A DNA stretch of 64,000 bases from assembly GCA_001683735.1 (NCBI GenBank), contig LUGG01000017.1, positions 186,001 through 250,000 on the forward strand, read 5' to 3'. Origin of the DNA: Grifola frondosa (taxonomy: Eukaryota > Basidiomycota > Agaricomycetes > Polyporales > Grifolaceae). The first letter of the stretch is position 1. Every line of letters starts with the position of its first letter. A model generated the notes under the pieces. The model saw nothing but the letters and a program-made list of their open reading frames with translations, searched no databases and had not been told where the DNA came from. Shown one piece after another: positions 1 to 64,000 of this stretch. The translations under genes and the position numbers were made by a program.

Positions 1-21
1 ATCGTTCTCTACTTAATCTGT

Positions 22-1180
22 ATGTATATCTTGGTCTTCAAGAGGGCAAAACGTACTGCCATGAATAGGCCTCTGCTCGTGACGACTACCCTTATGTTTT
101 TGATGTCTACGGCTTATGTCATCATCGACCTCGCCCGGGGACTCCAGGCTTCCTTAAATCCATCTGCTGAGGCATTAGCGTACTATGTGCAAATACGGAA
201 CTAGCTCAGTATCTTCAAACAGGCACTTTATGCCACGAACAAGTGTGTACTCTTTAATTGATTGCCTTCTACTACTTCTTAGCTGATTTTCCATATTGTA
301 ACAGCATTGCGGCAGACGGTCTCGTGGTACTTCTCCAAATGCCTTTCCTGTTTCCCACACATCATGTACGTTTTTGCAGGTTTATCGTTGTTACATCGTA
401 TGGGGATACAATATATGGATTAGCGTTGCGCCAGTCATCATGTTAATCCCCACCACGGGTGAGTGCCTCAGGCCGGCCCCTGTAATTGTGCATTGCCCTG
501 ACGATTCTGGACAGTGTGCGCCTATTTGCCGTTTTCTTAGCCAGGTACACGCTGAGGAGAGTGTATTCGCGAGTAACATCGCTGAGTGGGGGACGGCACT
601 GTTTAGCCTGTCTCTTGTAACGAACATCACGGTGACCACGCTCATCGGAAGTATTTTCACGCTGTGCACGCGGGACTATACATCTTAAATTCTATAAGCT
701 GTCGGATCGGGTGGATTGGCCGTCAGGCTCGTGCGACGCTAGGAAAACGACATGCAGCCAAGTACAATAATGCAATAGCAATCATGTGAGTCATCCACAA
801 GTATGAATGTCTTCATATGGTCCTGTACTGACCTATGTGCAGCATTGATCTGGGGCGATCTATTCGGCACGTCTGATGACCCTTCTGATTCTTTATAGCT
901 GGAAAATAAATGCACAGGTAAGTTCGTTCGCCACGCCCAATTTCCAATTTTCGCAGTTTGACGTCTGACGCGTGCGGCCATTTATCATGCAGTATATTGT
1001 TTACGACTCGCTCGCCCAGATTACGGTCGGTGGTTTCCTCAAAGCGGCTTCTGAATTGTTCGCTGATAGTCTACTTTTTTTTCACCAACCCGTAGGGCAT
1101 TGTACCTACCATGATCGTGGCCAGGGTCGGTCTTGTCATCAGTGCGCAGGATGCAAGCACGTACGCGACGTCAACGTGGT
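22..1180 (+). pseudogene. Seven-TM basidiomycete membrane protein, broken by a nonsense codon
   Basis: Exon-like blocks read MNRPLLVTTTLMFLMS and VIIDLARGLQA (22-201), LSIFKQALYATN (205-240), IAADGLV then VYRCYIVWG (about 306-450), ESVFASNIAEWGTALFSLSL (about 541-655), GRIGWIGRQARATLGKRHAAKYN (about 703-787), IVYDSLAQIT (about 985-1025) and GIVPTMIVARVGL (about 1097-1140). The joins fall at plausible GT-AG sites. Order and motifs match a large family of uncharacterised multi-pass membrane proteins of Agaricomycetes, which I know from sequence habit rather than from a named function. The reading frame continues in register through TAG at 202-204, so this stop interrupts one exon. A second stop sits before the IVYDSLAQIT block. 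No ESGALYS-type helix could be found near 800-950. I call it a recently decayed gene; localisation would be membrane. Confidence 0.7.
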
Positions 1181-2013
1181 AGCGGCAGTTCCTGAGCGCG
1201 GAAATCGTTTGTTCAGACTGCCGGTGCACATCCGTCGAGACGTGGAGATAGATACCAGCAGCTACGAACTCGACAACCATGATGGTCCCACCACGAGTAA
1301 AATTGCCTTTGCGGATCCGCAGGACAAATGAATCTTGCCCATCCTTCCTACATGTTTTTTTCCTCACCAGACATCGCTGTGAATGATTTGTCTGCTATAT
1401 TTTCGTAACGAGATTGAGTCGATCTCCAGCCTGGTTCCGGAGTACGTGTTTGTATCTATGTGTTTTTAAATTCCCTGCTCGTTATGTTCCGCATGAGTCG
1501 ATATATTTATAAAGCTTTGCTTTTTCAGATTCCATTTGTTGTACAATATTTATTTTGACTCCTCATAACTGGAAATGTGTGTCACTCCACCACGTTGTGA
1601 CAAGTCGCACCCATTCTCAAACGTTTTCACGTCGGATAACTGTTTCTTCCTTCAACCCAAATTGGGTTCGCTCCGGCTCAGCTCAGAATACCGGGCTCTT
1701 CGTTAAGAATGTTTGTACGTAATAACGAGTTCTATTTCTCTGGCCCTGTTGAATATAGTATCAATAGGGACACAGTTTGATTCAATTATGTCATTCTTCC
1801 GACCAGATCCGATAGAACTTGTATCAGTGTGCATGGGAGGTACGAAGCTTCAAGACATGTATGCGGGTCATGCTACTGCTTTTCGCCTTCTCTCGTGTCA
1901 CTCGTAACTGGGGCCTATACAATAAAAAGGAACTTTTCTCTGCATTTCCTTCCGCGTGGGTTCCCATACTTACCATACGTTCCTCACAGCATATCCGATT
2001 CAGTCATCGCAGT
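1181..2013. other. No gene recognised
   Basis: AT-rich stretch with only short open frames that lack a family resemblance on either strand. It should contain the promoter of the downstream desaturase. No repeat or RNA signature was recognised. Confidence 0.5.
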
Positions 2014-3549
2014 ATGAATATCAATCGTCCTCTTCAAGGCTTCCCTCCTATCAAGGGAATTGAATGGTCCAATCTCTCGATACTCCTTTTCACTCACGCC
2101 GTAGCATTATATGGTATAATCTACGTCCCGCTCCAAGTTCAGACCCTTGCATGCGCCGCCGTGTATTATATCTTCTCTACTCTAGGTGAAGTACACACTA
2201 CGACTTCAAAGCCTCACGCCACTAACACGTCTTTCACACCTTCTCATCAGGTATCACAGCAGGTTAGGACTTCGTTCCTTTGGCGCATGAAAACATCCTC
2301 ATAAAATCGTTGAATCATCAGGGTATCATCGTTTGTGGTCGCATAGAGCTTTCAAGGCATCACTTCCATTGCAGTGGTTCCTCATACTCGCAGGCGCCAG
2401 CGCGGTGCAAGGATCGTGTTACTGGTGGGCTCAGCGACACCGCTCTCATCATCGCTACACCGACACAGACAAGGATCCTTACAACTCCAAGAGGGGTCTG
2501 CTGTGGACACATATGGGATGGGTGATCTTTCGTACGGACATTCCTCCCGGTGGCGTTGACACTACCGATCTCTGCAACAATGTCATCGTTCAGTGGCAAC
2601 GCCGCTGGTTCTTCTTCATTGGCCTTACCTTCGGATACGTCATCCCGACTGTCGTCCCTGGTCTATTCTGGAGTGATTGGAAAGGTGGCTTATGTTTCGT
2701 CGCATCCCTTCGTATGACGGTCTGCCATCATGTGAGTAATTCATATTGAGTTGCTTGTGGTTGAAGGCTTAATTATTTGTCAAGAGCATATTCTGTATAA
2801 ATTCCATCGCACATACATCGGCAGCACGCCCTACGACGATAAACATTCTCCCAGAAATCATTTTCTGACAGCAATACTTACGATGGGAGAAGGATACCAC
2901 AACTTCCACCACCAGTTCCCGATGGATTATCGTAACGCGTTCCGCTGGTACCAATTTGATCCAACGAAATGGTTTATCGCGGCGTGCGGCTACATCGGAC
3001 TTGCGACTCACCTTAGGGAATTCCCGACGAATGAGGTCGAGAAGGGGGCCTTCACCATGAAAATCAAGGAGCTCAAAGTTGTGCAGGACTCGCTCAAGTG
3101 GCCGGTACCAGTGAGAGACCTGCCCGTGGTTTCGTGGGAGACATGTAAGTTGCCGTTGCATGCATATCCGCGAACGAGTACCCCAGACTGATGTCCTCTT
3201 CCACTAACAGTCCAAGAGCGATCAAGGACGCACACACTTATCCTCGTCTCCGGATTTATTCATGATGCCTCTGACTTCTTGGTCAACCATCCCGGAGGAG
3301 CGCATATTCTCGACACGAACTCGGGCAAGGATATGACGGCGTCCTTCTTTGGAGGTGTCTATGATCATTCCAATGCAGCCATAATGTTTGCCAGGCATTC
3401 TGTTTCATCAGATTTGTCACTTCCACTAATGCCTCTCTCAACAGATACTCGCTATGATGCGCGTTGGTATTCTTGCGGGAGGAGTCGAATGTCTAGGGGA
3501 ACATGCTATACCGCCGTCACAGAGACTTTTCATTGAGGGCGCAGATTAG
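2014..3549 (+). pseudogene. OLE1-like: Delta-9 fatty acid desaturase with C-terminal cytochrome b5 domain (OLE1 type), one-base frameshift
   Basis: The product would insert the delta-9 double bond in palmitoyl/stearoyl-CoA at the ER membrane, taking electrons through its own cytochrome b5 domain. Exons that join at GT-AG sites are 2014-2185, 2251-2262, 2322-2731, 2785-3144, 3211-3401 and 3445-3549, about 416 codons; fungal relatives are usually about 440-510. All three histidine boxes are present: HRLWSH, HRSHHRYTDTD and EGYHNFHHQF. The cytochrome b5 haem motif HPGGAHIL follows, and the end is IPPSQRLFIEGAD then stop. The second exon is only 12 bases and completes LGITAGYHRLW. The lesion: exon 4 opens as SIFCINSIAH in one frame but continues as IGSTPYDDKH in another, so one base is missing at 2815-2816 where relatives have a W codon. 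This is either a fresh pseudogene or a sequencing error. The start is the first ATG before the family-like SNLSILLFTHAVALYG segment; a longer N-terminus is possible. Confidence 0.85.
2251..2262 (+). other. 12-base microexon of the delta-9 desaturase
   Basis: The 12 bases lie between acceptor CAG (2248-2250) and donor GT (2263-2264). With one base from exon 1 and two from exon 3 they encode G-I-T-A-G, the invariant residues before YHRLWSH. Flanking introns are 65 and 59 bases. Confidence 0.75.
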
Positions 3550-3864
3550 GGGAAGTAGAATGTGATTAGTTTATTGCAAATGTTGGTGCAATCGTGGTTA
3601 TTCCATGATTTACACACCAGCAACGACGAACTTGAGATCTGTTACTTGTTGCAATCATGTAACAGCTTATGCTAGGCGGTGCAAATGGAAATCATTTGAC
3701 ATCGACATCTATTCACGTATTTATGTCTTGTGTCACCATTGAGTTCAAATCGACACAAATGCACGGCGTATATGCAATAGATACTGCATAGCGACAACTA
3801 GATCGGAGGATACTGACCTCCGCTGATGAACATATTCGTATACCATTGGGGCTGCATGCACAGT

Positions 3865-4485
3865 GCATGTACACTTAGGGGTACATTAGTTACAGTAGTG
3901 CAGAAGGACGTGAGCCGTTGCGACTGCATCCCGTTCGGCGCGTCTGTCCACCGTAAGCGAGCAAGGTCAGATGCATTCCGCGCGGGAGTGCTGGAATTCC
4001 GGCCGGAACAGGAATATGGTCATGTGGATGTAGATCCCACGGGAAGCGTTGGATACCAGGAGACAGGTAGTCAGAACTCTCAGAATACCGGAATTTTGAG
4101 AGGCTAATAGAGAGGAACACATGAAATGCAAGCAGCATCGATATACCACACTATCTACAAATGAGATTTATCATGCATTGGTAGCAAAATCGAAAAGTAA
4201 TTATCAACGACGTACCTCCATGGACATGAGCAGGATGATTCTGGTAGTGGCTGCCGCTAAAACGACTAGAATACTAGTCAGCCACCTGTCGAGAAAGGTT
4301 AGGTTGGACCATTTGCAAGAACGTTCTGCCGTCACGGTGATGGCCAGAAGAAAATTCTTATCTGATATTAGATATCATGTAGAAACTACGACCGCAACGC
4401 GGTTCGCCCTCAACACGAGTCCTATCCTCTGTGCCCAATCCCGGACGTCGACTGTATACTTCCAAATAGCAATACCCAGCCTCAG
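3865..4485. repeat. Dispersed repeat R1, copy a
   Basis: This block aligns almost end to end with 8915-9515: it shares the opening ACATTAGTTACAGTAG, the middle CTGGAATTCCGGCC and the closing CTTCCAAATAGCAATACC. The minus strand contains a short hydrophobic frame (LVVLAAATTRIILLMSME) that is also found in the other copies, so it may be the relic of a membrane protein exon. I see no complete gene in it. Confidence 0.8.
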
Positions 4486-4659
4486 TACATCACGGACGAT
4501 TTGGTCTTGATGCATCTAAATTTGATATGCAGGAACGGTCAGTGCCTCTTGTCGTTCCCACCAACTTTGATATCGAACCTCGAGCTTAAGAGATCACCCG
4601 CGTTACTCTTTGTCTCCTGATATTCGTCCTCGTACCCTTCAAAGGTTTCGCTACCAATT

Positions 4660-5190
4660 ACCTATTAATACCATGCGAAAACGTCGCGATGCAGTGGACA
4701 TCCGTCTCCGGCACTATGGGAAGGACCCTGGATGAATTTAATCACACAATAGAAGTTGGAGACGGACGGAACACACAGGCGAAGGCAGCGACAAATTTGC
4801 CAAGGGTTATCGTTGAGCCCCATCGCCGAGTGTGCGAGACTCGAGATCATGGACTGGCAGAGGGGGCCCTGTTTTGTGGGTAACATGAAGTACGTGCTCC
4901 ACTGCATGCCCTCGGCGCCGGACGTGCTCGGCGTGACGTATACCGGATTGTGCGCGTCGCGGACATAGTTGCTCGTGTCGCAGAAGCACGTGTCGGGGAA
5001 TGGGCGGACCGCGTGCCTTCGTGTTCGGTGGCTCGAGAGTAAGGACGCGCGTCGCGGCGGGCATGGTGGTGGGCGGCACGAGGACGCCGAACATCATGTG
5101 CGTCGTGATGAAAATGCAAAAACTGACAATCTGAACGAGGTCCATGTGGAGAATTGCGGAGTCCCTGCCGATTTCCAGTGAGCACGCGGA
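4660..5190 (-). pseudogene. Family U fragment, copy 1 (unrecognised)
   Basis: I do not recognise this family. On the minus strand, blocks read FITTHMMFGVLVPPT, TRVLTLEPPNT, then in another frame DTCFCDTSNYVRDAHNPVYVTP and STYFMLPTKQGPLCQSMISSL. The same blocks occur in the same order in the minus-strand gene at 32,791-33,666 (ITTHMMFGVL, MRVLALEEPHT, DTHNTIRITW, YFILPAKQGTLRPSMITCL), which shows that the minus strand is the coding one. The frame break between the second and third block and the lack of the C-terminal exon seen in copy 2 mark it as a decayed fragment. Confidence 0.55.
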
Positions 5191-5980
5191 CATGGACGCG
5201 CAGCATCACACGCCTCGGCACACGGAGGAAGTACGCGGTGAGGTGGGTGGGATCAGAATGCTTCGGGCCCGACCGGTGTTGAATCGCAGCCTCGAGGATG
5301 AAGCCGAGGCCATATCCTGCGCTCGAAACGCGTTAAGCTGTAACTGAAAAGGACCTGCCTAAAGTTGTCCACCTTCTTGGAGAGTTCTGAAAAGTGGGCA
5401 TGATGCCACAAGCTGAGCGCGTGCCATATTAAAAAGTGAATTATGAGACGCACTGGAAAATGTCATATTCTGAATCGATAGCACCACTGTGCACGGCAAC
5501 TCCCTCCTTCCCAGAAGTAGAGCATGAGGGGGCGACAACAACGAGACTGGCGCCACAATGAATTACTGTGCACAAGCAAGAGAACAGCAAGTTGAGTATC
5601 AGCTAGCTTACACATGTCCTCTTGCGTGCGGATATGTAACAATAAGGCACGGATATTTCTCAAAAACGGTGTGACATGATAGCATGGAGACCTGGAGTAG
5701 ATGTGAGAAGCAGTTCTGCCAGGGTCCTGGGCGTGGAAGTCCCCGAGATTCTAAGTTGTTGCCGCCACTGCAGAATCTGTTCTCAGGGTTCCCATCGCTC
5801 AGCGCTGGTCAGTCACCGGTCAGACTCCAGGACCCAGAGCTAAGAATTCAGCAATCTGGATGGGCTGCGGCCGTCCAGGAATCGAGATCTGAAGGGCAAC
5901 AATAGAACCCTCGATTGGTCGGGTTCAGGCACATCAAATTGTCACAGACAACAGTCACACATTAAGTTAAATGTAGTCGG
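5191..5980. other. No gene recognised
   Basis: Only short frames without family resemblance on both strands. It separates the family U fragment from the duplicated segment that begins near 5,980. Confidence 0.45.
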
Positions 5981-8790
5981 CACGTTCGGCAAGAATGTGT
6001 CGGGCACGTATAGCCAGCACCGCTCTCATCGTGTCCAACGATGAGCTCAAGCATGTCAAGATAAAAACTTATACAAATCCTTCTACAGTTTAGTGTGCAA
6101 TGATTTAGATACATGAGTGTCTATTTCGACATTTGGTGGGGGGGGAACAAGCCGAAATAAATGTCAGAAGCGCATACATTTATGTCTAGCGAGACGGAGG
6201 CGCGACGACGAGCGGACTCAGCAGAGGCCCACTGGCATGTTTGGCGTTATATTATCTAAGATCATGCAGACCGAAGAAGTCCATAAATGGAAGGTGACGA
6301 GAAAGTTTGTGACATTGGCGCCCAACCATTTGACTGTCCTCTCCTTCTTGAACGTGCTCGACTAAAGATATACCCATGGATAAAGCCATTTAGTTACACA
6401 CGAAGGACTGTCTCGGGGCGACAACCCTCCCCCGATATAGGCTCACTGAAGACTTCTGCAATCACGTACAGTTTGCGACACGAATCAATCATAATTGTTC
6501 GAAGTTGTAGTGCGTTCGCTTATAAGGCGTATGGAAACTCACCGCCTCAACCCTGCTGCTGGATTACATCTGCAAAGTACCGTCATGAATGTGGTTGAAG
6601 ACCTCCTAGGCTCTGTTTTAATAGGAATGTTTTTCGTATGCATGTGAATATGTCATATTCCCAATTGCCGTATCAGCATACTTATTACAATCCATGACGA
6701 CGCAGCCTCTACGGAGTCATAACTTTACAGGTCTTCATGTATATGCAGACGTACCCAGATGATTCTCGTCTGTTTAAATATCTAGTCAGTGAAGTATATT
6801 TTCATCATCATTCCAGCATGACTCACCGCTGCATCTATGCAGGTTGCCACTGTTTGGTAAGATTCAACGCTCACAGGTGGTTGATCGCGGGTGACCTCGC
6901 CTATAGGATAACGGAGACCCTCCACACAGGCTTTTGCATGCAATATATGTATGCGTATATGATCTGGAACTTCGGTAACGCGGAATTCATAGGGAGAATA
7001 TACTGGTGAGTGAATGAGTTACGATGTAAGGTCAGCTCTTACATAGAATGCTTGTTAGGAGTGGTGGTGTGAGTATCTCCGTACCACTCGAAGACGAGCC
7101 GGTTAACTCATGAACGCACTGCCAGCTGATCGTAATCGTAGGCGTAAGTCTCATCGGAAGTCTTGCTCCTCACTTCAGAAATTGACTCGTGTGTTGTCTA
7201 CCAGGTCTTCATTCAAGTAACTGTGCAGTGGTGCGTCTCATCCTTCATGTTTCTTTCATCTATGCTAATATCGTGCTCGCTTATCCCAGTTTCTACATCA
7301 GGCGCGTGTGGGTCTGTGAGTATACCATTCTTATATGCTCCAAATCCCCTTGAACTGTCCGATAGTGAGCAATTACTCGTTAGCCTTACCATACCTCTTG
7401 TGAGTAACTGCTGCATGCCTCAATACCGTCCTGGTATGCTGAATTTCGACGATGGAGGCATTCCTTGTGCTTTGTCGCTTTGGTATGACTCCATCGCTGT
7501 CAAATCTGTTAGTGACTGATAGATTATCGCCCATGCTTGAACAGGTTTTGGGATAGGTACGCTTCTCCCGCTTCAACGACAGTATATATTGAGCTCAAAG
7601 TGGACGTAGCTACAACAACTTTCACGTATGCCACTGCGTCCGTTCTTTTTGATCGCGTTTGTGAGTAAACTGTCTTGAATAGTTATCTGCTTCCCGAGTG
7701 GGCCGCGTTCCGTTCCAAGACAGGGCCACTGGTAATGCCGATTCATTGATTTGAAATACGAGAAAGAAATGACGGATGCATCAATGTTTATAGGTTACGC
7801 TCAGTAGCGGCATGGGGTCGTCTGCTTGCATAGATGTGATTGTGGCATCTGTGATGATCTACTATCTCAAACGTGGACGGTCGGGTTTAACGAGGTGCGA
7901 TTGCACTTTCTGAGCTTTATCCCCCTTCTAGTGCTTACCGTCTAGTGCAGGTCAGATAATATGCTCGTGTGGCTCAGCGTGTATACCGTGAACACGGGCG
8001 CTCTTACGAGGTATGTTTTTACTATCACACACAAACGCTATCCGGCATTGCGAATTTGACCGCTTTTAATAGCTTTTTCTCCGTGCTTATCGTTATTATG
8101 GTATGATCGATCGATCGGTTCTGCTCAGTGTCGTTTTTGACTTGACGCCAATATAGTTTGCGGTGCAGAAGGAGAGTCTGGTCTTCGCGGCGTTGGTCGA
8201 GATGCAAAGCAAATGTGAGTACTATAACACCAACATATATTTTTGGACTGAAAACGAGCTATTTCCGTCTTCAACAGTATATGCGAACTCGTTCCTCGGG
8301 AGGTGCGAGCCAAATTTATTATCAAGTGCTCGATCCGATACTCATTCAGCTGCGTTCAGCCTGAACGCACGTCAGCACATCCGCAACAAGCTCAGCGAAA
8401 ACTCGGGATATCCCACGATAGAGCTCTCGAACAGGTCGCAGTTCAAGACAACCGTCCCGGTACCGTGGCCCACTGCTTGTATCTAATCTGATATCAGAGC
8501 CTTCTAACTCTATCGTGTTTTAGTCTCGTGTGGAGATCCTACAGGAAACCGTCATAACGGAAGATACACTTAGTACTAGCGGAAGTGACATAGTAAGTGC
8601 AATATATTGTATCCACTCATCGGATATCCGCTTATGCGTTGCAACCATCGGGTCTCTCTATCAAGAAACCGCATGGACAATTCGTGAGATTATAAGACCG
8701 AGAGTGCTGAAGCACGAACACCCTACACGAAGTCCACATGGCCGTTGATAAAAATGATCGGATACACCATACCGCCGCAGGAGCTGTCGG
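5980..8790. repeat. Duplicated segment D1, copy 1
   Basis: Collinear with 29,050-31,690: both carry the same upstream sequence (TTCGGCAAG and CAGTGTGCAATGATT blocks), a DUF6534-like gene, and the same downstream end (CCACATGGCCGTTGATAAA then GATCGGATACACCATACCGC). Small indels and substitutions are scattered over most of it, but 7460-8186 is virtually identical to 30,367-31,092. Copy 2 lacks some bases around 6180-6330. Confidence 0.9.
6585..8592 (+). CDS. DUF6534-like multi-pass membrane protein, copy 1, possibly decayed
   Basis: Function unknown; this is one of the large Agaricomycete families of about seven-TM proteins. Start ATG 6585 opens DLLGSVLIGMFFVC, the usual first helix. LYGVITLQVFMYMQTYPDD, ITETLHTGFCMQYMYAYMIW, QVTVQWCVSSF joined to FYIRRVWV, SGMGSSACIDVIVASVMIYYLKRGRSGLTR, SDNMLVWLSVYTVNTGALTR and SLNARQHIRNKLSEN follow in the order typical of DUF6534 proteins. 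Introns are short GT-AG. The join after KYLV is not clean, and the 3' end after about 8580 is uncertain, so it may be non-functional. It lies inside duplicated segment D1; the paralogue is at 29,487-31,500. Confidence 0.65.
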
Positions 8791-8914
8791 ATTCCAAGAC
8801 GAAACGTCCTCAAGAGAATATTGTGATATCCGTATGTACGCTCCTACTGTATTTATATGTTTACCTCGTTTGCGGGACCGATGTATATGTGAATGAATTT
8901 TATTTATGATTCAT

Positions 8915-9515
8915 ACTGCACGTACACGTTGGGTGCACATTAGTTACAGTAGCGCAGAAGGACGTGAGCCGCTGCGACTACGTGTCATCCCGTTCGGCAC
9001 GTCTGTCCACCGTCAGCGAGCAAAGTGAGATGCATTCCGTTGGAGATGCTGGAATTCCGGCCGTAACAGGAATGTGGTCATTTGGATGTAGATCCCAGGA
9101 GATAGGTAGTCAGAAATCCTGACTTCTGAAAGGCTACAAGGGAGGAACACAAGAAATGCAAGCAGTATATCTATACATCACGCAATCTAAAACGAAGTTT
9201 ATCATTTATTGGTAGCAAAATCGAAAAGTAATTATCAACGACGCACATCCTCCATGGACATGAGCAGGATGATTCTGGTAGTGGCTGCCGCTAAAACGAC
9301 CGGAATGCCAGTCAGCAACCTGTCGAGAAGAGTTAGGTTGCCATTTGCAAGAACGTTCTGCCATCACGGTGATTCTCAGAAGAACATTCTTATCTGATAT
9401 TCGATATCATGTAGAAACTACGGACCGCAACGCGGTTCGCCCTCAACACGAGTCCTCTCCTCTGTGGTGAATCCGGACGTCGACTGTATACTTCCAAATA
9501 GCAATACCCAGCCTC
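8915..9515. repeat. Dispersed repeat R1, copy b
   Basis: Second copy of the block at 3865-4485, in the same orientation, with about a dozen small indels. It starts 120 bases after duplicated segment D1 ends. A more distant relative lies at 36,990-37,440 (shared GGTAGTGGTTGCCG and AACGACTGGAATG region). Confidence 0.8.
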
Positions 9516-11148
9516 ACTGCGAGCTTTGTAAATTGCAGCGAGTTTTCGCGGCCAAAGATGTAAAATCCGCAAGCTGGTCCTTGTTAATATCACTGAATAA
9601 GACATTACTCCGGCTCCCACTGCACGAGCATCTCCACACTAGCCATCGTCAGTCCGTAGCGATCCACAAATCAGCGGAAGGAGTCGCGCGCATCATGCTA
9701 CCTGACTCGTTGTCCTCGCCGAGATCGTAAAGCACGCCGGCCTGGGGAATGCTCGCAATCGCGCAGAGGTCAATACCGGAGTCGGTGTGTCCACAAGCGC
9801 GAGGACGCCTCTGGAATGCGCACGAAGCAGGACGATGCCTCTCGGACGGGGAGTCGAGGGTGGTGAGTTCATGTGTGGAAATACCGGCAGTCGCATCTGT
9901 AGGGTAACGAAATATTAGTTACTAAGTAAGAGCAAATCCAGGTGATGTATCAAACAGTCCGCACAATGCCAACTTACTTATTCTACAATCGATGGCGATC
10001 GTGTATGACGTCTGGTGTGGGGCCTTGTCGTTTGACACCATCACGGGGATCTCGAGCTTATCCAGACGCGCATCGAGGAGCGCGATGCGGATGCAGCCAT
10101 TGGCGGGAGGTCGATTAACGTCAAGGCACACTGGCCACAGCGACGACGACGGGAGAAAAGAAAAAGTGCACACCTGTTGTGCTTGATTATCCACGCTACA
10201 TTCTCCGGCTCCAAGGATCGCTTGGAGACATGAAACTTTGAAATGAAGCTTGGGAGTGACACAGACAGCAGCAGCACGGTGACCCATCGTGCAGGGAATG
10301 ATTGAATATTGATCAATCGGTGTGCACAAAGTGCTCCGATCCCGTCATCGATTTCGTGTCTACCGTACAAATACTGACACCATGCGTCAATGCGTATGTC
10401 TATAGTTTCGACAGAAAGATGAGGAGCTCAAGTATTATCCTGCTTTGACGTATAGTTCAAGGTAGACCACTTTCTGTGTGCAATCTAACATAGGGTGAAT
10501 AGTTACATCCATCGTGAATACGTAGAACTTACCTTGGACGACTCCGAGTATTGCGAAATATCTGGGGAATTTGACACCTTCCGTATGCATTCAAAAGTCG
10601 AACTTCGCGCCCCCTCAAACCGTAGTACGCAGATCGTCGGAGTTGAGACATGCCGAGGACTGCCCAGTGAGCCGATCGGCTGCTGTGGCTGTCAGCAATT
10701 TCGCGCACAACGAGTAAATACATTTCATCAACCAAGCTGTCCTAGAACCACTGGGAATCATAGCGAGTACAAGGCATTACAATTTGATAGTCCTGCGGAT
10801 CGTATGGGAGGCCTGGTCGGAGAGAACCTTTCGATATAGGGCATGATCACAGGTGGCAGAGCTGAATTGGAAGGACTGCACTTGAGGTGGTGTGCTTGAG
10901 TCCATTATATTATATGGTTTTGATTCACAGCAGCCAGACTTCAATTGTATAGCGACGAAACAAGCTGTATTGAAGCATGGCGCGTAAACGATGCAGAGGA
11001 CGCGTCGCGTAGAATAGATCTAGGACGCGCTTCGGAGATCAAATTGTGCTGACAAACTCAGATATCGCGTTGACAAAGTTGAAGCAGACTACTTCGTTGC
11101 CACTCGTTGCCGAATGACCCGTATTTTCTCTCCCTCACTTGCACCTCC
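9516..11148. other. Unassigned stretch with a minus-strand coding-like relic
   Basis: On the minus strand, 9,650-10,190 holds two coding-like pieces. One contains RIALLDARLDKLEIPVMVS and TSYTIAIDCR (about 10,120-9,985). After a likely intron a second reads GIDLCAIASIP and AGVLYDLGEDNE (about 9,790-9,700). I do not recognise the protein, and both pieces end without a clear gene structure. Nothing convincing was found in 10,200-11,148. Confidence 0.35.
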
Positions 11149-12937
11149 ATGGAGCGGTCAATCTCTGTCGCTACACAAATCGAATTAGCACCGAAACAGA
11201 AGCTTAAAGCAACTACAGTTGATTCTGTCGCTACATAATCTGCACCTGATAGCCAACCGCACGTAGATGGCGGTCTGCAGACGTGGTACGGTTTCGGGAA
11301 GGTGAGCTTCAAATTAACATTTGACATGCTTCTCCTTTCGACCAGCATGCTCTGGACCTTTAGATTTATGGCTGGATCCTGTAAATTCGATGCTGCGAAC
11401 TCATTCGGAGTATAGCAGGGCTTATACAAGCTTGAGGGAGCTTCGAACATCAGCTGCACCGGCTCTATGCAGCTCTACCTCATATTTCCCGTTCTCTACT
11501 GGCCCGCAAGTCGTTTGATCTCGGTTATCTTCGCCGGTTTCAAGTTGCGGAATAATCATCTATATTTTCTCGTCAGTATCTATCTCTTCTAAATCATGTG
11601 ATCGTGTTATAGGCTAAATTTGTACTTCAACGTTGGAATAGAATGTTCATACTCTTGCTCGTAGACACCACCAAGTGCTATTAGTCTTCTCCGTTCAGGG
11701 TAATGGCGTCGGCCTTAGTCCGGATTACTATGTGTTCCAGCAGTATCTGTACAAGCACGCCATTTCCGAGCTTTGAGTACTCTGAAAGCCGGTGCGTATC
11801 ACAGTTTCTTGTTTCTTCCAAGACATTATGAATGACTGCCATATGTTGGTAGTTCGTGCGGCAGTGCGGTGCATTCGATCACGTTGAACAAAGCTCATTA
11901 ACGACCATATGGGCTTTGTGTGGGGTATCCGTGCTTCAACAATCCTCATGCTCGGTCTTCTTATAATTTCAAATCTGCTCATGATGACGCGGACCAAGCA
12001 TACCGACGACTTGGCGATTGCTGCTGGCCCCAGAAATTTTGTCAAGGAGATCCCTCAATGACGGATCGGTCTGGACCACGATTGTGGTGTAGGAGTTTAC
12101 GCCCTATAGTCGGTTTTCATCTTACTACACCTCCTGATATATTTCCTATTTGATAGGGGATTTATGGTTGTGTTTGATCTATACATCCCATGTTCCTCTC
12201 TCCCTAATGCCTGAGTCGACTATATACACATCTCGCCAGACTTTTACATCCAGCTTTTTGTCAAGGTAAACGGACTGTTTTCAAATTTTGCATTCTACTC
12301 CGTAAGTGCTTTAACTTCTCGTACATCCCCCATTAAATCATGATTGTTTCTGTGCAGCTCGCGATAATGAACACATCCTCTTTCCTCGGGCGCGTCCTCA
12401 ATTACACTGCAGACCATATTGGCCCGTACACCGTGATCTGCTATATATTTTCGTCATTAGCGCAGCCTCGTGTTCGTCGTGTTCGCAGTGATGAACTGTA
12501 ATCCTGTTCACCATTCTCTATGGGTTCGTCTCTGGAAAATTTGTGTCATTGCTCTTCGTTTCAAACTATACTACTGATGCATTCAACCATCATTAAATGT
12601 TCAGTTGCACGTCGCCTTCGCCTCCTCTCGAAGACCTCTAGAAAGTAGGGCATGCCAGTTACTTATCATTTCTCTTCCCGGTGCTAACATCTACCACCCC
12701 AGACTACGCATCAGTGTGGGCTTCTGTGTAACTGCATTCGGGCTGCTCATCGGGAACCCAATAGCAGGGGCGCTACTCACCCGCGAACAGACTCATCATC
12801 TTTTGTGGCGTGCGTCTCATTTAGTTGATCTCATCTAGCTCAACTTGTTTGCTGACAGAGTTCGGACATTGGCTACCCAGGGGGAGATGCTCGGCGCTGC
12901 AGTGCTGTGGATTGTCGTGAGGGAAATTGTGGCTTGA
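11149..12937 (+). pseudogene. MFS transporter, monocarboxylate-porter type, copy A, multiply broken
   Basis: Start ATG 11149 opens MERSISVATQIELAPKQKL, then PHVDGGLQTW, the cytosolic lead typical of fungal MCT-like transporters. Next come AANSFGV followed by a TAG stop (11413-11415), QLYLIF, a frame-shifted GNGVGLSPDYYV, WGIRASTILMLGLLIISNLLM, FYIQLFVKVNGLFSNFAFYS, LAIMNTSSFLGRVLNYTADHIGPYT and, after another frameshift, VGFCVTAFGLLIGNPIAGALL and EMLGAAVLWIVVREIVA then stop. The order equals that of the better preserved copy C at 16,040-17,910. Several nonsense and frameshift changes make it a pseudogene. Its 3' half is duplicated as copy B. Confidence 0.8.
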
Positions 12938-14134
12938 CGCAGGAATAAGCGATGTGTCTAGGATCCGTCTAGGATCAGACTTGGACATTGATTCTTGCAA
13001 TGTATTATGATATACATGGGGTACGGCAATATCTGGTGTACATCTGCAGCATTTTGGAAGCCACTGATGATCTTCGAAAGTCCTGTGGATACCATGTGGA
13101 GCTGTGGCGGCATCACAATTTTGAACAGATTTCAATGTACCTCTGGCTGCAATAAAGCGATCATTACCAGCAGGGCAACCAAACAGACCATGAGCCGGAA
13201 CCACCAGGCATGTGGTGGAATTCTATGAAGAGTCGATCGTTGTTTTGGACTACGATCTGGCCTTGGTGAGAGGTGAAACATGCTCGGGCTCTCCATCGGG
13301 ACTCGAGATTCCCAGATAATCAATTGCGTTTGGGAAACTGGCAGGCTTACTTCGCTCAATAGACGTTAGAGTCAATTAAAGTCCTACATATCATCATGCT
13401 CAAACCGCATTCAGATGAGTAGATTTGATTAAATATTCCATATGACTGACGCGTATCTTGCAGTAACTTCCATGAGCATCAAGTTTCGTGCCATCGAATT
13501 CCTCATTGCCGGCCAAACTCCGGACTCCGGTGACTGATATTGGGAATGCATACAGTGGCAAACACGATGTATGGTGACCACAAAATCGCCAGTCAAATAT
13601 TACATTGCGCATCAGCACATCACGAGTGACAGTTCACAGCCTCCGCTGCTATTACTTCATTCTTGCTTCTCGTTTCGTGGCACTCCCCCATCCATTTCGG
13701 ATGGTATGAAGCGTAAGCTAATGTGTTTGATTCTCCATGATAATCTGGGACGAGATGTAATTATAATCGAGCAATACCGTGAGTCGTCTATTCCATCTCC
13801 TGATGTCAATGTAGCCACAATGACTCCTGTTGCCAACATTTTGTATTGTACGTTTATAGGGCTTTGCATCATATGCATGTGAGTATCGTCTTTGCTCGAC
13901 CCTTGCCTGGGTTCACATTGATTCCAATTCAGAAAGGTCATTGCATTCTCTGTAATTATTGTCGGTGTCTACATGTGAAAACGTTCCTTACTCCACAACG
14001 CCCCGCGTCTAGACACGCACACTTGACCGGTGATTTAAATCCTGTCGCCAGGCTACATTTCTCTCAGAGAACCTTTCCACAACCCCAGGCGTCCCGTGGA
14101 CATCTTAAGATTAAATCATGATTCTGCTATGCAG
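12938..14134. other. No gene recognised
   Basis: Gap between MFS copies A and B. Short hydrophobic frames occur, such as one near 13,840-13,880, but none matches the expected N-terminal half of copy B. It is therefore either unrelated insertion sequence or too decayed to read. Confidence 0.4.
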
Positions 14135-14790
14135 CTCGCGATAATGACTGCGTCATCTTTCTTCGGGTATGGTCATTGACATTGCAGATCATGGTACACT
14201 GAGATCTGCTATGTATCTGTCATTAGCGCAGCCCTCGTGTTCGTTATTTTCGTAGCGACGGGTACCGCGGGCGTAATCCCGTTCACGGTTCTCTATAGCT
14301 TCGTCTCTGGAACATGTGCGTCGTTGCCCTTCGTTTCTAACTCTGTTATTGATGCATTCAACCTCATTAAATCGTCATTTGCATCGATCTCGCCGTAGTC
14401 CCCGTATCGCTCTTTCAAAGCCCTCTCCGAAGTAGGTGTGCTGGTCGCTCTCTCCTCTCCCCGTATTCAACACCGCCTGGCGCAGACTACCCATCGGCGT
14501 GGGCTTATGTGTGGCTTCGTTAGGGATATTCAGTGGGAACCCAATCGCGGGAACGTTGCTCTTCTCGAGCCTTCTGTTGGAACAGGCTCCTCATCTTCTG
14601 CGGTGTGCGTCACATCTCGCTCGACTAATTGGCCGACATCGCCTACCCAAGTGGAGATACTCGGCGCTACGGTGCTGTGGATCCTTTTGAGGCAGGTCGT
14701 GGCGCAACGCGGGAATAAGCGATGCATTATTGCGAGAGGGCGCTGCGACCGTGCTAGACACTTCGCTTGCAAGGTATATTCAGGTACACT
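14135..14790 (+). pseudogene. MFS transporter 3' fragment, copy B
   Basis: Begins right after an acceptor-like CTATGCAG with LAIMTASSFFG, then ADHGTLRSAM, AALVFVIFVATGTAGVIPFTVLYSF, the GVGLCVASLGIFSGNPIAGTLL block and VEILGATVLWILLRQVVAQRGNKR. This corresponds to the last helices of copies A and C. The shared lead-in TTAAATCATGATT and the matching order show a partial duplication of copy A (about 12,331-12,950). Frameshifts lie between the blocks and no N-terminal half is attached. Confidence 0.75.
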
Positions 14791-16039
14791 TTTGGCATGG
14801 AAATTCGCTGTATATATCTTCCTCTTTTCGTTCTAGGAATATCGATTACATTTTCTTTCGTGTGCAATAGCACCTAAGACACATTAAACGAGGCCATAGG
14901 TCCAATCAAGGTCTGTTACGCAGAATATTCAATTTATAATGCGCTTGAAAGTTATTCCTAATGTGCGTGCATCTTGGCGCAGTCTTCCCTACCAACATAT
15001 CTCTCTCTTTCGCTGACTCGATACATGTTGGGTTGCAAGCTTACGCTGATTCAATCATATCCTACATTTCCCTACAGGAATTTAAATATTGCATGCACAA
15101 TTACGCAGATTACACATAGTAGATGATCAAAGTATCCTTCTACTAGATTCAACATTCGCACTCAATAGCTAAGAACAACGTCGTTCAACAGGAGTTAGCG
15201 GTCAGCGTTCAGATCTATTCTTTTCACCACTAAGTACCATCTCTTTTGATTGCCCTGAGCTCTAGTAAACCATGTGTTAATGATAGTACTTCAGGGCTAT
15301 AATGTTCTATTTCTACGCTGAAGATTTAGTCAAAAGAATGAATGGTCATATGTATTGTACGTGGTCTTCAATGTGCGACGCCATTCGGGACTCCTGTAAA
15401 CATGGAACCTAGAATATTGAATATTCTAGGTTCCATGTTTACAGGAGTTATCAACGAGAGCCCGTAGCAATAAGAGGGGGAAGGGATCACTACCATTTGA
15501 GATACGATTTTGAGGCTTAAATACTGGAGAAGAAGCCGCGGGAACGCCGAAATGCTCCGATGCTTTAGTGACTCATCGACCTTCGCTGCTTGTCTCCCAA
15601 ATTGAGCATGATCAAATCTTGTCAGCATTTAGGGCTGCAGTGGAGACATCGTGGTCCTCAGAACTTGGGACATCACTGCCTATCTCACATCGGCAACCCC
15701 AGATGTGCGCCCAGATTTGACAACTGAGCGCAGTTGGCTACGACATGATACTCCCATGGACACACGGATGGTCGGCCTATGTCCGACTAGACGCTTCCCA
15801 TTGTTGCTGGGGTGCCTTGCGTACAGGGGTCGCATCTGGGCTCACTTGAGCCTGGGAGCGTTGCTCAAGATGCACTTCGGATTGACGTCCTCCATAAAGT
15901 ACGGAAGTCGTACGACAGATGTGCATCTAGGAGCTGAAGAAGGGGTACAGAATACGTCTCTTGTTGAAAATTAGATACCCAAATGTACTGCTATACTACT
16001 GTCAAACTGCAAAATCAGCATCGGGCAACGTGCAAGATT
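14791..16039. other. No gene recognised; contains a long palindrome
   Basis: AT-rich stretch. Apart from the perfect palindrome at 15,390-15,448, nothing with family resemblance was found. An open frame at 15,651-15,974 (+) has no recognisable motif. Confidence 0.45.
15390..15448. repeat. Perfect inverted repeat, 29-base arms with a one-base centre
   Basis: Left arm 15,390-15,418 is the exact reverse complement of right arm 15,420-15,448; base 15,419 (G) is the centre. Pairing stops at 15,389/15,449. Such a sequence would extrude as a cruciform or fold as a hairpin. Confidence 0.95.
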
Positions 16040-17910
16040 CTACACGCGCTGCGTGCCCTTCCGCCTCGCAATTAAGTGCCGAACCACGAAGCTGAACACA
16101 GAAGCGCCGAGCATCTCCGCCTGAAGAGCCATCAGTGCGAATCCAGAATATGCAAGATCATATGCTACGTACACCGCAGAACGTGATCAGCCTCGACCAT
16201 CGGAAGCCTGGGTTGAGCAATGCCCCTGCGATGGGATTGCCGATGAGGATACCGAACGATGTTACGAAGCATCCGACGCCGATACGGATCCTGCAGTGAC
16301 ATTATTCGAAGTGGGTTAGCCATGAGGGAAACGTGGCCGCTGAAGTCTCCGTACCCGATTTCCGACATATCGTCAGAGAGCGAAGCTAGAGCAGCAGGCA
16401 TCAACGACGAAACTGGTCAATTCAAAACGGACAGAATCAGTTCTCGAACATGACGTGAGGTGCAAGATGAGCAGCGTACATCCACCAGAGAAGAATCCGT
16501 AGAATATCGAGAACAGGATGACGCCGGTGGTGCTCGTCGCAGCGAACATCACGAATACCAGCGCCGCACTGACGACGGAGACACAAGAGATCATATTATA
16601 GGGACCAACGAAGTCCGCGGCAAAGTTCAGGACAATGCGGCCAAATATTGAAGAGGCATTCATGATCGCAAGCTGTACAGCACAGTCAGACACTAACATG
16701 GTACAGAAACGGAAGGATGCCGAACGCACAGAATAAAAGGCGAGGTTGGCAGAAAGCCCGTGAACGCTGACGAATAACTGGATGTAGAAATCTACCACCG
16801 CATAAGAAAGTATTAGTAATAAGGGCATCAGCCTTAACTTACAGGGGATGTACAAAACCATCAGAACCAAGAATGCCCTAATACAAGTAAACTCATTAGA
16901 TCCTACTCTCTCCGGATTGTGCGTGTAGATAATCATACATACCCCAAATTCGCGATCCAGTACGGGCCATCGCTGAGGACCTCCTTCGGACTACGCTGTG
17001 GCCTTGCGCCTCTGGCAGCGCCCTTGATATATGTATAGCGCGTCGTCATTAACAGGTTTGCCAATATGAGGAGGCCGAGAGTGAAGAAAGCAGCAGCACG
17101 GACGCCCCATGCGAAACCGACTGAGCCGTTGATGAGCTTATTGAGCATGATGGGGTAAATGACTCCGCCGCAAGCGCTGCCTGCAAGACGATCCCAATTG
17201 GTCAAAGATGTCAGAAATACAACAGTATAAATTAATGTATCCAGCAAAACGCACCCGCATTCAGAATACCCATCGCAAGCGCACGCTTTCTTTTCCAATG
17301 GTGTGCTTGTACAGATATCGCAGGGACGTATATTAGTCCAGAGCCAAGGCCGATACCAACTCCTTGCGATAGGAAGATCTGGATAGTATTTTGTAGTATC
17401 CGCAAGCGAGAGCATGAAAAAACTATGGCGACAACAGAAAATGGCTGTGATTCCCGACAAACAACGATGAAGAATATGAAAGGTGGCGACTTACGAGAAA
17501 ACATATAGGAGCATGCCGGCAATCTGCATGTGGTGAAAGTATCCAGCATCGAACAGCTTGCCTGTGAGAATACCCATCGCGAATATAAGACAGAGCTGCA
17601 AGGATCCTATCCAGCTGATGTTGGATGCCGACGAGGTCCCCTCGAGCGTATAGAGAGCTTGATATACTCCGAAGGAGTTGGCAGCGCCGAAGGTGCAGAA
17701 CCCTGCGATCCAGCTAAAGACACAACATGTTAGGTTGTGAAAAGTAGACCGAGAGTCTAGCAATCATGCTTACCCGCCCACAACGGTCAACCATGCTTTC
17801 AGGCCACCATCCATGCCAGATTGGCTGTCAACGGGTTCAAGGGTGACCGAGTCGACCTCCTTGGCATCGTTCATTGGTATTTCGACGGAGGATGACTGTG
17901 TAAGTTGCAT
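16040..17910 (-). pseudogene. MFS transporter, monocarboxylate-porter type, copy C: intact except for one extra base
   Basis: A 12-TM plasma-membrane permease of the fungal MCT-like group; the substrate cannot be told. ATG at 17,910 opens MQLTQSSSVEIPMND, then GMDGGLKAWLTVVGG and WIAGFCTFGAANSFGVYQ. The series continues through RLFDAGYFHH-like KLFDAGYFHH, FFMLSLADTTKYY, QIFLSQGVGIGLGSGLIYVP, ACGGVIYPIMLNKLING, YFYIQLFVSVHGLS, LAIMNASSIFGRIVLN, SLMPAALASLSDDMSEIG and RIGVGCFVTSFGILIGNP to AEMLGASVFSFVVRHL and stop at 16,040-16,042. Every intron joins in frame. The exception is one extra base at 17,381-17,382 between KYY and QIFL. Paralogue D reads through that spot without the extra base (KYCQLFL), so this is an insertion, not an intron. 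Confidence 0.85.
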
Positions 17911-20789
17911 GCTAGCTGGAGTTGTCCTATCTGGGAGAAATCAACGCAAGGGATGAATTGTTCTTTGCGACGAAGTCAGAATGAATGCAATGGACGACCC
18001 GAACGGAATCCAAATGTAAGTGACTGCGTGGAGCGCACTGCAACCTTCCCTAGTATTACTTATACAAATGAGGTTCTAGAATCTGTCACATCAATCTATC
18101 TGTTACCTGTATATAAGACCGGACGGATATGGGGAACTCCGTATAGTCATTGCAAACCAGCAGATGATATCGGCGCTTGCGACGCCCGGTTGTCGTTTGA
18201 TACTGATGAATTGCAGCATTCTCTCCCGCACGCACTTCGTGCTCTAGTCTAACCTGCCTGGGCACGCATAGTGGACGGATGAGGACTGGTGGACTGGTCC
18301 TCCGCATGTTGCTCGGGGTTCAAAATGAAAACCGTGGGAGAGATGTACAATCTTATGTAATCCCCTTTGGTCTCGATTAGACGGGACTGACTCAAGCTCA
18401 AACCTCAGTACATCAACTTATATCAACTCGGTAGCTCCATTATATCGCTGCATTCAGTTGGCACGTCCAAACATTCGCTGGTATCCCATCTTCGAGTGGA
18501 CAGCCTCAGCGAAATCGCAACGCCATACATCACCTTCTGGAGTGCCGTGTTCCGTTATCTGAATATGGGGCTGTGAAGCCAGGCTTCTCGAACATACCGC
18601 CCTTGAAACTTCCATTGCAGTCTCTATAGGTCCGTTCTTACCTACTTCGATCTTTATCTAGTGCCGACCGTCACCATGTGTGCTTGAGGAACGTATGCAC
18701 ATCACACAGCTTTGGGACATTCAGTTTACAAGTTTATCCTGAGGTTCATGCTCCGCCTCGACAATTTAGTCCCGCTGCTCATTCAGCTGTTGTGTACCAA
18801 TCCAATACGTGCGTGCTCTCATGCTCAGGACCGTGCGTTGACGCATAAAGGCGGCAGTTGCAGTGCACTGTTGGCATCCTTTTGGAAGCAGACGTCTCCT
18901 AGCCGACATGTGAACTACAACAGACGGCGCCTGGCATGGTCGCGGGCCGCGGCAGGTAATTCTACGAAGAATACATGGGCGCTGTGTGAAAGGAGGCTAT
19001 TTCTGAAATTCATCGACGCTGATCGGAGAGGTGAGATGCTCATGAAAAAGGGCATGCACACCCACGATGGAAGACCATATATGTAATATGCCCTGATAGA
19101 TCCTGCCATTCCGGTCACTTGGGCTGAAGAGGAACCAATCTCCGGATCTAGCCTTTTCCCATTGCCTCGCGGCTCCTGTTACAGCGTCTCTCACTATGCG
19201 CGCAACGCCACTTAATATCGAAAAACTGAATGTTGAACAGATCACTTGTGCTTCTAGCTTCCAAAACAGTTTACATTGTGATATCATGACACGAATGCTA
19301 CTTCACGGAGCAGTATAAGTGTACCACATGACTCGTTTATATTAATACGTTCCCCGAAAGTTTAAGTTTCACCATGCTTCCGGAAGGCGTTCGAACGTGC
19401 AGGAAAAGGTGGGAACTTCATTCCATGGAAGGAAGGAACTAAGACCGTAAGGCCTAGGTAAAAATTCTCGGTCTCTTGTTGGCCGTTCTTCTCGTCACTT
19501 CTCGTCACAATTGTAGCCGCAGCGGATAAGATATATGAACACAGACAGTGTACTATCTGCGGCCAACGTCAAGTCTTCCGCAGCCAATAACATATCATTC
19601 CTGCCGCTATCATATATAAAACATAAAGAATAGCATAATGTGTTCCGGGAAATATGTGACAGTCTTCAACCTTCAAAGGACTGGTCCAAAGAGCATCTCA
19701 TCTGAACATCACGAATCTTGGTCCTATCCTGCTGCGTGTTTCGACTCAGTGAGTGAAGAACAATGGAGAAATATTTCCGACCTCAGAGTCCACTTGTTGG
19801 AACGTCTCCGTAGTGACTACAACGCCAAGAGGAGACGGCATTCCCGGATGCTATTATGCGCGAATGCGGCACAGTTAGCTGCCGCACCGTCGTAAAAATG
19901 GAACACACCTTGACGGCAGCAGGAACTTCCCAGCGAAGCTCGGCTCTATTCTTCAGCCCGAACGAACCCGTCTCAAAACCCTCCGCACCCCTGTCCATCA
20001 GAGAACGTCGAGAGTTAAGGCTATGGAATTTTCAGTGTTCAAAGATGCTCATTGACCGATTAAAATAACCTACACGGCTAGAAGTGAATTGGTATACACT
20101 GGGGCGAATAGTTATTGCATAGCGATAATATAGAGTGTGCGGACGTACACTTGGAGACCACAATATAAATTGCGAAGAAAATCAACGTTTTCGGCAGAGC
20201 TGCCGCCTAAACAAGAATGGTCAGACCGGCGGGACACGCCGAATGCACCGTAACCACGCACACAGATAACAGCCGCGATTGTGGTAAGCCTGTTGACAAT
20301 TAGGGTGGTAATACTCCTCGTGAGATCGAGACATACGTTGTAAGGAGACCTGGGAGCCCAAAGAATTTAAGATATGGTTCAGAGATGTTTAGAAAGACAT
20401 ACCCGTGTTGATTGTATATATCATCAGTATATCAATTAATGAGTCCGTCCTAGTGCGTCGTGAGAACGCTGCGGACGGTCAAGATGATAGGAACCTGCGA
20501 ACCGCCTATATCCAGTTCGATTTTTATGCAACGAATGACAAAGAGCGATAGTAATGAGGACATCGGATACTGCCGCAAAGCCCAAGGTTGTAGCAGTGAG
20601 CCACTGAGCATACGATGAGTCGACATTTATACGTTGCAGTAAACAGTAGGCCGTACCACGAAATTATTGAAGTTTGCGAAGGTTCCACGAAGGAATCTGT
20701 GAAAAGAAATGAACATGTCGCTGAGGTCGAAATAATGTTTACTAACGCTTCCGTTGTAAGAGCTGATATATACGACTTAAGTGGAAGAA
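17911..20789. other. No gene recognised
   Basis: Both strands were read; short frames at 18,712-19,086 (+), 18,997-19,287 (-), 19,638-19,895 (+) and 19,783-20,068 have no motif I can place. The first 200 bases upstream of 17,910 should hold the promoter of MFS copy C. Relics of decayed genes are likely but cannot be named. Confidence 0.4.
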
Positions 20790-21822
20790 TAACATAACAT
20801 ATACGCCACTCACTGATGCCAAAACCTGTGAATTCAGACATAGAATGAGCAACAGACATGAATGTGGACGGGACAATAAGCCAATAAGCTGACCTAGTCT
20901 TCCAACCGCCATAAAGATCTCGATAAACGGCCAGAGCATTAGCAAAGATAATTACACCGCAAAATACGCTTACAAGGATCGCTGTGAGTATGACATTGTG
21001 GCCAACTGAAATAAATTGTGGTCAGCGTAATTCAGCTAGAAATAGGTAGCATACGTACGGAGAAACACACGACGAGTCAAGAACCTTGAGCGTGATCAGT
21101 TAGACAGCATGTATTGAATTTGATGAAAATCTTACAGGTGTGATATCAAGGACACACAGGACTGAAACGGAGGCGAGTATATCAGAAAAGTTCGCCATGA
21201 ACAGCCGGCGATAAAACGCACACTGACTGCAACCACCAGCTTGAAGATGATGAGAAGGGGAGAAGCAGGATGAGATTAGATAGATGTACCTTATATGACC
21301 TGTGTTGACCGTAGAGTGCATTCAATAAGAGATATTCCGTAGGATTTTTTTTCTCACCATATGGCATTGACCAGACCTTCCGGATTAAAGTAGTTCGAAA
21401 CCAGGTAAAAGTAGCTAGAATAATGTCAGGCAAGTTATAAACAAGCTGGGCTTTGCGGCGTACCAATAGTGCAGATTCAAAATGGTGTGAAACGAGTCCA
21501 ACACCCTGTTTATTATCAGTATGAGTTCGTTGGCGCAATAGTTAAAATGCGCTTGCCAGAGGACGATGACCTGTAATAATGAAGAATGGCTAAATAAGGA
21601 AATATATGTAGCGCTTCGAGAAACTTACCATGCCTTTGAGACCCCAATCATCTGCCGGATACAAACGAAAGTAGCGATAGGTTTGATGAGTGGTCAATCC
21701 AAAGACCCTATGATGCATGTTAAAAAAGAATATGAGCAAAAGGCAGATCCTCACATCGCTGCAAGATAGGTCCCGACGAGCATGGCCCCAAACGTGGTAT
21801 CCAGCGAGGGAAGTGCATCCAT
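20790..21822 (-). pseudogene. DUF6534-like membrane protein, decayed
   Basis: ATG at 21,822 opens MDALPSLDTTFGAMLVGTYLAAM, followed after an intron by VFGLTTHQTYRYFRLYPADDWGLKGM, the characteristic first two helices of the family. VLDSFHTILNLHYWY follows, but the next helix (VYNLPDIILATFTWF) is in another frame. Further down RRLFMANFSDILASVSVLCVL and, beyond an intron, VIIFANALAVYRDLYGGWKTR can be read. The frame change and the lack of the usual RSRTGF-type segment suggest a pseudogene. The 3' limit is approximate. Confidence 0.55.
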
Positions 21823-22832
21823 AGTATGCGAAGATGTGTTATCACAAAATTTACGATGAAGACATGCGAGATATGTGCTCCGCTTAAGTACAAGAGGAGG
21901 CTGTATGTCCGATATTGTATAGGGCGATGGAATTGCGGCGCGTCTGAGGCCAGCTTCCTTGAGGGAATATCATCCTGCCCATGATCATCTGATGAGATAT
22001 GATTCAGTTCAAATGTTGTACGTACCGTAACACGATACCATCTGGCGTATGAACGCTCAGCGCTCATGGTTGACATGACTGGTCACTTTGGAAGATACCG
22101 AACATTCATGTGGTGTTGTGATGTCTGATGTATCTGTTCGCCTGAGCGCTAGGAGGTTCAACACCGAACTGTGAAGCAGAATGTTTAACACAGTTTGCTT
22201 CAGGAGCAGACAACATATCTCGTAGGATGACGGATACCTGCGGGAAGTGGCATCATATTCAAGCTTTCGCTTTCGCTATTGTGTAACGGTTCATGTGATT
22301 CTTGCTGTAATTAATGTAATTAGCACCAAAAACGATGACTTAACAATATATACTATGAATATGGCTTCGCCTAGAAGCCCCTATCTGTTGTTGGACTCAC
22401 AGGTGCAAAGCTATGCAAAGTGATACAAAGCGATGCAAACATCGATATCAGCTTCGTGAACCTAATAAGAACTTGCCGACTTCCATGCTGTCATGGCTGT
22501 TCTGATTCGGAATTTCTGACGCCCTTGTACGAATATATCACCGGCACTTTAGTGTAATCTCGCCGGACAATTCGAGGATAGTCTTCACACTGTGTGAGTC
22601 AGCTTTTCATACATCTGGGCACTACAGAGGTAGCCGCGGAGGAGATGCATTTTTACAAGGGCCGAATACACGCGGATACAGCGATGATTAGGTTCTCCAG
22701 GGCCCGACATGCATCCGGCTTCTCTTTGCTGCGTCAGCGGAGGTTCAACTTTACTTCCAGTGCGACACTGAGTGCCGTATCCATACTACCTCACCCTCCC
22801 GCGGCTATAGCTCGTAATTCGCCCCTCGCAGT
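21823..22832. other. Intergenic region upstream of the delta-12 desaturase
   Basis: No gene recognised. It lies between two divergently transcribed loci (20.8-21.8 kb minus, 22.8-24.6 kb plus) and must contain the desaturase promoter. The frame at 22,594-22,848 (+) has no recognisable motif and overlaps the desaturase start in another frame. Confidence 0.45.
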
Positions 22833-24583
22833 ATGGCGACGGCAATAACTACGGAGCACTTTGCGTATACTTTTGACCGACCTCATCGTGGAGATGACCT
22901 CTTGGAATTCCATCCAATGTCCCGGTATGTTGTGATACTCGTTGGCACATATTGTCAATGTGGACGTCAATTAAATAGGGATATCAAGATGAGCCGAATT
23001 CGTTCAGCGATCCCTCCTCGTCTCTTTGTACGCAACACAGTGCGAGGCATATACTATGTTGCGAGGGATGTCGGAATGGCTGTAGCGGCCGTGAGGGTAG
23101 CTCTTTATATCGATCCGTTCTTCAATTGTTGGGCCGCTGGCGGTCCATTTGATCCAGTTGTCATTCAACTAGCGCGCTGGATCGCCTGGGTTGTTTAGTT
23201 AGTCGAGTTGAATCCACTCATCTTCTTACTGACATTTGTATATTAGCTGGTGGTTCCAGGGACTTATCTTCACTGGCATCTTGATAATCGGGCACGAAGT
23301 GCGTTTGATGCGATACCCAGCCACCCCGAACAATTGAGCTCACTGATCGTGTTCTTTAGTGTGGACATGGTGCTCTATCTCCTAACAAGGCGTTGTGTGA
23401 TGTTATTGGTTATGTAGGTGCCCCTTCTTATGTGAACTAAATTCATCCACGAACACGTCTATTCTTTACAGATAACACACAGTATTTTATTCGCGCCCTA
23501 CTACAGCTGGAAGATCACTCATCACCATCACCACATGTACCATGGGTTGATGGAACAAGACGAAGTCTGGGTCCCGGCGACGAGGGGCCATTTAGGGATA
23601 CCATCACAAACAGACCATGATATCCACTATGCTGAATATTTTACCGACACCCCAATCTATGCTCTCTTCGCGCTGGCTGGACGCAACTTGATCGGACTTT
23701 TTGCGTATTTCCGTAAGTGGTTTAATGGCATTCTATGGCTGGCTTGATGATGATTGTCTGCCTAGTATTCAACGGATCTGGTCGTAATGGCCTCTCTAGA
23801 TGGACTAGCCACTTTAATCGTTAGTGCTTGAGTTCGTATTCTATCTGATATTATAACCGTTCACACAGCTCTCTCGGTGATGTTCTCCAAGGAACAACGC
23901 AAACTTGTTGTACTATCCGACCTCGGCGTAGTAGTGATGCTTGTCCTCCTCTACCGGTCCTATACCTCCTGGGGGTTCGTGCCTGTATTTAAGTACTACG
24001 GAATTCCTTGGTTTCTCATGAATCATTGGTAAGCACATCGCGCCGATACTTCTCTCCGTCCCAACTCTCAGGCCGTTCTCGCAATACAATAGGACAGCAA
24101 CTATCACGTACCTGCATCATACGGACCCTACTCTTCCACATTACCGACGCGCAGAATGGACCTTCCCTCGCGGTGCCGTTGCGACATTTGACCGAGACCT
24201 GCTAGGATGGATGGGCCGTTTTTTCCTCCACGATATCTCGCACTTCCACGTTATTCATCATTTCTTCCCGAAGATGCCATTTTGTCAGTCCCAGATCCTT
24301 CTACCTTGTCTGCTTGCGGATGCTGATCTGGGTACATCAGACCATGGGTCCGAAGCTACTCGATATCTGAAGGAGGTCGTTGGTGACCACTACCATCACT
24401 CGGAGAAGTCAACTTTGAAGGCGATCTGGGACAACTACTTCGACTGCAAATTTGTTGAAGACACTGGTTCGTTCGTCGTCACTGTGATTGTGATTCTTAT
24501 ACTCACAGAATATGCTAGGAGATATTCTTTTCTATCGTGACATAAGGGGCAAGGCAGTGCTTAAGCCGACTGCCATGCTTTGA
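22833..24583 (+). CDS. FAD2-like: Delta-12 (oleate) fatty acid desaturase, FAD2 type
   Basis: Membrane di-iron desaturase converting oleoyl to linoleoyl chains in the ER. Ten exons join at GT-AG sites in one frame: 22833-22924, 22979-23197, 23247-23298, 23360-23413, 23472-23712, 23766-23819, 23869-24028, 24093-24283, 24341-24466 and 24519-24583, giving 417 aa, normal for the family. RSAIPPRLFVRNTVRG, YWWFQGLIFTGI, histidine box 1 HECGH (split by an intron), box 2 ITHHHHHMYH, DEVWVP, YLHHTDPTLPHYR, FFLHDISHFH, box 3 HVIHHFFPKMPF and DILFYRDIRGKAV are all present. Intron 1 is 54 bases with no stop, so the ORF runs through it. The last intron uses the acceptor TATGCTAG, which restores the frame. 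The start rests on the first ATG in frame; the N-terminus is the least certain part. I see no lesion, in contrast to the neighbours. Confidence 0.88.
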
Positions 24584-24985
24584 TCGAAGGCTGGCAAGAC
24601 TCTAATGACACTTCAAGAGAAGTTGCTTCGTTCGCGATACATTTGACTCCATATTGTACCAGTGCCATACCATACAGTTCCATTGCGCTATGTGGACCCT
24701 TCTTACGTTTCACGCTGTTTTCGTAATATCTGTACTGCTGTCTAAGGCGTTGTTTCCGGTATTTTGGAATGTTTAGGCAATAAATACCATTGGTTTGCAA
24801 ATATATACGGACCATGCTGCCGATCTTCCTTAGGTTCAGTAAATTGAACGTTGTACTACGCATGGATATTGCAATGTGATCTTGTGTGCGCACGTAGTCA
24901 GACAGACCTCAACGGACTCTACTTTACCTGAGACCTGACGTGAGAGATGGGGCAGGTAGGGAACATACCATGACGTGAGCACCGC
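24584..24985. other. Convergent intergenic spacer
   Basis: Lies between the 3' ends of the delta-12 desaturase (+) and a DUF6534-like gene (-). No coding resemblance; it should hold both 3' UTRs. Confidence 0.5.
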
Positions 24986-26937
24986 CTAAACATCGATATG
25001 TGTCATCGAGTCCGACTTCACACCCGTTGTCGTCTGAATCTGAATTTGAAGAATCTACAACATACTATGAGGGCGCAGTTTGGATCCGTGAACGACGCAC
25101 TGACCTTGCTCCTCATGCGTCTCACCGTCTCGCCGGCGCTGCCCGTGGGCGCGACTGCGAGTGCCGGACATCGCGGACAACGGGATGGACATGAGCGCAC
25201 TTGGCCCGATCTCGCGGACATGCTTCCTCGTGTTCAGCATTGCGAGAAGTTGAGGATTACTGTGTGGCGCGCGGTGAGAATATGTGGGAAAGAGAGAAGC
25301 GGAAGGCTTATGTTTGGGCTTCACGAAGTAGAATGCGATGAAGATGAAATTGTCAGGCATCTTGATGAACTGTGGGAACGCGGTCTGAATGTGGACAGTG
25401 GACGGTGGACGGTAGACGGATGGACGTACCGTGATGAGGCAGCAGAAGGCGGAGGTGCTGTGGAGGCTGTTAGTTCGCAGATGTAGCTGAAGATGGTGAG
25501 AAGCTACGTCGTGAGAACGCAGGTATTTATGCCGTATAGCATGAGGACCCGAATGATCAAATCAGTTCTATAAAAGAAAAACATGACATCACATTGAGTC
25601 TGCAGCATAGGGTACGAAGGCCGACCTCTGGAAGCCTGTCCTGTGTCTTGCTAGCAGCCAGCAGAGTGAGACTGTGACAATGAAATCCGCGGTAAGAGCG
25701 GCGCCGAAGTTCAAATACAAGATCCACTTGACGGACATTCAGCTCTGCTGCGAAGTGCAGTTTGCGTGACCACTGATGTGCTCACCGAAAAATTCGCTAG
25801 TTCGAAGTAGTCACTTTGGAAGCTGTGTGACGTTAGAACGTCTCGAAAACTGGACTGCAGTCGTGTGAGACTTACGATTCGACGGCGAATGCTGGTCATT
25901 TAGGGGAGCATATTAGGACTGAATATGCCGTCCAACGCCACAAGCGTACCGATATTTGCACCTTCGGCCATATCATCGATCAGTAGAGTACAATTTGAAT
26001 GAAAACGACTCATGGGTCACCGAACACAAGTAGAAGCAGGAACCCCTGCATTGGCAGCCAATGAGCAGAGACCTCCAAGTAAAGGAAAGGCGCACACAAT
26101 GGTGATACCCAAAATCCAGTTGTTTTTGCTCACTACGAAAAGATAATATTATGGTTGACACTTCTCAATAATAGACGACATTCAACTCACGTCTCCAAAT
26201 TCTATAGCAGAAAAAACTAAGCCTCCGAAGTAGTTCATACTCGGCCTAGAAAAAGGCAGCAATGTGCGCTGACCTTCGGACAGTGAAGTCGCTTGTGCCC
26301 TAGTCAAGACCATCTTTAATCATGGATATGAAAAGATAGCGTGAGCATTTGAATGCACGGGGACTACAATACGAGCCTATTCCATACGTCCGCATGAACG
26401 TTGCGATGTTTACTAAACGAAGTGCGCTCATCACTTACTCCTGCAAAGTCGTAGCGTAAATAGAGGTGCGGCTTGATTGAGAATGAACATACCAAGCGGG
26501 TACTGCGATTGCTAGTATGTCCAAAAAACCGTTTGCTAGATGTAGACCATCCAGTATCCTAGCATGTTATCAGCATTCACAGTCATACTGCAAATTTCTC
26601 AGGGGTCTTACTTACCATAGAATAAATATCTGTGGTATTTAGTACTCAATATGCGGACCTGGCAGAATAACAAATCATTGAACCAGTATTTTTAAAAACC
26701 GTGGACCTTTGCCACTATGTTTATAATAAGTGAATGTTTGGATGTTCGTGATTCCGTAGAAGCTTTGTATGAATCGTGAGTTTATTATACCACTATTGCG
26801 AGTGCGAACCTACATTGCTGCGAAGGTATTGCCTAAGAGAAAGAGTGTTTAGTGAGATTGTATTTGATTATGTACTGCAGACAGATACCGATGAAAGCAG
26901 CACCAAGAGTGCTATCGAGTTTGATAGGAAGCGGCAT
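24986..26937 (-). CDS. DUF6534-like membrane protein, copy M
   Basis: Multi-pass membrane protein of unknown function. ATG 26,937 opens MPLPIKLDSTLGAAFIG, then NTFAAM, FYGITNIQTFTYYKH, RILDGLHLA, SKNNWILGITIVCAF, WILYLNFGAALTADFIVTVSL and LLARHRTGFQR, MPDNFIFIAFYFVKPK, LLAMLNTRKHVREIG and the last exon LQIQIQTTTGVKSDS to a stop at 24,986-24,988. Exon order and phases equal those of copy P at 34,557-36,577. Compared with P it lacks about 14 residues after LDGLHLA (P has TDTVYTYTVKDF there), so it may be damaged. An intron just before WILYL contains an in-frame TGA in both copies, which supports its being an intron. Exon borders between 25,900 and 26,800 are approximate. Confidence 0.6.
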
Positions 26938-29049
26938 TGCAGACGACACTTGAACGGGCGTTATGAGAGGGAAGTCGTGTCTTGGACGAACGGATGGCTG
27001 GGATCTTATATGCACTTGAGACAGGCGCCATCCGTGCGAAGCTTTGTTCATCCATAGAAGCCATCCACCATGCATGCAAACTTGGCCATGAACTGGAAAC
27101 GATATCAGCACGACACCATCCGGTATAGATAGCCCATTATATACCCGTTAGATATGGACAAAAAAGATAAAAATATCTAGATCGTGTTTGACGCTGAGCT
27201 AGATGTGGAGCGGTATATCAGCGCCCACTTTATCGTGCGACGGCGCAGGCAGCGCAGCACTGCCGAACGAAGACATTGATTGACGTTCTGATAATTATTT
27301 TTGAGTTCAAGGAATGCATTCTACGCATCAAAGAGATAGTGCTCATCGGCTTTGTTCCTGGTACCCGACCGATCCTCCGATCTGACTTATATATTATGAC
27401 GGTAGTAAAGGAGAACGAAGACCACCGTACGTCGAGTTCATCACTCACCTAGGTTGTATCAGCGCCGGACGTTGTGATCCCATACCAGAAAATGTTCAGC
27501 CCGACTAGTGACTGGTGATTGGCGACGGCCCGAACCTATCAAGCCGAATAGTCAGCGACAATTTCAATAAGCTTAGCTGTTTAAAAATGCTTGCATTCGC
27601 CTTCCGCAGCTAATTGACAGCTTTATATTTACCGGAAAACGATAGCTCACGGGAATACACCGACTCTGGATGGGACTGTGGTAGAAATCCTTTTAGAACG
27701 TGACCTGTGGGACCGCAGAGGCGCGCTGCGTGGGAGCCGGAGTTGTTGAGAGAATTCTATCACAATACTCTATACGAGGGGCTATATGCCGGAGGTGTGA
27801 ATCTTCTGCCACAGCCAACTGCGGACGTTGGAATACATCCGAAGCACCGCCTTGTCCATGCCATTTCCGCGCAAATACGAGTCACAGCAATTGCACAGCC
27901 AAGGTAACGGTGCTTCATCTTCTTCGCATCCAATTTCGCAAGCTCCCTACAAAGGCATATGCTTTTCGAGAAATGCCCTGGACTTCTGGATTAATTGCGG
28001 TGCTGTTTCTGATGAAATCTGCTGTGGACTGACATAGGTACCAAATTAGCTTGTAACGCTCGAGTCTGCGTTGCAATGAAAGTCCTTCAACGTGGTAGCA
28101 ATAGGCAGTATGGCTGAGATCGCTTGCGGAAGGAGGCAAGGACGCTTACCTCCGAGGGATCCGTCGAGTTTGGAACACGTACGTGATCTAGAGGGCTTTA
28201 TACCAGCGTCAGCATCAACTTCGTGTGCGCGTACCCCAAAGGAACTCACCTGTGAGCGAAAGACGGAAGGCAGCTTCAGACGGCTAGATCTGGAGGCACC
28301 CCAAACACCGCCTCCCGAGTGGAGATGTTTCGTTATTTCGGAGACAGAAGAACATTGGCGCATGGATAATTGATCCACCAGCCTTGGCCGCATCGCAGCA
28401 TTGCGCTTCTCCTGCGTCTCTTTCCTGCTGCACAAATACTTCGAGGTATCGGCGTCACGATATCAATCCTTACCTCTTGCTACCGTACTCGGGCACAGAG
28501 GTCTTGCCTTGACGGCAAACCCACATCTAGTGATGGGTCGAACATCTCGCCCAATTTGGGATGTTGCCACCTTAGCCACAATAAATTCACACTCCGATAA
28601 CTTCAGGTAACTCTGCCTTGACTTCCGGCAACACTATTTCGGACAACTTAAATAAAGCTACCGCATAGGCCATCAGGAAAACTCCAATTTTACTTTGCTT
28701 TTTGGTAATTATTTGACGCTTTTTGGCAACTTATTTGCCTGAAAATAAGTGAAAATAAGTAGATCCAATCTCCGAATCAACTTATCTCCTCATTTTTCGG
28801 CTTTTTTCAGGCGGAAAAGTGGAATGTGAGTTTTCCTGACGACTAGCAAAGCTTCCTCGGTCTGTTAATCTCCACCAACTAGCCATGACGCATGTTGTAA
28901 CTTGTGTCTCTCAATCGGTCATTGATAGCCAGCAAAATCAACCATCTTACTTTGATCATCATTTGCTCCGACAACATCTAAGGTCAATTGGTCCAATCAA
29001 CTTGTTGTCTTAGGTAGATATCATGCTGACTATGCTGGGACTTTTGGCT
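26938..29049. other. No complete gene; contains repeat V, copy 1
   Basis: Upstream of DUF6534 copy M. Between about 28,060 and 28,280 lies repeat V, an inverted match of 34,020-34,210. The stretch 28,690-28,830 is rich in A/T runs with a short inverted pair around ACTTATTT and AAATAAGT. Nothing else was recognised. Confidence 0.45.
28060..28280 (+). repeat. Repeat V, copy 1
   Basis: Matches the reverse complement of 34,020-34,210: shared CAGCATCAACTTCGT, GCGCGTACC and GAGCTCGCTTGC-like (here GAGATCGCTTGCGG) blocks in the same order. Both copies lie upstream of a DUF6534-like gene and at a similar distance from it, which suggests that they belong to one inverted duplication. Confidence 0.65.
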
Positions 29050-31690
29050 GTTCGGCAAGGATACGTCAGGCATGGACATCGTGCAGCGTGGACCGCGCTC
29101 ATCGTTGGACACACGATGAACTCAAGAATGCATTGTATAAGAAGGACTCTTAAAATTTCAACCTGAAAATTTATAGAAACACCTACAGTTCAGTGTGCAA
29201 TGATTGGGATACGTAAGTGTCTATTTCGAGATTGCGTGGGGGGAACAAGCTGAAAATAAATAGGTCAAAAGCGCCTAGGCGAGATGTTGATGACGGAAGG
29301 CGCGACTAGGAGCAGAGGCCCTCCCCGGCATGTTCGGCGTCATATCATGCGGACTTCTGCAATTACATACAGTTTGCAACACGAATCAATCATAACTCTT
29401 CGAAGTTGTAATGCGTTCGCTTATAAGGCTTATGGAAACTGACCACCTCAACCCTCGCTGCCGGATTACCTCTGCAAAGTATCGTCATGGGTGTGATTGA
29501 GGACCTCCTAGGCTCTGTTTTGATAGGAGTATTTTTTGCATGCATGTGAATATGTCATATTCCTGATTGAAGTATCAGCACACTGATTACAATCTGTGAT
29601 GCTGCAGCCTCTACGGAGTCACAACTTTACAGGCTTTCATGTATATGCAGACGTACCCAAATGATTCTCGTCTGGTTAAATATCTAGTCAGTGAACTATA
29701 TTTTCATCATCATTCTAGCATGACTCATCACTGCATCTATGCAGGTTGCCACTGTTTGGTAAGATTCAAGACTCACGGGTGGTTGATCGCGGGTGACCTC
29801 GCCTATAGGATACTGGAGACCATCCATACAGGCTTTTGCATGCAATATATGTATGTGTATGTGATCTGGAACTTCGGTAACGCGGAATTCATGGGGGGAT
29901 TATACTGGTGAGTGAATGAATTACGATGTGAGGTGGGTTCTTATATGGAATGCTGTTGTTAGGAATGGTGGTGTGAGCATATTCGTACTACTGCTTGAAG
30001 ACGAGCTGGTTAACACAGGAACGCACTGCCAGCTGATCGTAATCGTAGGCGTAAGTCTCATCAGAAATCTTGCTCCTTAGTTCAGAAATTGACTTGGGTG
30101 TTGTCTACCAGCTCTTCATTCAAGTAACTGTGCAGTGGTTCGTCTCATCCTTCATGCTTCTTTCATCTATGTAATATCGTGCTCGCTTATCCTAGCTTCT
30201 ACATCAGGCGCGTTTGGGTCCGTGAGTATACCATTCCTATATGCTCCAAGCACCCTTGAACTGTTCGATAGTGAGCAACCACTCGTTTGCCTTTACCATA
30301 CCTCTTGTGAGTAACTGCTGCATGTCTCAATATCGTCCTGGTATCCTGACATTCGACGATGGAGGTATTCCTTGTGCTTTGTCGCTTTGGTATGACTCCA
30401 TCGCTGTCAAATCTGTTAGTGACTGATAGATTATCGCCCATGCTTGAACAGGTTTTGGGATAGGTACGCTTCTCCCGCTTCAACGACAGTATATATTGAG
30501 CTCAAAGTGGACGTAGCTACAACAACTTTCACGTATGCCACTGCGTCCGTTCTTTTTGATCGCGTTTGTGAGTAAACTGTCTTGAATAGTTATCTGCTTC
30601 CCGAGTGGGCCGCGTTCCGTTCCAAGACAGGGCCACTGGTAATGCCGATTCATTGATTTGAAATACGAGAAAGAAATGACGGATGCATCAATGTTTATAG
30701 GTTACGCTCAGTAGCGGCATGGGGTCGTCTGCTTGCATAGATGTGATTGTGGCATCTGTGATGATCTACTATCTCAAACGTGGACGGTCGGGTTTAACGA
30801 GGTGCGATTGCACTTTCTGAGCTTTATCCCCTTCTAGTGCTTACCGTCTAGTGCAGGTCAGATAATATGCTCGTGTGGCTCAGCGTGTATACCGTGAACA
30901 CGGGCGCTCTTACGAGGTATGTTTTTACTATCACACACAAACGCTATCCGGCATTGCGAATTTGACCGCTTTTAATAGCTTTTTCTCCGTGCTTATCGTT
31001 ATTATGGTATGATCGATCGATCGGTTCTGCTCAGTGTCGTTTTTGACTTGACGCCAATATAGTTTGCGGTGCAGAAGGAGAGTCTGGTCTTCCTGGCGTT
31101 GGTCGCGATGCAAAGCAAGTGTGAGTAACTGGCAGCGACATATATTTCTGCGCTAAAACTGAGCTACTTCGACAGTGTATGCGAACTCATTCCTCGGAGG
31201 TACGAGCCAAATTTGTTATTAAACTCTCGATTTGATACTCATTCAGCCGCATCTAGCCTGAACGCACGTCAGCATATCCGCAACATGCTCAGCGAGAACT
31301 CAGTGTATCCCACGATTGAGCTCTCGAGCAGCTCGCAGTTCAACACAACCGTCTCGGTACCGTGGTCCACAGCTTGTATCTAATCTGACATCAAAGTCTT
31401 CTAACTCTTCTCTTGCGCGCCTTAGTGTCGTATGGAAATTCTACAGGAGACCGCTATAACGGGGGATACACATAATACTAGTGGAACTGACATAGTAAGT
31501 GCAACATATTGTATTCACTCATTGGATATCCGCTTATGCGTTGCAGGCATCGGATCTCTCAATCTCTCACCGCATGGGCAATTCGCGAGATTGTAAGGCC
31601 GAGAGTGCTGAAGCACGAACACCCTACACGAAGTCCACATGGCCGTTGATAAACATGATCGGATACACCATACCGCCGCAGGAGCTGCCT
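29050..31690. repeat. Duplicated segment D1, copy 2
   Basis: Second copy of 5,980-8,790 in the same orientation. It ends at the same point (GATCGGATACACCATACCGC, then GGAGCTG), after which this copy continues into an MFS fragment while copy 1 continues into repeat R1. Confidence 0.9.
29487..31500 (+). CDS. DUF6534-like membrane protein, copy 2 of D1, possibly decayed
   Basis: Paralogue of the gene at 6585-8592. ATG 29,487 opens DLLGSVLIGVFFAC; then MQTYPNDSRLVKYLV, ILETIHTGFCMQYMYVY, SGMGSSACIDVIVASVM, YYLKRGRSGLTR and, further on, VQKESLVFLALVAMQSK and LNARQHIRNMLSEN. The central exons 30,367-31,092 are almost identical to copy 1, although both ends have diverged. The 3' end (MEILQETAITGDTHNTSG then a donor-like GTAAGT) is uncertain. 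Same unknown function as copy 1. Confidence 0.6.
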
Positions 31691-31739
31691 AGACAAAATA
31701 ATCATTCAGCATGTCTTATAGAAACAAATTTCCCGAAGC

Positions 31740-32370
31740 TGTGACAAGCACCGGACTTCAGAATAACCACGCTAGCGAGCGTTTGCTGTGGTGCACTTCT
31801 ACAGATGCTTCAGGGACATATCAACCCAGAGCCAAGGCCTACGCCAGTACTCGGCGAGGAAGAGCTGACAGTATTTGATGGTGTCAGCGAGCGAGAGCAT
31901 GAGCATCCTATTCCACAATAATATCAACTATAGGTAAGTAAATACTGACGAACAAAATAGATGATCATTCTATCAATTTTCAAATGGCAAACGTAACCGA
32001 GGTCAAACAACTGGCCAGCGAATACAACCATGAGGTAAAGCTCCACAGAGCCGATCGATCTGCTCTGAAGCATGTAGAAGGCTTGGTAGGCTCCGAACGA
32101 GTTCGTAGCACTGGGCGTGCAAAGTCCAGCGACATGCCTAGAGAGTACATAGCGTGAGCGTTTGGTCGAAAGAGAGAAGTATGTTAAGTGTCAACTGCAA
32201 GCAGAGCAGTCGACCGCGCCTGCAGGGCGCCATCCACATGCGGCTGGCCACCAGACGCGGCTGGCCTCCGCAGCGGCACAATCATCTGCTGTTACTTTAT
32301 CCATTGACATAAGTTTCTGTTCCGGTGCTAATGCGGTTGGTCACGGAGCGATGGAGGTTGACTGCTCCAT
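31740..32370 (-). pseudogene. MFS transporter 5' fragment, copy D
   Basis: The minus strand from ATG 32,370 reads MEQSTSIAP, an in-frame stop, then PTALAPEQKLMSMDKV and VDGALQARSTALL, closely paralleling the start of copy A. Downstream, matches to TFGAANSFG-type sequence lie near 32,110 and MLSLADTIKYCQLFLAE near 31,880. The frame then shifts again before RPWLW. Only the N-terminal half is present, and it abuts the end of duplicated segment D1. It serves as a natural control for the extra base in copy C. Confidence 0.75.
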
Positions 32371-32790
32371 GGAGGCTCTGGAGAGACGTAGAGTATTCGA
32401 CAGCGAGTGGAAACAAAGGGCTAGTACCCTATAAGCAGACGAACAAGCGGGAATTGTTTCAGGATTTTCATGCATGAGCGATCGAACTTCGGTAAGCTCT
32501 GAACTTGAAGCTTGAAGCTTGAAGGACGATCACAGCGATATTAGCAGAAAGTATTTGGGCGTCTGTATCAGATTTCTGCTTACATAATGCATCAAAGTTT
32601 CAACGATCATCGATCAATATTGGTAGCGAAGACAGGAATTACAAGTGCAAACACATGAGATTTCCTGCATCCGCCATCCACCAAGCGGATCAGCCCAAGA
32701 CACATATTCAGCCTATGAGTCACTGCGGCGGGATCGACCACCATCATAGTATACAGTATTCATGACAGCATGACAGCGCTGCGTCTCTTT

Positions 32791-33666
32791 CTAGTCCACG
32801 CGCCCCTCGCGGATGTCGGACAACGCAGCCAGCACCTCCACCTGCCTGTTGTGCCGTGCCTGCAGTGGGTCGTTCGCGAACGCGCCCGCGGAGACCGCAA
32901 CCGTGCGCAGTGAGTGGTTTGCGCTTGACGCTGGGAGGATTTGGAACTTGAACTCCATTGTCAGCGTCGTCGTCGCATATCACCTGTCCAAACATACACT
33001 CAGATTCAGATTGGTCGCACTTAAGCCGTGCGCGCGGTGAAGCGTACCATTTCCGGACCTCCGCCACAGACGAGCCCCATCGCCGTATCTGCCAGGCATG
33101 TGATCATCGACGGGCGGAGCGTTCCCTGCTTCGCGGGTAGGATGAAGTACGTGTCTTATTGCATGTCGGTGTCCGACCTGTTCCATGTGATGCGTATCGT
33201 GTTGTGCGTGTCGTGGATGCGCTTGCCCAGAAGCGGATGTCGAGGATCTACGCGCACTTGGACGAGTGCGTCTGCATGGGTGTGCGGCTCTTCGAGGGCG
33301 AGAACGCGCATCTTTGGCGCGGTGGGGCGACAGAGCACGCCGAACATCATGTGCGTCGTGATCATCGTCGTGTCCTGCGAGATGCACCCTACAGCGTCCA
33401 AAATATAGGTTGTTACGCAGACCACTTCTTGCTGAAGACTGAAGTCCTTGCAGACCTTGAACACGTGGACGTGAACGTGCATGGCGAAGTGTGTCCTGGG
33501 GTGAGGGCGTTCGTTGAGCGAATACGGCATTATTCTGCACGCGGTAAGTATGGGAGTCTGGTGTTCTAAAATATTGCTGCGCCTGCTGGTCACTCACGTT
33601 CAGGGCATAGAGGTATCTAAGGACTCTGTGCCCTATGCTCAGAATGACCTCCAATGAAAATTTCAT
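32791..33666 (-). pseudogene. Family U, copy 2 (unrecognised protein)
   Basis: Unrecognised. ATG 33,666 opens MKFSLEVILSIGHRVLRYLYALN. Then come ITTHMMFGVL, MRVLALEEPHTHADALVQVRV, HDTHNTIRITWNRSDTDM, YFILPAKQGTLRPSMITCL, GGGPEMVRFTARTA and a last exon with MEFKFQILPA and EVLAALSDIREGRVD then stop at 32,791-32,793. The blocks share order with the fragment at 4,660-5,190. Some neighbouring blocks are in different frames without an obvious intron, so it is probably decayed. GC content is higher than in the surroundings. No transmembrane pattern and no motif that would tell a function. Confidence 0.5.
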
Positions 33667-34556
33667 TTGTTAGTATTTCCATTGCATCGACAATTCTTCT
33701 CCTGCAAGTCAAGTCTTGAATTCGGCAATGAACGGTAGGATCGAAAAAGATCAATTAATCAAATGTTGCATCTGCATCTATCAAGCTTCAAAGGTACGGT
33801 CATATCCCTGCGGCGGCGGCCGTCATTACAAACGAGACATTGATCTTTTAGCCGTCAATCCTATCAGCAGCAGGAAATAGATGTCAGAGGAGAGGTGCTC
33901 ATGTTCGAGACGCAGATAGGATGGCATAATTGTCGAAGACCCCGTTGTTGATCTCTCCACTCCATCAGGAGGCAGGATGTCAGACGCCTATAAATCTGCT
34001 TCGCCAGAGTTCGTGCTGCGCACAGATGAGTTCTGTTGAGGTACGCGCATACGAAGTTGATGCTGATACAGATGCACAGCCCCCTACGTTGCGCACATCT
34101 TTCAAATTGGATAGATCTCTCGTATGTGTCGCCGTATCTGTCTTTTTTCCTACGGCAAGCGAGCTCAGGAGAGGCTTCCAATATGGTGATTCGGCAGCCG
34201 TGTGACACTGAAAACTGCTAATGTTAATACACCATCAAACGCGCTCGTCGCTCATTCCACTGATACCAATTTAGCATTCTCGAGGAATCGGTCCGTCTGT
34301 ACCTTAACATCTTGACTAAGCACCAATGCCCAGACCCACCCCCGACAGGTTCTTGATTGTTCTCGTAGACCGGAATCTGTTTAATTCCCCAATTGCATGT
34401 CTATCGACCATCTATTTGACGTCATCTGTTGATACTTGCAGACATCTTGGATGGCTTCTGATGGCATTCGCTATTGAAAGCACATAAGAATACAGTCTTT
34501 CGCTCGTTTAGAGGTGACTTCCTTCCCAGCACAGTCACCCCGGAGTGCCGTCCGCA
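33667..34556. other. Upstream region of DUF6534 copy P with repeat V, copy 2
   Basis: Contains the inverted counterpart of repeat V at about 34,020-34,210 (minus orientation relative to 28,060-28,280). The rest shows no coding resemblance and should include the promoter of copy P. Confidence 0.5.
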
Positions 34557-36577
34557 ATGCCATCTCCCATCAAGCTTGATAACACCCTCGGCGCTGCTTT
34601 CATCGGTATCCGTCTATGATACATAACTCGACATACCCCGCTGAATACTCTGATTTTATTAGGCAACGTCTTCGCGTGGTGTATGTTCACGCTCTCAGCG
34701 GTATTATGGAACTAACGATTCATACAAAGCTTCTACGGCATTACGAGTGTCCAGACTTTCTCTTATTACAAACATAACGGGAAAGATTCACGGTATGTGA
34801 AAACGCTGGTGCGATAAATAGTTATTCTGCCGCATCTGAATACTAACACAACCACCACAGATATTCATTCTATGGTTAGGATCATAGAGAATTTTGCGAT
34901 ATGATTGCGCATGCTGATAACAAACAGGATATTGGATGGCCTACATCTGGCACTCATAACTGACACCGTTTATACATACACAGTCAAAGATTTCACTGAT
35001 CTGCTAGCAATCTTAGTTCCGACACGGTATGTTCATTCTAATTCAAATCACATCTAGTATACCCATGATACAAATTTGCAGGAGTATAGTGGTGAGCACA
35101 CTAAGATTCAACGGGCGTCATAGCGTTCACGCTGCCGTGTGAAATAGATTCACGTTGCGGTCAAAGTGCATTTAACTGTTTATGTTATTCATGTGTACTT
35201 GCTGGCGATTAAAATTTGTCTTTGCTAGGGTGCAAGTGACCTCATTATCAGAAGGTCAGTGCACATTGCAACGGGCTTCTAGGCTGAGTATTAGTTATCT
35301 CGTACGCCTAGTCTTTTCTGCTACAGAGTGTGGAGACGTGAGTATAATGTCGTGCACCATCGAGAATCATTGACCACAATGTTATCTTCGCAGTCAGCAA
35401 AAGGAGTTGGATTTTGGGAATTACCATTGTGAGGGCCTTTCATATCCTCGTAATGCTCTCCTCATCGAGTGTCTAGGGGGGGCTTACTCTACCTGCATTT
35501 GGTGGGTGCTGAGCCGCTGTCTATCATATTCATTCTGATTATTGGTGATGCGAGTGAAGGCACCAACCTCGGTATGCCTGTGGCGCGATCTCGCACATTT
35601 TCATTTGGTACTAACGAGTTCCACCGAACAATCAGCGGTCGCCGTCGAATGGTAAGTCTCCCACGTTTGTAGCGCTTATTTGAAGACATTCAGAACACGC
35701 TACACAGCTACAGAATGTCTAGCTACTTCCAGCTGGCGAATATTGCGGTGAGGATGTCATACAGCGCATCGCCCTTGGTGATGGTGCTGAACTGAATGCC
35801 GGATAAGTGGCTTCTGTACCTGAGCCTCTCCGGTGGCCTTGCGGCGGACTTCGTCGTTGCCGTCGCGCTCTGCTGGCTGTTGGCAGAACATCGGACCGGC
35901 TTCAAAAGGTCGGTCTTCTTACCCTAAACTGGAAGATCGATGCGATGACATGTTTTTGTTTTGTTCTATAGAACTGATTCTATCATACGAGTGCTAATGC
36001 TATACAGCATCAACACCTGCGTCCTCACGACGTAAATACTCCACCCTCATTTACATCTGTCCATGAACTTACAGCTCACGCAGCGTCTTTGGCTTCTGCT
36101 CTCTCATCACGGTATGTCCTCTCCTCCTTCCTTCCTCCTTCATATTCCTTATACATTTCTCCAAACCCGCAGTTGATCACAATGCCAGACAACTTAATCT
36201 TCATGGCTTTCTACTTCGCCATGCCTAAATGTAACACTCCCTCTCCCTCTCTGTTCCATAGGGAGACTCACGCGTCCCGTGTAGTATTTCTCAACTCCTT
36301 CCTCGCGACGCTCAATTCGCGCAACCACTTGCGCGAGATCGGGTCCAGCGCTCCAGTCATGTCAATCCAACTGTCTGCGATGTCTGGCACACGCACCACC
36401 GCCTCCGCGGACAGTGTCGGCGACAAGTCGCAGCCCCAGTATGAGGACCAGGTGAGCGCGGCGTTCGCAGATCTGGGACGCGTACTGATTCTGTGTTCTC
36501 ATGTGTTGCAGGTCCTGCAGATCCAAATCCAGACGACGACCGATATTAAATCCGACTCCGCGGCGCATATCGTATAG
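34557..36577 (+). CDS. DUF6534-like membrane protein, copy P
   Basis: ATG 34,557 opens MPSPIKLDNTLGAAFIG, joined to NVFAW, FYGITSVQTFSYYKHNGKD, RILDGLHLALITDTVYTYTV, DLLAILVPTRSIV, SKRSWILGITIV, SYFQLANIA, WLLYLSLSGGLAADFVVAVAL with LLAEHRTGFKR, TDSIIRVLMLYSINTCVLTT, SVFGFCSLIT, LITMPDNLIFMAFYFAMPK, NSFLATLNSRNHLREIG and the final exon VLQIQIQTTTDIKSDSAAHIV then stop (36,575-36,577). These are the canonical DUF6534 landmarks in order. The C-terminal five exons join cleanly; the part between 35,060 and 35,740 is less clear. Membrane protein, function unknown. It mirrors copy M on the other strand. Confidence 0.7.
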
Positions 36578-39500
36578 GCGGTAAAGATGGGTAGGTCCTG
36601 TCTCTTTTTCCCCCGGGCTTATATCTTACGTCGGCTTCCAGGAGGGAGCGTCCTCAAGGGAATATTGTAATATGCATGCATGCGCTCTTACTGTTTGTGA
36701 TACCTCGTCTGTGGGAAGGATGTATACGAATGAAGTCTATTTATGATTCGTGCCATAGTGCACGCACACGCGGGGTATATTAAATATGGATCGTCAGCGC
36801 CGAGGTGCTCATTCCACAATAAGTACTGACTTTGACGGCTGTCTGGCTACGTGGAGGGGATCAACTACACTTTACCACCACAATTCGAACACTACGCGAA
36901 TTCTTATAGAATGTGTGCATACAACTGTGTATTAGCATAGCAAGGACATTTGCATCATTTTTGTAAAATTTCGGATGAGGTTTTGAGCTCATCACGATGG
37001 ATTGAATGACTTTCGTCAAATTTCCGGCTTGCGAAGCGTGAAGTTGGTTGTACCTGAAGTATCGCTGGAAGCCCCCCCTTTCGCGAACAGACTAATAGCT
37101 CGCTACGCTCGCAATTACAGCGGCTCTGAAGGATCCAACTGGACATCACCTTGTTCACCATGTCTGGCCACCGCGAGTGAGCAAAGGAGATGTGTTCCGC
37201 AGGGATAATGAGATGGGGGGTTGTAGTATTTGATCTCGCAAAGGTCACTCGAGATGAACACAAGAAACGCGAGCCAACTCACGATCTAACGCTAAATGAA
37301 ATTGATCAGTGATTCGAAGCAAACTCCAAAATGAACGATCAACGACGCATATCCTCCAAGGAGATGATCAGGATGACTCCGGTAGTGGTTGCCGAAGAAA
37401 CGACTGGAATGGAGAGGGGACCAGCCAGCCACCTCTTTGGGAAAGATTAGATTAACGCGAAAGTCAAGTAAGATATAGTAGTACGCGTACGCATGTAACG
37501 AGCTTGGTTGACTTTCAGCGAGCTCGCAGCACCGAATGTTCAAAGTCCAGTAATGCTGAATCCTGTACATATGATCAGCTGCTATTTCAGATGAAGACCT
37601 TTATGAGGGATAGCGAACTTAGACGACTAGACCGAAAGAGCCACCACGCAAGGACAGCCAGGGTTTCAACGAACGTAAATATCAAGAAGCAATGCGATGC
37701 CTACTAGCGATTCATGATATCAATGAGTTGAAAGTAGACACGTAGCCTGAACATAAGCGTGCAAGAGGCGGCTAAGGTGAGAAAGACGATGGGCTAATAA
37801 CTGGTACGCCTTTGTGTAGCGCTATAAAGAACGCTAGGTTCTTTGAGATGTACATGGGACGCCAGCTGTTGGAAAAAAAGCTGTCTCAGATAGATGAGCC
37901 TGCCCAGTTCTCCCAGCGGTTTGCGAACGACAGGAAGCAGCTGGACCCAGTACCTGTTCGATCACTATACCGCCCTTCTGCAGAATGCACAAGCGCGCTA
38001 GTCAGCGGTCGCGGCGAATGCAATTGTGTGCGCTGCGCTCGAGTTCATGACCGCGGTGTATCTCGCGTGCATTTCGGACACATTCCAGAAGCTCGTGTCC
38101 ACGTCGAGTGCACGACGGGGAAGATGGCGGTCTCACTCCATGCTAAGCGGTGTCCTTACCATCTCCGCCTAATGTCTGGAGTCTCTCCCACATACTTATT
38201 CCTACTTGATCTTCCCTGGACACTGGAGGGTCAGTGTTAAGTCCTCTATACAGCTCATCTCGTGGGTACCTAGCTGTCGATGTGAGGGTGGTAGAATACT
38301 GTCCGGGTATTCGGCTGCGAGTGTAAACGAAGGGCCAGTACCTATGCAGATGACCAAATGAGGACTCTTTCAGGATCTTCACCCATAGGCGAGGTAACCG
38401 AGTCTCCGCAAGAAATTGCAGGAGCCCAGAGAGTATAACTTGGGCGTCTGTAGATTCCTGCTTACATAATGCATTGAACTTCACTTTTTTTCCGGAGCGG
38501 CAACGCCAAAAAATGACATTTTCTGCTGTTTTGCCGGCCAAACCCCGGCGTTCATAGGCTATATGGGCAGATTCTTTTAACAATACGGTCGACGTAGTCC
38601 CCATAATCTGTAACTATCGTGTTTGAAACTTTACTCCGGTTAACATGGACCTCTCTGTCCCAGTGTCCCTGGTCTCCATTTATCAGAGGCGACTTTACCC
38701 AGAAGACGTGCTGCAGACGTATCAAACCATCGAGTGTTTCAGATAGCCTTAGACCATCATTTTTCTCACGCGTACGCTTATGTTCCACGTCTGTCTTTCC
38801 TCGCTAATATCATAAACCAACAGCTGATGAGTATTGCCTCTTAGACTCGCCTTTTACCCAATATCGACGTGCTATGGTAACCTATCTTTTGGCTGTCCTC
38901 GTGATACGGCGGCCCTTCGGTCTAAACTTGGAAGCTTTACGGGACTCGTTGTTCATCCTGGAGATCTTCATTTGAAATTGGAGCTGATTGTTAGTTTTCT
39001 ACAGCATCTTCAGTGATATTAGCAAGGATCCAGCTATTGTATTTTACACGCAAAGTCGCTACAATCCAACCAAGCTCGCTATATATGTCCACATCGAACG
39101 CCAGTTACTCCGAGTTCATGTTATCCCTAGTTCCGAGGCAGATAAACTTTTGGATATCAACCACTTTGGCTGTTTGGATATTGGCGATCTGCTCCCGTAT
39201 GTTCTCGTCACACCTTTAAATTTTGCCACCTCAATTATGATCATTTTCGATAGTGGTTGACTTGTCTTCCGTGGCCTGTGCAAATGTGTGGCTGTGTCTC
39301 TCGCTAATTACAGGAGGTCTATCTATGGTCACATATACTATGCATATCGACCACGACATATCTTTCAGGTGCGCATTTTTGCCATGGTTGCAGCGGCAGC
39401 TACTGCCGCAGTCATCATATCCGCCTCTCTAGACCCCGCTACGGATGACCGATGAATTCAGGTTGTGTTCAGAGTTGCATCGCCTCCATCCGCATCGGCT

Positions 39501-39852
39501 TCGCCATGACCAAAGTCGGAAACTGCGATGCAGAGTTTCTCCTTAGCCGACCTCTTACCAGTCAGATCCGTCTCCTTTCGCTCGCTCGCGGTGGCCAGAC
39601 GTGGTGAGCAGGGACGACGTGCAGTCAGAGCAGCTCACCTCCTTCCGAGCTACTGTACCCACACAGGTGCGTGTACTGGATGGATCATAAATCGAATTCG
39701 TTTATACCCTTGTCCCTCCAAATGAGGTATCGTAAATATATAAATGCAGTCCGAGTGCATACATCGATCACAATACACCCTGGAGAACGCTTCTCCCCGA
39801 AATTGACGTGAGATATAAACTGGATCAGGAATAAACCGAGGCCGCCCATCGC
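36578..39852. other. No complete gene; scattered relics
   Basis: At 36,990-37,440 lies a diverged relative of repeat R1. At 37,510-37,570 (minus) a TFGAASS-like piece resembles the MFS second exon (TFGAANSFG) but contains a stop. At 38,330-38,490 sequence resembling the region upstream of MFS copy D recurs (GGGCGTCTGTA then CTGCTTACATAATGCAT). Hydrophobic frames at 38,850-39,450 (+) may be a decayed multi-TM gene. None is complete. Confidence 0.4.
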
Positions 39853-39930
39853 CTAAACTTTGATGTGTGTCACCGAGCCCGACTTCATATCTCTCGTCGT
39901 CGGAATCTGGATTTACACGACCTTCAACGC
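39853..39930 (-). pseudogene. Last-exon relic of a DUF6534-like gene, next to the transposon end
   Basis: The minus strand reads IQIPTTRDMKSGSVTHIKV then stop at 39,853-39,855, with one stop just before it. This corresponds to the terminal exon of copies M and P (IQIQTTT, KSDS). The left inverted repeat of the giant element begins 62 bases upstream of it, so the rest of the gene is not adjacent. Confidence 0.6.
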
Positions 39931-39991
39931 AACACAGATCAATGTGTGGCTCAGTTTCACATACGCGGAAACACACTGACCTGCGTAGAGA

Positions 39992-40195
39992 TTCAGTTCG
40001 CAAGATGCATCTTGCCGGTATAATGCTCCTCGGCAGGATGCATCCCGATGGAGTACCCACCAAGGCCTAATTTGAGTGATCAGATGACAAGATGCATCCG
40101 GATGCCCAAATGCATCCGGATATAAAATGACATCTAGCGGGTTCGAACCGACAACCTCAAACTGAAAATGGGTGATGCTCCAACTGCACCATATA
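39992..40195 (+). repeat. Left terminal inverted repeat of the giant element
   Basis: The outer 157 bases pair with 57,464-57,620. Mismatches lie at the 11th-13th base (AAG against GGA) and at two positions near base 130. It contains four copies of the GATGCATC-type motif and a tRNA-like module on the minus strand. Confidence 0.9.
40130..40195 (-). ncRNA. tRNA-like module in the left inverted repeat
   Basis: On the minus strand TGGTGCAGTTGGAGCA resembles a Pol III box A/D-arm, and GGTTCGAACCC about 35 bases further is a perfect box B/T-loop. The anticodon stem between them pairs poorly, so this is a tRNA-derived or tRNA-like sequence rather than a functional tRNA. Confidence 0.4.
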
Positions 40196-40260
40196 CCAAT
40201 ATTTTATTTCAATTCTACATATAATACATACACATTTTCTTTGCCACTTTGAATCAATCC

Positions 40261-40530
40261 AAGATGCATCCGAGGCAAGATACATCCTACAGAGGGCAAG
40301 ATGCATCCCAGCCTCAAGTGCCAATTGACGCGTCGGGTTCATTGAGCGCCCAAGGCGGCTCTATCAGTTGAAGATCCTTTTTGAGTCCCATCCAGGGAAA
40401 GATACATCCCACAGAGGGCAAGATGCATCCGGGCCTCAAGTTGTCTTTTGACGCGTCGGGTTTGTTGAGCGCCAAGTTCTCGATACGTTAGAGGCGGCTT
40501 CATCAATGAACTTCAGATCATTTTCGTGTC
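40261..40530 (+). repeat. Subterminal tandem unit with AGATGCATCC and GACGCGTCGGG motifs
   Basis: Two imperfect units of about 120-135 bases start near 40,276 and 40,398. Each contains AAGATACATCC, GAGGGCAAGATGCATCC, GACGCGTCGGGTT, TTGAGCGCC and GGCGGCT. GACGCGTCGGG recurs near the other end at about 55,487. They look like transposase-binding arrays. Confidence 0.7.
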
Positions 40531-41074
40531 TTTTTCATCTTAACAAAGGGCTTGAATTCTGTGTGCTCTTGACAATACAATTTTTTGATGTAAATTTCAT
40601 GCATTTCCTCTAAGTACTTAATAATAGTGCCTACAAGAAACTCAACAAGCTACGCAACTAATTTCCATCTCCACGGGGGCTGAATGGTCGTGGCGCACGC
40701 ACGAAGCTCGCCCGGGTGTCGCACTGTGGCAGGTAGCGGCAGCAAGGCGTGCCGCATCAGCTTCGATGGAGGGCGCATGCAGTCCGTGCGTGGTAGGCAG
40801 GGACCAGCTCCGTAGAGAACGGAATGCCGCCACAACCACCCGCGTTTCCGATGACCAACCGCGATGGTGGGAGCGTCATCTCGACGTTGCCCGCAACACA
40901 AGGCCCGCTGCCAAACGGAACGCAGCTAACGGCCTTACGGGACCGGGTCCTTCGGCGGGAGTTTCTGGCGGAGGAAGGCCATCGTCGCAAAGTCAAGGCA
41001 TGCCGCAGAAATTTGATTGCCATGGTACCTTAAGAGTATAGATGCAGTGAATTTCATGTATTATATCACGAATA
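40531..41074. other. Subterminal non-coding stretch
   Basis: GC-rich between 40,660 and 41,030 with overlapping open frames on both strands and no motif. It lies downstream of the transposase stop. I see no gene that I can support. Confidence 0.45.
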
Positions 41075-44000
41075 TTAGTGTCTAATCCAAGTCCATCCCG
41101 TCATCCACTCCCAGATCTGCCAGAGCACCACGCTGACATCATCTTCAGTGTTGTCAAGACACTCCGGTAAGTAGTGTCGACTCACCGTATCCACTTTGTC
41201 CACGAAATGATCACATCCGGCTTCTAATAACCTCAAATAACGGTCAGCCTGTCTATGAATTAATTCATCATTAATTCAGGCCTGCAAACAGGTGCAAACG
41301 CACTTACTTTCGAGCATATGCCGCTTCGCCCGGCAGACCCAACTGGTCCGCCGCATCGGCCTTCTTGCTCCAGTGCCTCTTGAAGTGCGAGAAGAAGCGC
41401 ACCGTTCGTCGCATCTCTTCCTCCAATAAGCGGACCTGCTCGTCCCAGCGCTGCTTCAGGGCACTTGATCTGAACCAATGAACCCCAACGCTAAGAAACA
41501 TGTCAAACAATCTGTCACTCGGAAGTAACCATAGGCCGGTACCGTCATCAAAGAAATCCCTATATTTCTCATCCTGCTGCTCCTCCACGAACGAGAAACT
41601 CTCCCATATCCACGATGGAGTCTCCTTGCTCTGTCCGAGTTGCTGTTGGGCAGAATACAAAGTAAACTTGCGCACATCTTCTGGCTTGAGCTCACGATAT
41701 GTCCGATCTTCTCGTTTCATGCCTAGGGTAATCAGTGTCCGTCGCGCTCTGCGATACTTACTTGCTGCTTCGTTGATGGCTTGCTGTTTCTTTCTGATTT
41801 GATTTGTTGCTCTGGTTGTTGCTTTTTGGCCGGAAACATTGTGTTTTTGGATTTTGAAGGCTTCGTTGGTGATGATGTGTGTTCTGACTTCGTCGAGAGC
41901 TGCTTTCGCCTGAACTTGGCGTAAAGTCTTCTCCACCTCGACCACAGACACCATGCTGGCATGCCGCTGTACTCTGGGGTCGTAAGATGATGGCAGATCA
42001 ATTCGCACCGCATCGATTTCGTGCCACAAAGGAGGGCGAGGTGGCGGAGTTGGCGGATGACGCCGCTTGCCTGCTGTGGTGGTCGCTTGCCCGGTGTCGT
42101 CATCGGCAGGGTCGTCGACGTCAGGGGCGGCCAAAGGGAAGGAGGCGTGAACAGCATCTTGGACAGCCACAACGACCGCTGCGGCAGCCTCCTCCAAAAG
42201 GGGACCCACGTGCCGGTCGTACTGTTCCTTCCAAAGATCCAGCTTCTCTACGAATTGTTTTCGCTTGGCCGAAATATCCCCTCGCATGCTGTCCGTTCCA
42301 TCATCGCCCGCAATGTCCGTCAAGAGTTCGATCCTAAAATCCTTAAGCGTCAAATGATTCGTGAACGCAAAGAGACATACTTCAGGTCCTCCAATGCCAT
42401 CCCCTCTTCAATCACAGTCATCAGGACACATGTCGTCCTGCCGGATACTGTCGAACGCGCCGTTAACTGAGCCAGCAGTTGTGTCTGCGTAAGCGCTAGA
42501 TGTCCTGCATCAACAACGATTTCGAGAGATGGTGAAGCAAGGCACCGACCTGTGTCCTGGCGGGGCTCGTAAGGATTCTCCAGCCCCTTGTGGTTGTTGA
42601 TGTCCGTAACCTGCTTCAACCATGTGCGCTCGACGTCTTTCCATTCAGCAAGCTTCTGGGCCGCAACACTGGATTCAACCTTCGCAAGATGATCGCGAGC
42701 TACTTCTAATTGTTCAATGGCGATGACATATTTTGACACAAGTGTGCCGCCTTCATTCAACAGACGTTAGCGCCACATTCTGGATATCAAGGCGGACTTA
42801 CTCAATGCATGCGCCCGTCGCACGTTCATGTCGGAATGATGGTCGTTGATGATATCGTGACGATGTCCAGAGGTCATCTCTCTGTCCGACCGGCGAGCGC
42901 ATTGAGGGTTGCCCAAATTCGTTCCGGAGCTTCACCATCCGTCATACCCACGCCGGGCAGCCAGTAGTACGAAAACTTGTAGCGACATTGTGCATTGTGG
43001 GCTGGTAGGTGGAACTTGCCCACCGCAGCTAGCGTCCTCGGGAATATCTTATCCTTAATGGAAGCCAGGTCCGCCATATTGACGGCGATCCACTTCATGC
43101 GCTCGAGGAAGTGGATGCGATATTGGCAGTTGATGTCGTAACCCGAGACGTGCAATAATAATAGTATCCATCGCTGTAAGCCAGAAAGCATCGCGTAATC
43201 CACATAGGCAAACCTGTCCAGCAGCGTCCTATCAGTTAAAATAGCACGACTCGTACCGACTCGTACCTTTCTCCCTTCTGTAAATCAACGCCTCCGCCAG
43301 GGAGCACGAACATGTGCCGAGCACAAGACAGCCCGACAGTCCCCGAAATACGACCGCCGTATCGTCCATATCCCATCGCACCAAATTTATGACAGGTCGT
43401 TGGCTGGCGTATCCATGTAAGCTAACTTACGCAAACACACATCAATCACTCACCTCTTTCTGTGCTGGACCGAGTCGCTTTTCGAACTTGTCGAAATCAT
43501 GTTCGTTCGCGTAGTAAGCCGCACCCAACGTCAGAGGAAAATCGAGGGGATCCATCGGCTTCATTCTTTGGTTCTGTTGGAAGTTGCCATCCACCGTATG
43601 GAAAAGAGCATCTAAATATCTGACAATCCATCAGCGACATTTCATATTAGAATATTCATGACCTACTGTTCACCGCGCGGCCTGCTACGCCAATTTGGAT
43701 CCATATTGATGTCCGGTTGAGGGCATGCTGGGCATAGAATCGCTAAGGATCCCGCTTTCATATCCCGCCCCGGCTTCTCGCCCGCTCGCTTGGCCGCTCG
43801 CAAAAAAATGAACTCTCGCATCGTTGTAAGCAACTCCCTATATCGATCCTATGCCTGCGTTAGACCAAACATCAAACTCAACCCGATAGGCGCAACTCAC
43901 CGGCACGGTTTCTGGGAAAACATTATTCGTGGATCGCCGCAAAAAAGTGTAGTAGTCGTGAGCGTTGATCTGCGATTGGAGGGAAAGTAAATGGAAGTCT

Positions 44001-44817
44001 CGAAGCATGTCGACCACGAAAGCTGTCATGGGCTGTTCCCATGAGCCGGGGAATAGCCCAAACTGCAGAAGTTGGAGAGGCTGAGGAGTGGGAGTGACGT
44101 TGCCCTGTGACAGACAAGCACAAAAGTGCACGGACATCGTGTCGACACCATGATTATGGACAATCGTCATATGGCGAGGTTCCGATGAAGAACGCGGACA
44201 CTTGCCGCCGTCGTGTCCAAGAAAAATGACAAGCCCGAGATCGCCCAGCATGCGTCGACGCCAAAAGCGTTTCGAAGAATCCCATTCTTCCACACGATGA
44301 AAGGGATTGTGTTGATGGTCTCGCACGATGCACGCAAGACAGACTGTCGGCGGATGGTAGCAGTCGAAACATCGGTACATTGTCGCCGGCGTAGCCTCTG
44401 ATAAACCGCATGATGGACATTGGGGTGGCGTTGGGCCCGCTTCCCCCTCCAACCACGTTCCCAGCGCGCGAACGGCCCAATCTTTCAAGAACTGCGTCAT
44501 TCGCACCGAAGGAGGCTGCCAACATGCGTCATATCGAACCCGAACACATTCTACAAGTGACCGTAACTTACAATCGTGTTGTTAACCTTGGCCTTCTTCT
44601 TGGCCGGCAGGTCTTCCGATGCATGCTGGCTACTGACACCTTCAGGCGCGGAAGAAGGTCCTTCAACCCCGTTCTCTTGCTTTCTATCTCTCGCAGCCCA
44701 GGGATTTAGGGGTGTCCGTTGCGTGGATGGCGGTCCTTGGTTGGATGCGAATACATTGCCCAGGCCAAAAAAACCACGAGGATTTGCTTGAAGCTTAGAC
44801 TTTGGCTTTGGACCCAT
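41075..44817 (-). CDS. KDZ (Kyakuja-Dileera-Zisupton) transposase, CxC2 class
   Basis: DDE-type transposase that would excise and insert the element in the nucleus. Exons run from ATG 44,817 (MGPKPKSKLQANPRGFFG, a lysine-rich lead) to a stop at 41,075-41,077. The CxC2 zinc cluster is at about 44,430-44,250: CPSCGL, YRCFDC, CLAC, HNPFHRVEEW, then VIFLGHDGGKCP. Next come TAFVVDMLRDFHLLSLQSQI-like family sequence, LAILCPACPQPDINM, LDALFHTVDGNFQ, GLSCARHMFV with DLQKGERY, VDYAMLSGLQRW, VSGYDINCQYRIHFLERM, the WLPGVGMTDGEAPERIW block and GHRHDIINDHHSDMN. The C-terminal half has VHWFRSSALKQRW and ends WEWMTGWTWIRH. Introns are short. I see no stop inside conserved blocks, so it may be active. Exon borders were not all resolved. 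Confidence 0.85.
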
Positions 44818-45220
44818 GAGGCACGGAAGAAAGAATCGCTTGAAGTGTTACTAGGGATGGCTGAACGAATGGCGTGATGCGTGATGCGCGAAATCCGTGA
44901 CTTTGGAGGGTTAAGAAAATGGGCTGGAAGTGTTACGCGGAAATCTGTGACTTTCCGGAGTCCGTATTACGAGAGCGAACGCGGCGTGGACGCGGAAATC
45001 CATGACGTTCCAATGTTGTCAATTCTCAGGAGCTGGGACGTGGCCGCGGGCCGCGTAGCATGGCATAGCATAGCATAGCAGACGACATGGTACAAGCAGC
45101 ACAAGTGCAACAACGGCTACGTCGGTACGAACTACTATACTCATAGTTTCGAATAGGAAGAGATAAGGACAGTTCCAGCGCGATGGCCAAAGGCACGGCG
45201 TGCAAACGATGCGGTCCTCC
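44818..45220. other. Intergenic, transposase promoter side
   Basis: No gene. Contains a short GCATA-type tandem (about 45,058-45,080, GCATAGCATAGCATAGCA) and repeated TGACTTT-GGAG pieces. It separates the transposase start from the 3' end of the next minus-strand gene. Confidence 0.45.
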
Positions 45221-46061
45221 TCACTCTTCTGCATTGTAATATGACGGAAGGTGCGTGTAACTGCGCATAAACTTGCTCCACTGCAACTGAACGTTAGCAA
45301 TCGTCAATCAGACAACCATTATTACTCACAGGCAGTGCTCGTGCGCGTGCATAGCGCACAATTTTGAGCAAGTTCATGTCGAGGTCCTGAGGGTCAGCCG
45401 TCGAGGCCATCCTTACCATCTTCGAAATTTCCTCGAAGGCATAGTCGTGTGTGACACGCTCCTCGCAGAAGAAGAGGAAAATCTGCGCAAAACTATGGAG
45501 GAGTGAACGTTCCAACGACGACGTAACGCGAACCACATCCGGGCTGTCGAGGCGAGCCATGACTTTGCCCACTCAATCGAATAGCCCACGTTTCCTCTCT
45601 CAACGGGCATGGGAAACTGAAAATAAGTGAGTACAAGCCGTGGAGACGAGCATTAGAAATATGCATACCAGCCGTTCCTGGCGAGGAAGTTCTGGGGGGT
45701 AATGTACTAACTCGACGTAATACTGCACCGAAAGCGAGCCATCCATATGCCTCTCGTGCTCAACGCGCATCGCAAGGCCCTGGGATGCGTCGGGGGAGGC
45801 GTCAGGTACTCTCTCGGGCTCGATCCGAAGCGCGAAGCCTTGGGAAGCGGTGACAGTGGCGCTGGATGCAACAGCGGAGGGAGCGGAAGCACAAGGAATG
45901 GCAATCGTCACTCCATGAACGGAGTTCGCGATGTGGAGGTGCAGAGTGGGCTGGGGGGGCTCCATCGGAGCAGGAGGCGCGGTCGTTTGAGTAGACACAG
46001 ATTTATACGGAGCGCGGGTTCGACGACTGGCACCAGCATCCGAACAGCCAACGGGGGCCAT
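45221..46061 (-). CDS. Small unrecognised cargo gene
   Basis: ATG 46,061 opens MAPVGCSDAGASRRTRAPY. The first exon carries two similar tandem blocks (GFALRIEPERVPDASPDAS and GLAMRVEHERHMDGSLSV) and ends VHYPPELPRQERL. After an intron near 45,670-45,570, a helical stretch reads VMARLDSPDVVRVTSSLERSLLHS, FFCEERVTHDYAFEEISKMV and ends WSKFMRSYTHLPSYYNAEE at the stop 45,221-45,223. No known domain. Same strand as the transposase, 400 bases upstream of it. The internal repeat of about 24 residues is the only feature I can name. The middle splice site is uncertain. Confidence 0.5.
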
Positions 46062-47074
46062 TGCAGGACTCAACAGCGAATGGAAAGTGAATGCAGTGAA
46101 AGCAAGCGGCCCGGGCAAAAAGACGACGGAGGAAAACCTGGAAGCCGGGGGGTTGGAAGTGGCCAAAAAGTTGATCCGAAGGGATACGAGTGGCTCCACA
46201 GTGGGCGAAGCCCACTGGAGCGCGACTCGAATGCGATGAACTCGACGGTAACGCTTGTGCGCCCGGAGTTCATCGGTCTTGAAGAAGATGGCGGCAGGGT
46301 TGAGCGCAGACAGACGTCGACAGAGACACCGCCCGCGAACAGACAGGTGGCGGGCGCTCAGGCGGGGATTGGAACAATTCCCACGCACGGACCTTCCAAG
46401 CGCGCATCAAGGTTTGCCACGTCACACTCCTCCTGTCATCCATCGCCCGCCCCTCTCCCTTCCGTCCAATTCAAGTAAGTCCCGCCCCTTTTGTGAAGGC
46501 CCACACTGACTGCTCGCAGCATCGCGGCGTTTTATTCTTCCACAGGACTACACGCAAGAGCGTCTGTGCGAAGGGAGCTCCAGCTACCCAACGCCGCGCA
46601 ATCCATCCTGAGCGACAGCATCGTTTGCTGTTTGCCGGGTGTTGCTCTCCTCCGACCTGGACGACTCGACCTGGACGACTTATCAGCATTTCCTTCCGGC
46701 GATCTCACCTATCCTCCCTACGTGCCCTTTTCTTTGCTTTGCTGCAGCGCTTCTTTTGGGCTGTTCTCTCTTCCGCTGTCGTTCTCCCCAGGAGTGTGGT
46801 ACGTGTGGTGGTGATATCACAAGGTACGTCTTGAATTTCGTTTGCACACATGTCACGCTCATTCATGCAACATTGCCTCACCTATGCACGCGTCTGTGTC
46901 CGTAGTTAATATTGTTACCTGCTGTCCCATACCAGATTTTCATAGTTGGCCTGTATCCTGTATCCGGCTCTTGATTTCGAATAGAAAATCTTAATTTGCA
47001 CGCCGTTGTACGTAGGCCTTCAGCTCGATGCGATCACCAGTAGATGCTGACACAAAAATGAAAAAAAAAACAGC
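46062..47074. other. Divergent intergenic region
   Basis: Lies between the minus-strand gene and the plus-strand 726-aa gene. Open frames on both strands (46,003-46,900) look like compositional shadows in GC-rich DNA. It should contain both promoters. Confidence 0.45.
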
Positions 47075-49305
47075 ATGCCTCGTCCGGAAAATGTTATGGA
47101 GCCCCCTGGACCGCGGCCGACCACTTGGCTCGGTGGCGGGCCCCCGTCGCAGGCCCCCGACGGCACGCTTGTTTTGAAAAAGAACGCGAAGCTCAGTAAG
47201 TGGCTCCATCGTACCGGTCTAGCGGGTCGCTAAATTGTTTTCCAGAGCGCAGCCAGATCCTCCATGCATTCGACGCGCTCGTTGCAGCAGAGGCGAGTAG
47301 TTCGGGTGCAATCTGGACGTCGCCAAACCAGACGTGGGTTCCACGATTTCCTGTGGCGCGTAACGGTGGTATCGACACCATGGAGGATGGACGTTGGGGC
47401 TATCATGAGTTTTCTCGGTGGCCGCAGAATTTTGATTTCCGTTCGTTGTACCACGCTTGCATTCCCGCAAAGCCCTCCCCCGACGGCCCGACGGAGGTAT
47501 TTTTCCGTCGCATTCGTGATGAGGATTTCGAGGCCGATCGTAGTCTTGACGGCTTGGGTTTTTTGCGACCCGCGTTTATGGCTGAACTCTCTGTTGGAGT
47601 GGAAAAAGTTATGCGGCGTTGGGAAGTCTCCGGGCTCCGAAGGCCCAAACAGCGCTATCCGGGAGAAAATCTGCGTGCTATCCTCATCAATCTCCTCGAT
47701 CGTCTTCGATTGCTACCCGTCCACCTCGAGACCGCTATTTGTGTTGCTGCGCATGTACAACGTACGGCATTGGAGCTCGCAGGTTTCACAACTTGGATTG
47801 AAATCATAGCCGATCGCTGGGATAATCACAGTTTCGTTGCGCGTGACGTCTTGCCTGTACTGGGAGCATTCGCATTGAGCGCTGCAGTTGCTCAGAAGTT
47901 GTATCGAGTCGGTCTTCCGGTGTGGCTCATTCAGTGGCACACCCCTCGTCTTACTATCTACGATGTAGTGTCAGCGTCGTCTCTCCCGTTCGACATGTCG
48001 ACGAATCCTGGCGGTGCGAGGTTCGTCACTTTGCGCGGAGATGAAACTTCCCTCATGAATCAAGCGGGCAACTGGCAGCAAATCATGTGGAATGCCTTGG
48101 TTCATAACATTGGTGATCGTCGTCTCGGGTCCTTACTCCCTGCAGTTGAAGAGACAAAGAAGCGCAAGCACGAGCATGATGATAGGTCTGAGCCTCCAGC
48201 CAAGAAGACGCATCGTGGCAGGCGGGGCAGGAAGTCAGCTCGGCCTGACGGGAAGGCGAATGAAGGAGATGACCACTGTGACGTACCAGCGGACGCAGAG
48301 GCTCGCGATAACAACCGGGGTGCGCTTGCTATCGTGACGCATCATCCTACGGTTCAACACTATCCTCCTCCTTCAGTCATCGGTATCTCTCCGCCCTGGA
48401 TCTCCGCGCTCCAGCAGGTCTCTCCTGTACCCTCCCCACCTGCGTCCCACAAGTACTTCTATCCGCCTCCCTTCCTTCTACAGCTGATGCCATCAGCGGC
48501 CCCCCCGACCACCGCAGCGCATGAGAAGGTGGGGCGATACCTGCACAATCTCGCGCGCATCAGGTCTTTTTGCCGTCAGCGCTTGATCGACCCGTCTATA
48601 GGAGGGGCGCCGCTCACTCTCGTGGAATGGCGTGAAGCTCTGTGGGGTGCATACGAATACGATGCTTTTGCTCCGGCCCCTGCGGGTGCATCCGAGAGGG
48701 GCCAGAAGCGCCACACCGCTAAGCTTGATATGCGTCGTTTGTGCGCGAAAGGTGCTCGTCTGACTTCCTATCAAGACTCAGACCAGCCCGCGCTCGCTGG
48801 AATCACTGTCACGGCAGAGAGCGCTCGCCACGATCCGCGTGTTCTGGCTCATCTCGCATGGGAGTCGCATGAGATCAACTTCCGCGCGGAATTGCTGGCA
48901 CTGGATGAAGTGGAGATGGACCGGTCATCATGGACGGATCTCATTCGTTGGGGTAGAGAGATGGATGTTGCGCGAGTGTGGTGCCCAGCAGGGTCGGGTA
49001 TGAGCATTGTGCCCGTGGAGTGGAATACCAATCCGGCGGCGTATCTCTGGCACCCTCCAACGACTGTGGGTTGGGAACGAGGGAGGTTTCACTTAGCTGC
49101 CCTCGTGCACGTCTTTGCCTCTTGGCCCAGGGTGCCACGCCATCTCGTGCTGAGGTCGGACGACATTCTCACCTGCTCGGCGGAGGAACATGCCCGCATT
49201 CAACGGGATGCGGTGACCTTCTACACCGAATCGTTTGTGAGGGTCTTCAGACGTTTGCCCATCCCTCCAGCCTTCATGCTTATGCCGGACGTTGCCCCGT
49301 GTTAG
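47075..49305 (+). CDS. 726-aa conserved-looking cargo protein, function unknown
   Basis: Two exons, 47,075-47,195 and 47,246-49,305, with a 50-base GT-AG intron; ATG 47,075 gives MPRPENVMEPPGPRPTTW and the frame joins exactly. Unrecognised by domain. It is rich in W, with WGYHEFSRWPQNFDFRSLY (about residues 110-130), then a long helical middle (residues about 160-330), a basic cluster EETKKRKHEHD and KKTHRGRRGRK that looks like a nuclear localisation signal (about 365-400), a proline-rich linker (about 430-480) and a second folded half with LVEWREALWGAYEYD (about 535) and LVLRSDDIL. Strong codon-like composition over 2 kb and no interruption argue for a maintained gene. Inside the giant element and near the transposase, it is a candidate accessory factor for transposition or cargo. 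Confidence 0.75.
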
Positions 49306-49724
49306 TCAATTTGTCTTGAGCAATGACACTGTTCTTTCCTTAGTGATCGCCCCTTCGTACTGTACGAGTAGATGGATCATCGCGGACTTCTTGTGCTCCC
49401 CTCCCCCATGCAGTTCTTTTTGCTTTCGTCGTTTTCAATTTGCTTCTTCTACTTGGTCTTGGGATGCGTGCGTTCAGCGTCGGCACACTTGGGCGCTCGT
49501 GCCGTGGATTTGGCTCGCCTGATCGGAAGAATTGCTCTGTGGCATCGTCGCTTGTATGATTTTTGCAATTTACTGTGTATACGATTATCCCCTCTGGAGC
49601 GCTGAGTTTTTCTCTGAGGGTAGGTAAGTGTAACGTTCCGTTAGTCCACTTGCAAGCGTCGTCGCATCAACAAGTCAGTATGTCACCGTTCTCAAGTCTG
49701 CACTGGTTGACTATCTTCACAGGG

Positions 49725-51586
49725 ATGGGGAAGACAAAATGGCGACTTGCAGAACTCGAATTCTTGCATCAGTGCTGTCAAACTCCCGATATCAAGAGCA
49801 CTCTGGAAGAAAAGGGCGGTGGGGTCAAGGCAGCGTTGTTACTCACTGATCGGTATCACGCTCACTTTGGTGAGACAGCATTTCCAGCGGAAAGTGAAGA
49901 GGCGTTCGAAATGCGCCGAATGGCCGCCAAGAGGAAGAATCGCAAGACCTTGGTGCGGGAATTAGCTGAGACGGCGGACGAGGCCCAGCTCAGACGGTCA
50001 GAAATTCCTACGGTAATTGTTACTCGTCGCCAGAATGAAATTATGACTGACATGCAGGTCCACAGCGCATTCGTAACTGGATGAAGAACACTATCGCCAA
50101 GAAGAAGAAACCTGTGGAGCTGCCTGTTCCTCCCGTTCCGTCTGCGCGGAGCACGCCACGCAAAGTCACTGCCCTCGATGTGTACAAGTCCACCCATCCC
50201 GACCGTCCCAAAGTGGAGATCATCGAAGGACGGGATGGCCGCATGAGAGCGAATCTCGGCAAATTTGCTTCCGAGGCCAAGGTTCGTTTCGAGCAACTTG
50301 ACGACGCGGACAAGGCTGCTTTGGACGCCGAGGCACGCTCTCGCTCAGCCGGCCAAGTCAATGAAGGAGGACTTCAAGACGATGATGAACGGGCGAGGTA
50401 ATATATCCGTAGGCTGGCATTCAGGCACTGACGAACCATCGATTCACAGGAAATCGGCAGCGCTGCCTCAGTGGATGGAGGCTACCGCTAAGAGCTGGGA
50501 GGCACAAACGGGCTGGATAGGTTATTTCATCTTAGGTGGAGTGGACGCAGCCGGGAAATTGCAGGCATATGCGTGAGTTGGCTACAAAGAACTTACGTCC
50601 ATATCTAACGTTCCTTTGGATAGTACCAATACAGGAATAGACTCTACTGGTGCCAACTTCGAAGAACGGTTGGCTCGCGTTTTGAGATGGGATAAAGACG
50701 ACATCCGGACCAAATTCTGGGAATATTTGGCCGACGTGTTCAAACGTGAGCCGCATCGTGTATAGTTACGTATGTGTACTCACCATCTGGATGTAGGACC
50801 TATGCCCGTTGCAGATGATGCAATGAAACCGCTGACAACCGTTCGTTCGCAGTCACCTCCCGGTTGTTCTCCCGGGGAAACGCACGGCCCCCAAACCGTA
50901 GTTGAGACTACTTCTCAACAACTTGCTCATTTACTTACGCGGCGCCTCGCGTTGCCTCTCCGGCGATCCCTGTACCAAGCGTGGTCGGTACATCAGGCGC
51001 TTCTCCACTCACGCCTGCGCCTCCTTCCTCGACACCTGTTTTGTTTCTTCACACTCCCACTTCGGCAATTCCTGCACCAAGCGCGGCCACATTACCCATT
51101 GCTTCTGATGGCATGAAGAAGAAATCGCGCCAGAAGGCGAAAAAGTCGAAGAAGTCGAAGACGTCGACGGCGGCGGATAAAACGGCGATGGGTGAGTTAC
51201 ATTGCTTGCCCCCCTCCGAGCGTCTTCCAGAAAGCCAATTCCTGTGTAGAAATCACACAGCGCATGAATGCCTCCGCTAGAGTAGCCCGAGCCAAAGTTG
51301 CCACTACTAAGATTGCCGTCGCAAAAGCTGTCGCGGCTGAGGTCGCAGGAGCAAAAGCTTCACGCTCAGTAGAGTCTCAAATTCTGCGGTCTTCGCGAGA
51401 GCGTCGCCCATCTAGTCGGTCGCTGGGTGAGGACCCGTAAGTGTGAATTTATTCTGTGATTTCCCTGCATATTTGAACTCTGGAGACGTGACTAGGCTCA
51501 TGACTACTGTCGCTCGTGCCAAGCGTCAGCGGACGGATGGTATAGAGGACGCCAGTGCTCTGAAGAAGCGCAAAACCCGTCAGTAA
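49725..51586 (+). CDS. HMG-box-like, lysine/alanine-rich cargo protein
   Basis: ATG 49,725 opens MGKTKWRLAELEFLHQCCQ. Exons: 49,725-50,012, 50,066-50,397, about 50,450-50,575, 50,625-50,744, 50,797 onward, 51,240-51,438 and a last exon ending KKRKTRQ at 51,584-51,586. A segment VTALDVYKSTHPDR, then NLGKFASEAKVRFEQL and DADKAALDAEA has the spacing of an HMG box (Y...L.....W/F..L...DK..Y/L..A). WMEATAKSWEAQTGWIGYFILGG follows, then a proline-rich linker, KKKSRQKAKKSKKSK and an alanine/valine-rich heptad-like run. Around 50,900-50,980 the frame changes without an obvious intron, so either I missed an intron or there is a lesion. Nuclear DNA-binding role is inferred. Confidence 0.6.
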
Positions 51587-52020
51587 ATTGTAGCGACGTT
51601 GTAGGTGGTCCAGCGGTTCCTTCCTTAGAACTTCCGTAGTTACTTCACTCGTCTCGTACCATAGTTCGTACGCTGGAACGAATAAATCCGAGGGATCGTA
51701 TTACGCCGACACCGATTTGCAAGCATACACAGGATGAGCAAACGTCTGCACATTCCTGCGCGATCGGGACTGTTCATCCGGCAACTGCGATCTACGGGAG
51801 GTTACGCCCTTTTTTTTTAAATTGCGTTTCACCTCATGTGCACTCTGATAGGGCTATATTCACCCGTCCTTTTTTTCCGCCATGGCCGTGGAACGGCGTC
51901 CGGCGCAGCGGCGACGTTAGCTTCACATTTGCGAGTTATAGGCTTGGAACTCGCTTTCTACCAAAGCCCCGCCCGCCCGCCCTCCACCCTCTTTACCAGT
52001 GTCACAAACTTGTACTTGCC
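51587..52020. other. Intergenic
   Basis: No gene recognised. Contains a poly-T run (about 51,811-51,820) and two further T-rich tracts. Probably 3' UTR of the upstream gene and promoter of the next. Confidence 0.4.
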
Positions 52021-54735
52021 ATGCCTGTCTTGCGCAGATATCCGAACATTGTTCGCAACCAGAACTCTCACCTTTCTGCAACCTGTGCTCCATCGACCCT
52101 GCCGCCGTTACTAACGCCGACCTCGAAATCTCAATATTCAGTCGCTCTTCGCGCAAAATGCAGGGCAGTTGCTGATCCCAACCCCCCAAGCCGCCTGCTG
52201 CTTGTCCCCTGTGCTGGCACCCGAACTCCATATTCAGAGGCATGACCTACCAGCTTAATCGGGGCGGGTGGTTCTATTTCAAGGTGTGTAAATTCGCACT
52301 GGGAAGAGCTGACTACTTACGCACAATCTCGAGCAGTGCGGCACGGACGGTTGTAGCTACTTCGTTTATCCCGCACAGAAGATCCCCTCGCCCGTGGCCA
52401 ATGCGGCCATTGAGGACATTCGGCTCAGCGAGGTGATCAATGTTGAGTGCTACAACGCGGCGAAGAAGGCAGCTACCGAGGATTCGAAGCTGGAACGCGC
52501 TGCCAAAAAAACTGCTAAGGCTGCGCTGATGGCGAAGTCGCAGTTTGAGAAGGCAGAGATTGCCGCCGCATTGGCGAAGGACAAACTGGTGAAAGCTGAG
52601 GCGAGGAGGGAGAAAGCGAGGGAGAAGACGGAGAAATCATTGGCGGCACAAGAGGAAGCTGACCATTTGATCGCGGAACGGCTCCAACAGGCACTGGACG
52701 AGGAGGTATGCAGTCTCATCATGCAATGTCCGTGATAAACTTGCGAACCAACGGACTTCACCACAGGGATCTCACCTCAAAAGGGGTCGTGCATTCTCCG
52801 ACAGCGAAGATGCCCCTCCGTTGAAGAAGTGGAATTCAGGGGTCTGGACATCAAGCTCGCAGGTATGTAGTGCCTTGACACTCGTGATGCGGTACTTATA
52901 AGTTACAGACTACGGCGTCCTCGAGCGGTCGAGTGCTCCCTGCGTCCCAATCATTCGACTTAGAGTGGCTTGACGACTTGGACGATGTCTTGGCCAACCA
53001 CCCCGACAGCCCTCTGGTCCCCACGCCATCTGAGCTACCCGCAACGCAGGTCCGTCCTCTCCAATGTCGCCTTGATCGTTATGCCTTATCACATGTACAG
53101 GAGCGTATGACATCTTCGAACCAGCGGGCATTGTCTGCGTCTCAAAGCCCTGAGGTACGTCTTCTCTGCCCTGCTTCTTCGTGCTCACTAATGGTCAATC
53201 AGCCGTGGAACACTCTCGTGTCTAGTTCGGGAAGATCGGACACTCGTCCTTTGCTCGCCAAAGAACAGGTGCGCGTGCAGCTTCCATTGGCTTCTGTCAT
53301 CCTTATCCAATCATTCAGGCGGCAAAAAGGGTCGCGCCCCATCCCAAGCACCTTCCCATTGTCGCCGCCGCCTAGTGCGCCACGTGCGCCCCGCCGACGA
53401 TGACGATTCCGTCTTCACCTCCATTCCACGACCGATAGGCCCACCCGTCACTATGAAGTCGTCTGCGGTCCACCGGGTCATACCCCGTATCCTTTAAAAG
53501 TTGGAGGCAAGAGCGGTGAGAGCACTCACCATATCCAGGCGCTCTCTTCTCCCGCAAGCCCGACCGTTCAACGCCCGAAGCCACGTCCCTGTTACCACGG
53601 CGTGGTCCGCGATGTTGCGCTTCGTGTACCAAGCATTCTACCCGCGGTGGTGTCTCCGTCGAAGAAGGTCACGTCTGTTTTCAAGCGGTCATCATCTCCG
53701 ATTTGGATCAGCAGCGACTCCGACGACGATGCCGGACTCGCCGTCAAGCACGATGCTGCGAGCCCGGAAGTACCTCCACCCCCCTTCGATATCTTCGCCA
53801 TTCCAAAAGCCGCAGCCCAGAAGCCGCTGCCTCCTGTGCCCAAGATTTCCCCGTGGGCGGTGCGGTGAAGCCGCTGGATCTGGCTCGAAGTTGGCGAGCC
53901 CTTGCATCAGAGAAGGGAGTTGAGGAGACAAAGAAAGATGAGGAGACGGACGCTGACCGGCGATTACCCGGAGATACCGACTCCAGTGGAGGGGAACGCA
54001 AGGGGCCAAGCCAGCTGCAGCGGAAGCCTTACGCTTTCCGTGTTTTGCCTCGATCCTCGCCTTGGTCTTCCGAGGCTTCCGACGATGAAGCGCGTCCATT
54101 GGAGGTTGTTGCACGTCCTGACCCTAACGAAGATGTATTCGTTCATGACAACATCCTCGCTCCGGACAGCGGAGAGGAGTCGGGAGATGTCGATGTTACT
54201 CCTACAGTGAAGAAAGAGGCTGAAGTCGGAGACGCTGATGACGAGGAAGGCCAAGATGATGACGAAGATAGCGAAGATGACGCTAGCATGGCCAATGGCG
54301 ACGCTGACTCCACTTCTGACGACGGATCCAGCTACACCGTAGCGATCTGGTTCTGGCTTCAGGTAAGCCTCTATATACTTACACTCAATGCAATCGCTCA
54401 CCGCCCTCAAACAGCCGGATACCGAGGTCGATTATTTTTTCCTGACCGTTCCGGCCGATGGCTACACAACCATGGCCCAGCATGAAGCCATGCTCGAACT
54501 CTTCAAGGATCACGACGCTGTCGCTTACGAACACTGGGACACTAACACGAGCAGCTGGAAATCACGGAGATTGAGTGATCCGTTATGGGTCCATCGCGAG
54601 CTTCGCAAAGGCATGCTGTTGCGGCTGCCCCACGTCTTCCAACCGTTAGACTTCTGGGAGATCGGCATGCGCATGGAGTGTTATTGCCGCCATGAACTGT
54701 CTTCCGTTGGTGACAAGGGCAAGGCCCGCGCGTGA
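52021..54735 (+). CDS. Acidic cargo protein with a GRF-like zinc finger
   Basis: Near the N-terminus, CPLCWHPNSIFRG and NRGGWFYFK join across an intron (52,283-52,336) to QCGTDGCSYFVYPAQK: the C..C, GRxFY, C..C.YF layout of a GRF-type zinc finger, which binds single-stranded nucleic acid. A long basic/alanine coiled-coil-like helix follows (KKAATEDSKLERAAKKTAK to LDEE, 52,440-52,705). Then come several small exons with SDSEDAPPLKKW and FDLEWLDDLDDVLANH, an acidic region (DDEEGQDDDEDSEDDASM, about 54,236-54,290) and a C-terminal domain VDYFFLTVPADGYTTM to VHRELRKGMLLRLP ending GDKGKARA at 54,733-54,735. The true start and the exons between 53,280 and 53,920 are unresolved, since frames there do not join cleanly. 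Nuclear role inferred. Confidence 0.55.
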
Positions 54736-56560
54736 AATGAGCAGTTGTATAGTAGGTCTCGTTTCTCCATAGCAGTATTCCAATTTATCGAATTTTAGGT
54801 ATACAGCAGTAGCGTACTTTCTTGAGTGCCTGTAAGCTGCGTACGCCGTTTGCTCAATTCGAGATGTCTACAATTCACATATCACAAGGACGATTCATGG
54901 GGCGCGCGCACCCCTAGCGTAACAGGTATGTTCATTCAGTTATCTAGAGCTGCGTCAACGCCCGCCACCGCAACGCCTACCACCGGTTCCTCGTCCACTC
55001 CCGCCGGCTCCTCCTCGTCCTGGGTATCGCCTGCCTGCTCAACGCCCGCGGCCTCTTCCTCGTCAATGCCCGCCGCCTCGTCCACGTCTTGGGTATCGCC
55101 CGCCGGCTCCTCCTCGTTCTCGTCCTCTCTCGCCGGCTCCTCGTCGTCCTGGGTATCGCCCGCCGCCGCCTCCTCCTCCTCGTCAATGCCCGCCGGCTCA
55201 ACGCCCTCCTCCTCATCCTCGTCTTGGGTATCGCCCGCTGGTTCCTCCTCGTCCTGGGTGTCGCCCGCCGGCATAACGCTTGCGGCATTTTCTTCGTCAA
55301 CGCCTGCCACCGCCGCCGCCTCGTCCTCTCCCGCCGCCGGTTTGTCGTCATTATTCATATTGTCTTCCATTACTCGTCGCCAGGGAGGACTCGAAGGGAA
55401 GCGTGATGTAGCGCGGGGTGATGTATGCGGTATTGTGAAGTAGAAATTGAAGTTTCCCGCATGAGCTGCACACTTGCGTCCCGACGCGTCGGGCGCGCCC
55501 GCCGCTAGTGTCGAACGGAGACGTTGATTAAATTATTTATTATCTATAGCTACGTGAGCTCCCCGCCGTCTGCTGGTCCTCGTCAACACCCGCCGCCCAC
55601 CACGCTCCCGCTTGCCGACCGCGCGCTGCTCGCGGGGCTCGGGTACAAGGACAAGCTCGCCGCCTCCGACCGCGCCATCATCACGAAGGCTGAAATCTTC
55701 GGCCATGATCTGGAGCTGGACGGCACACACAGACAAGATGACGAGGAGCAGCAGCAGCCACCCCACGCTGACCTAAATCACAACGTCGGCGCCCTCCGGC
55801 ATGAATGGGTTTCCGAACGAGAGGTTCAGCGAGGAAGCGGTTCTGGGACGGGTGCTGCGAGCATGCGTGTGGAGAGCACGAGCGTGTGCTGGTCACGATA
55901 GCGGGCCGTGTTAGGGACGCCGCACGTGTGAGCGGGGAGACGGGCGTGGGGGCGGCAAGATTGTACATGTGCGGTGAGTCTTGCTGAGCATCTACATCGA
56001 GGATGCTGTTCGTCATGCCCGCCGCCTCGCCCTCTTCAGCAGCAGCTGCCGCCTCTTTGACGTCAATGCCCGCCGCCACCTCCTGGTCCTTGTCAACACC
56101 CGCCGCCATGTAGGAGACATCAGCATATGGCAGTATGCGACGGACGTGGAGTATGTTCTGTTCGAGTTCGCAGTCGTGGTACGTGTCCCCGTCGTTTGCT
56201 CCTTTGTGGATTTGAAACATCCGCAGACATTGTCGACTGACGACCGTCCCGTCGACGTCTGCACAGGACAAGAAACACCCGTATGAACCTGATGTTCGAA
56301 GGATGGGCAATGCATATGACCCAAGGTATGCACCCACTGTATTCATCTCCCGTGCGTGTCCTGCGCAGTACGCTGATCGATCGACCATGGAGAAAGTCGA
56401 ATGGCAGAGGCCGTGATGAAAGCAGGCTCCGCAGGCCGTTACGAGTCGCGCACAGTCGACGGAGCGGTGCCTTCGCTGTGGATTAGTGAGAACGAGCTCG
56501 GGAAGACCTGTTCGCGCAGCTAAAGCAGGCGACGGTGCCATGGCCCGAGTACGAGTTTAC
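54736..56560. other. Non-coding or decayed region with acidic minisatellite
   Basis: Contains the tandem array at 54,960-55,370, smaller islands of the same repeat at 55,570-55,600 and 56,015-56,105, and GC-rich open frames on both strands without motif. No gene supported. Confidence 0.45.
54936..55370 (-). repeat. Coding-capable minisatellite, acidic repeat
   Basis: Tandem units of about 24-48 bases. The minus strand is open for 144 codons from ATG 55,370 (MEDNMNNDDKPAAGEDE) and encodes repeats such as PAGDTQDEEE, PAGIDEEEE and PAGVDEE. The plus strand reads serine-rich repeats (PAGSSSSWVSPAG). Whether either is translated is not clear; no introns or neighbours decide it. Confidence 0.6.
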
Positions 56561-56589
56561 TTTGCCGCAGCTGTACTACCCGCCACGTC

Positions 56590-57140
56590 TGGAAGCGGTG
56601 TCTCTGCAGAAGTTCTCGTTGGTGATGCTGGGACCGACGGTGATGCCTCTGATCGGATTGCTGCAGACGCACGGGACATCGCAGTCTGTATAATAGGTAG
56701 ATACACGTTCGAGCGGCAGCTTGTTGAGGAGGGTATGTATCCGCTATCTATCCCGACCCACCGACCGCTAATGTCCGCAGGCTTCTTCGGCGCGCAGCAA
56801 TTCTCCACCTCATACCACCAGCTCATCCAGGTCGAGGACACGGGCTTAAACAGGATGCTCGCGCCGTACAACTCGTGCGCGAACGCGAACAACGCCATCG
56901 CGGACTCATTGGCACCGTGTACACGACGAACTGGACGGCGGTGTATCTCGTGCGCATGCTGCTGCACATGCAGGCGTGCCGGCGCGGCGTGACGCTCGAC
57001 CTTGCCAGCGTGCAGGCGATGCAGTAGCTCTGCACATACGAGACCATCACGCTCGGGTACTCGGCATTCTGCGCGCTGTTCACCGAGGACGAGCTGCACG
57101 AAAGACACGCAGTGCACATGCACCGTTTGCGTCCTCGTAC
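56590..57140 (+). pseudogene. Histidine acid phosphatase (phytase-like) relic
   Basis: Blocks in family order: RIAADARDI (about 56,650), GFFGAQQFSTSYHQLIQVEDTG and NRMLAPYNSCANANNAIADSL (56,780-56,920). In the next frame follow GTVYTTNWTAVYLVRMLL and LDLASVQAMQ, an in-frame TAG (57,025-57,027), and LCTYETITLGYSAFCALFTEDE. The LAPYxSCxNA and CxYET...G.S.FC.LFT signatures are those of secreted histidine acid phosphatases of basidiomycetes. The N-terminal RHGxRxP catalytic motif was not found. A frameshift and a stop make it non-functional. It lies 280 bases inside the right inverted repeat. Confidence 0.65.
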
Positions 57141-57269
57141 CCCCTCATGATTGTAGGTATGACGGACACACCTGCGGCAGTGACGTGCCGCACCGCACAT
57201 GTAGGAGGACGAGATCAACCGAATGGTCGAGGAGGCACGGCGCTATGGTATGAGGAGCAATTTTGGATG

Positions 57270-57345
57270 CGCGACGGATGTATCTTAACTTGTCCGGATG
57301 TATCTTGATTCGCCCGGATGCATCTTGCCTTCAATTGGATGTATG
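57270..57345 (-). repeat. Right subterminal GATGCATC array
   Basis: Four GGATGTATCTT/GGATGCATCTT-type sites at about 57,276, 57,296, 57,316 and 57,336, in opposite orientation to the left array, i.e. both arrays face the centre of the element. Confidence 0.75.
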
Positions 57346-57414
57346 TTGTCTTGAATACTTAGAGGAGAGGAAAAATGCGTATGTATTAAATTTAAATTCA
57401 GAGTATTGTAACAG

Positions 57415-57485
57415 TCATTTGGTGTAGTTGGAGCATTGCCTGTTTTCAGATTTGAGGTCGTCAGTTCGAACCCGCTAGATGTCAT
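57415..57485 (+). ncRNA. tRNA-like module in the right inverted repeat
   Basis: TTGGTGTAGTTGGAGCATTG (box A-like) followed by CAGTTCGAACCC (box B-like). Mirror copy of the module at 40,130-40,195, more diverged in the middle than in the two boxes. The anticodon stem does not pair well. Confidence 0.4.
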
Positions 57486-57620
57486 TTTACATTCGGATGC
57501 ATTTGGGCATCCGGATGCATCTTGTCATCTGATCACTCAAATTAGGCCTTGGTGGGTACTCCATCGGGATGCATCCTGCCGAGGAGCATTATACCGGCAA
57601 GATGCATTCCGCGAACTGAA
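57415..57620 (-). repeat. Right terminal inverted repeat of the giant element
   Basis: Reverse complement of 39,992-40,195; the outer 157 bases align without a gap with five mismatches. It ends CGAACTGAA at 57,620. Confidence 0.9.
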
Positions 57621-57665
57621 GTCTCTCACACCCACCCCGACACAACACATCGAGGCTAGCCACTC

Positions 57666-59506
57666 ATGTCCACCTCACAGGGCAGCGGCGTCGAAAACGC
57701 TAGAGTTCCGCCTTCTCCACAGGGTGCTCCAATGTCGAAGCGACCACGGATGAGCGTCAAGCCAACGGTTCGACCACCACAGTTTATCTCGCCTTTCGTG
57801 ACTTCTTCTGGGGCTAGAAATCAGCCTGCGGCAGTGCCAGTTGGACAAGCAAGAGTTTCCGCACCATCAATGCACTCTGGGACTCCTGCGAGGGGTGTTG
57901 CAAACAGCGTGCATCGTCCGACGGTTCCAGGTACGGCTGCAAGTGATCATGTTATTTGTCGAATGAAATTTTCACGCGAGAAATGGTAGGATTAGCCAAG
58001 AACACATCCGATTATATTACAGCACTACATACCGCTGTAGACACCCTGAAGGCGAAGGCCAAGACCCACGACGAAGAAATTGACCAGCTGTCGAAGGAAT
58101 CGGAAAAGCTGATTGTTAACACCGAAGAATTAGCTGAACAGAATAACGACATACTGGCGATACTGAGGGATATTTGGGTGCAACTTGAAGGTGTCCAGTC
58201 TCAAAACGAGACCCTTCAGATTCGTGTGGACAACCTCGAGATTGCGTTGAAAAATGTGCTGATGGTGACCCATCGTAATGATGACGATGTCGGCAATACT
58301 ACTCCCGAAGGTGGCACGAAAGAAGATGGTGATAGCGGTGGGTTGGGCAGACGAAAGGCGTCGTTGAATGTGAGCTGTGTCCCGTTGCATCAGGATTGAG
58401 CACTCACCGCCATATGCACATTCTGAAGGCACTTGTACGCATCTCCCTCCATCAGCTCATGGGCACTACGAAGAACGGAAATCCACCAGAACCGCTCAAG
58501 AATGGCAGGTTCTGGACAGAGGAGGATGTTAACTCACCGGATCGACTCCTGCGTCCAAATTGGGATAGCTGGGCCGACAATCGTTCTGTGTGGCTCCGTG
58601 AGGTGACGCAGCTGATCCGCGACAGAGGTCCACACTGGAGTAATGAGATGACCGCTGAGGAGCTCAGAGATGTTCCGATGCAGACGCTGCACGAGGCAAT
58701 CAAGGCATTTTTCGAGACAACAGCCAAACGCTACAAGATCAACATGCATAAGACGGAAAGTGAGCGCCATGAGAAATCGCGGGTAAACAGACGAAAAGCG
58801 CGGAAAAGGACGGTGCGTACCGCAGCGGACAGCCTGAATATACAAGCTAACAACCCTAGCGCACGGTCATCCAGAAAGCAGCAGAGCGTACTGCTCATCG
58901 TGAGAGCATTGCGGAGTTGCGAGACAAGAAGTATGACTTCTTGTTCACATGGGCGTATCAGTCCACGGATGAGTCCGATCTCGAGGGAGCCATTGATCCA
59001 GGGACAGATAATGAGGTGCAGAACGAGGTACCCATGGTAGTTGGCGGGCGCAGGCCCTGGATATCGCGTGCTCCGGCATATCGCGCTGATGGGGTAGGTC
59101 GCCGGGCATGGTGTCTCGAATCTTTGATTTACTGACCAAGTTCCCATCGCAGATAAACAATTTGCTTGATCGCCTTGATGTTACAATCACAGCCATGCGC
59201 GAGGTGAATCCTGTTCACGGAAATCACTATCATTCACGTCGGCGGGGTACTTCACGTACCTCTGAAGAATCAAAGCTCCCGACGGTGCGCACCACTAAAG
59301 AAAAGGACGGTCAGACAAAACCTGCGGTCAAAATCTCACGCACCATGATTGATCCAACATGGCTTCAAGCGCTTGCTGCCAAGTATGACAAGCCGTCATT
59401 CATAGCTCCGGAGGAGAGTGACACGAGTGCGGAGGTTCCTTATGAAGAGGATAGAGAGCAGGGTCAACGAGATCCTAACATTGATCCATTACTGTATGAC
59501 TTGTAG
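57666..59506 (+). CDS. CACTA-element companion protein (TnpA-like role inferred)
   Basis: ATG 57,666 opens MSTSQGSGVENARVPPSPQG, a low-complexity lead. After an intron near 57,930-57,985 comes a coiled coil (VDTLKAKAKTHDEEIDQL and NETLQIRVDNLEIALKN), then, past another intron, a conserved-looking block FWTEEDVNSPDRLLRPNWDS to FFETTAKRYK (58,510-58,735) and a basic run RVNRRKARKRT. After that KYDFLFTWAYQS, INNLLDRLDVTITAMREVNP and a C-terminus TWLQALAAKYDKPSF to DPNIDPLLYDL at 59,504-59,506. It converges on the Tnp2 gene 66 bases away. In fungal and plant CACTA elements a second gene encoding a DNA-binding, coiled-coil protein is usual; this is the basis for the role. No stop interrupts the blocks. 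Confidence 0.7.
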
Positions 59507-59572
59507 AAATGGCAGCGGAGAATCTTGGGACTCACCGAAAATGACATGTATCCAAAATCTTGTGAGATAGCC

Positions 59573-62500
59573 CTAATAATCATTCTCAAGGCCATCAGGC
59601 TCTTGGGTGCTCTGTAGAATGAATGAGTTAGTGGTTCTGGTTATTAAATTACAACGAACTCACATGACAGAGGGACATTGTGACCCAAAGTCTCATCTCA
59701 CAGTGCATGACACTACCGAGCGCGAAGTGGCCGGAGAATGCATTCACGTCGACGACAATTTGTGCGCCTAAGCGGCCATAGTGCCAAACGCCAAGGCCAA
59801 GGTCCACCGCCCTCCACAAATACAAAATAAGTGTCAGCGGCAATGTGGGGATTTATGACATACCGTATGTTCCATGGCATCTCTGGCACGTCTTCGTCAA
59901 CAACAAACGGTCGCACTATTGCACATGTCATCTCCAATGCTGGGGCATCCGGCATTTTGCGAGAATGGATGATGTGGAAGACATAGTCAATTTGTACGGG
60001 CTATCGGCCGAAAATGTACGCATATCGACAGCCCTCGCCGCGGTGGGTAGTTGAAGCGCCATATCGCAGTCCGCTAACAAGTACGTGAGAGTAGGAAAGG
60101 ACATTTGTTGCGATGAACGGTTCACCGAGTGGGGCCATCGAAGTATCTGGAATAAGGTAGGTTGTTGGCTCCCAGAGCGAACGCAGGTGCGTGAAAACCA
60201 AAGCATATAAACCGAGTGTTCGAAGATTAACCTTCTTCTTGTATCTTGGAAGTTGCACCAGTGCTGATGAAATATTAGCAGCTAGTTCAATGAAGAAAAC
60301 AAGCGACATACCATCACTCTGATCAGCCGCCATAGTAGCTATCATCGTGAGTAATGTTCCCCGCGTCGAGCTTGTTTTTCTATCGCCTTTGAGGTATTTC
60401 TTCAGCGCCGTGATTGCTGCCTCGTCTTCTTCTGTCTTGTTAGGCCCGAGTGCCTCAAGATGTAATATCTGCATGCAAGTGCTGTTAGATACTGTAAAAT
60501 CAAAGACAATGTACTCACTAGATCATGTATTAGCGTCATCTTAGTCCATCCACGCATTAGTGTGGCTTCAAGTTCGCCGCCGCCATGCCCGTTGTGCTTG
60601 AATCGCCCGAGGAGCCCGTTGTTACGTTCGTAAGGGTACGCCCACCAAGAATAAATGGGACCGAGCCGCAGAAGGTACGAAGAGGTGAGATGCATAAGAA
60701 GATGGAAGTAGGGGGTGAGATGACAGTTCATCTGAGCCCACGTTTGACATGCGCGTGCATGACAATCGTGTGCACGAGATGCCTCTTCAACACTAATGGA
60801 TTGCGAAGACCATATACGTATCGCAGCGCACCATTCCATAACGACATTGAAGTGCCGTCGATAGTTTCGATCCATGGCCACCTTCGGAATGTCGTCGAAT
60901 TCCTCTGGGGTCGAGTTGACATTGTAAGCGGCATGGGTACATCGGCGCTCATGTAAAAGGGCCTCAACGCGAGCATGTGCTTCGCCAGCCTTGGTGGATT
61001 GACTAAATTGTGGGGCATCCTCGTCGGGAATTTCGCCATTGACATTCCAGCTGGAATAAAGTGCGACAACGAGTACTGTTGTGAAATTACGCCATTGATC
61101 GGCTTTACCTGCGCCGCCAGTTGCGAGCTATAATTTAGGAATTAGCACGGTATTACACAGCACAACTTAAAGCAAGCCACAAACATTGTTTGGAAGACGA
61201 CCAATTGTAGATGGCCACCAGATGTCTGCAAGAAAGCACTCCAGCTTGTCGAGTGGTTTATTTCCACGACGACGTTTTATGAACATACCGCCGCCAACAA
61301 GAATATCTTGAATGACGTGCTTCGTTTCACCTGTGAATGTATCAGCAGGTCACTTGCTATGATAATGATAGCTCACCGAGATAGGCCGCATGCATGAAAT
61401 CCGTCGGTGAGTCACGCGAAGGGAGCCAATCGGGCAAGATATTAAGAGCAGACCAAATTACTCCTCGTCGCTCCCGAATTTCTTGGTGGTCGTACTCGTT
61501 AGCATGCCGGGAGAGGAATGCATATTTGATGTAGCGCCAGTCCTCGCGAAGGCGAAATTCTATACATATCATGAGCGGCTCAAAAAAATAAAGAATAAAA
61601 GAACATACTTTCTGAGTCGTAGCAGTCAGGATGGATCAGAGAATGGAACGGTTGGTGGCAAAGTGGGCACATAAACCATTTCGAGGTGTGTCCTCTAAGC
61701 CCGGACGTCTTGCGGCTTGCTGGAAGGTCAGAGGCATTGATATATAAATACCCATGAGCAGGCTGTGGCTCTGGTTCATCCGGAATATGGAAGTTGACAC
61801 CTGGAAAATGATATAGTGAGTAGGTAGTGATGTATATCGGAGCACTCACCATAATATAATTGACGCATATCGTTAACGAACGGCTCAAGCACGAAGTTTA
61901 GCTGTTCGAGCGACGGCTCATCCGGTCCTGGAATGACGCAGTTGAGTATTGTTTCCTCTGCGAGAAAGCGCTTCGAGCGCGGGTTGTTGCAAATTGTAAT
62001 GTAGATCGCGCCAACAGAATGATTACCGCGCTTCGTTCCTTGGAACCTGGGAAGATAAAATCAGCTGAACTCGGGCAATGCAGCAAGCTAGAATATCACC
62101 AATCAATGTTGAACATTAATACGAGACCGATCGGGAGCGCAACGAAGCGTTGGTGTAGCTCGTGCACATCAACATCTTCAATTCCCCATTTTCCACCTCG
62201 ACGACGTTGCAATCCGGCCTGGATAGCCCTCCACCCCCAGCCATCAGTCATATCATACATACGGAACTGGGGGTTGGCCCATCCAGGCCAGTCTTCTCTC
62301 TCTGCAGGCGGAGTCTGTCCGGATGCATCGCCTTCTTCCCGCCATTTGGAGAACTCTTCCACCTTGCCAGGGCGCGAAAGGATCCGCTGGAGAGTAGGGA
62401 GAGTAGGCGTCGTTGGCATGATTTTTGTGGGTATCCGTTTTCGTTTTCCATTAGCCATAATTTTCGTCTTGTACAGCGTACCCAGACACCCATCTTGCGA

Positions 62501-63544
62501 GCATGCCGGACCACTGAGTGCATATAGCTCTGACGGGTGGTGCCTGAACCAGCAAATGTTGCAGACGAAATAAAACACCAGGTATTGATCAGCGTCGACG
62601 CCGAGCCGACGTTCGACAGTGCGCAGAGTGCGTGCCATCTTGTCGAGTCCGGGAACGTCAAAGCCGCCGCGTCGAGACAAAGACGAGATTGTTTCATAAG
62701 TGCTGTCAAGAATGTGTCGGACTAGATCATTTGTCGCGCCGTGAACTGTAGCTGCAATAAAGGCACGAATGTATGCAGAGCGAAGAATAGGATCCTCGCT
62801 AAATGCAGCCGGTGAGCCATAGGTAGGAGCATCTCCGATGTCTTCGAGTCCTTCATCCATGCAAAGGCTATCGAAGATATCTTCAGCGCTTGCATACAGA
62901 GGATCCTCTTCGACGTCTAGCTCAAGTGAGATATCCGAGTTTGCCGGACTAGAAGGACGTGATGCTGGCGGCGTATTGTGTACCGTATTCTGAACGTGAG
63001 GATCCGAAAAAGATGGAGAAGGCGAGCGAGAGAGTCGGTAGCTGAGGTTCTCTTGGGTAATATCAAGAGCGAGATTCAGGCCTATAGAAGAGCAGTCCTG
63101 AGAGAAAGATTCCACAGCCATGTTGTTGTTGTCGCCTAGATCAGAGTCAAGTCCTGGCTCATCATCAGAGAAGCCGCCGTTGTCGCGCTCAACTGCTGGT
63201 ACGTCGAGGTAAAGCCTGCCGTCATCAAGATGCTCCTCCCATGTGTCCCTAAGATGGTCTTGATGCGATCCTTCCTCATGTTCGGATTCCAGGACAACTT
63301 GCGGTGGAACGCCGACAGAGGTAGCAGCCACAGCGGGTGGAGCCTGCATATATCCGGTTGCGTGTTCATCCCCGCGCGCAGTGTGATGGCCTGTAGCACT
63401 TGCATGTTTCGGCTCATGTTTGTTCTGCGTTTGCAAGTGGTTCCAGATCGTTCGTTCCGTTTGCAAGCCAGCAGAGGGATTGAACTTGCACGCACGACAA
63501 GGACATATGCGACGAGACGTTGGAAGCTTTGAATCCTTAGGCAT
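59573..63544 (-). CDS. CACTA/EnSpm transposase, Tnp2 family, apparently intact
   Basis: ATG 63,544 opens MPKDSKLPTSRRICPCRACKF, a C-x-C-x2-C N-terminus followed by an acidic low-complexity region. The Tnp2 landmarks are all there in order: FVCNICWFRHHPSELY with CSQDGCLGTLY, TDGWGWRAIQAGLQRRR, DVDVHELHQRFVALPIGLV then FNIDWFQ (split by an intron), YITICNNPRSKRF, SDLPASRKTSGLRGHTS with MCPLCHQPF, DWRYIKYAF, LNILPDWLPSRDSPTDFMH, the GGAGKADQWRN block, CHLTPYFHL, YSWWAYPYERNNGLLGRF, GGELEATLMRGW, VNLRTLGLYALVFTHLRSLW and YGASTTHRGEGCRYAYIFGR. The gene ends STQEPDGLENDY at 59,573. All the junctions I checked join in frame. It would cut and paste the element. Confidence 0.88.
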
Positions 63545-64000
63545 GTCGACGACGCGTTACAAGGGAGGATAGTAAAAAATCGGACGTAGTTTTATTGTGT
63601 TGCCATCAGCGGGGGGTCTGAGCCTCGTTTGACGTATAAGTACACGACGCGTATACTTGATCAAGGTCTAACGCGCGTCGACGCGCATATCACGTGTTCA
63701 GACAAACATTTTCTTTCTGGCGAATTCACGGCAAAAGGTGCTCGTAGGAAATCTCCGGAATATTAACGGTAAATCTGACATATTCCTCCAATATCCTGCT
63801 GGCAAATTTGGCCTTGATGTGCGGTGGTGACCGGAAGATCTTACCGCATTTGGATTAGTTTATATTTTATCCATCGTATTTCGAACAGAATCCCTTCGTA
63901 GGACTAATCGGGATGCAATACAAGCATTCCAGACCAGATTTAAAGCAGCGACGAGCGAAGAATGAAGGCACACCGGCGAGTAAGCGGAGGTACAGAATGC
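63545..64000. promoter_or_regulatory. Upstream region of the CACTA transposase
   Basis: No gene. Contains ACGCGT-type motifs and a 14-base palindrome GCGCGTCGACGCGC at 63,673-63,686 that could be part of a subterminal binding array. No CACTA-type terminal sequence was seen before the window ends. Confidence 0.45.

What the first reader, a model, noticed from the sequence alone, without database searches (positions are those of the whole stretch)
39992..57620. Giant KDZ transposon of about 17.6 kb with a multi-gene cargo
Two inverted ends match at 152 of 157 aligned positions, enclosing a CxC2-class KDZ transposase and at least four other genes or relics. The near-identity of the ends and the unbroken transposase blocks suggest recent mobility. 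The set of accessory genes (726-aa W-rich nuclear-type protein, HMG-like protein, GRF-finger acidic protein) may be a transposition module or true cargo. KDZ elements in Agaricomycetes are known; this gene set as a unit I do not know as described.
Basis: partly seen in the sequence, partly recalled or inferred. Interest (0 to 1): 0.92.

Follow-up and report, generated by a model that had tools for sequence, protein, structure and literature searches.

The report
Giant four-gene KDZ transposon family, maitake
A 17.6-kb jumping gene in the maitake mushroom genome belongs to a multi-copy group in which a KDZ transposase travels with the same companion genes, which suggests that the companions help it move rather than being chance passengers.

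Summary
The element spans 39,985-57,627 (seven bases beyond each reported end); its arms are 96% complementary over 170 nt. The host is Grifola frondosa. The 169-bp end has 15 genome matches: six full elements and three cut by contig ends, none solo. More divergent elements share the termini GTAGAGATTCAGTT...AACTGAAGTCCCTC. Of 20 copies with both ends, 14 have exact 7-bp target duplications and three near-exact ones.

Of 77 KDZ loci, 25 have the W-rich gene and 27 the HMG-like gene on the divergent side (30 have either); GRF-gene matches fall in 12 elements, always downstream. Twenty other KDZ loci lie near TET/JBP genes; none has both. The W-rich gene is under purifying selection (dN/dS 0.13). 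So the gene set is a conserved module, not random cargo; what it does is inferred.

Corrections: the window's right flank duplicates another locus (probable misjoin); this copy's transposase is frameshifted near 42,883; copy-specific indels and the uniform middle of the copies are unreliable. 'HMG' lacks profile support; 'GRF' rests on motif reading. Kyakuja's 7-bp duplication is met, its CA..TG termini and lack of TIRs are not. New variant of a known kind.

The parts
39985..57627 (.). Whole element, 17,643 bp, ends GTAGAGA... and ...GTCTCTC
   Evidence: Alignment borders of the copies
39978..39984 (.). Left target duplication GACCTGC; its partner is found at contig C3, not at the right end in the window
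57628..57634 (.). Right flank ACACCCA, identical to the flank of the C7 copy (probable misjoin or recombination)
39985..40161 (+). Left long terminal inverted repeat (weaker similarity to 40238)
57451..57627 (-). Right long terminal inverted repeat (weaker similarity to 57372)
40004..40429 (.). Left subterminal array of GAT[AG]CATC[CT] (8 copies)
57277..57576 (.). Right subterminal array of GAT[AG]CATC[CT] (5 copies)
41304..44817 (-). KDZ transposase gene with introns (start ATG placed by eye); frameshift near 42,883 in this copy; D, D, E residues at about 43589-43591, 43135-43137, 42931-42933
43919..44248 (-). CxC2 cysteine cluster (PF18803)
42883..43218 (-). KDZ domain, profile positions 97-197 (PF18758)
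47200..49305 (+). W-rich protein gene, 701-codon open frame; true start unknown
49725..51586 (+). HMG-like gene, exons 49725-50012, 50066-50397, 50450-50572, 50624 onward; joins agree with public protein A0H81_03518
52203..54732 (+). GRF-type finger (52203-52283 joined to 52337 onward), coiled coil, acidic stretch, conserved C-terminal part 54436-54636; outer limits uncertain

Best explanation
This is one copy of a group of giant KDZ-type DNA transposons in Grifola frondosa. A DDE-type KDZ transposase with a CxC2 zinc cluster probably binds the short termini and the subterminal GAT[AG]CATC arrays, cuts the element out and inserts it at staggered cuts that leave 7-bp duplications. Three further genes transcribed away from the transposase (W-rich, HMG-like, GRF-acidic) are a conserved part of the transposon and are most likely helper proteins, for bringing ends 15-18 kb apart together, for DNA bending, target choice or escape from silencing. 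Shown here: shared ends, 7-bp duplications, fixed gene order in many divergent elements, conserved catalytic residues, purifying selection on the W-rich gene. Inferred: the binding sites, the cut-and-paste chemistry and the job of each helper.
For: 15 end matches, none solo. 14 of 20 two-ended copies with exact 7-bp duplications, 3 near-exact. Termini 29 and 31 times in the genome against 2 and 2 for the reversed control. KDZ and CxC2 domains; D/D/E conserved (57, 60 and 61 of 61 aligned proteins carry the residue). Gene set collinear in elements with W-rich identity 37-53%. 30 of 77 KDZ loci have the W-rich or HMG-like gene divergently placed, where chance gives about 2% per locus; L end within 5 kb in 22 of these 30 and 0 of the other 47. 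dN/dS of the W-rich gene 0.126 and 0.136 with third-position excess, also without CpG changes. Subterminal motif only near the ends.
Against: No transposition or expression was observed and no empty site in another strain was seen. The window copy has a frameshifted transposase and mismatching flanks. C32 has no target duplication. 4 of 29 L ends lie more than 30 kb from any KDZ match and 7 of 31 R ends lie more than 12 kb from an HMG-like match; 3 W-rich and 3 HMG-like loci have no KDZ match nearby. Five KDZ loci with the HMG-like gene show no W-rich match, three with the W-rich gene show no HMG-like match. Only the W-rich gene was tested for selection. No functional domain was recognised in the three companions.
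Confidence: 0.75

Rival explanations
1. The companion genes are passenger cargo with a host function (or none), carried along by an ordinary KDZ transposon.
For: No recognised transposition domain in the three companions; TET/JBP KDZ loci and 27 further KDZ loci do without them.
Against: Same order and orientation in elements whose W-rich proteins are only 37-53% identical; almost all matches lie beside KDZ genes (W-rich 25 of 28 merged loci, HMG-like 28 of 31); purifying selection on the W-rich gene within the element group.
Confidence: 0.15
2. The companions are an anti-silencing system that takes the place of the TET/JBP dioxygenase found at the other KDZ loci of the same genome.
For: TET/JBP at 20 KDZ loci, W-rich or HMG-like at 30, both at none. 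Copies differ mainly by CpG transitions (176 of 203 transitions in C32, 37 of 40 in C9), which suggests methylation of these elements.
Against: Mutual exclusion is also expected if the two gene sets simply mark two transposase lineages. The CpG decay shows that the elements are not well protected. No enzyme-like domain was found.
Confidence: 0.2
3. The window copy itself is an assembly chimera: left part from a locus split between C15 and C3, right part and flank from the C7 locus. The transposon group is real, but this copy as drawn is not.
For: The end of C15 equals C7 over 8,118 bases compared (about 107 of them element end), 0 mismatches, 3 gaps, up to the contig end; the end of C9 equals C3 over 9,658 bases, 0 mismatches, 4 gaps; C39 equals C37 beyond the element. 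Target copies re-pair across contigs: GACCTGC C15 with C3, AACAATC C50 with C37/C39.
Against: True recombination between copies, or two nuclear types in the sequenced culture, could look alike. It would not alter the conclusions on the group.
Confidence: 0.8

Closest known systems
Kyakuja TET+ transposons of Agaricomycetes (Kojima 2025, PMC12730594; parts 1-4 of 7 and passages seen, not the supplements)
   Same: KDZ transposase; 7-bp target duplications; Agaricomycete hosts including Polyporales; further gene beside the transposase
   Different: Kyakuja-1/2_LB are described with CA..TG termini and no TIRs; this element has G..C termini, short imperfect inverted ends in all copies seen and a 177-bp TIR in this family; no TET/JBP gene but W-rich, HMG-like and GRF genes
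KDZ1, KDZ2, KDZ3 of Cryptococcus neoformans (PMC12810828; passages seen)
   Same: Large KDZ elements (about 9-11 kb) with long TIRs (241, 139, 169 bp), shown to be mobile
   Different: CxC1 instead of CxC2 as the named cluster; duplications of 8 bp (KDZ1) or 4-8 bp; the passages seen name no companion genes like these
Zisupton (as described in PMC12730594)
   Same: KDZ transposase, TIRs, target duplications
   Different: 8-bp duplications
KDZ elements of Marasmius oreades (PMC8290104; passages seen)
   Same: KDZ elements of a mushroom with characterised TIR motif
   Different: Comparison not possible: the motifs are in a supplementary figure that I did not see
Starship giant transposons (passages on Tremella in PMC13066641 seen; the rest recalled)
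   Same: Large fungal mobile elements with several genes
   Different: Starships use a tyrosine-recombinase captain and carry variable cargo; here a DDE-type KDZ transposase with a small fixed gene set

Membership tests
KDZ superfamily | KDZ transposase domain | tested here: met
   PF18758 E 1.3e-22 over its cut-off
KDZ superfamily | CxC cysteine cluster before the catalytic core | tested here: met
   PF18803 E 4.2e-30
KDZ superfamily | Conserved catalytic acidic residues | tested here: met
   D, D and E present and conserved in 57, 60 and 61 of 61 aligned proteins; that they are the catalytic ones is recalled
KDZ superfamily | Multi-copy element with defined ends and target duplications | tested here: met
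   14 of 20 exact, 3 near-exact 7-bp duplications
Kyakuja (as in PMC12730594) | 7-bp target duplication | tested here: met
Kyakuja (as in PMC12730594) | CA..TG termini | tested here: not met
   Termini GTAGAGA...GTC[TC]CTC
Kyakuja (as in PMC12730594) | No TIRs | tested here: not met
   177-bp TIR here; short imperfect inverted ends in C6/C13
Kyakuja (as in PMC12730594) | Transposase inside the Kyakuja clade | not tested
   No labelled reference transposases at hand
TET+ KDZ elements | TET/JBP dioxygenase gene | tested here: not met
   Whole-genome six-frame search with PF12851: 22 matches, none on contig C15
Zisupton / Dileera | 8-bp target duplication | tested here: not met
   7 bp in the copies examined
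Starship | Tyrosine-recombinase captain | tested here: inconclusive
   No such family among Pfam matches of the frames scanned, but not every frame was scanned
   No Pfam match; best PDB profile match E 1.3, to T7 lysozyme
G-x-W/F-F/Y-x-K-C ... C-x2-F pattern | tested here: inconclusive
   Pattern seen by eye in C6 and, across a probable intron, in the window copy; no Pfam match; pattern recalled

The most novel reading that the evidence does not exclude
The W-rich, HMG-like and GRF proteins form an undescribed accessory complex, the W-rich protein with a fold not yet in the PDB, that lets one branch of KDZ elements move 15-18 kb of DNA and escape silencing, as an alternative to the TET/JBP dioxygenase of the other branch in the same genome.
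Probability: 0.2. Interest if true: 0.82.

Novelty: new variant of a known kind. Interest (0 to 1): 0.62.

Why it matters
KDZ transposons are common in mushroom genomes, but apart from TET/JBP their companion genes are little described. A multi-gene module with defined ends, target duplications and many related copies in one edible mushroom makes it possible to ask directly what a KDZ element needs to move a large segment, and whether this module and TET/JBP are two answers to the same problem. The case also shows that 15-18-kb near-identical elements can break or mis-join long-read assemblies, so single copies read from draft genomes can mislead.
Full report
What is there. The window is bases 186,001-250,000 of contig C15 of a 39.06-Mb, 64-contig genome. 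The host is Grifola frondosa: the HMG-like protein matches 'A0H81_03518 [Grifola frondosa]' at 100% identity over 77% of the query, on a contig of 2,745,113 bases, the length of C3. The element runs from 39,985 to 57,627. Its arms are 96% complementary over 170 nt. The 169-bp end has 15 matches in the genome: six complete elements (C15, C9, C7, C3 of about 17.6 kb; C32 of 20.2 kb; C14 of 26.7 kb with two insertions of about 4.5 kb) and single ends on C50, C37 and C39, whose contigs start inside the element. None is solo.

Target duplications. In C9 (TCGCAAG), C7 (ACACCCA) and C14 (AGGAACT) both flanks carry the same 7 bases. C15 has GACCTGC on the left and ACACCCA on the right; C3 has TCGCAAG and GACCTGC. 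C50 and C37/C39 carry the two copies of AACAATC. C32 has none. So the left flank of C15 belongs with the right flank of C3. The end of C15 copies C7 over 8,118 bases compared (about 107 of them element), without a mismatch, to the contig end; the end of C9 copies C3 over 9,658 bases, also without a mismatch. The simplest reading is mis-joining through the repeat; true recombination between elements is not excluded.

A larger group. A divergent pair, C6 and C13 (15.5 kb), shares the termini GTAGAGATTCAGTT...AACTGAAGTCCCTC and has duplications GAGGCGC and TACCCAT (read), with no long inverted repeat. These terminal motifs occur 29 and 31 times in the genome, against 2 and 2 for the reversed control patterns. 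Of 12 further facing pairs fetched, 9 have exact 7-bp duplications, 2 have one mismatch (C8, C19a) and 1 is offset by one base (C25b). In sum, 14 of 20 copies with both ends are exact, 3 near-exact, 3 not (C15 and C3, explained above; C32). Four of 29 L ends lie more than 30 kb from a KDZ match and 7 of 31 R ends more than 12 kb from an HMG-like match.

Genes. The transposase (minus strand, about 41,304-44,817) has CxC2 and KDZ domains and conserved D, D, E residues. In the window copy the frame shifts near 42,883; in C7, C14, C32 and C50 it does not. The W-rich gene (47,200-49,305) has 41 relatives at E <= 1e-5 and 30-36% identity; those with names come from Ganoderma, Dichomitus, Cubamyces, Lentinus, Trametes and Cerioporus (Polyporales by recall). 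The HMG-like gene (49,725-51,586) was modelled with introns, and the public protein has the same three joins that I modelled. The GRF-acidic gene (about 52,203-54,732) shows CPLC...GGWFYFK and CGTDGCSYF across a probable intron; the C6 copy reads CPTCGNGGK...GEWFFK and YCDWFSW. Pfam lists no match over its cut-off for the companion proteins scanned.

Module test. Whole-genome searches gave 128 KDZ matches, 89 W-rich, 97 HMG-like, 30 GRF and 22 TET/JBP; counts are lower bounds by the tool's own note. Merged, there are 77 KDZ loci. The W-rich gene lies on the divergent side within 25 kb at 25 and the HMG-like gene within 30 kb at 27; 30 have at least one, each in divergent orientation, where chance predicts about 2% per locus. 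TET/JBP lies within 12 kb of 20 loci (18 within 2.5 kb). No locus has both; 27 have neither. An L end lies within 5 kb downstream of the transposase in 22 of the 30 and in 0 of the other 47. GRF matches fall in 12 elements, each between the HMG-like gene and the R end; the query came from C6 and did not find the window family, where the gene was seen by translation and tblastx. Three W-rich, three HMG-like and five TET/JBP loci have no KDZ match within 25, 30 and 5 kb. The order is L end, KDZ<-, W->, HMG-like->, GRF->, R end. Some elements are longer because of insertions, for example C12 (32.8 kb) and C19b (34.6 kb).

Selection. Between related subfamilies (C6 against loci L067 and L068, about 91.5% identical) the W-rich gene has dN/dS 0.126 and 0.136; changes at codon positions 1, 2, 3 are 34, 17, 101 and 36, 20, 104. 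The excess at position 3 holds separately for CpG transitions and for other changes. C15 against C32 shows no such bias (3, 5, 4). The other genes were not tested.

Mutation pattern. Copies differ from C15 mostly by CpG transitions: C32 203 transitions (176 at CpG) and 24 transversions; C9 40 (37) and 2; C3 40 (37) and 1; C14 34 (31) and 3; C7 7 (6) and 4; C50 3 (3) and 1. That suggests methylation of the elements. Among C9, C3, C7 and C14, 4 of 823 CpGs of the core (42,830-53,300) and 59 of 590 outside are changed. The core boundaries were chosen after seeing the pattern. The middle is also nearly uniform in the old copy C32 (about 48-53 kb), so I suspect homogenisation by assembly, or gene conversion, and draw no conclusion. 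Gap runs between copies (42 C15-C7, 53 C3-C9, 57 C15-C9, mostly single bases) are far denser than in the duplicated flanks (3 and 4 in 8.1 and 9.7 kb), so copy-specific frameshifts may be errors.

Mechanism. Shown: shared ends, the 7-bp signature of staggered cuts, conserved acidic residues, conserved gene set. Inferred: cut-and-paste transposition, with transposase binding of the ends and of the GAT[AG]CATC[CT] arrays (13, 7 and 9 copies in C15, C6 and C13, all within 700 bp of an end). The HMG-like and GRF proteins would plausibly bind or bend DNA and the W-rich protein would bridge or regulate. An anti-silencing role is possible because these genes and TET/JBP exclude each other, but two transposase lineages would explain that as well.

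Relation to known elements. It is a KDZ transposon. By the description in PMC12730594 (parts 1-4 of 7 and passages seen) Kyakuja has 7-bp duplications, CA..TG termini and no TIRs; the first is met, the others are not, so I do not file it as Kyakuja. Its transposase was not placed in a labelled tree. Cryptococcus KDZ1-3 (PMC12810828, passages seen) show that large KDZ elements with long TIRs move. The best transposase relatives (62-54% among the first dozen) come from Heterobasidion, Gelatoporia, Obba, Lentinus, Auriscalpium, Ganoderma, Artomyces and Trametes (Polyporales and Russulales by recall); from rank 85 of the 120 listed, most are at 33-37% and from other groups, with exceptions. No report of this gene set appeared in the searches made; the founding paper was not available.

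Noticed in passing
window 57628-64000 and contigs C7, C3, C9, C37, C39, C50: Contig ends duplicate the flanks of other copies of the element without mismatches (C15 end = C7, C9 end = C3, C39 = C37): contigs C15 and C3 are probably chimeric at the element.
   Followed up: partly
G000 C6, C18, C38, C2, C14, C13, C64 and others: A second set of KDZ loci lies beside TET/JBP genes (18 within 2.5 kb), fully separate from the W-rich/HMG-like set.
   Followed up: partly
window 40110-40200 and 57410-57500: tRNA-like A-box and B-box sequences (TGGTGCAGTTGG, GGTTCGAACCC) inside the long TIR; ARAGORN and Rfam report nothing.
   Followed up: partly
C32 copy against window 47985-52985: The old copy C32 differs by 2-3% at its ends but is almost identical to C15 over about 5 kb in the middle: homogenised assembly or gene conversion.
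   Followed up: no
window 6451-8786 and 29352-31687: Direct repeat of about 2.3 kb at 91.6% identity; no ORF of 260 aa or more between 1 and 39,900.
   Followed up: no
window 2736-3188 and 24022-24537: Two fragments with sub-threshold similarity to fatty-acid desaturases (E 5.8e-4 and 8.6e-4), perhaps decayed duplicates.
   Followed up: no
window 54986-55322: Low-complexity tandem repeats of about 30 bp inside the right third of the element, with copy differences.
   Followed up: no
C2:21365, C3:112535, C16:698696, C28:44388 (L ends); C17:989960, C17:1041477, C12:1363797 (R ends): Terminal motifs without a KDZ (L) or HMG-like (R) match nearby: chance matches, relics or non-autonomous derivatives.
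   Followed up: no
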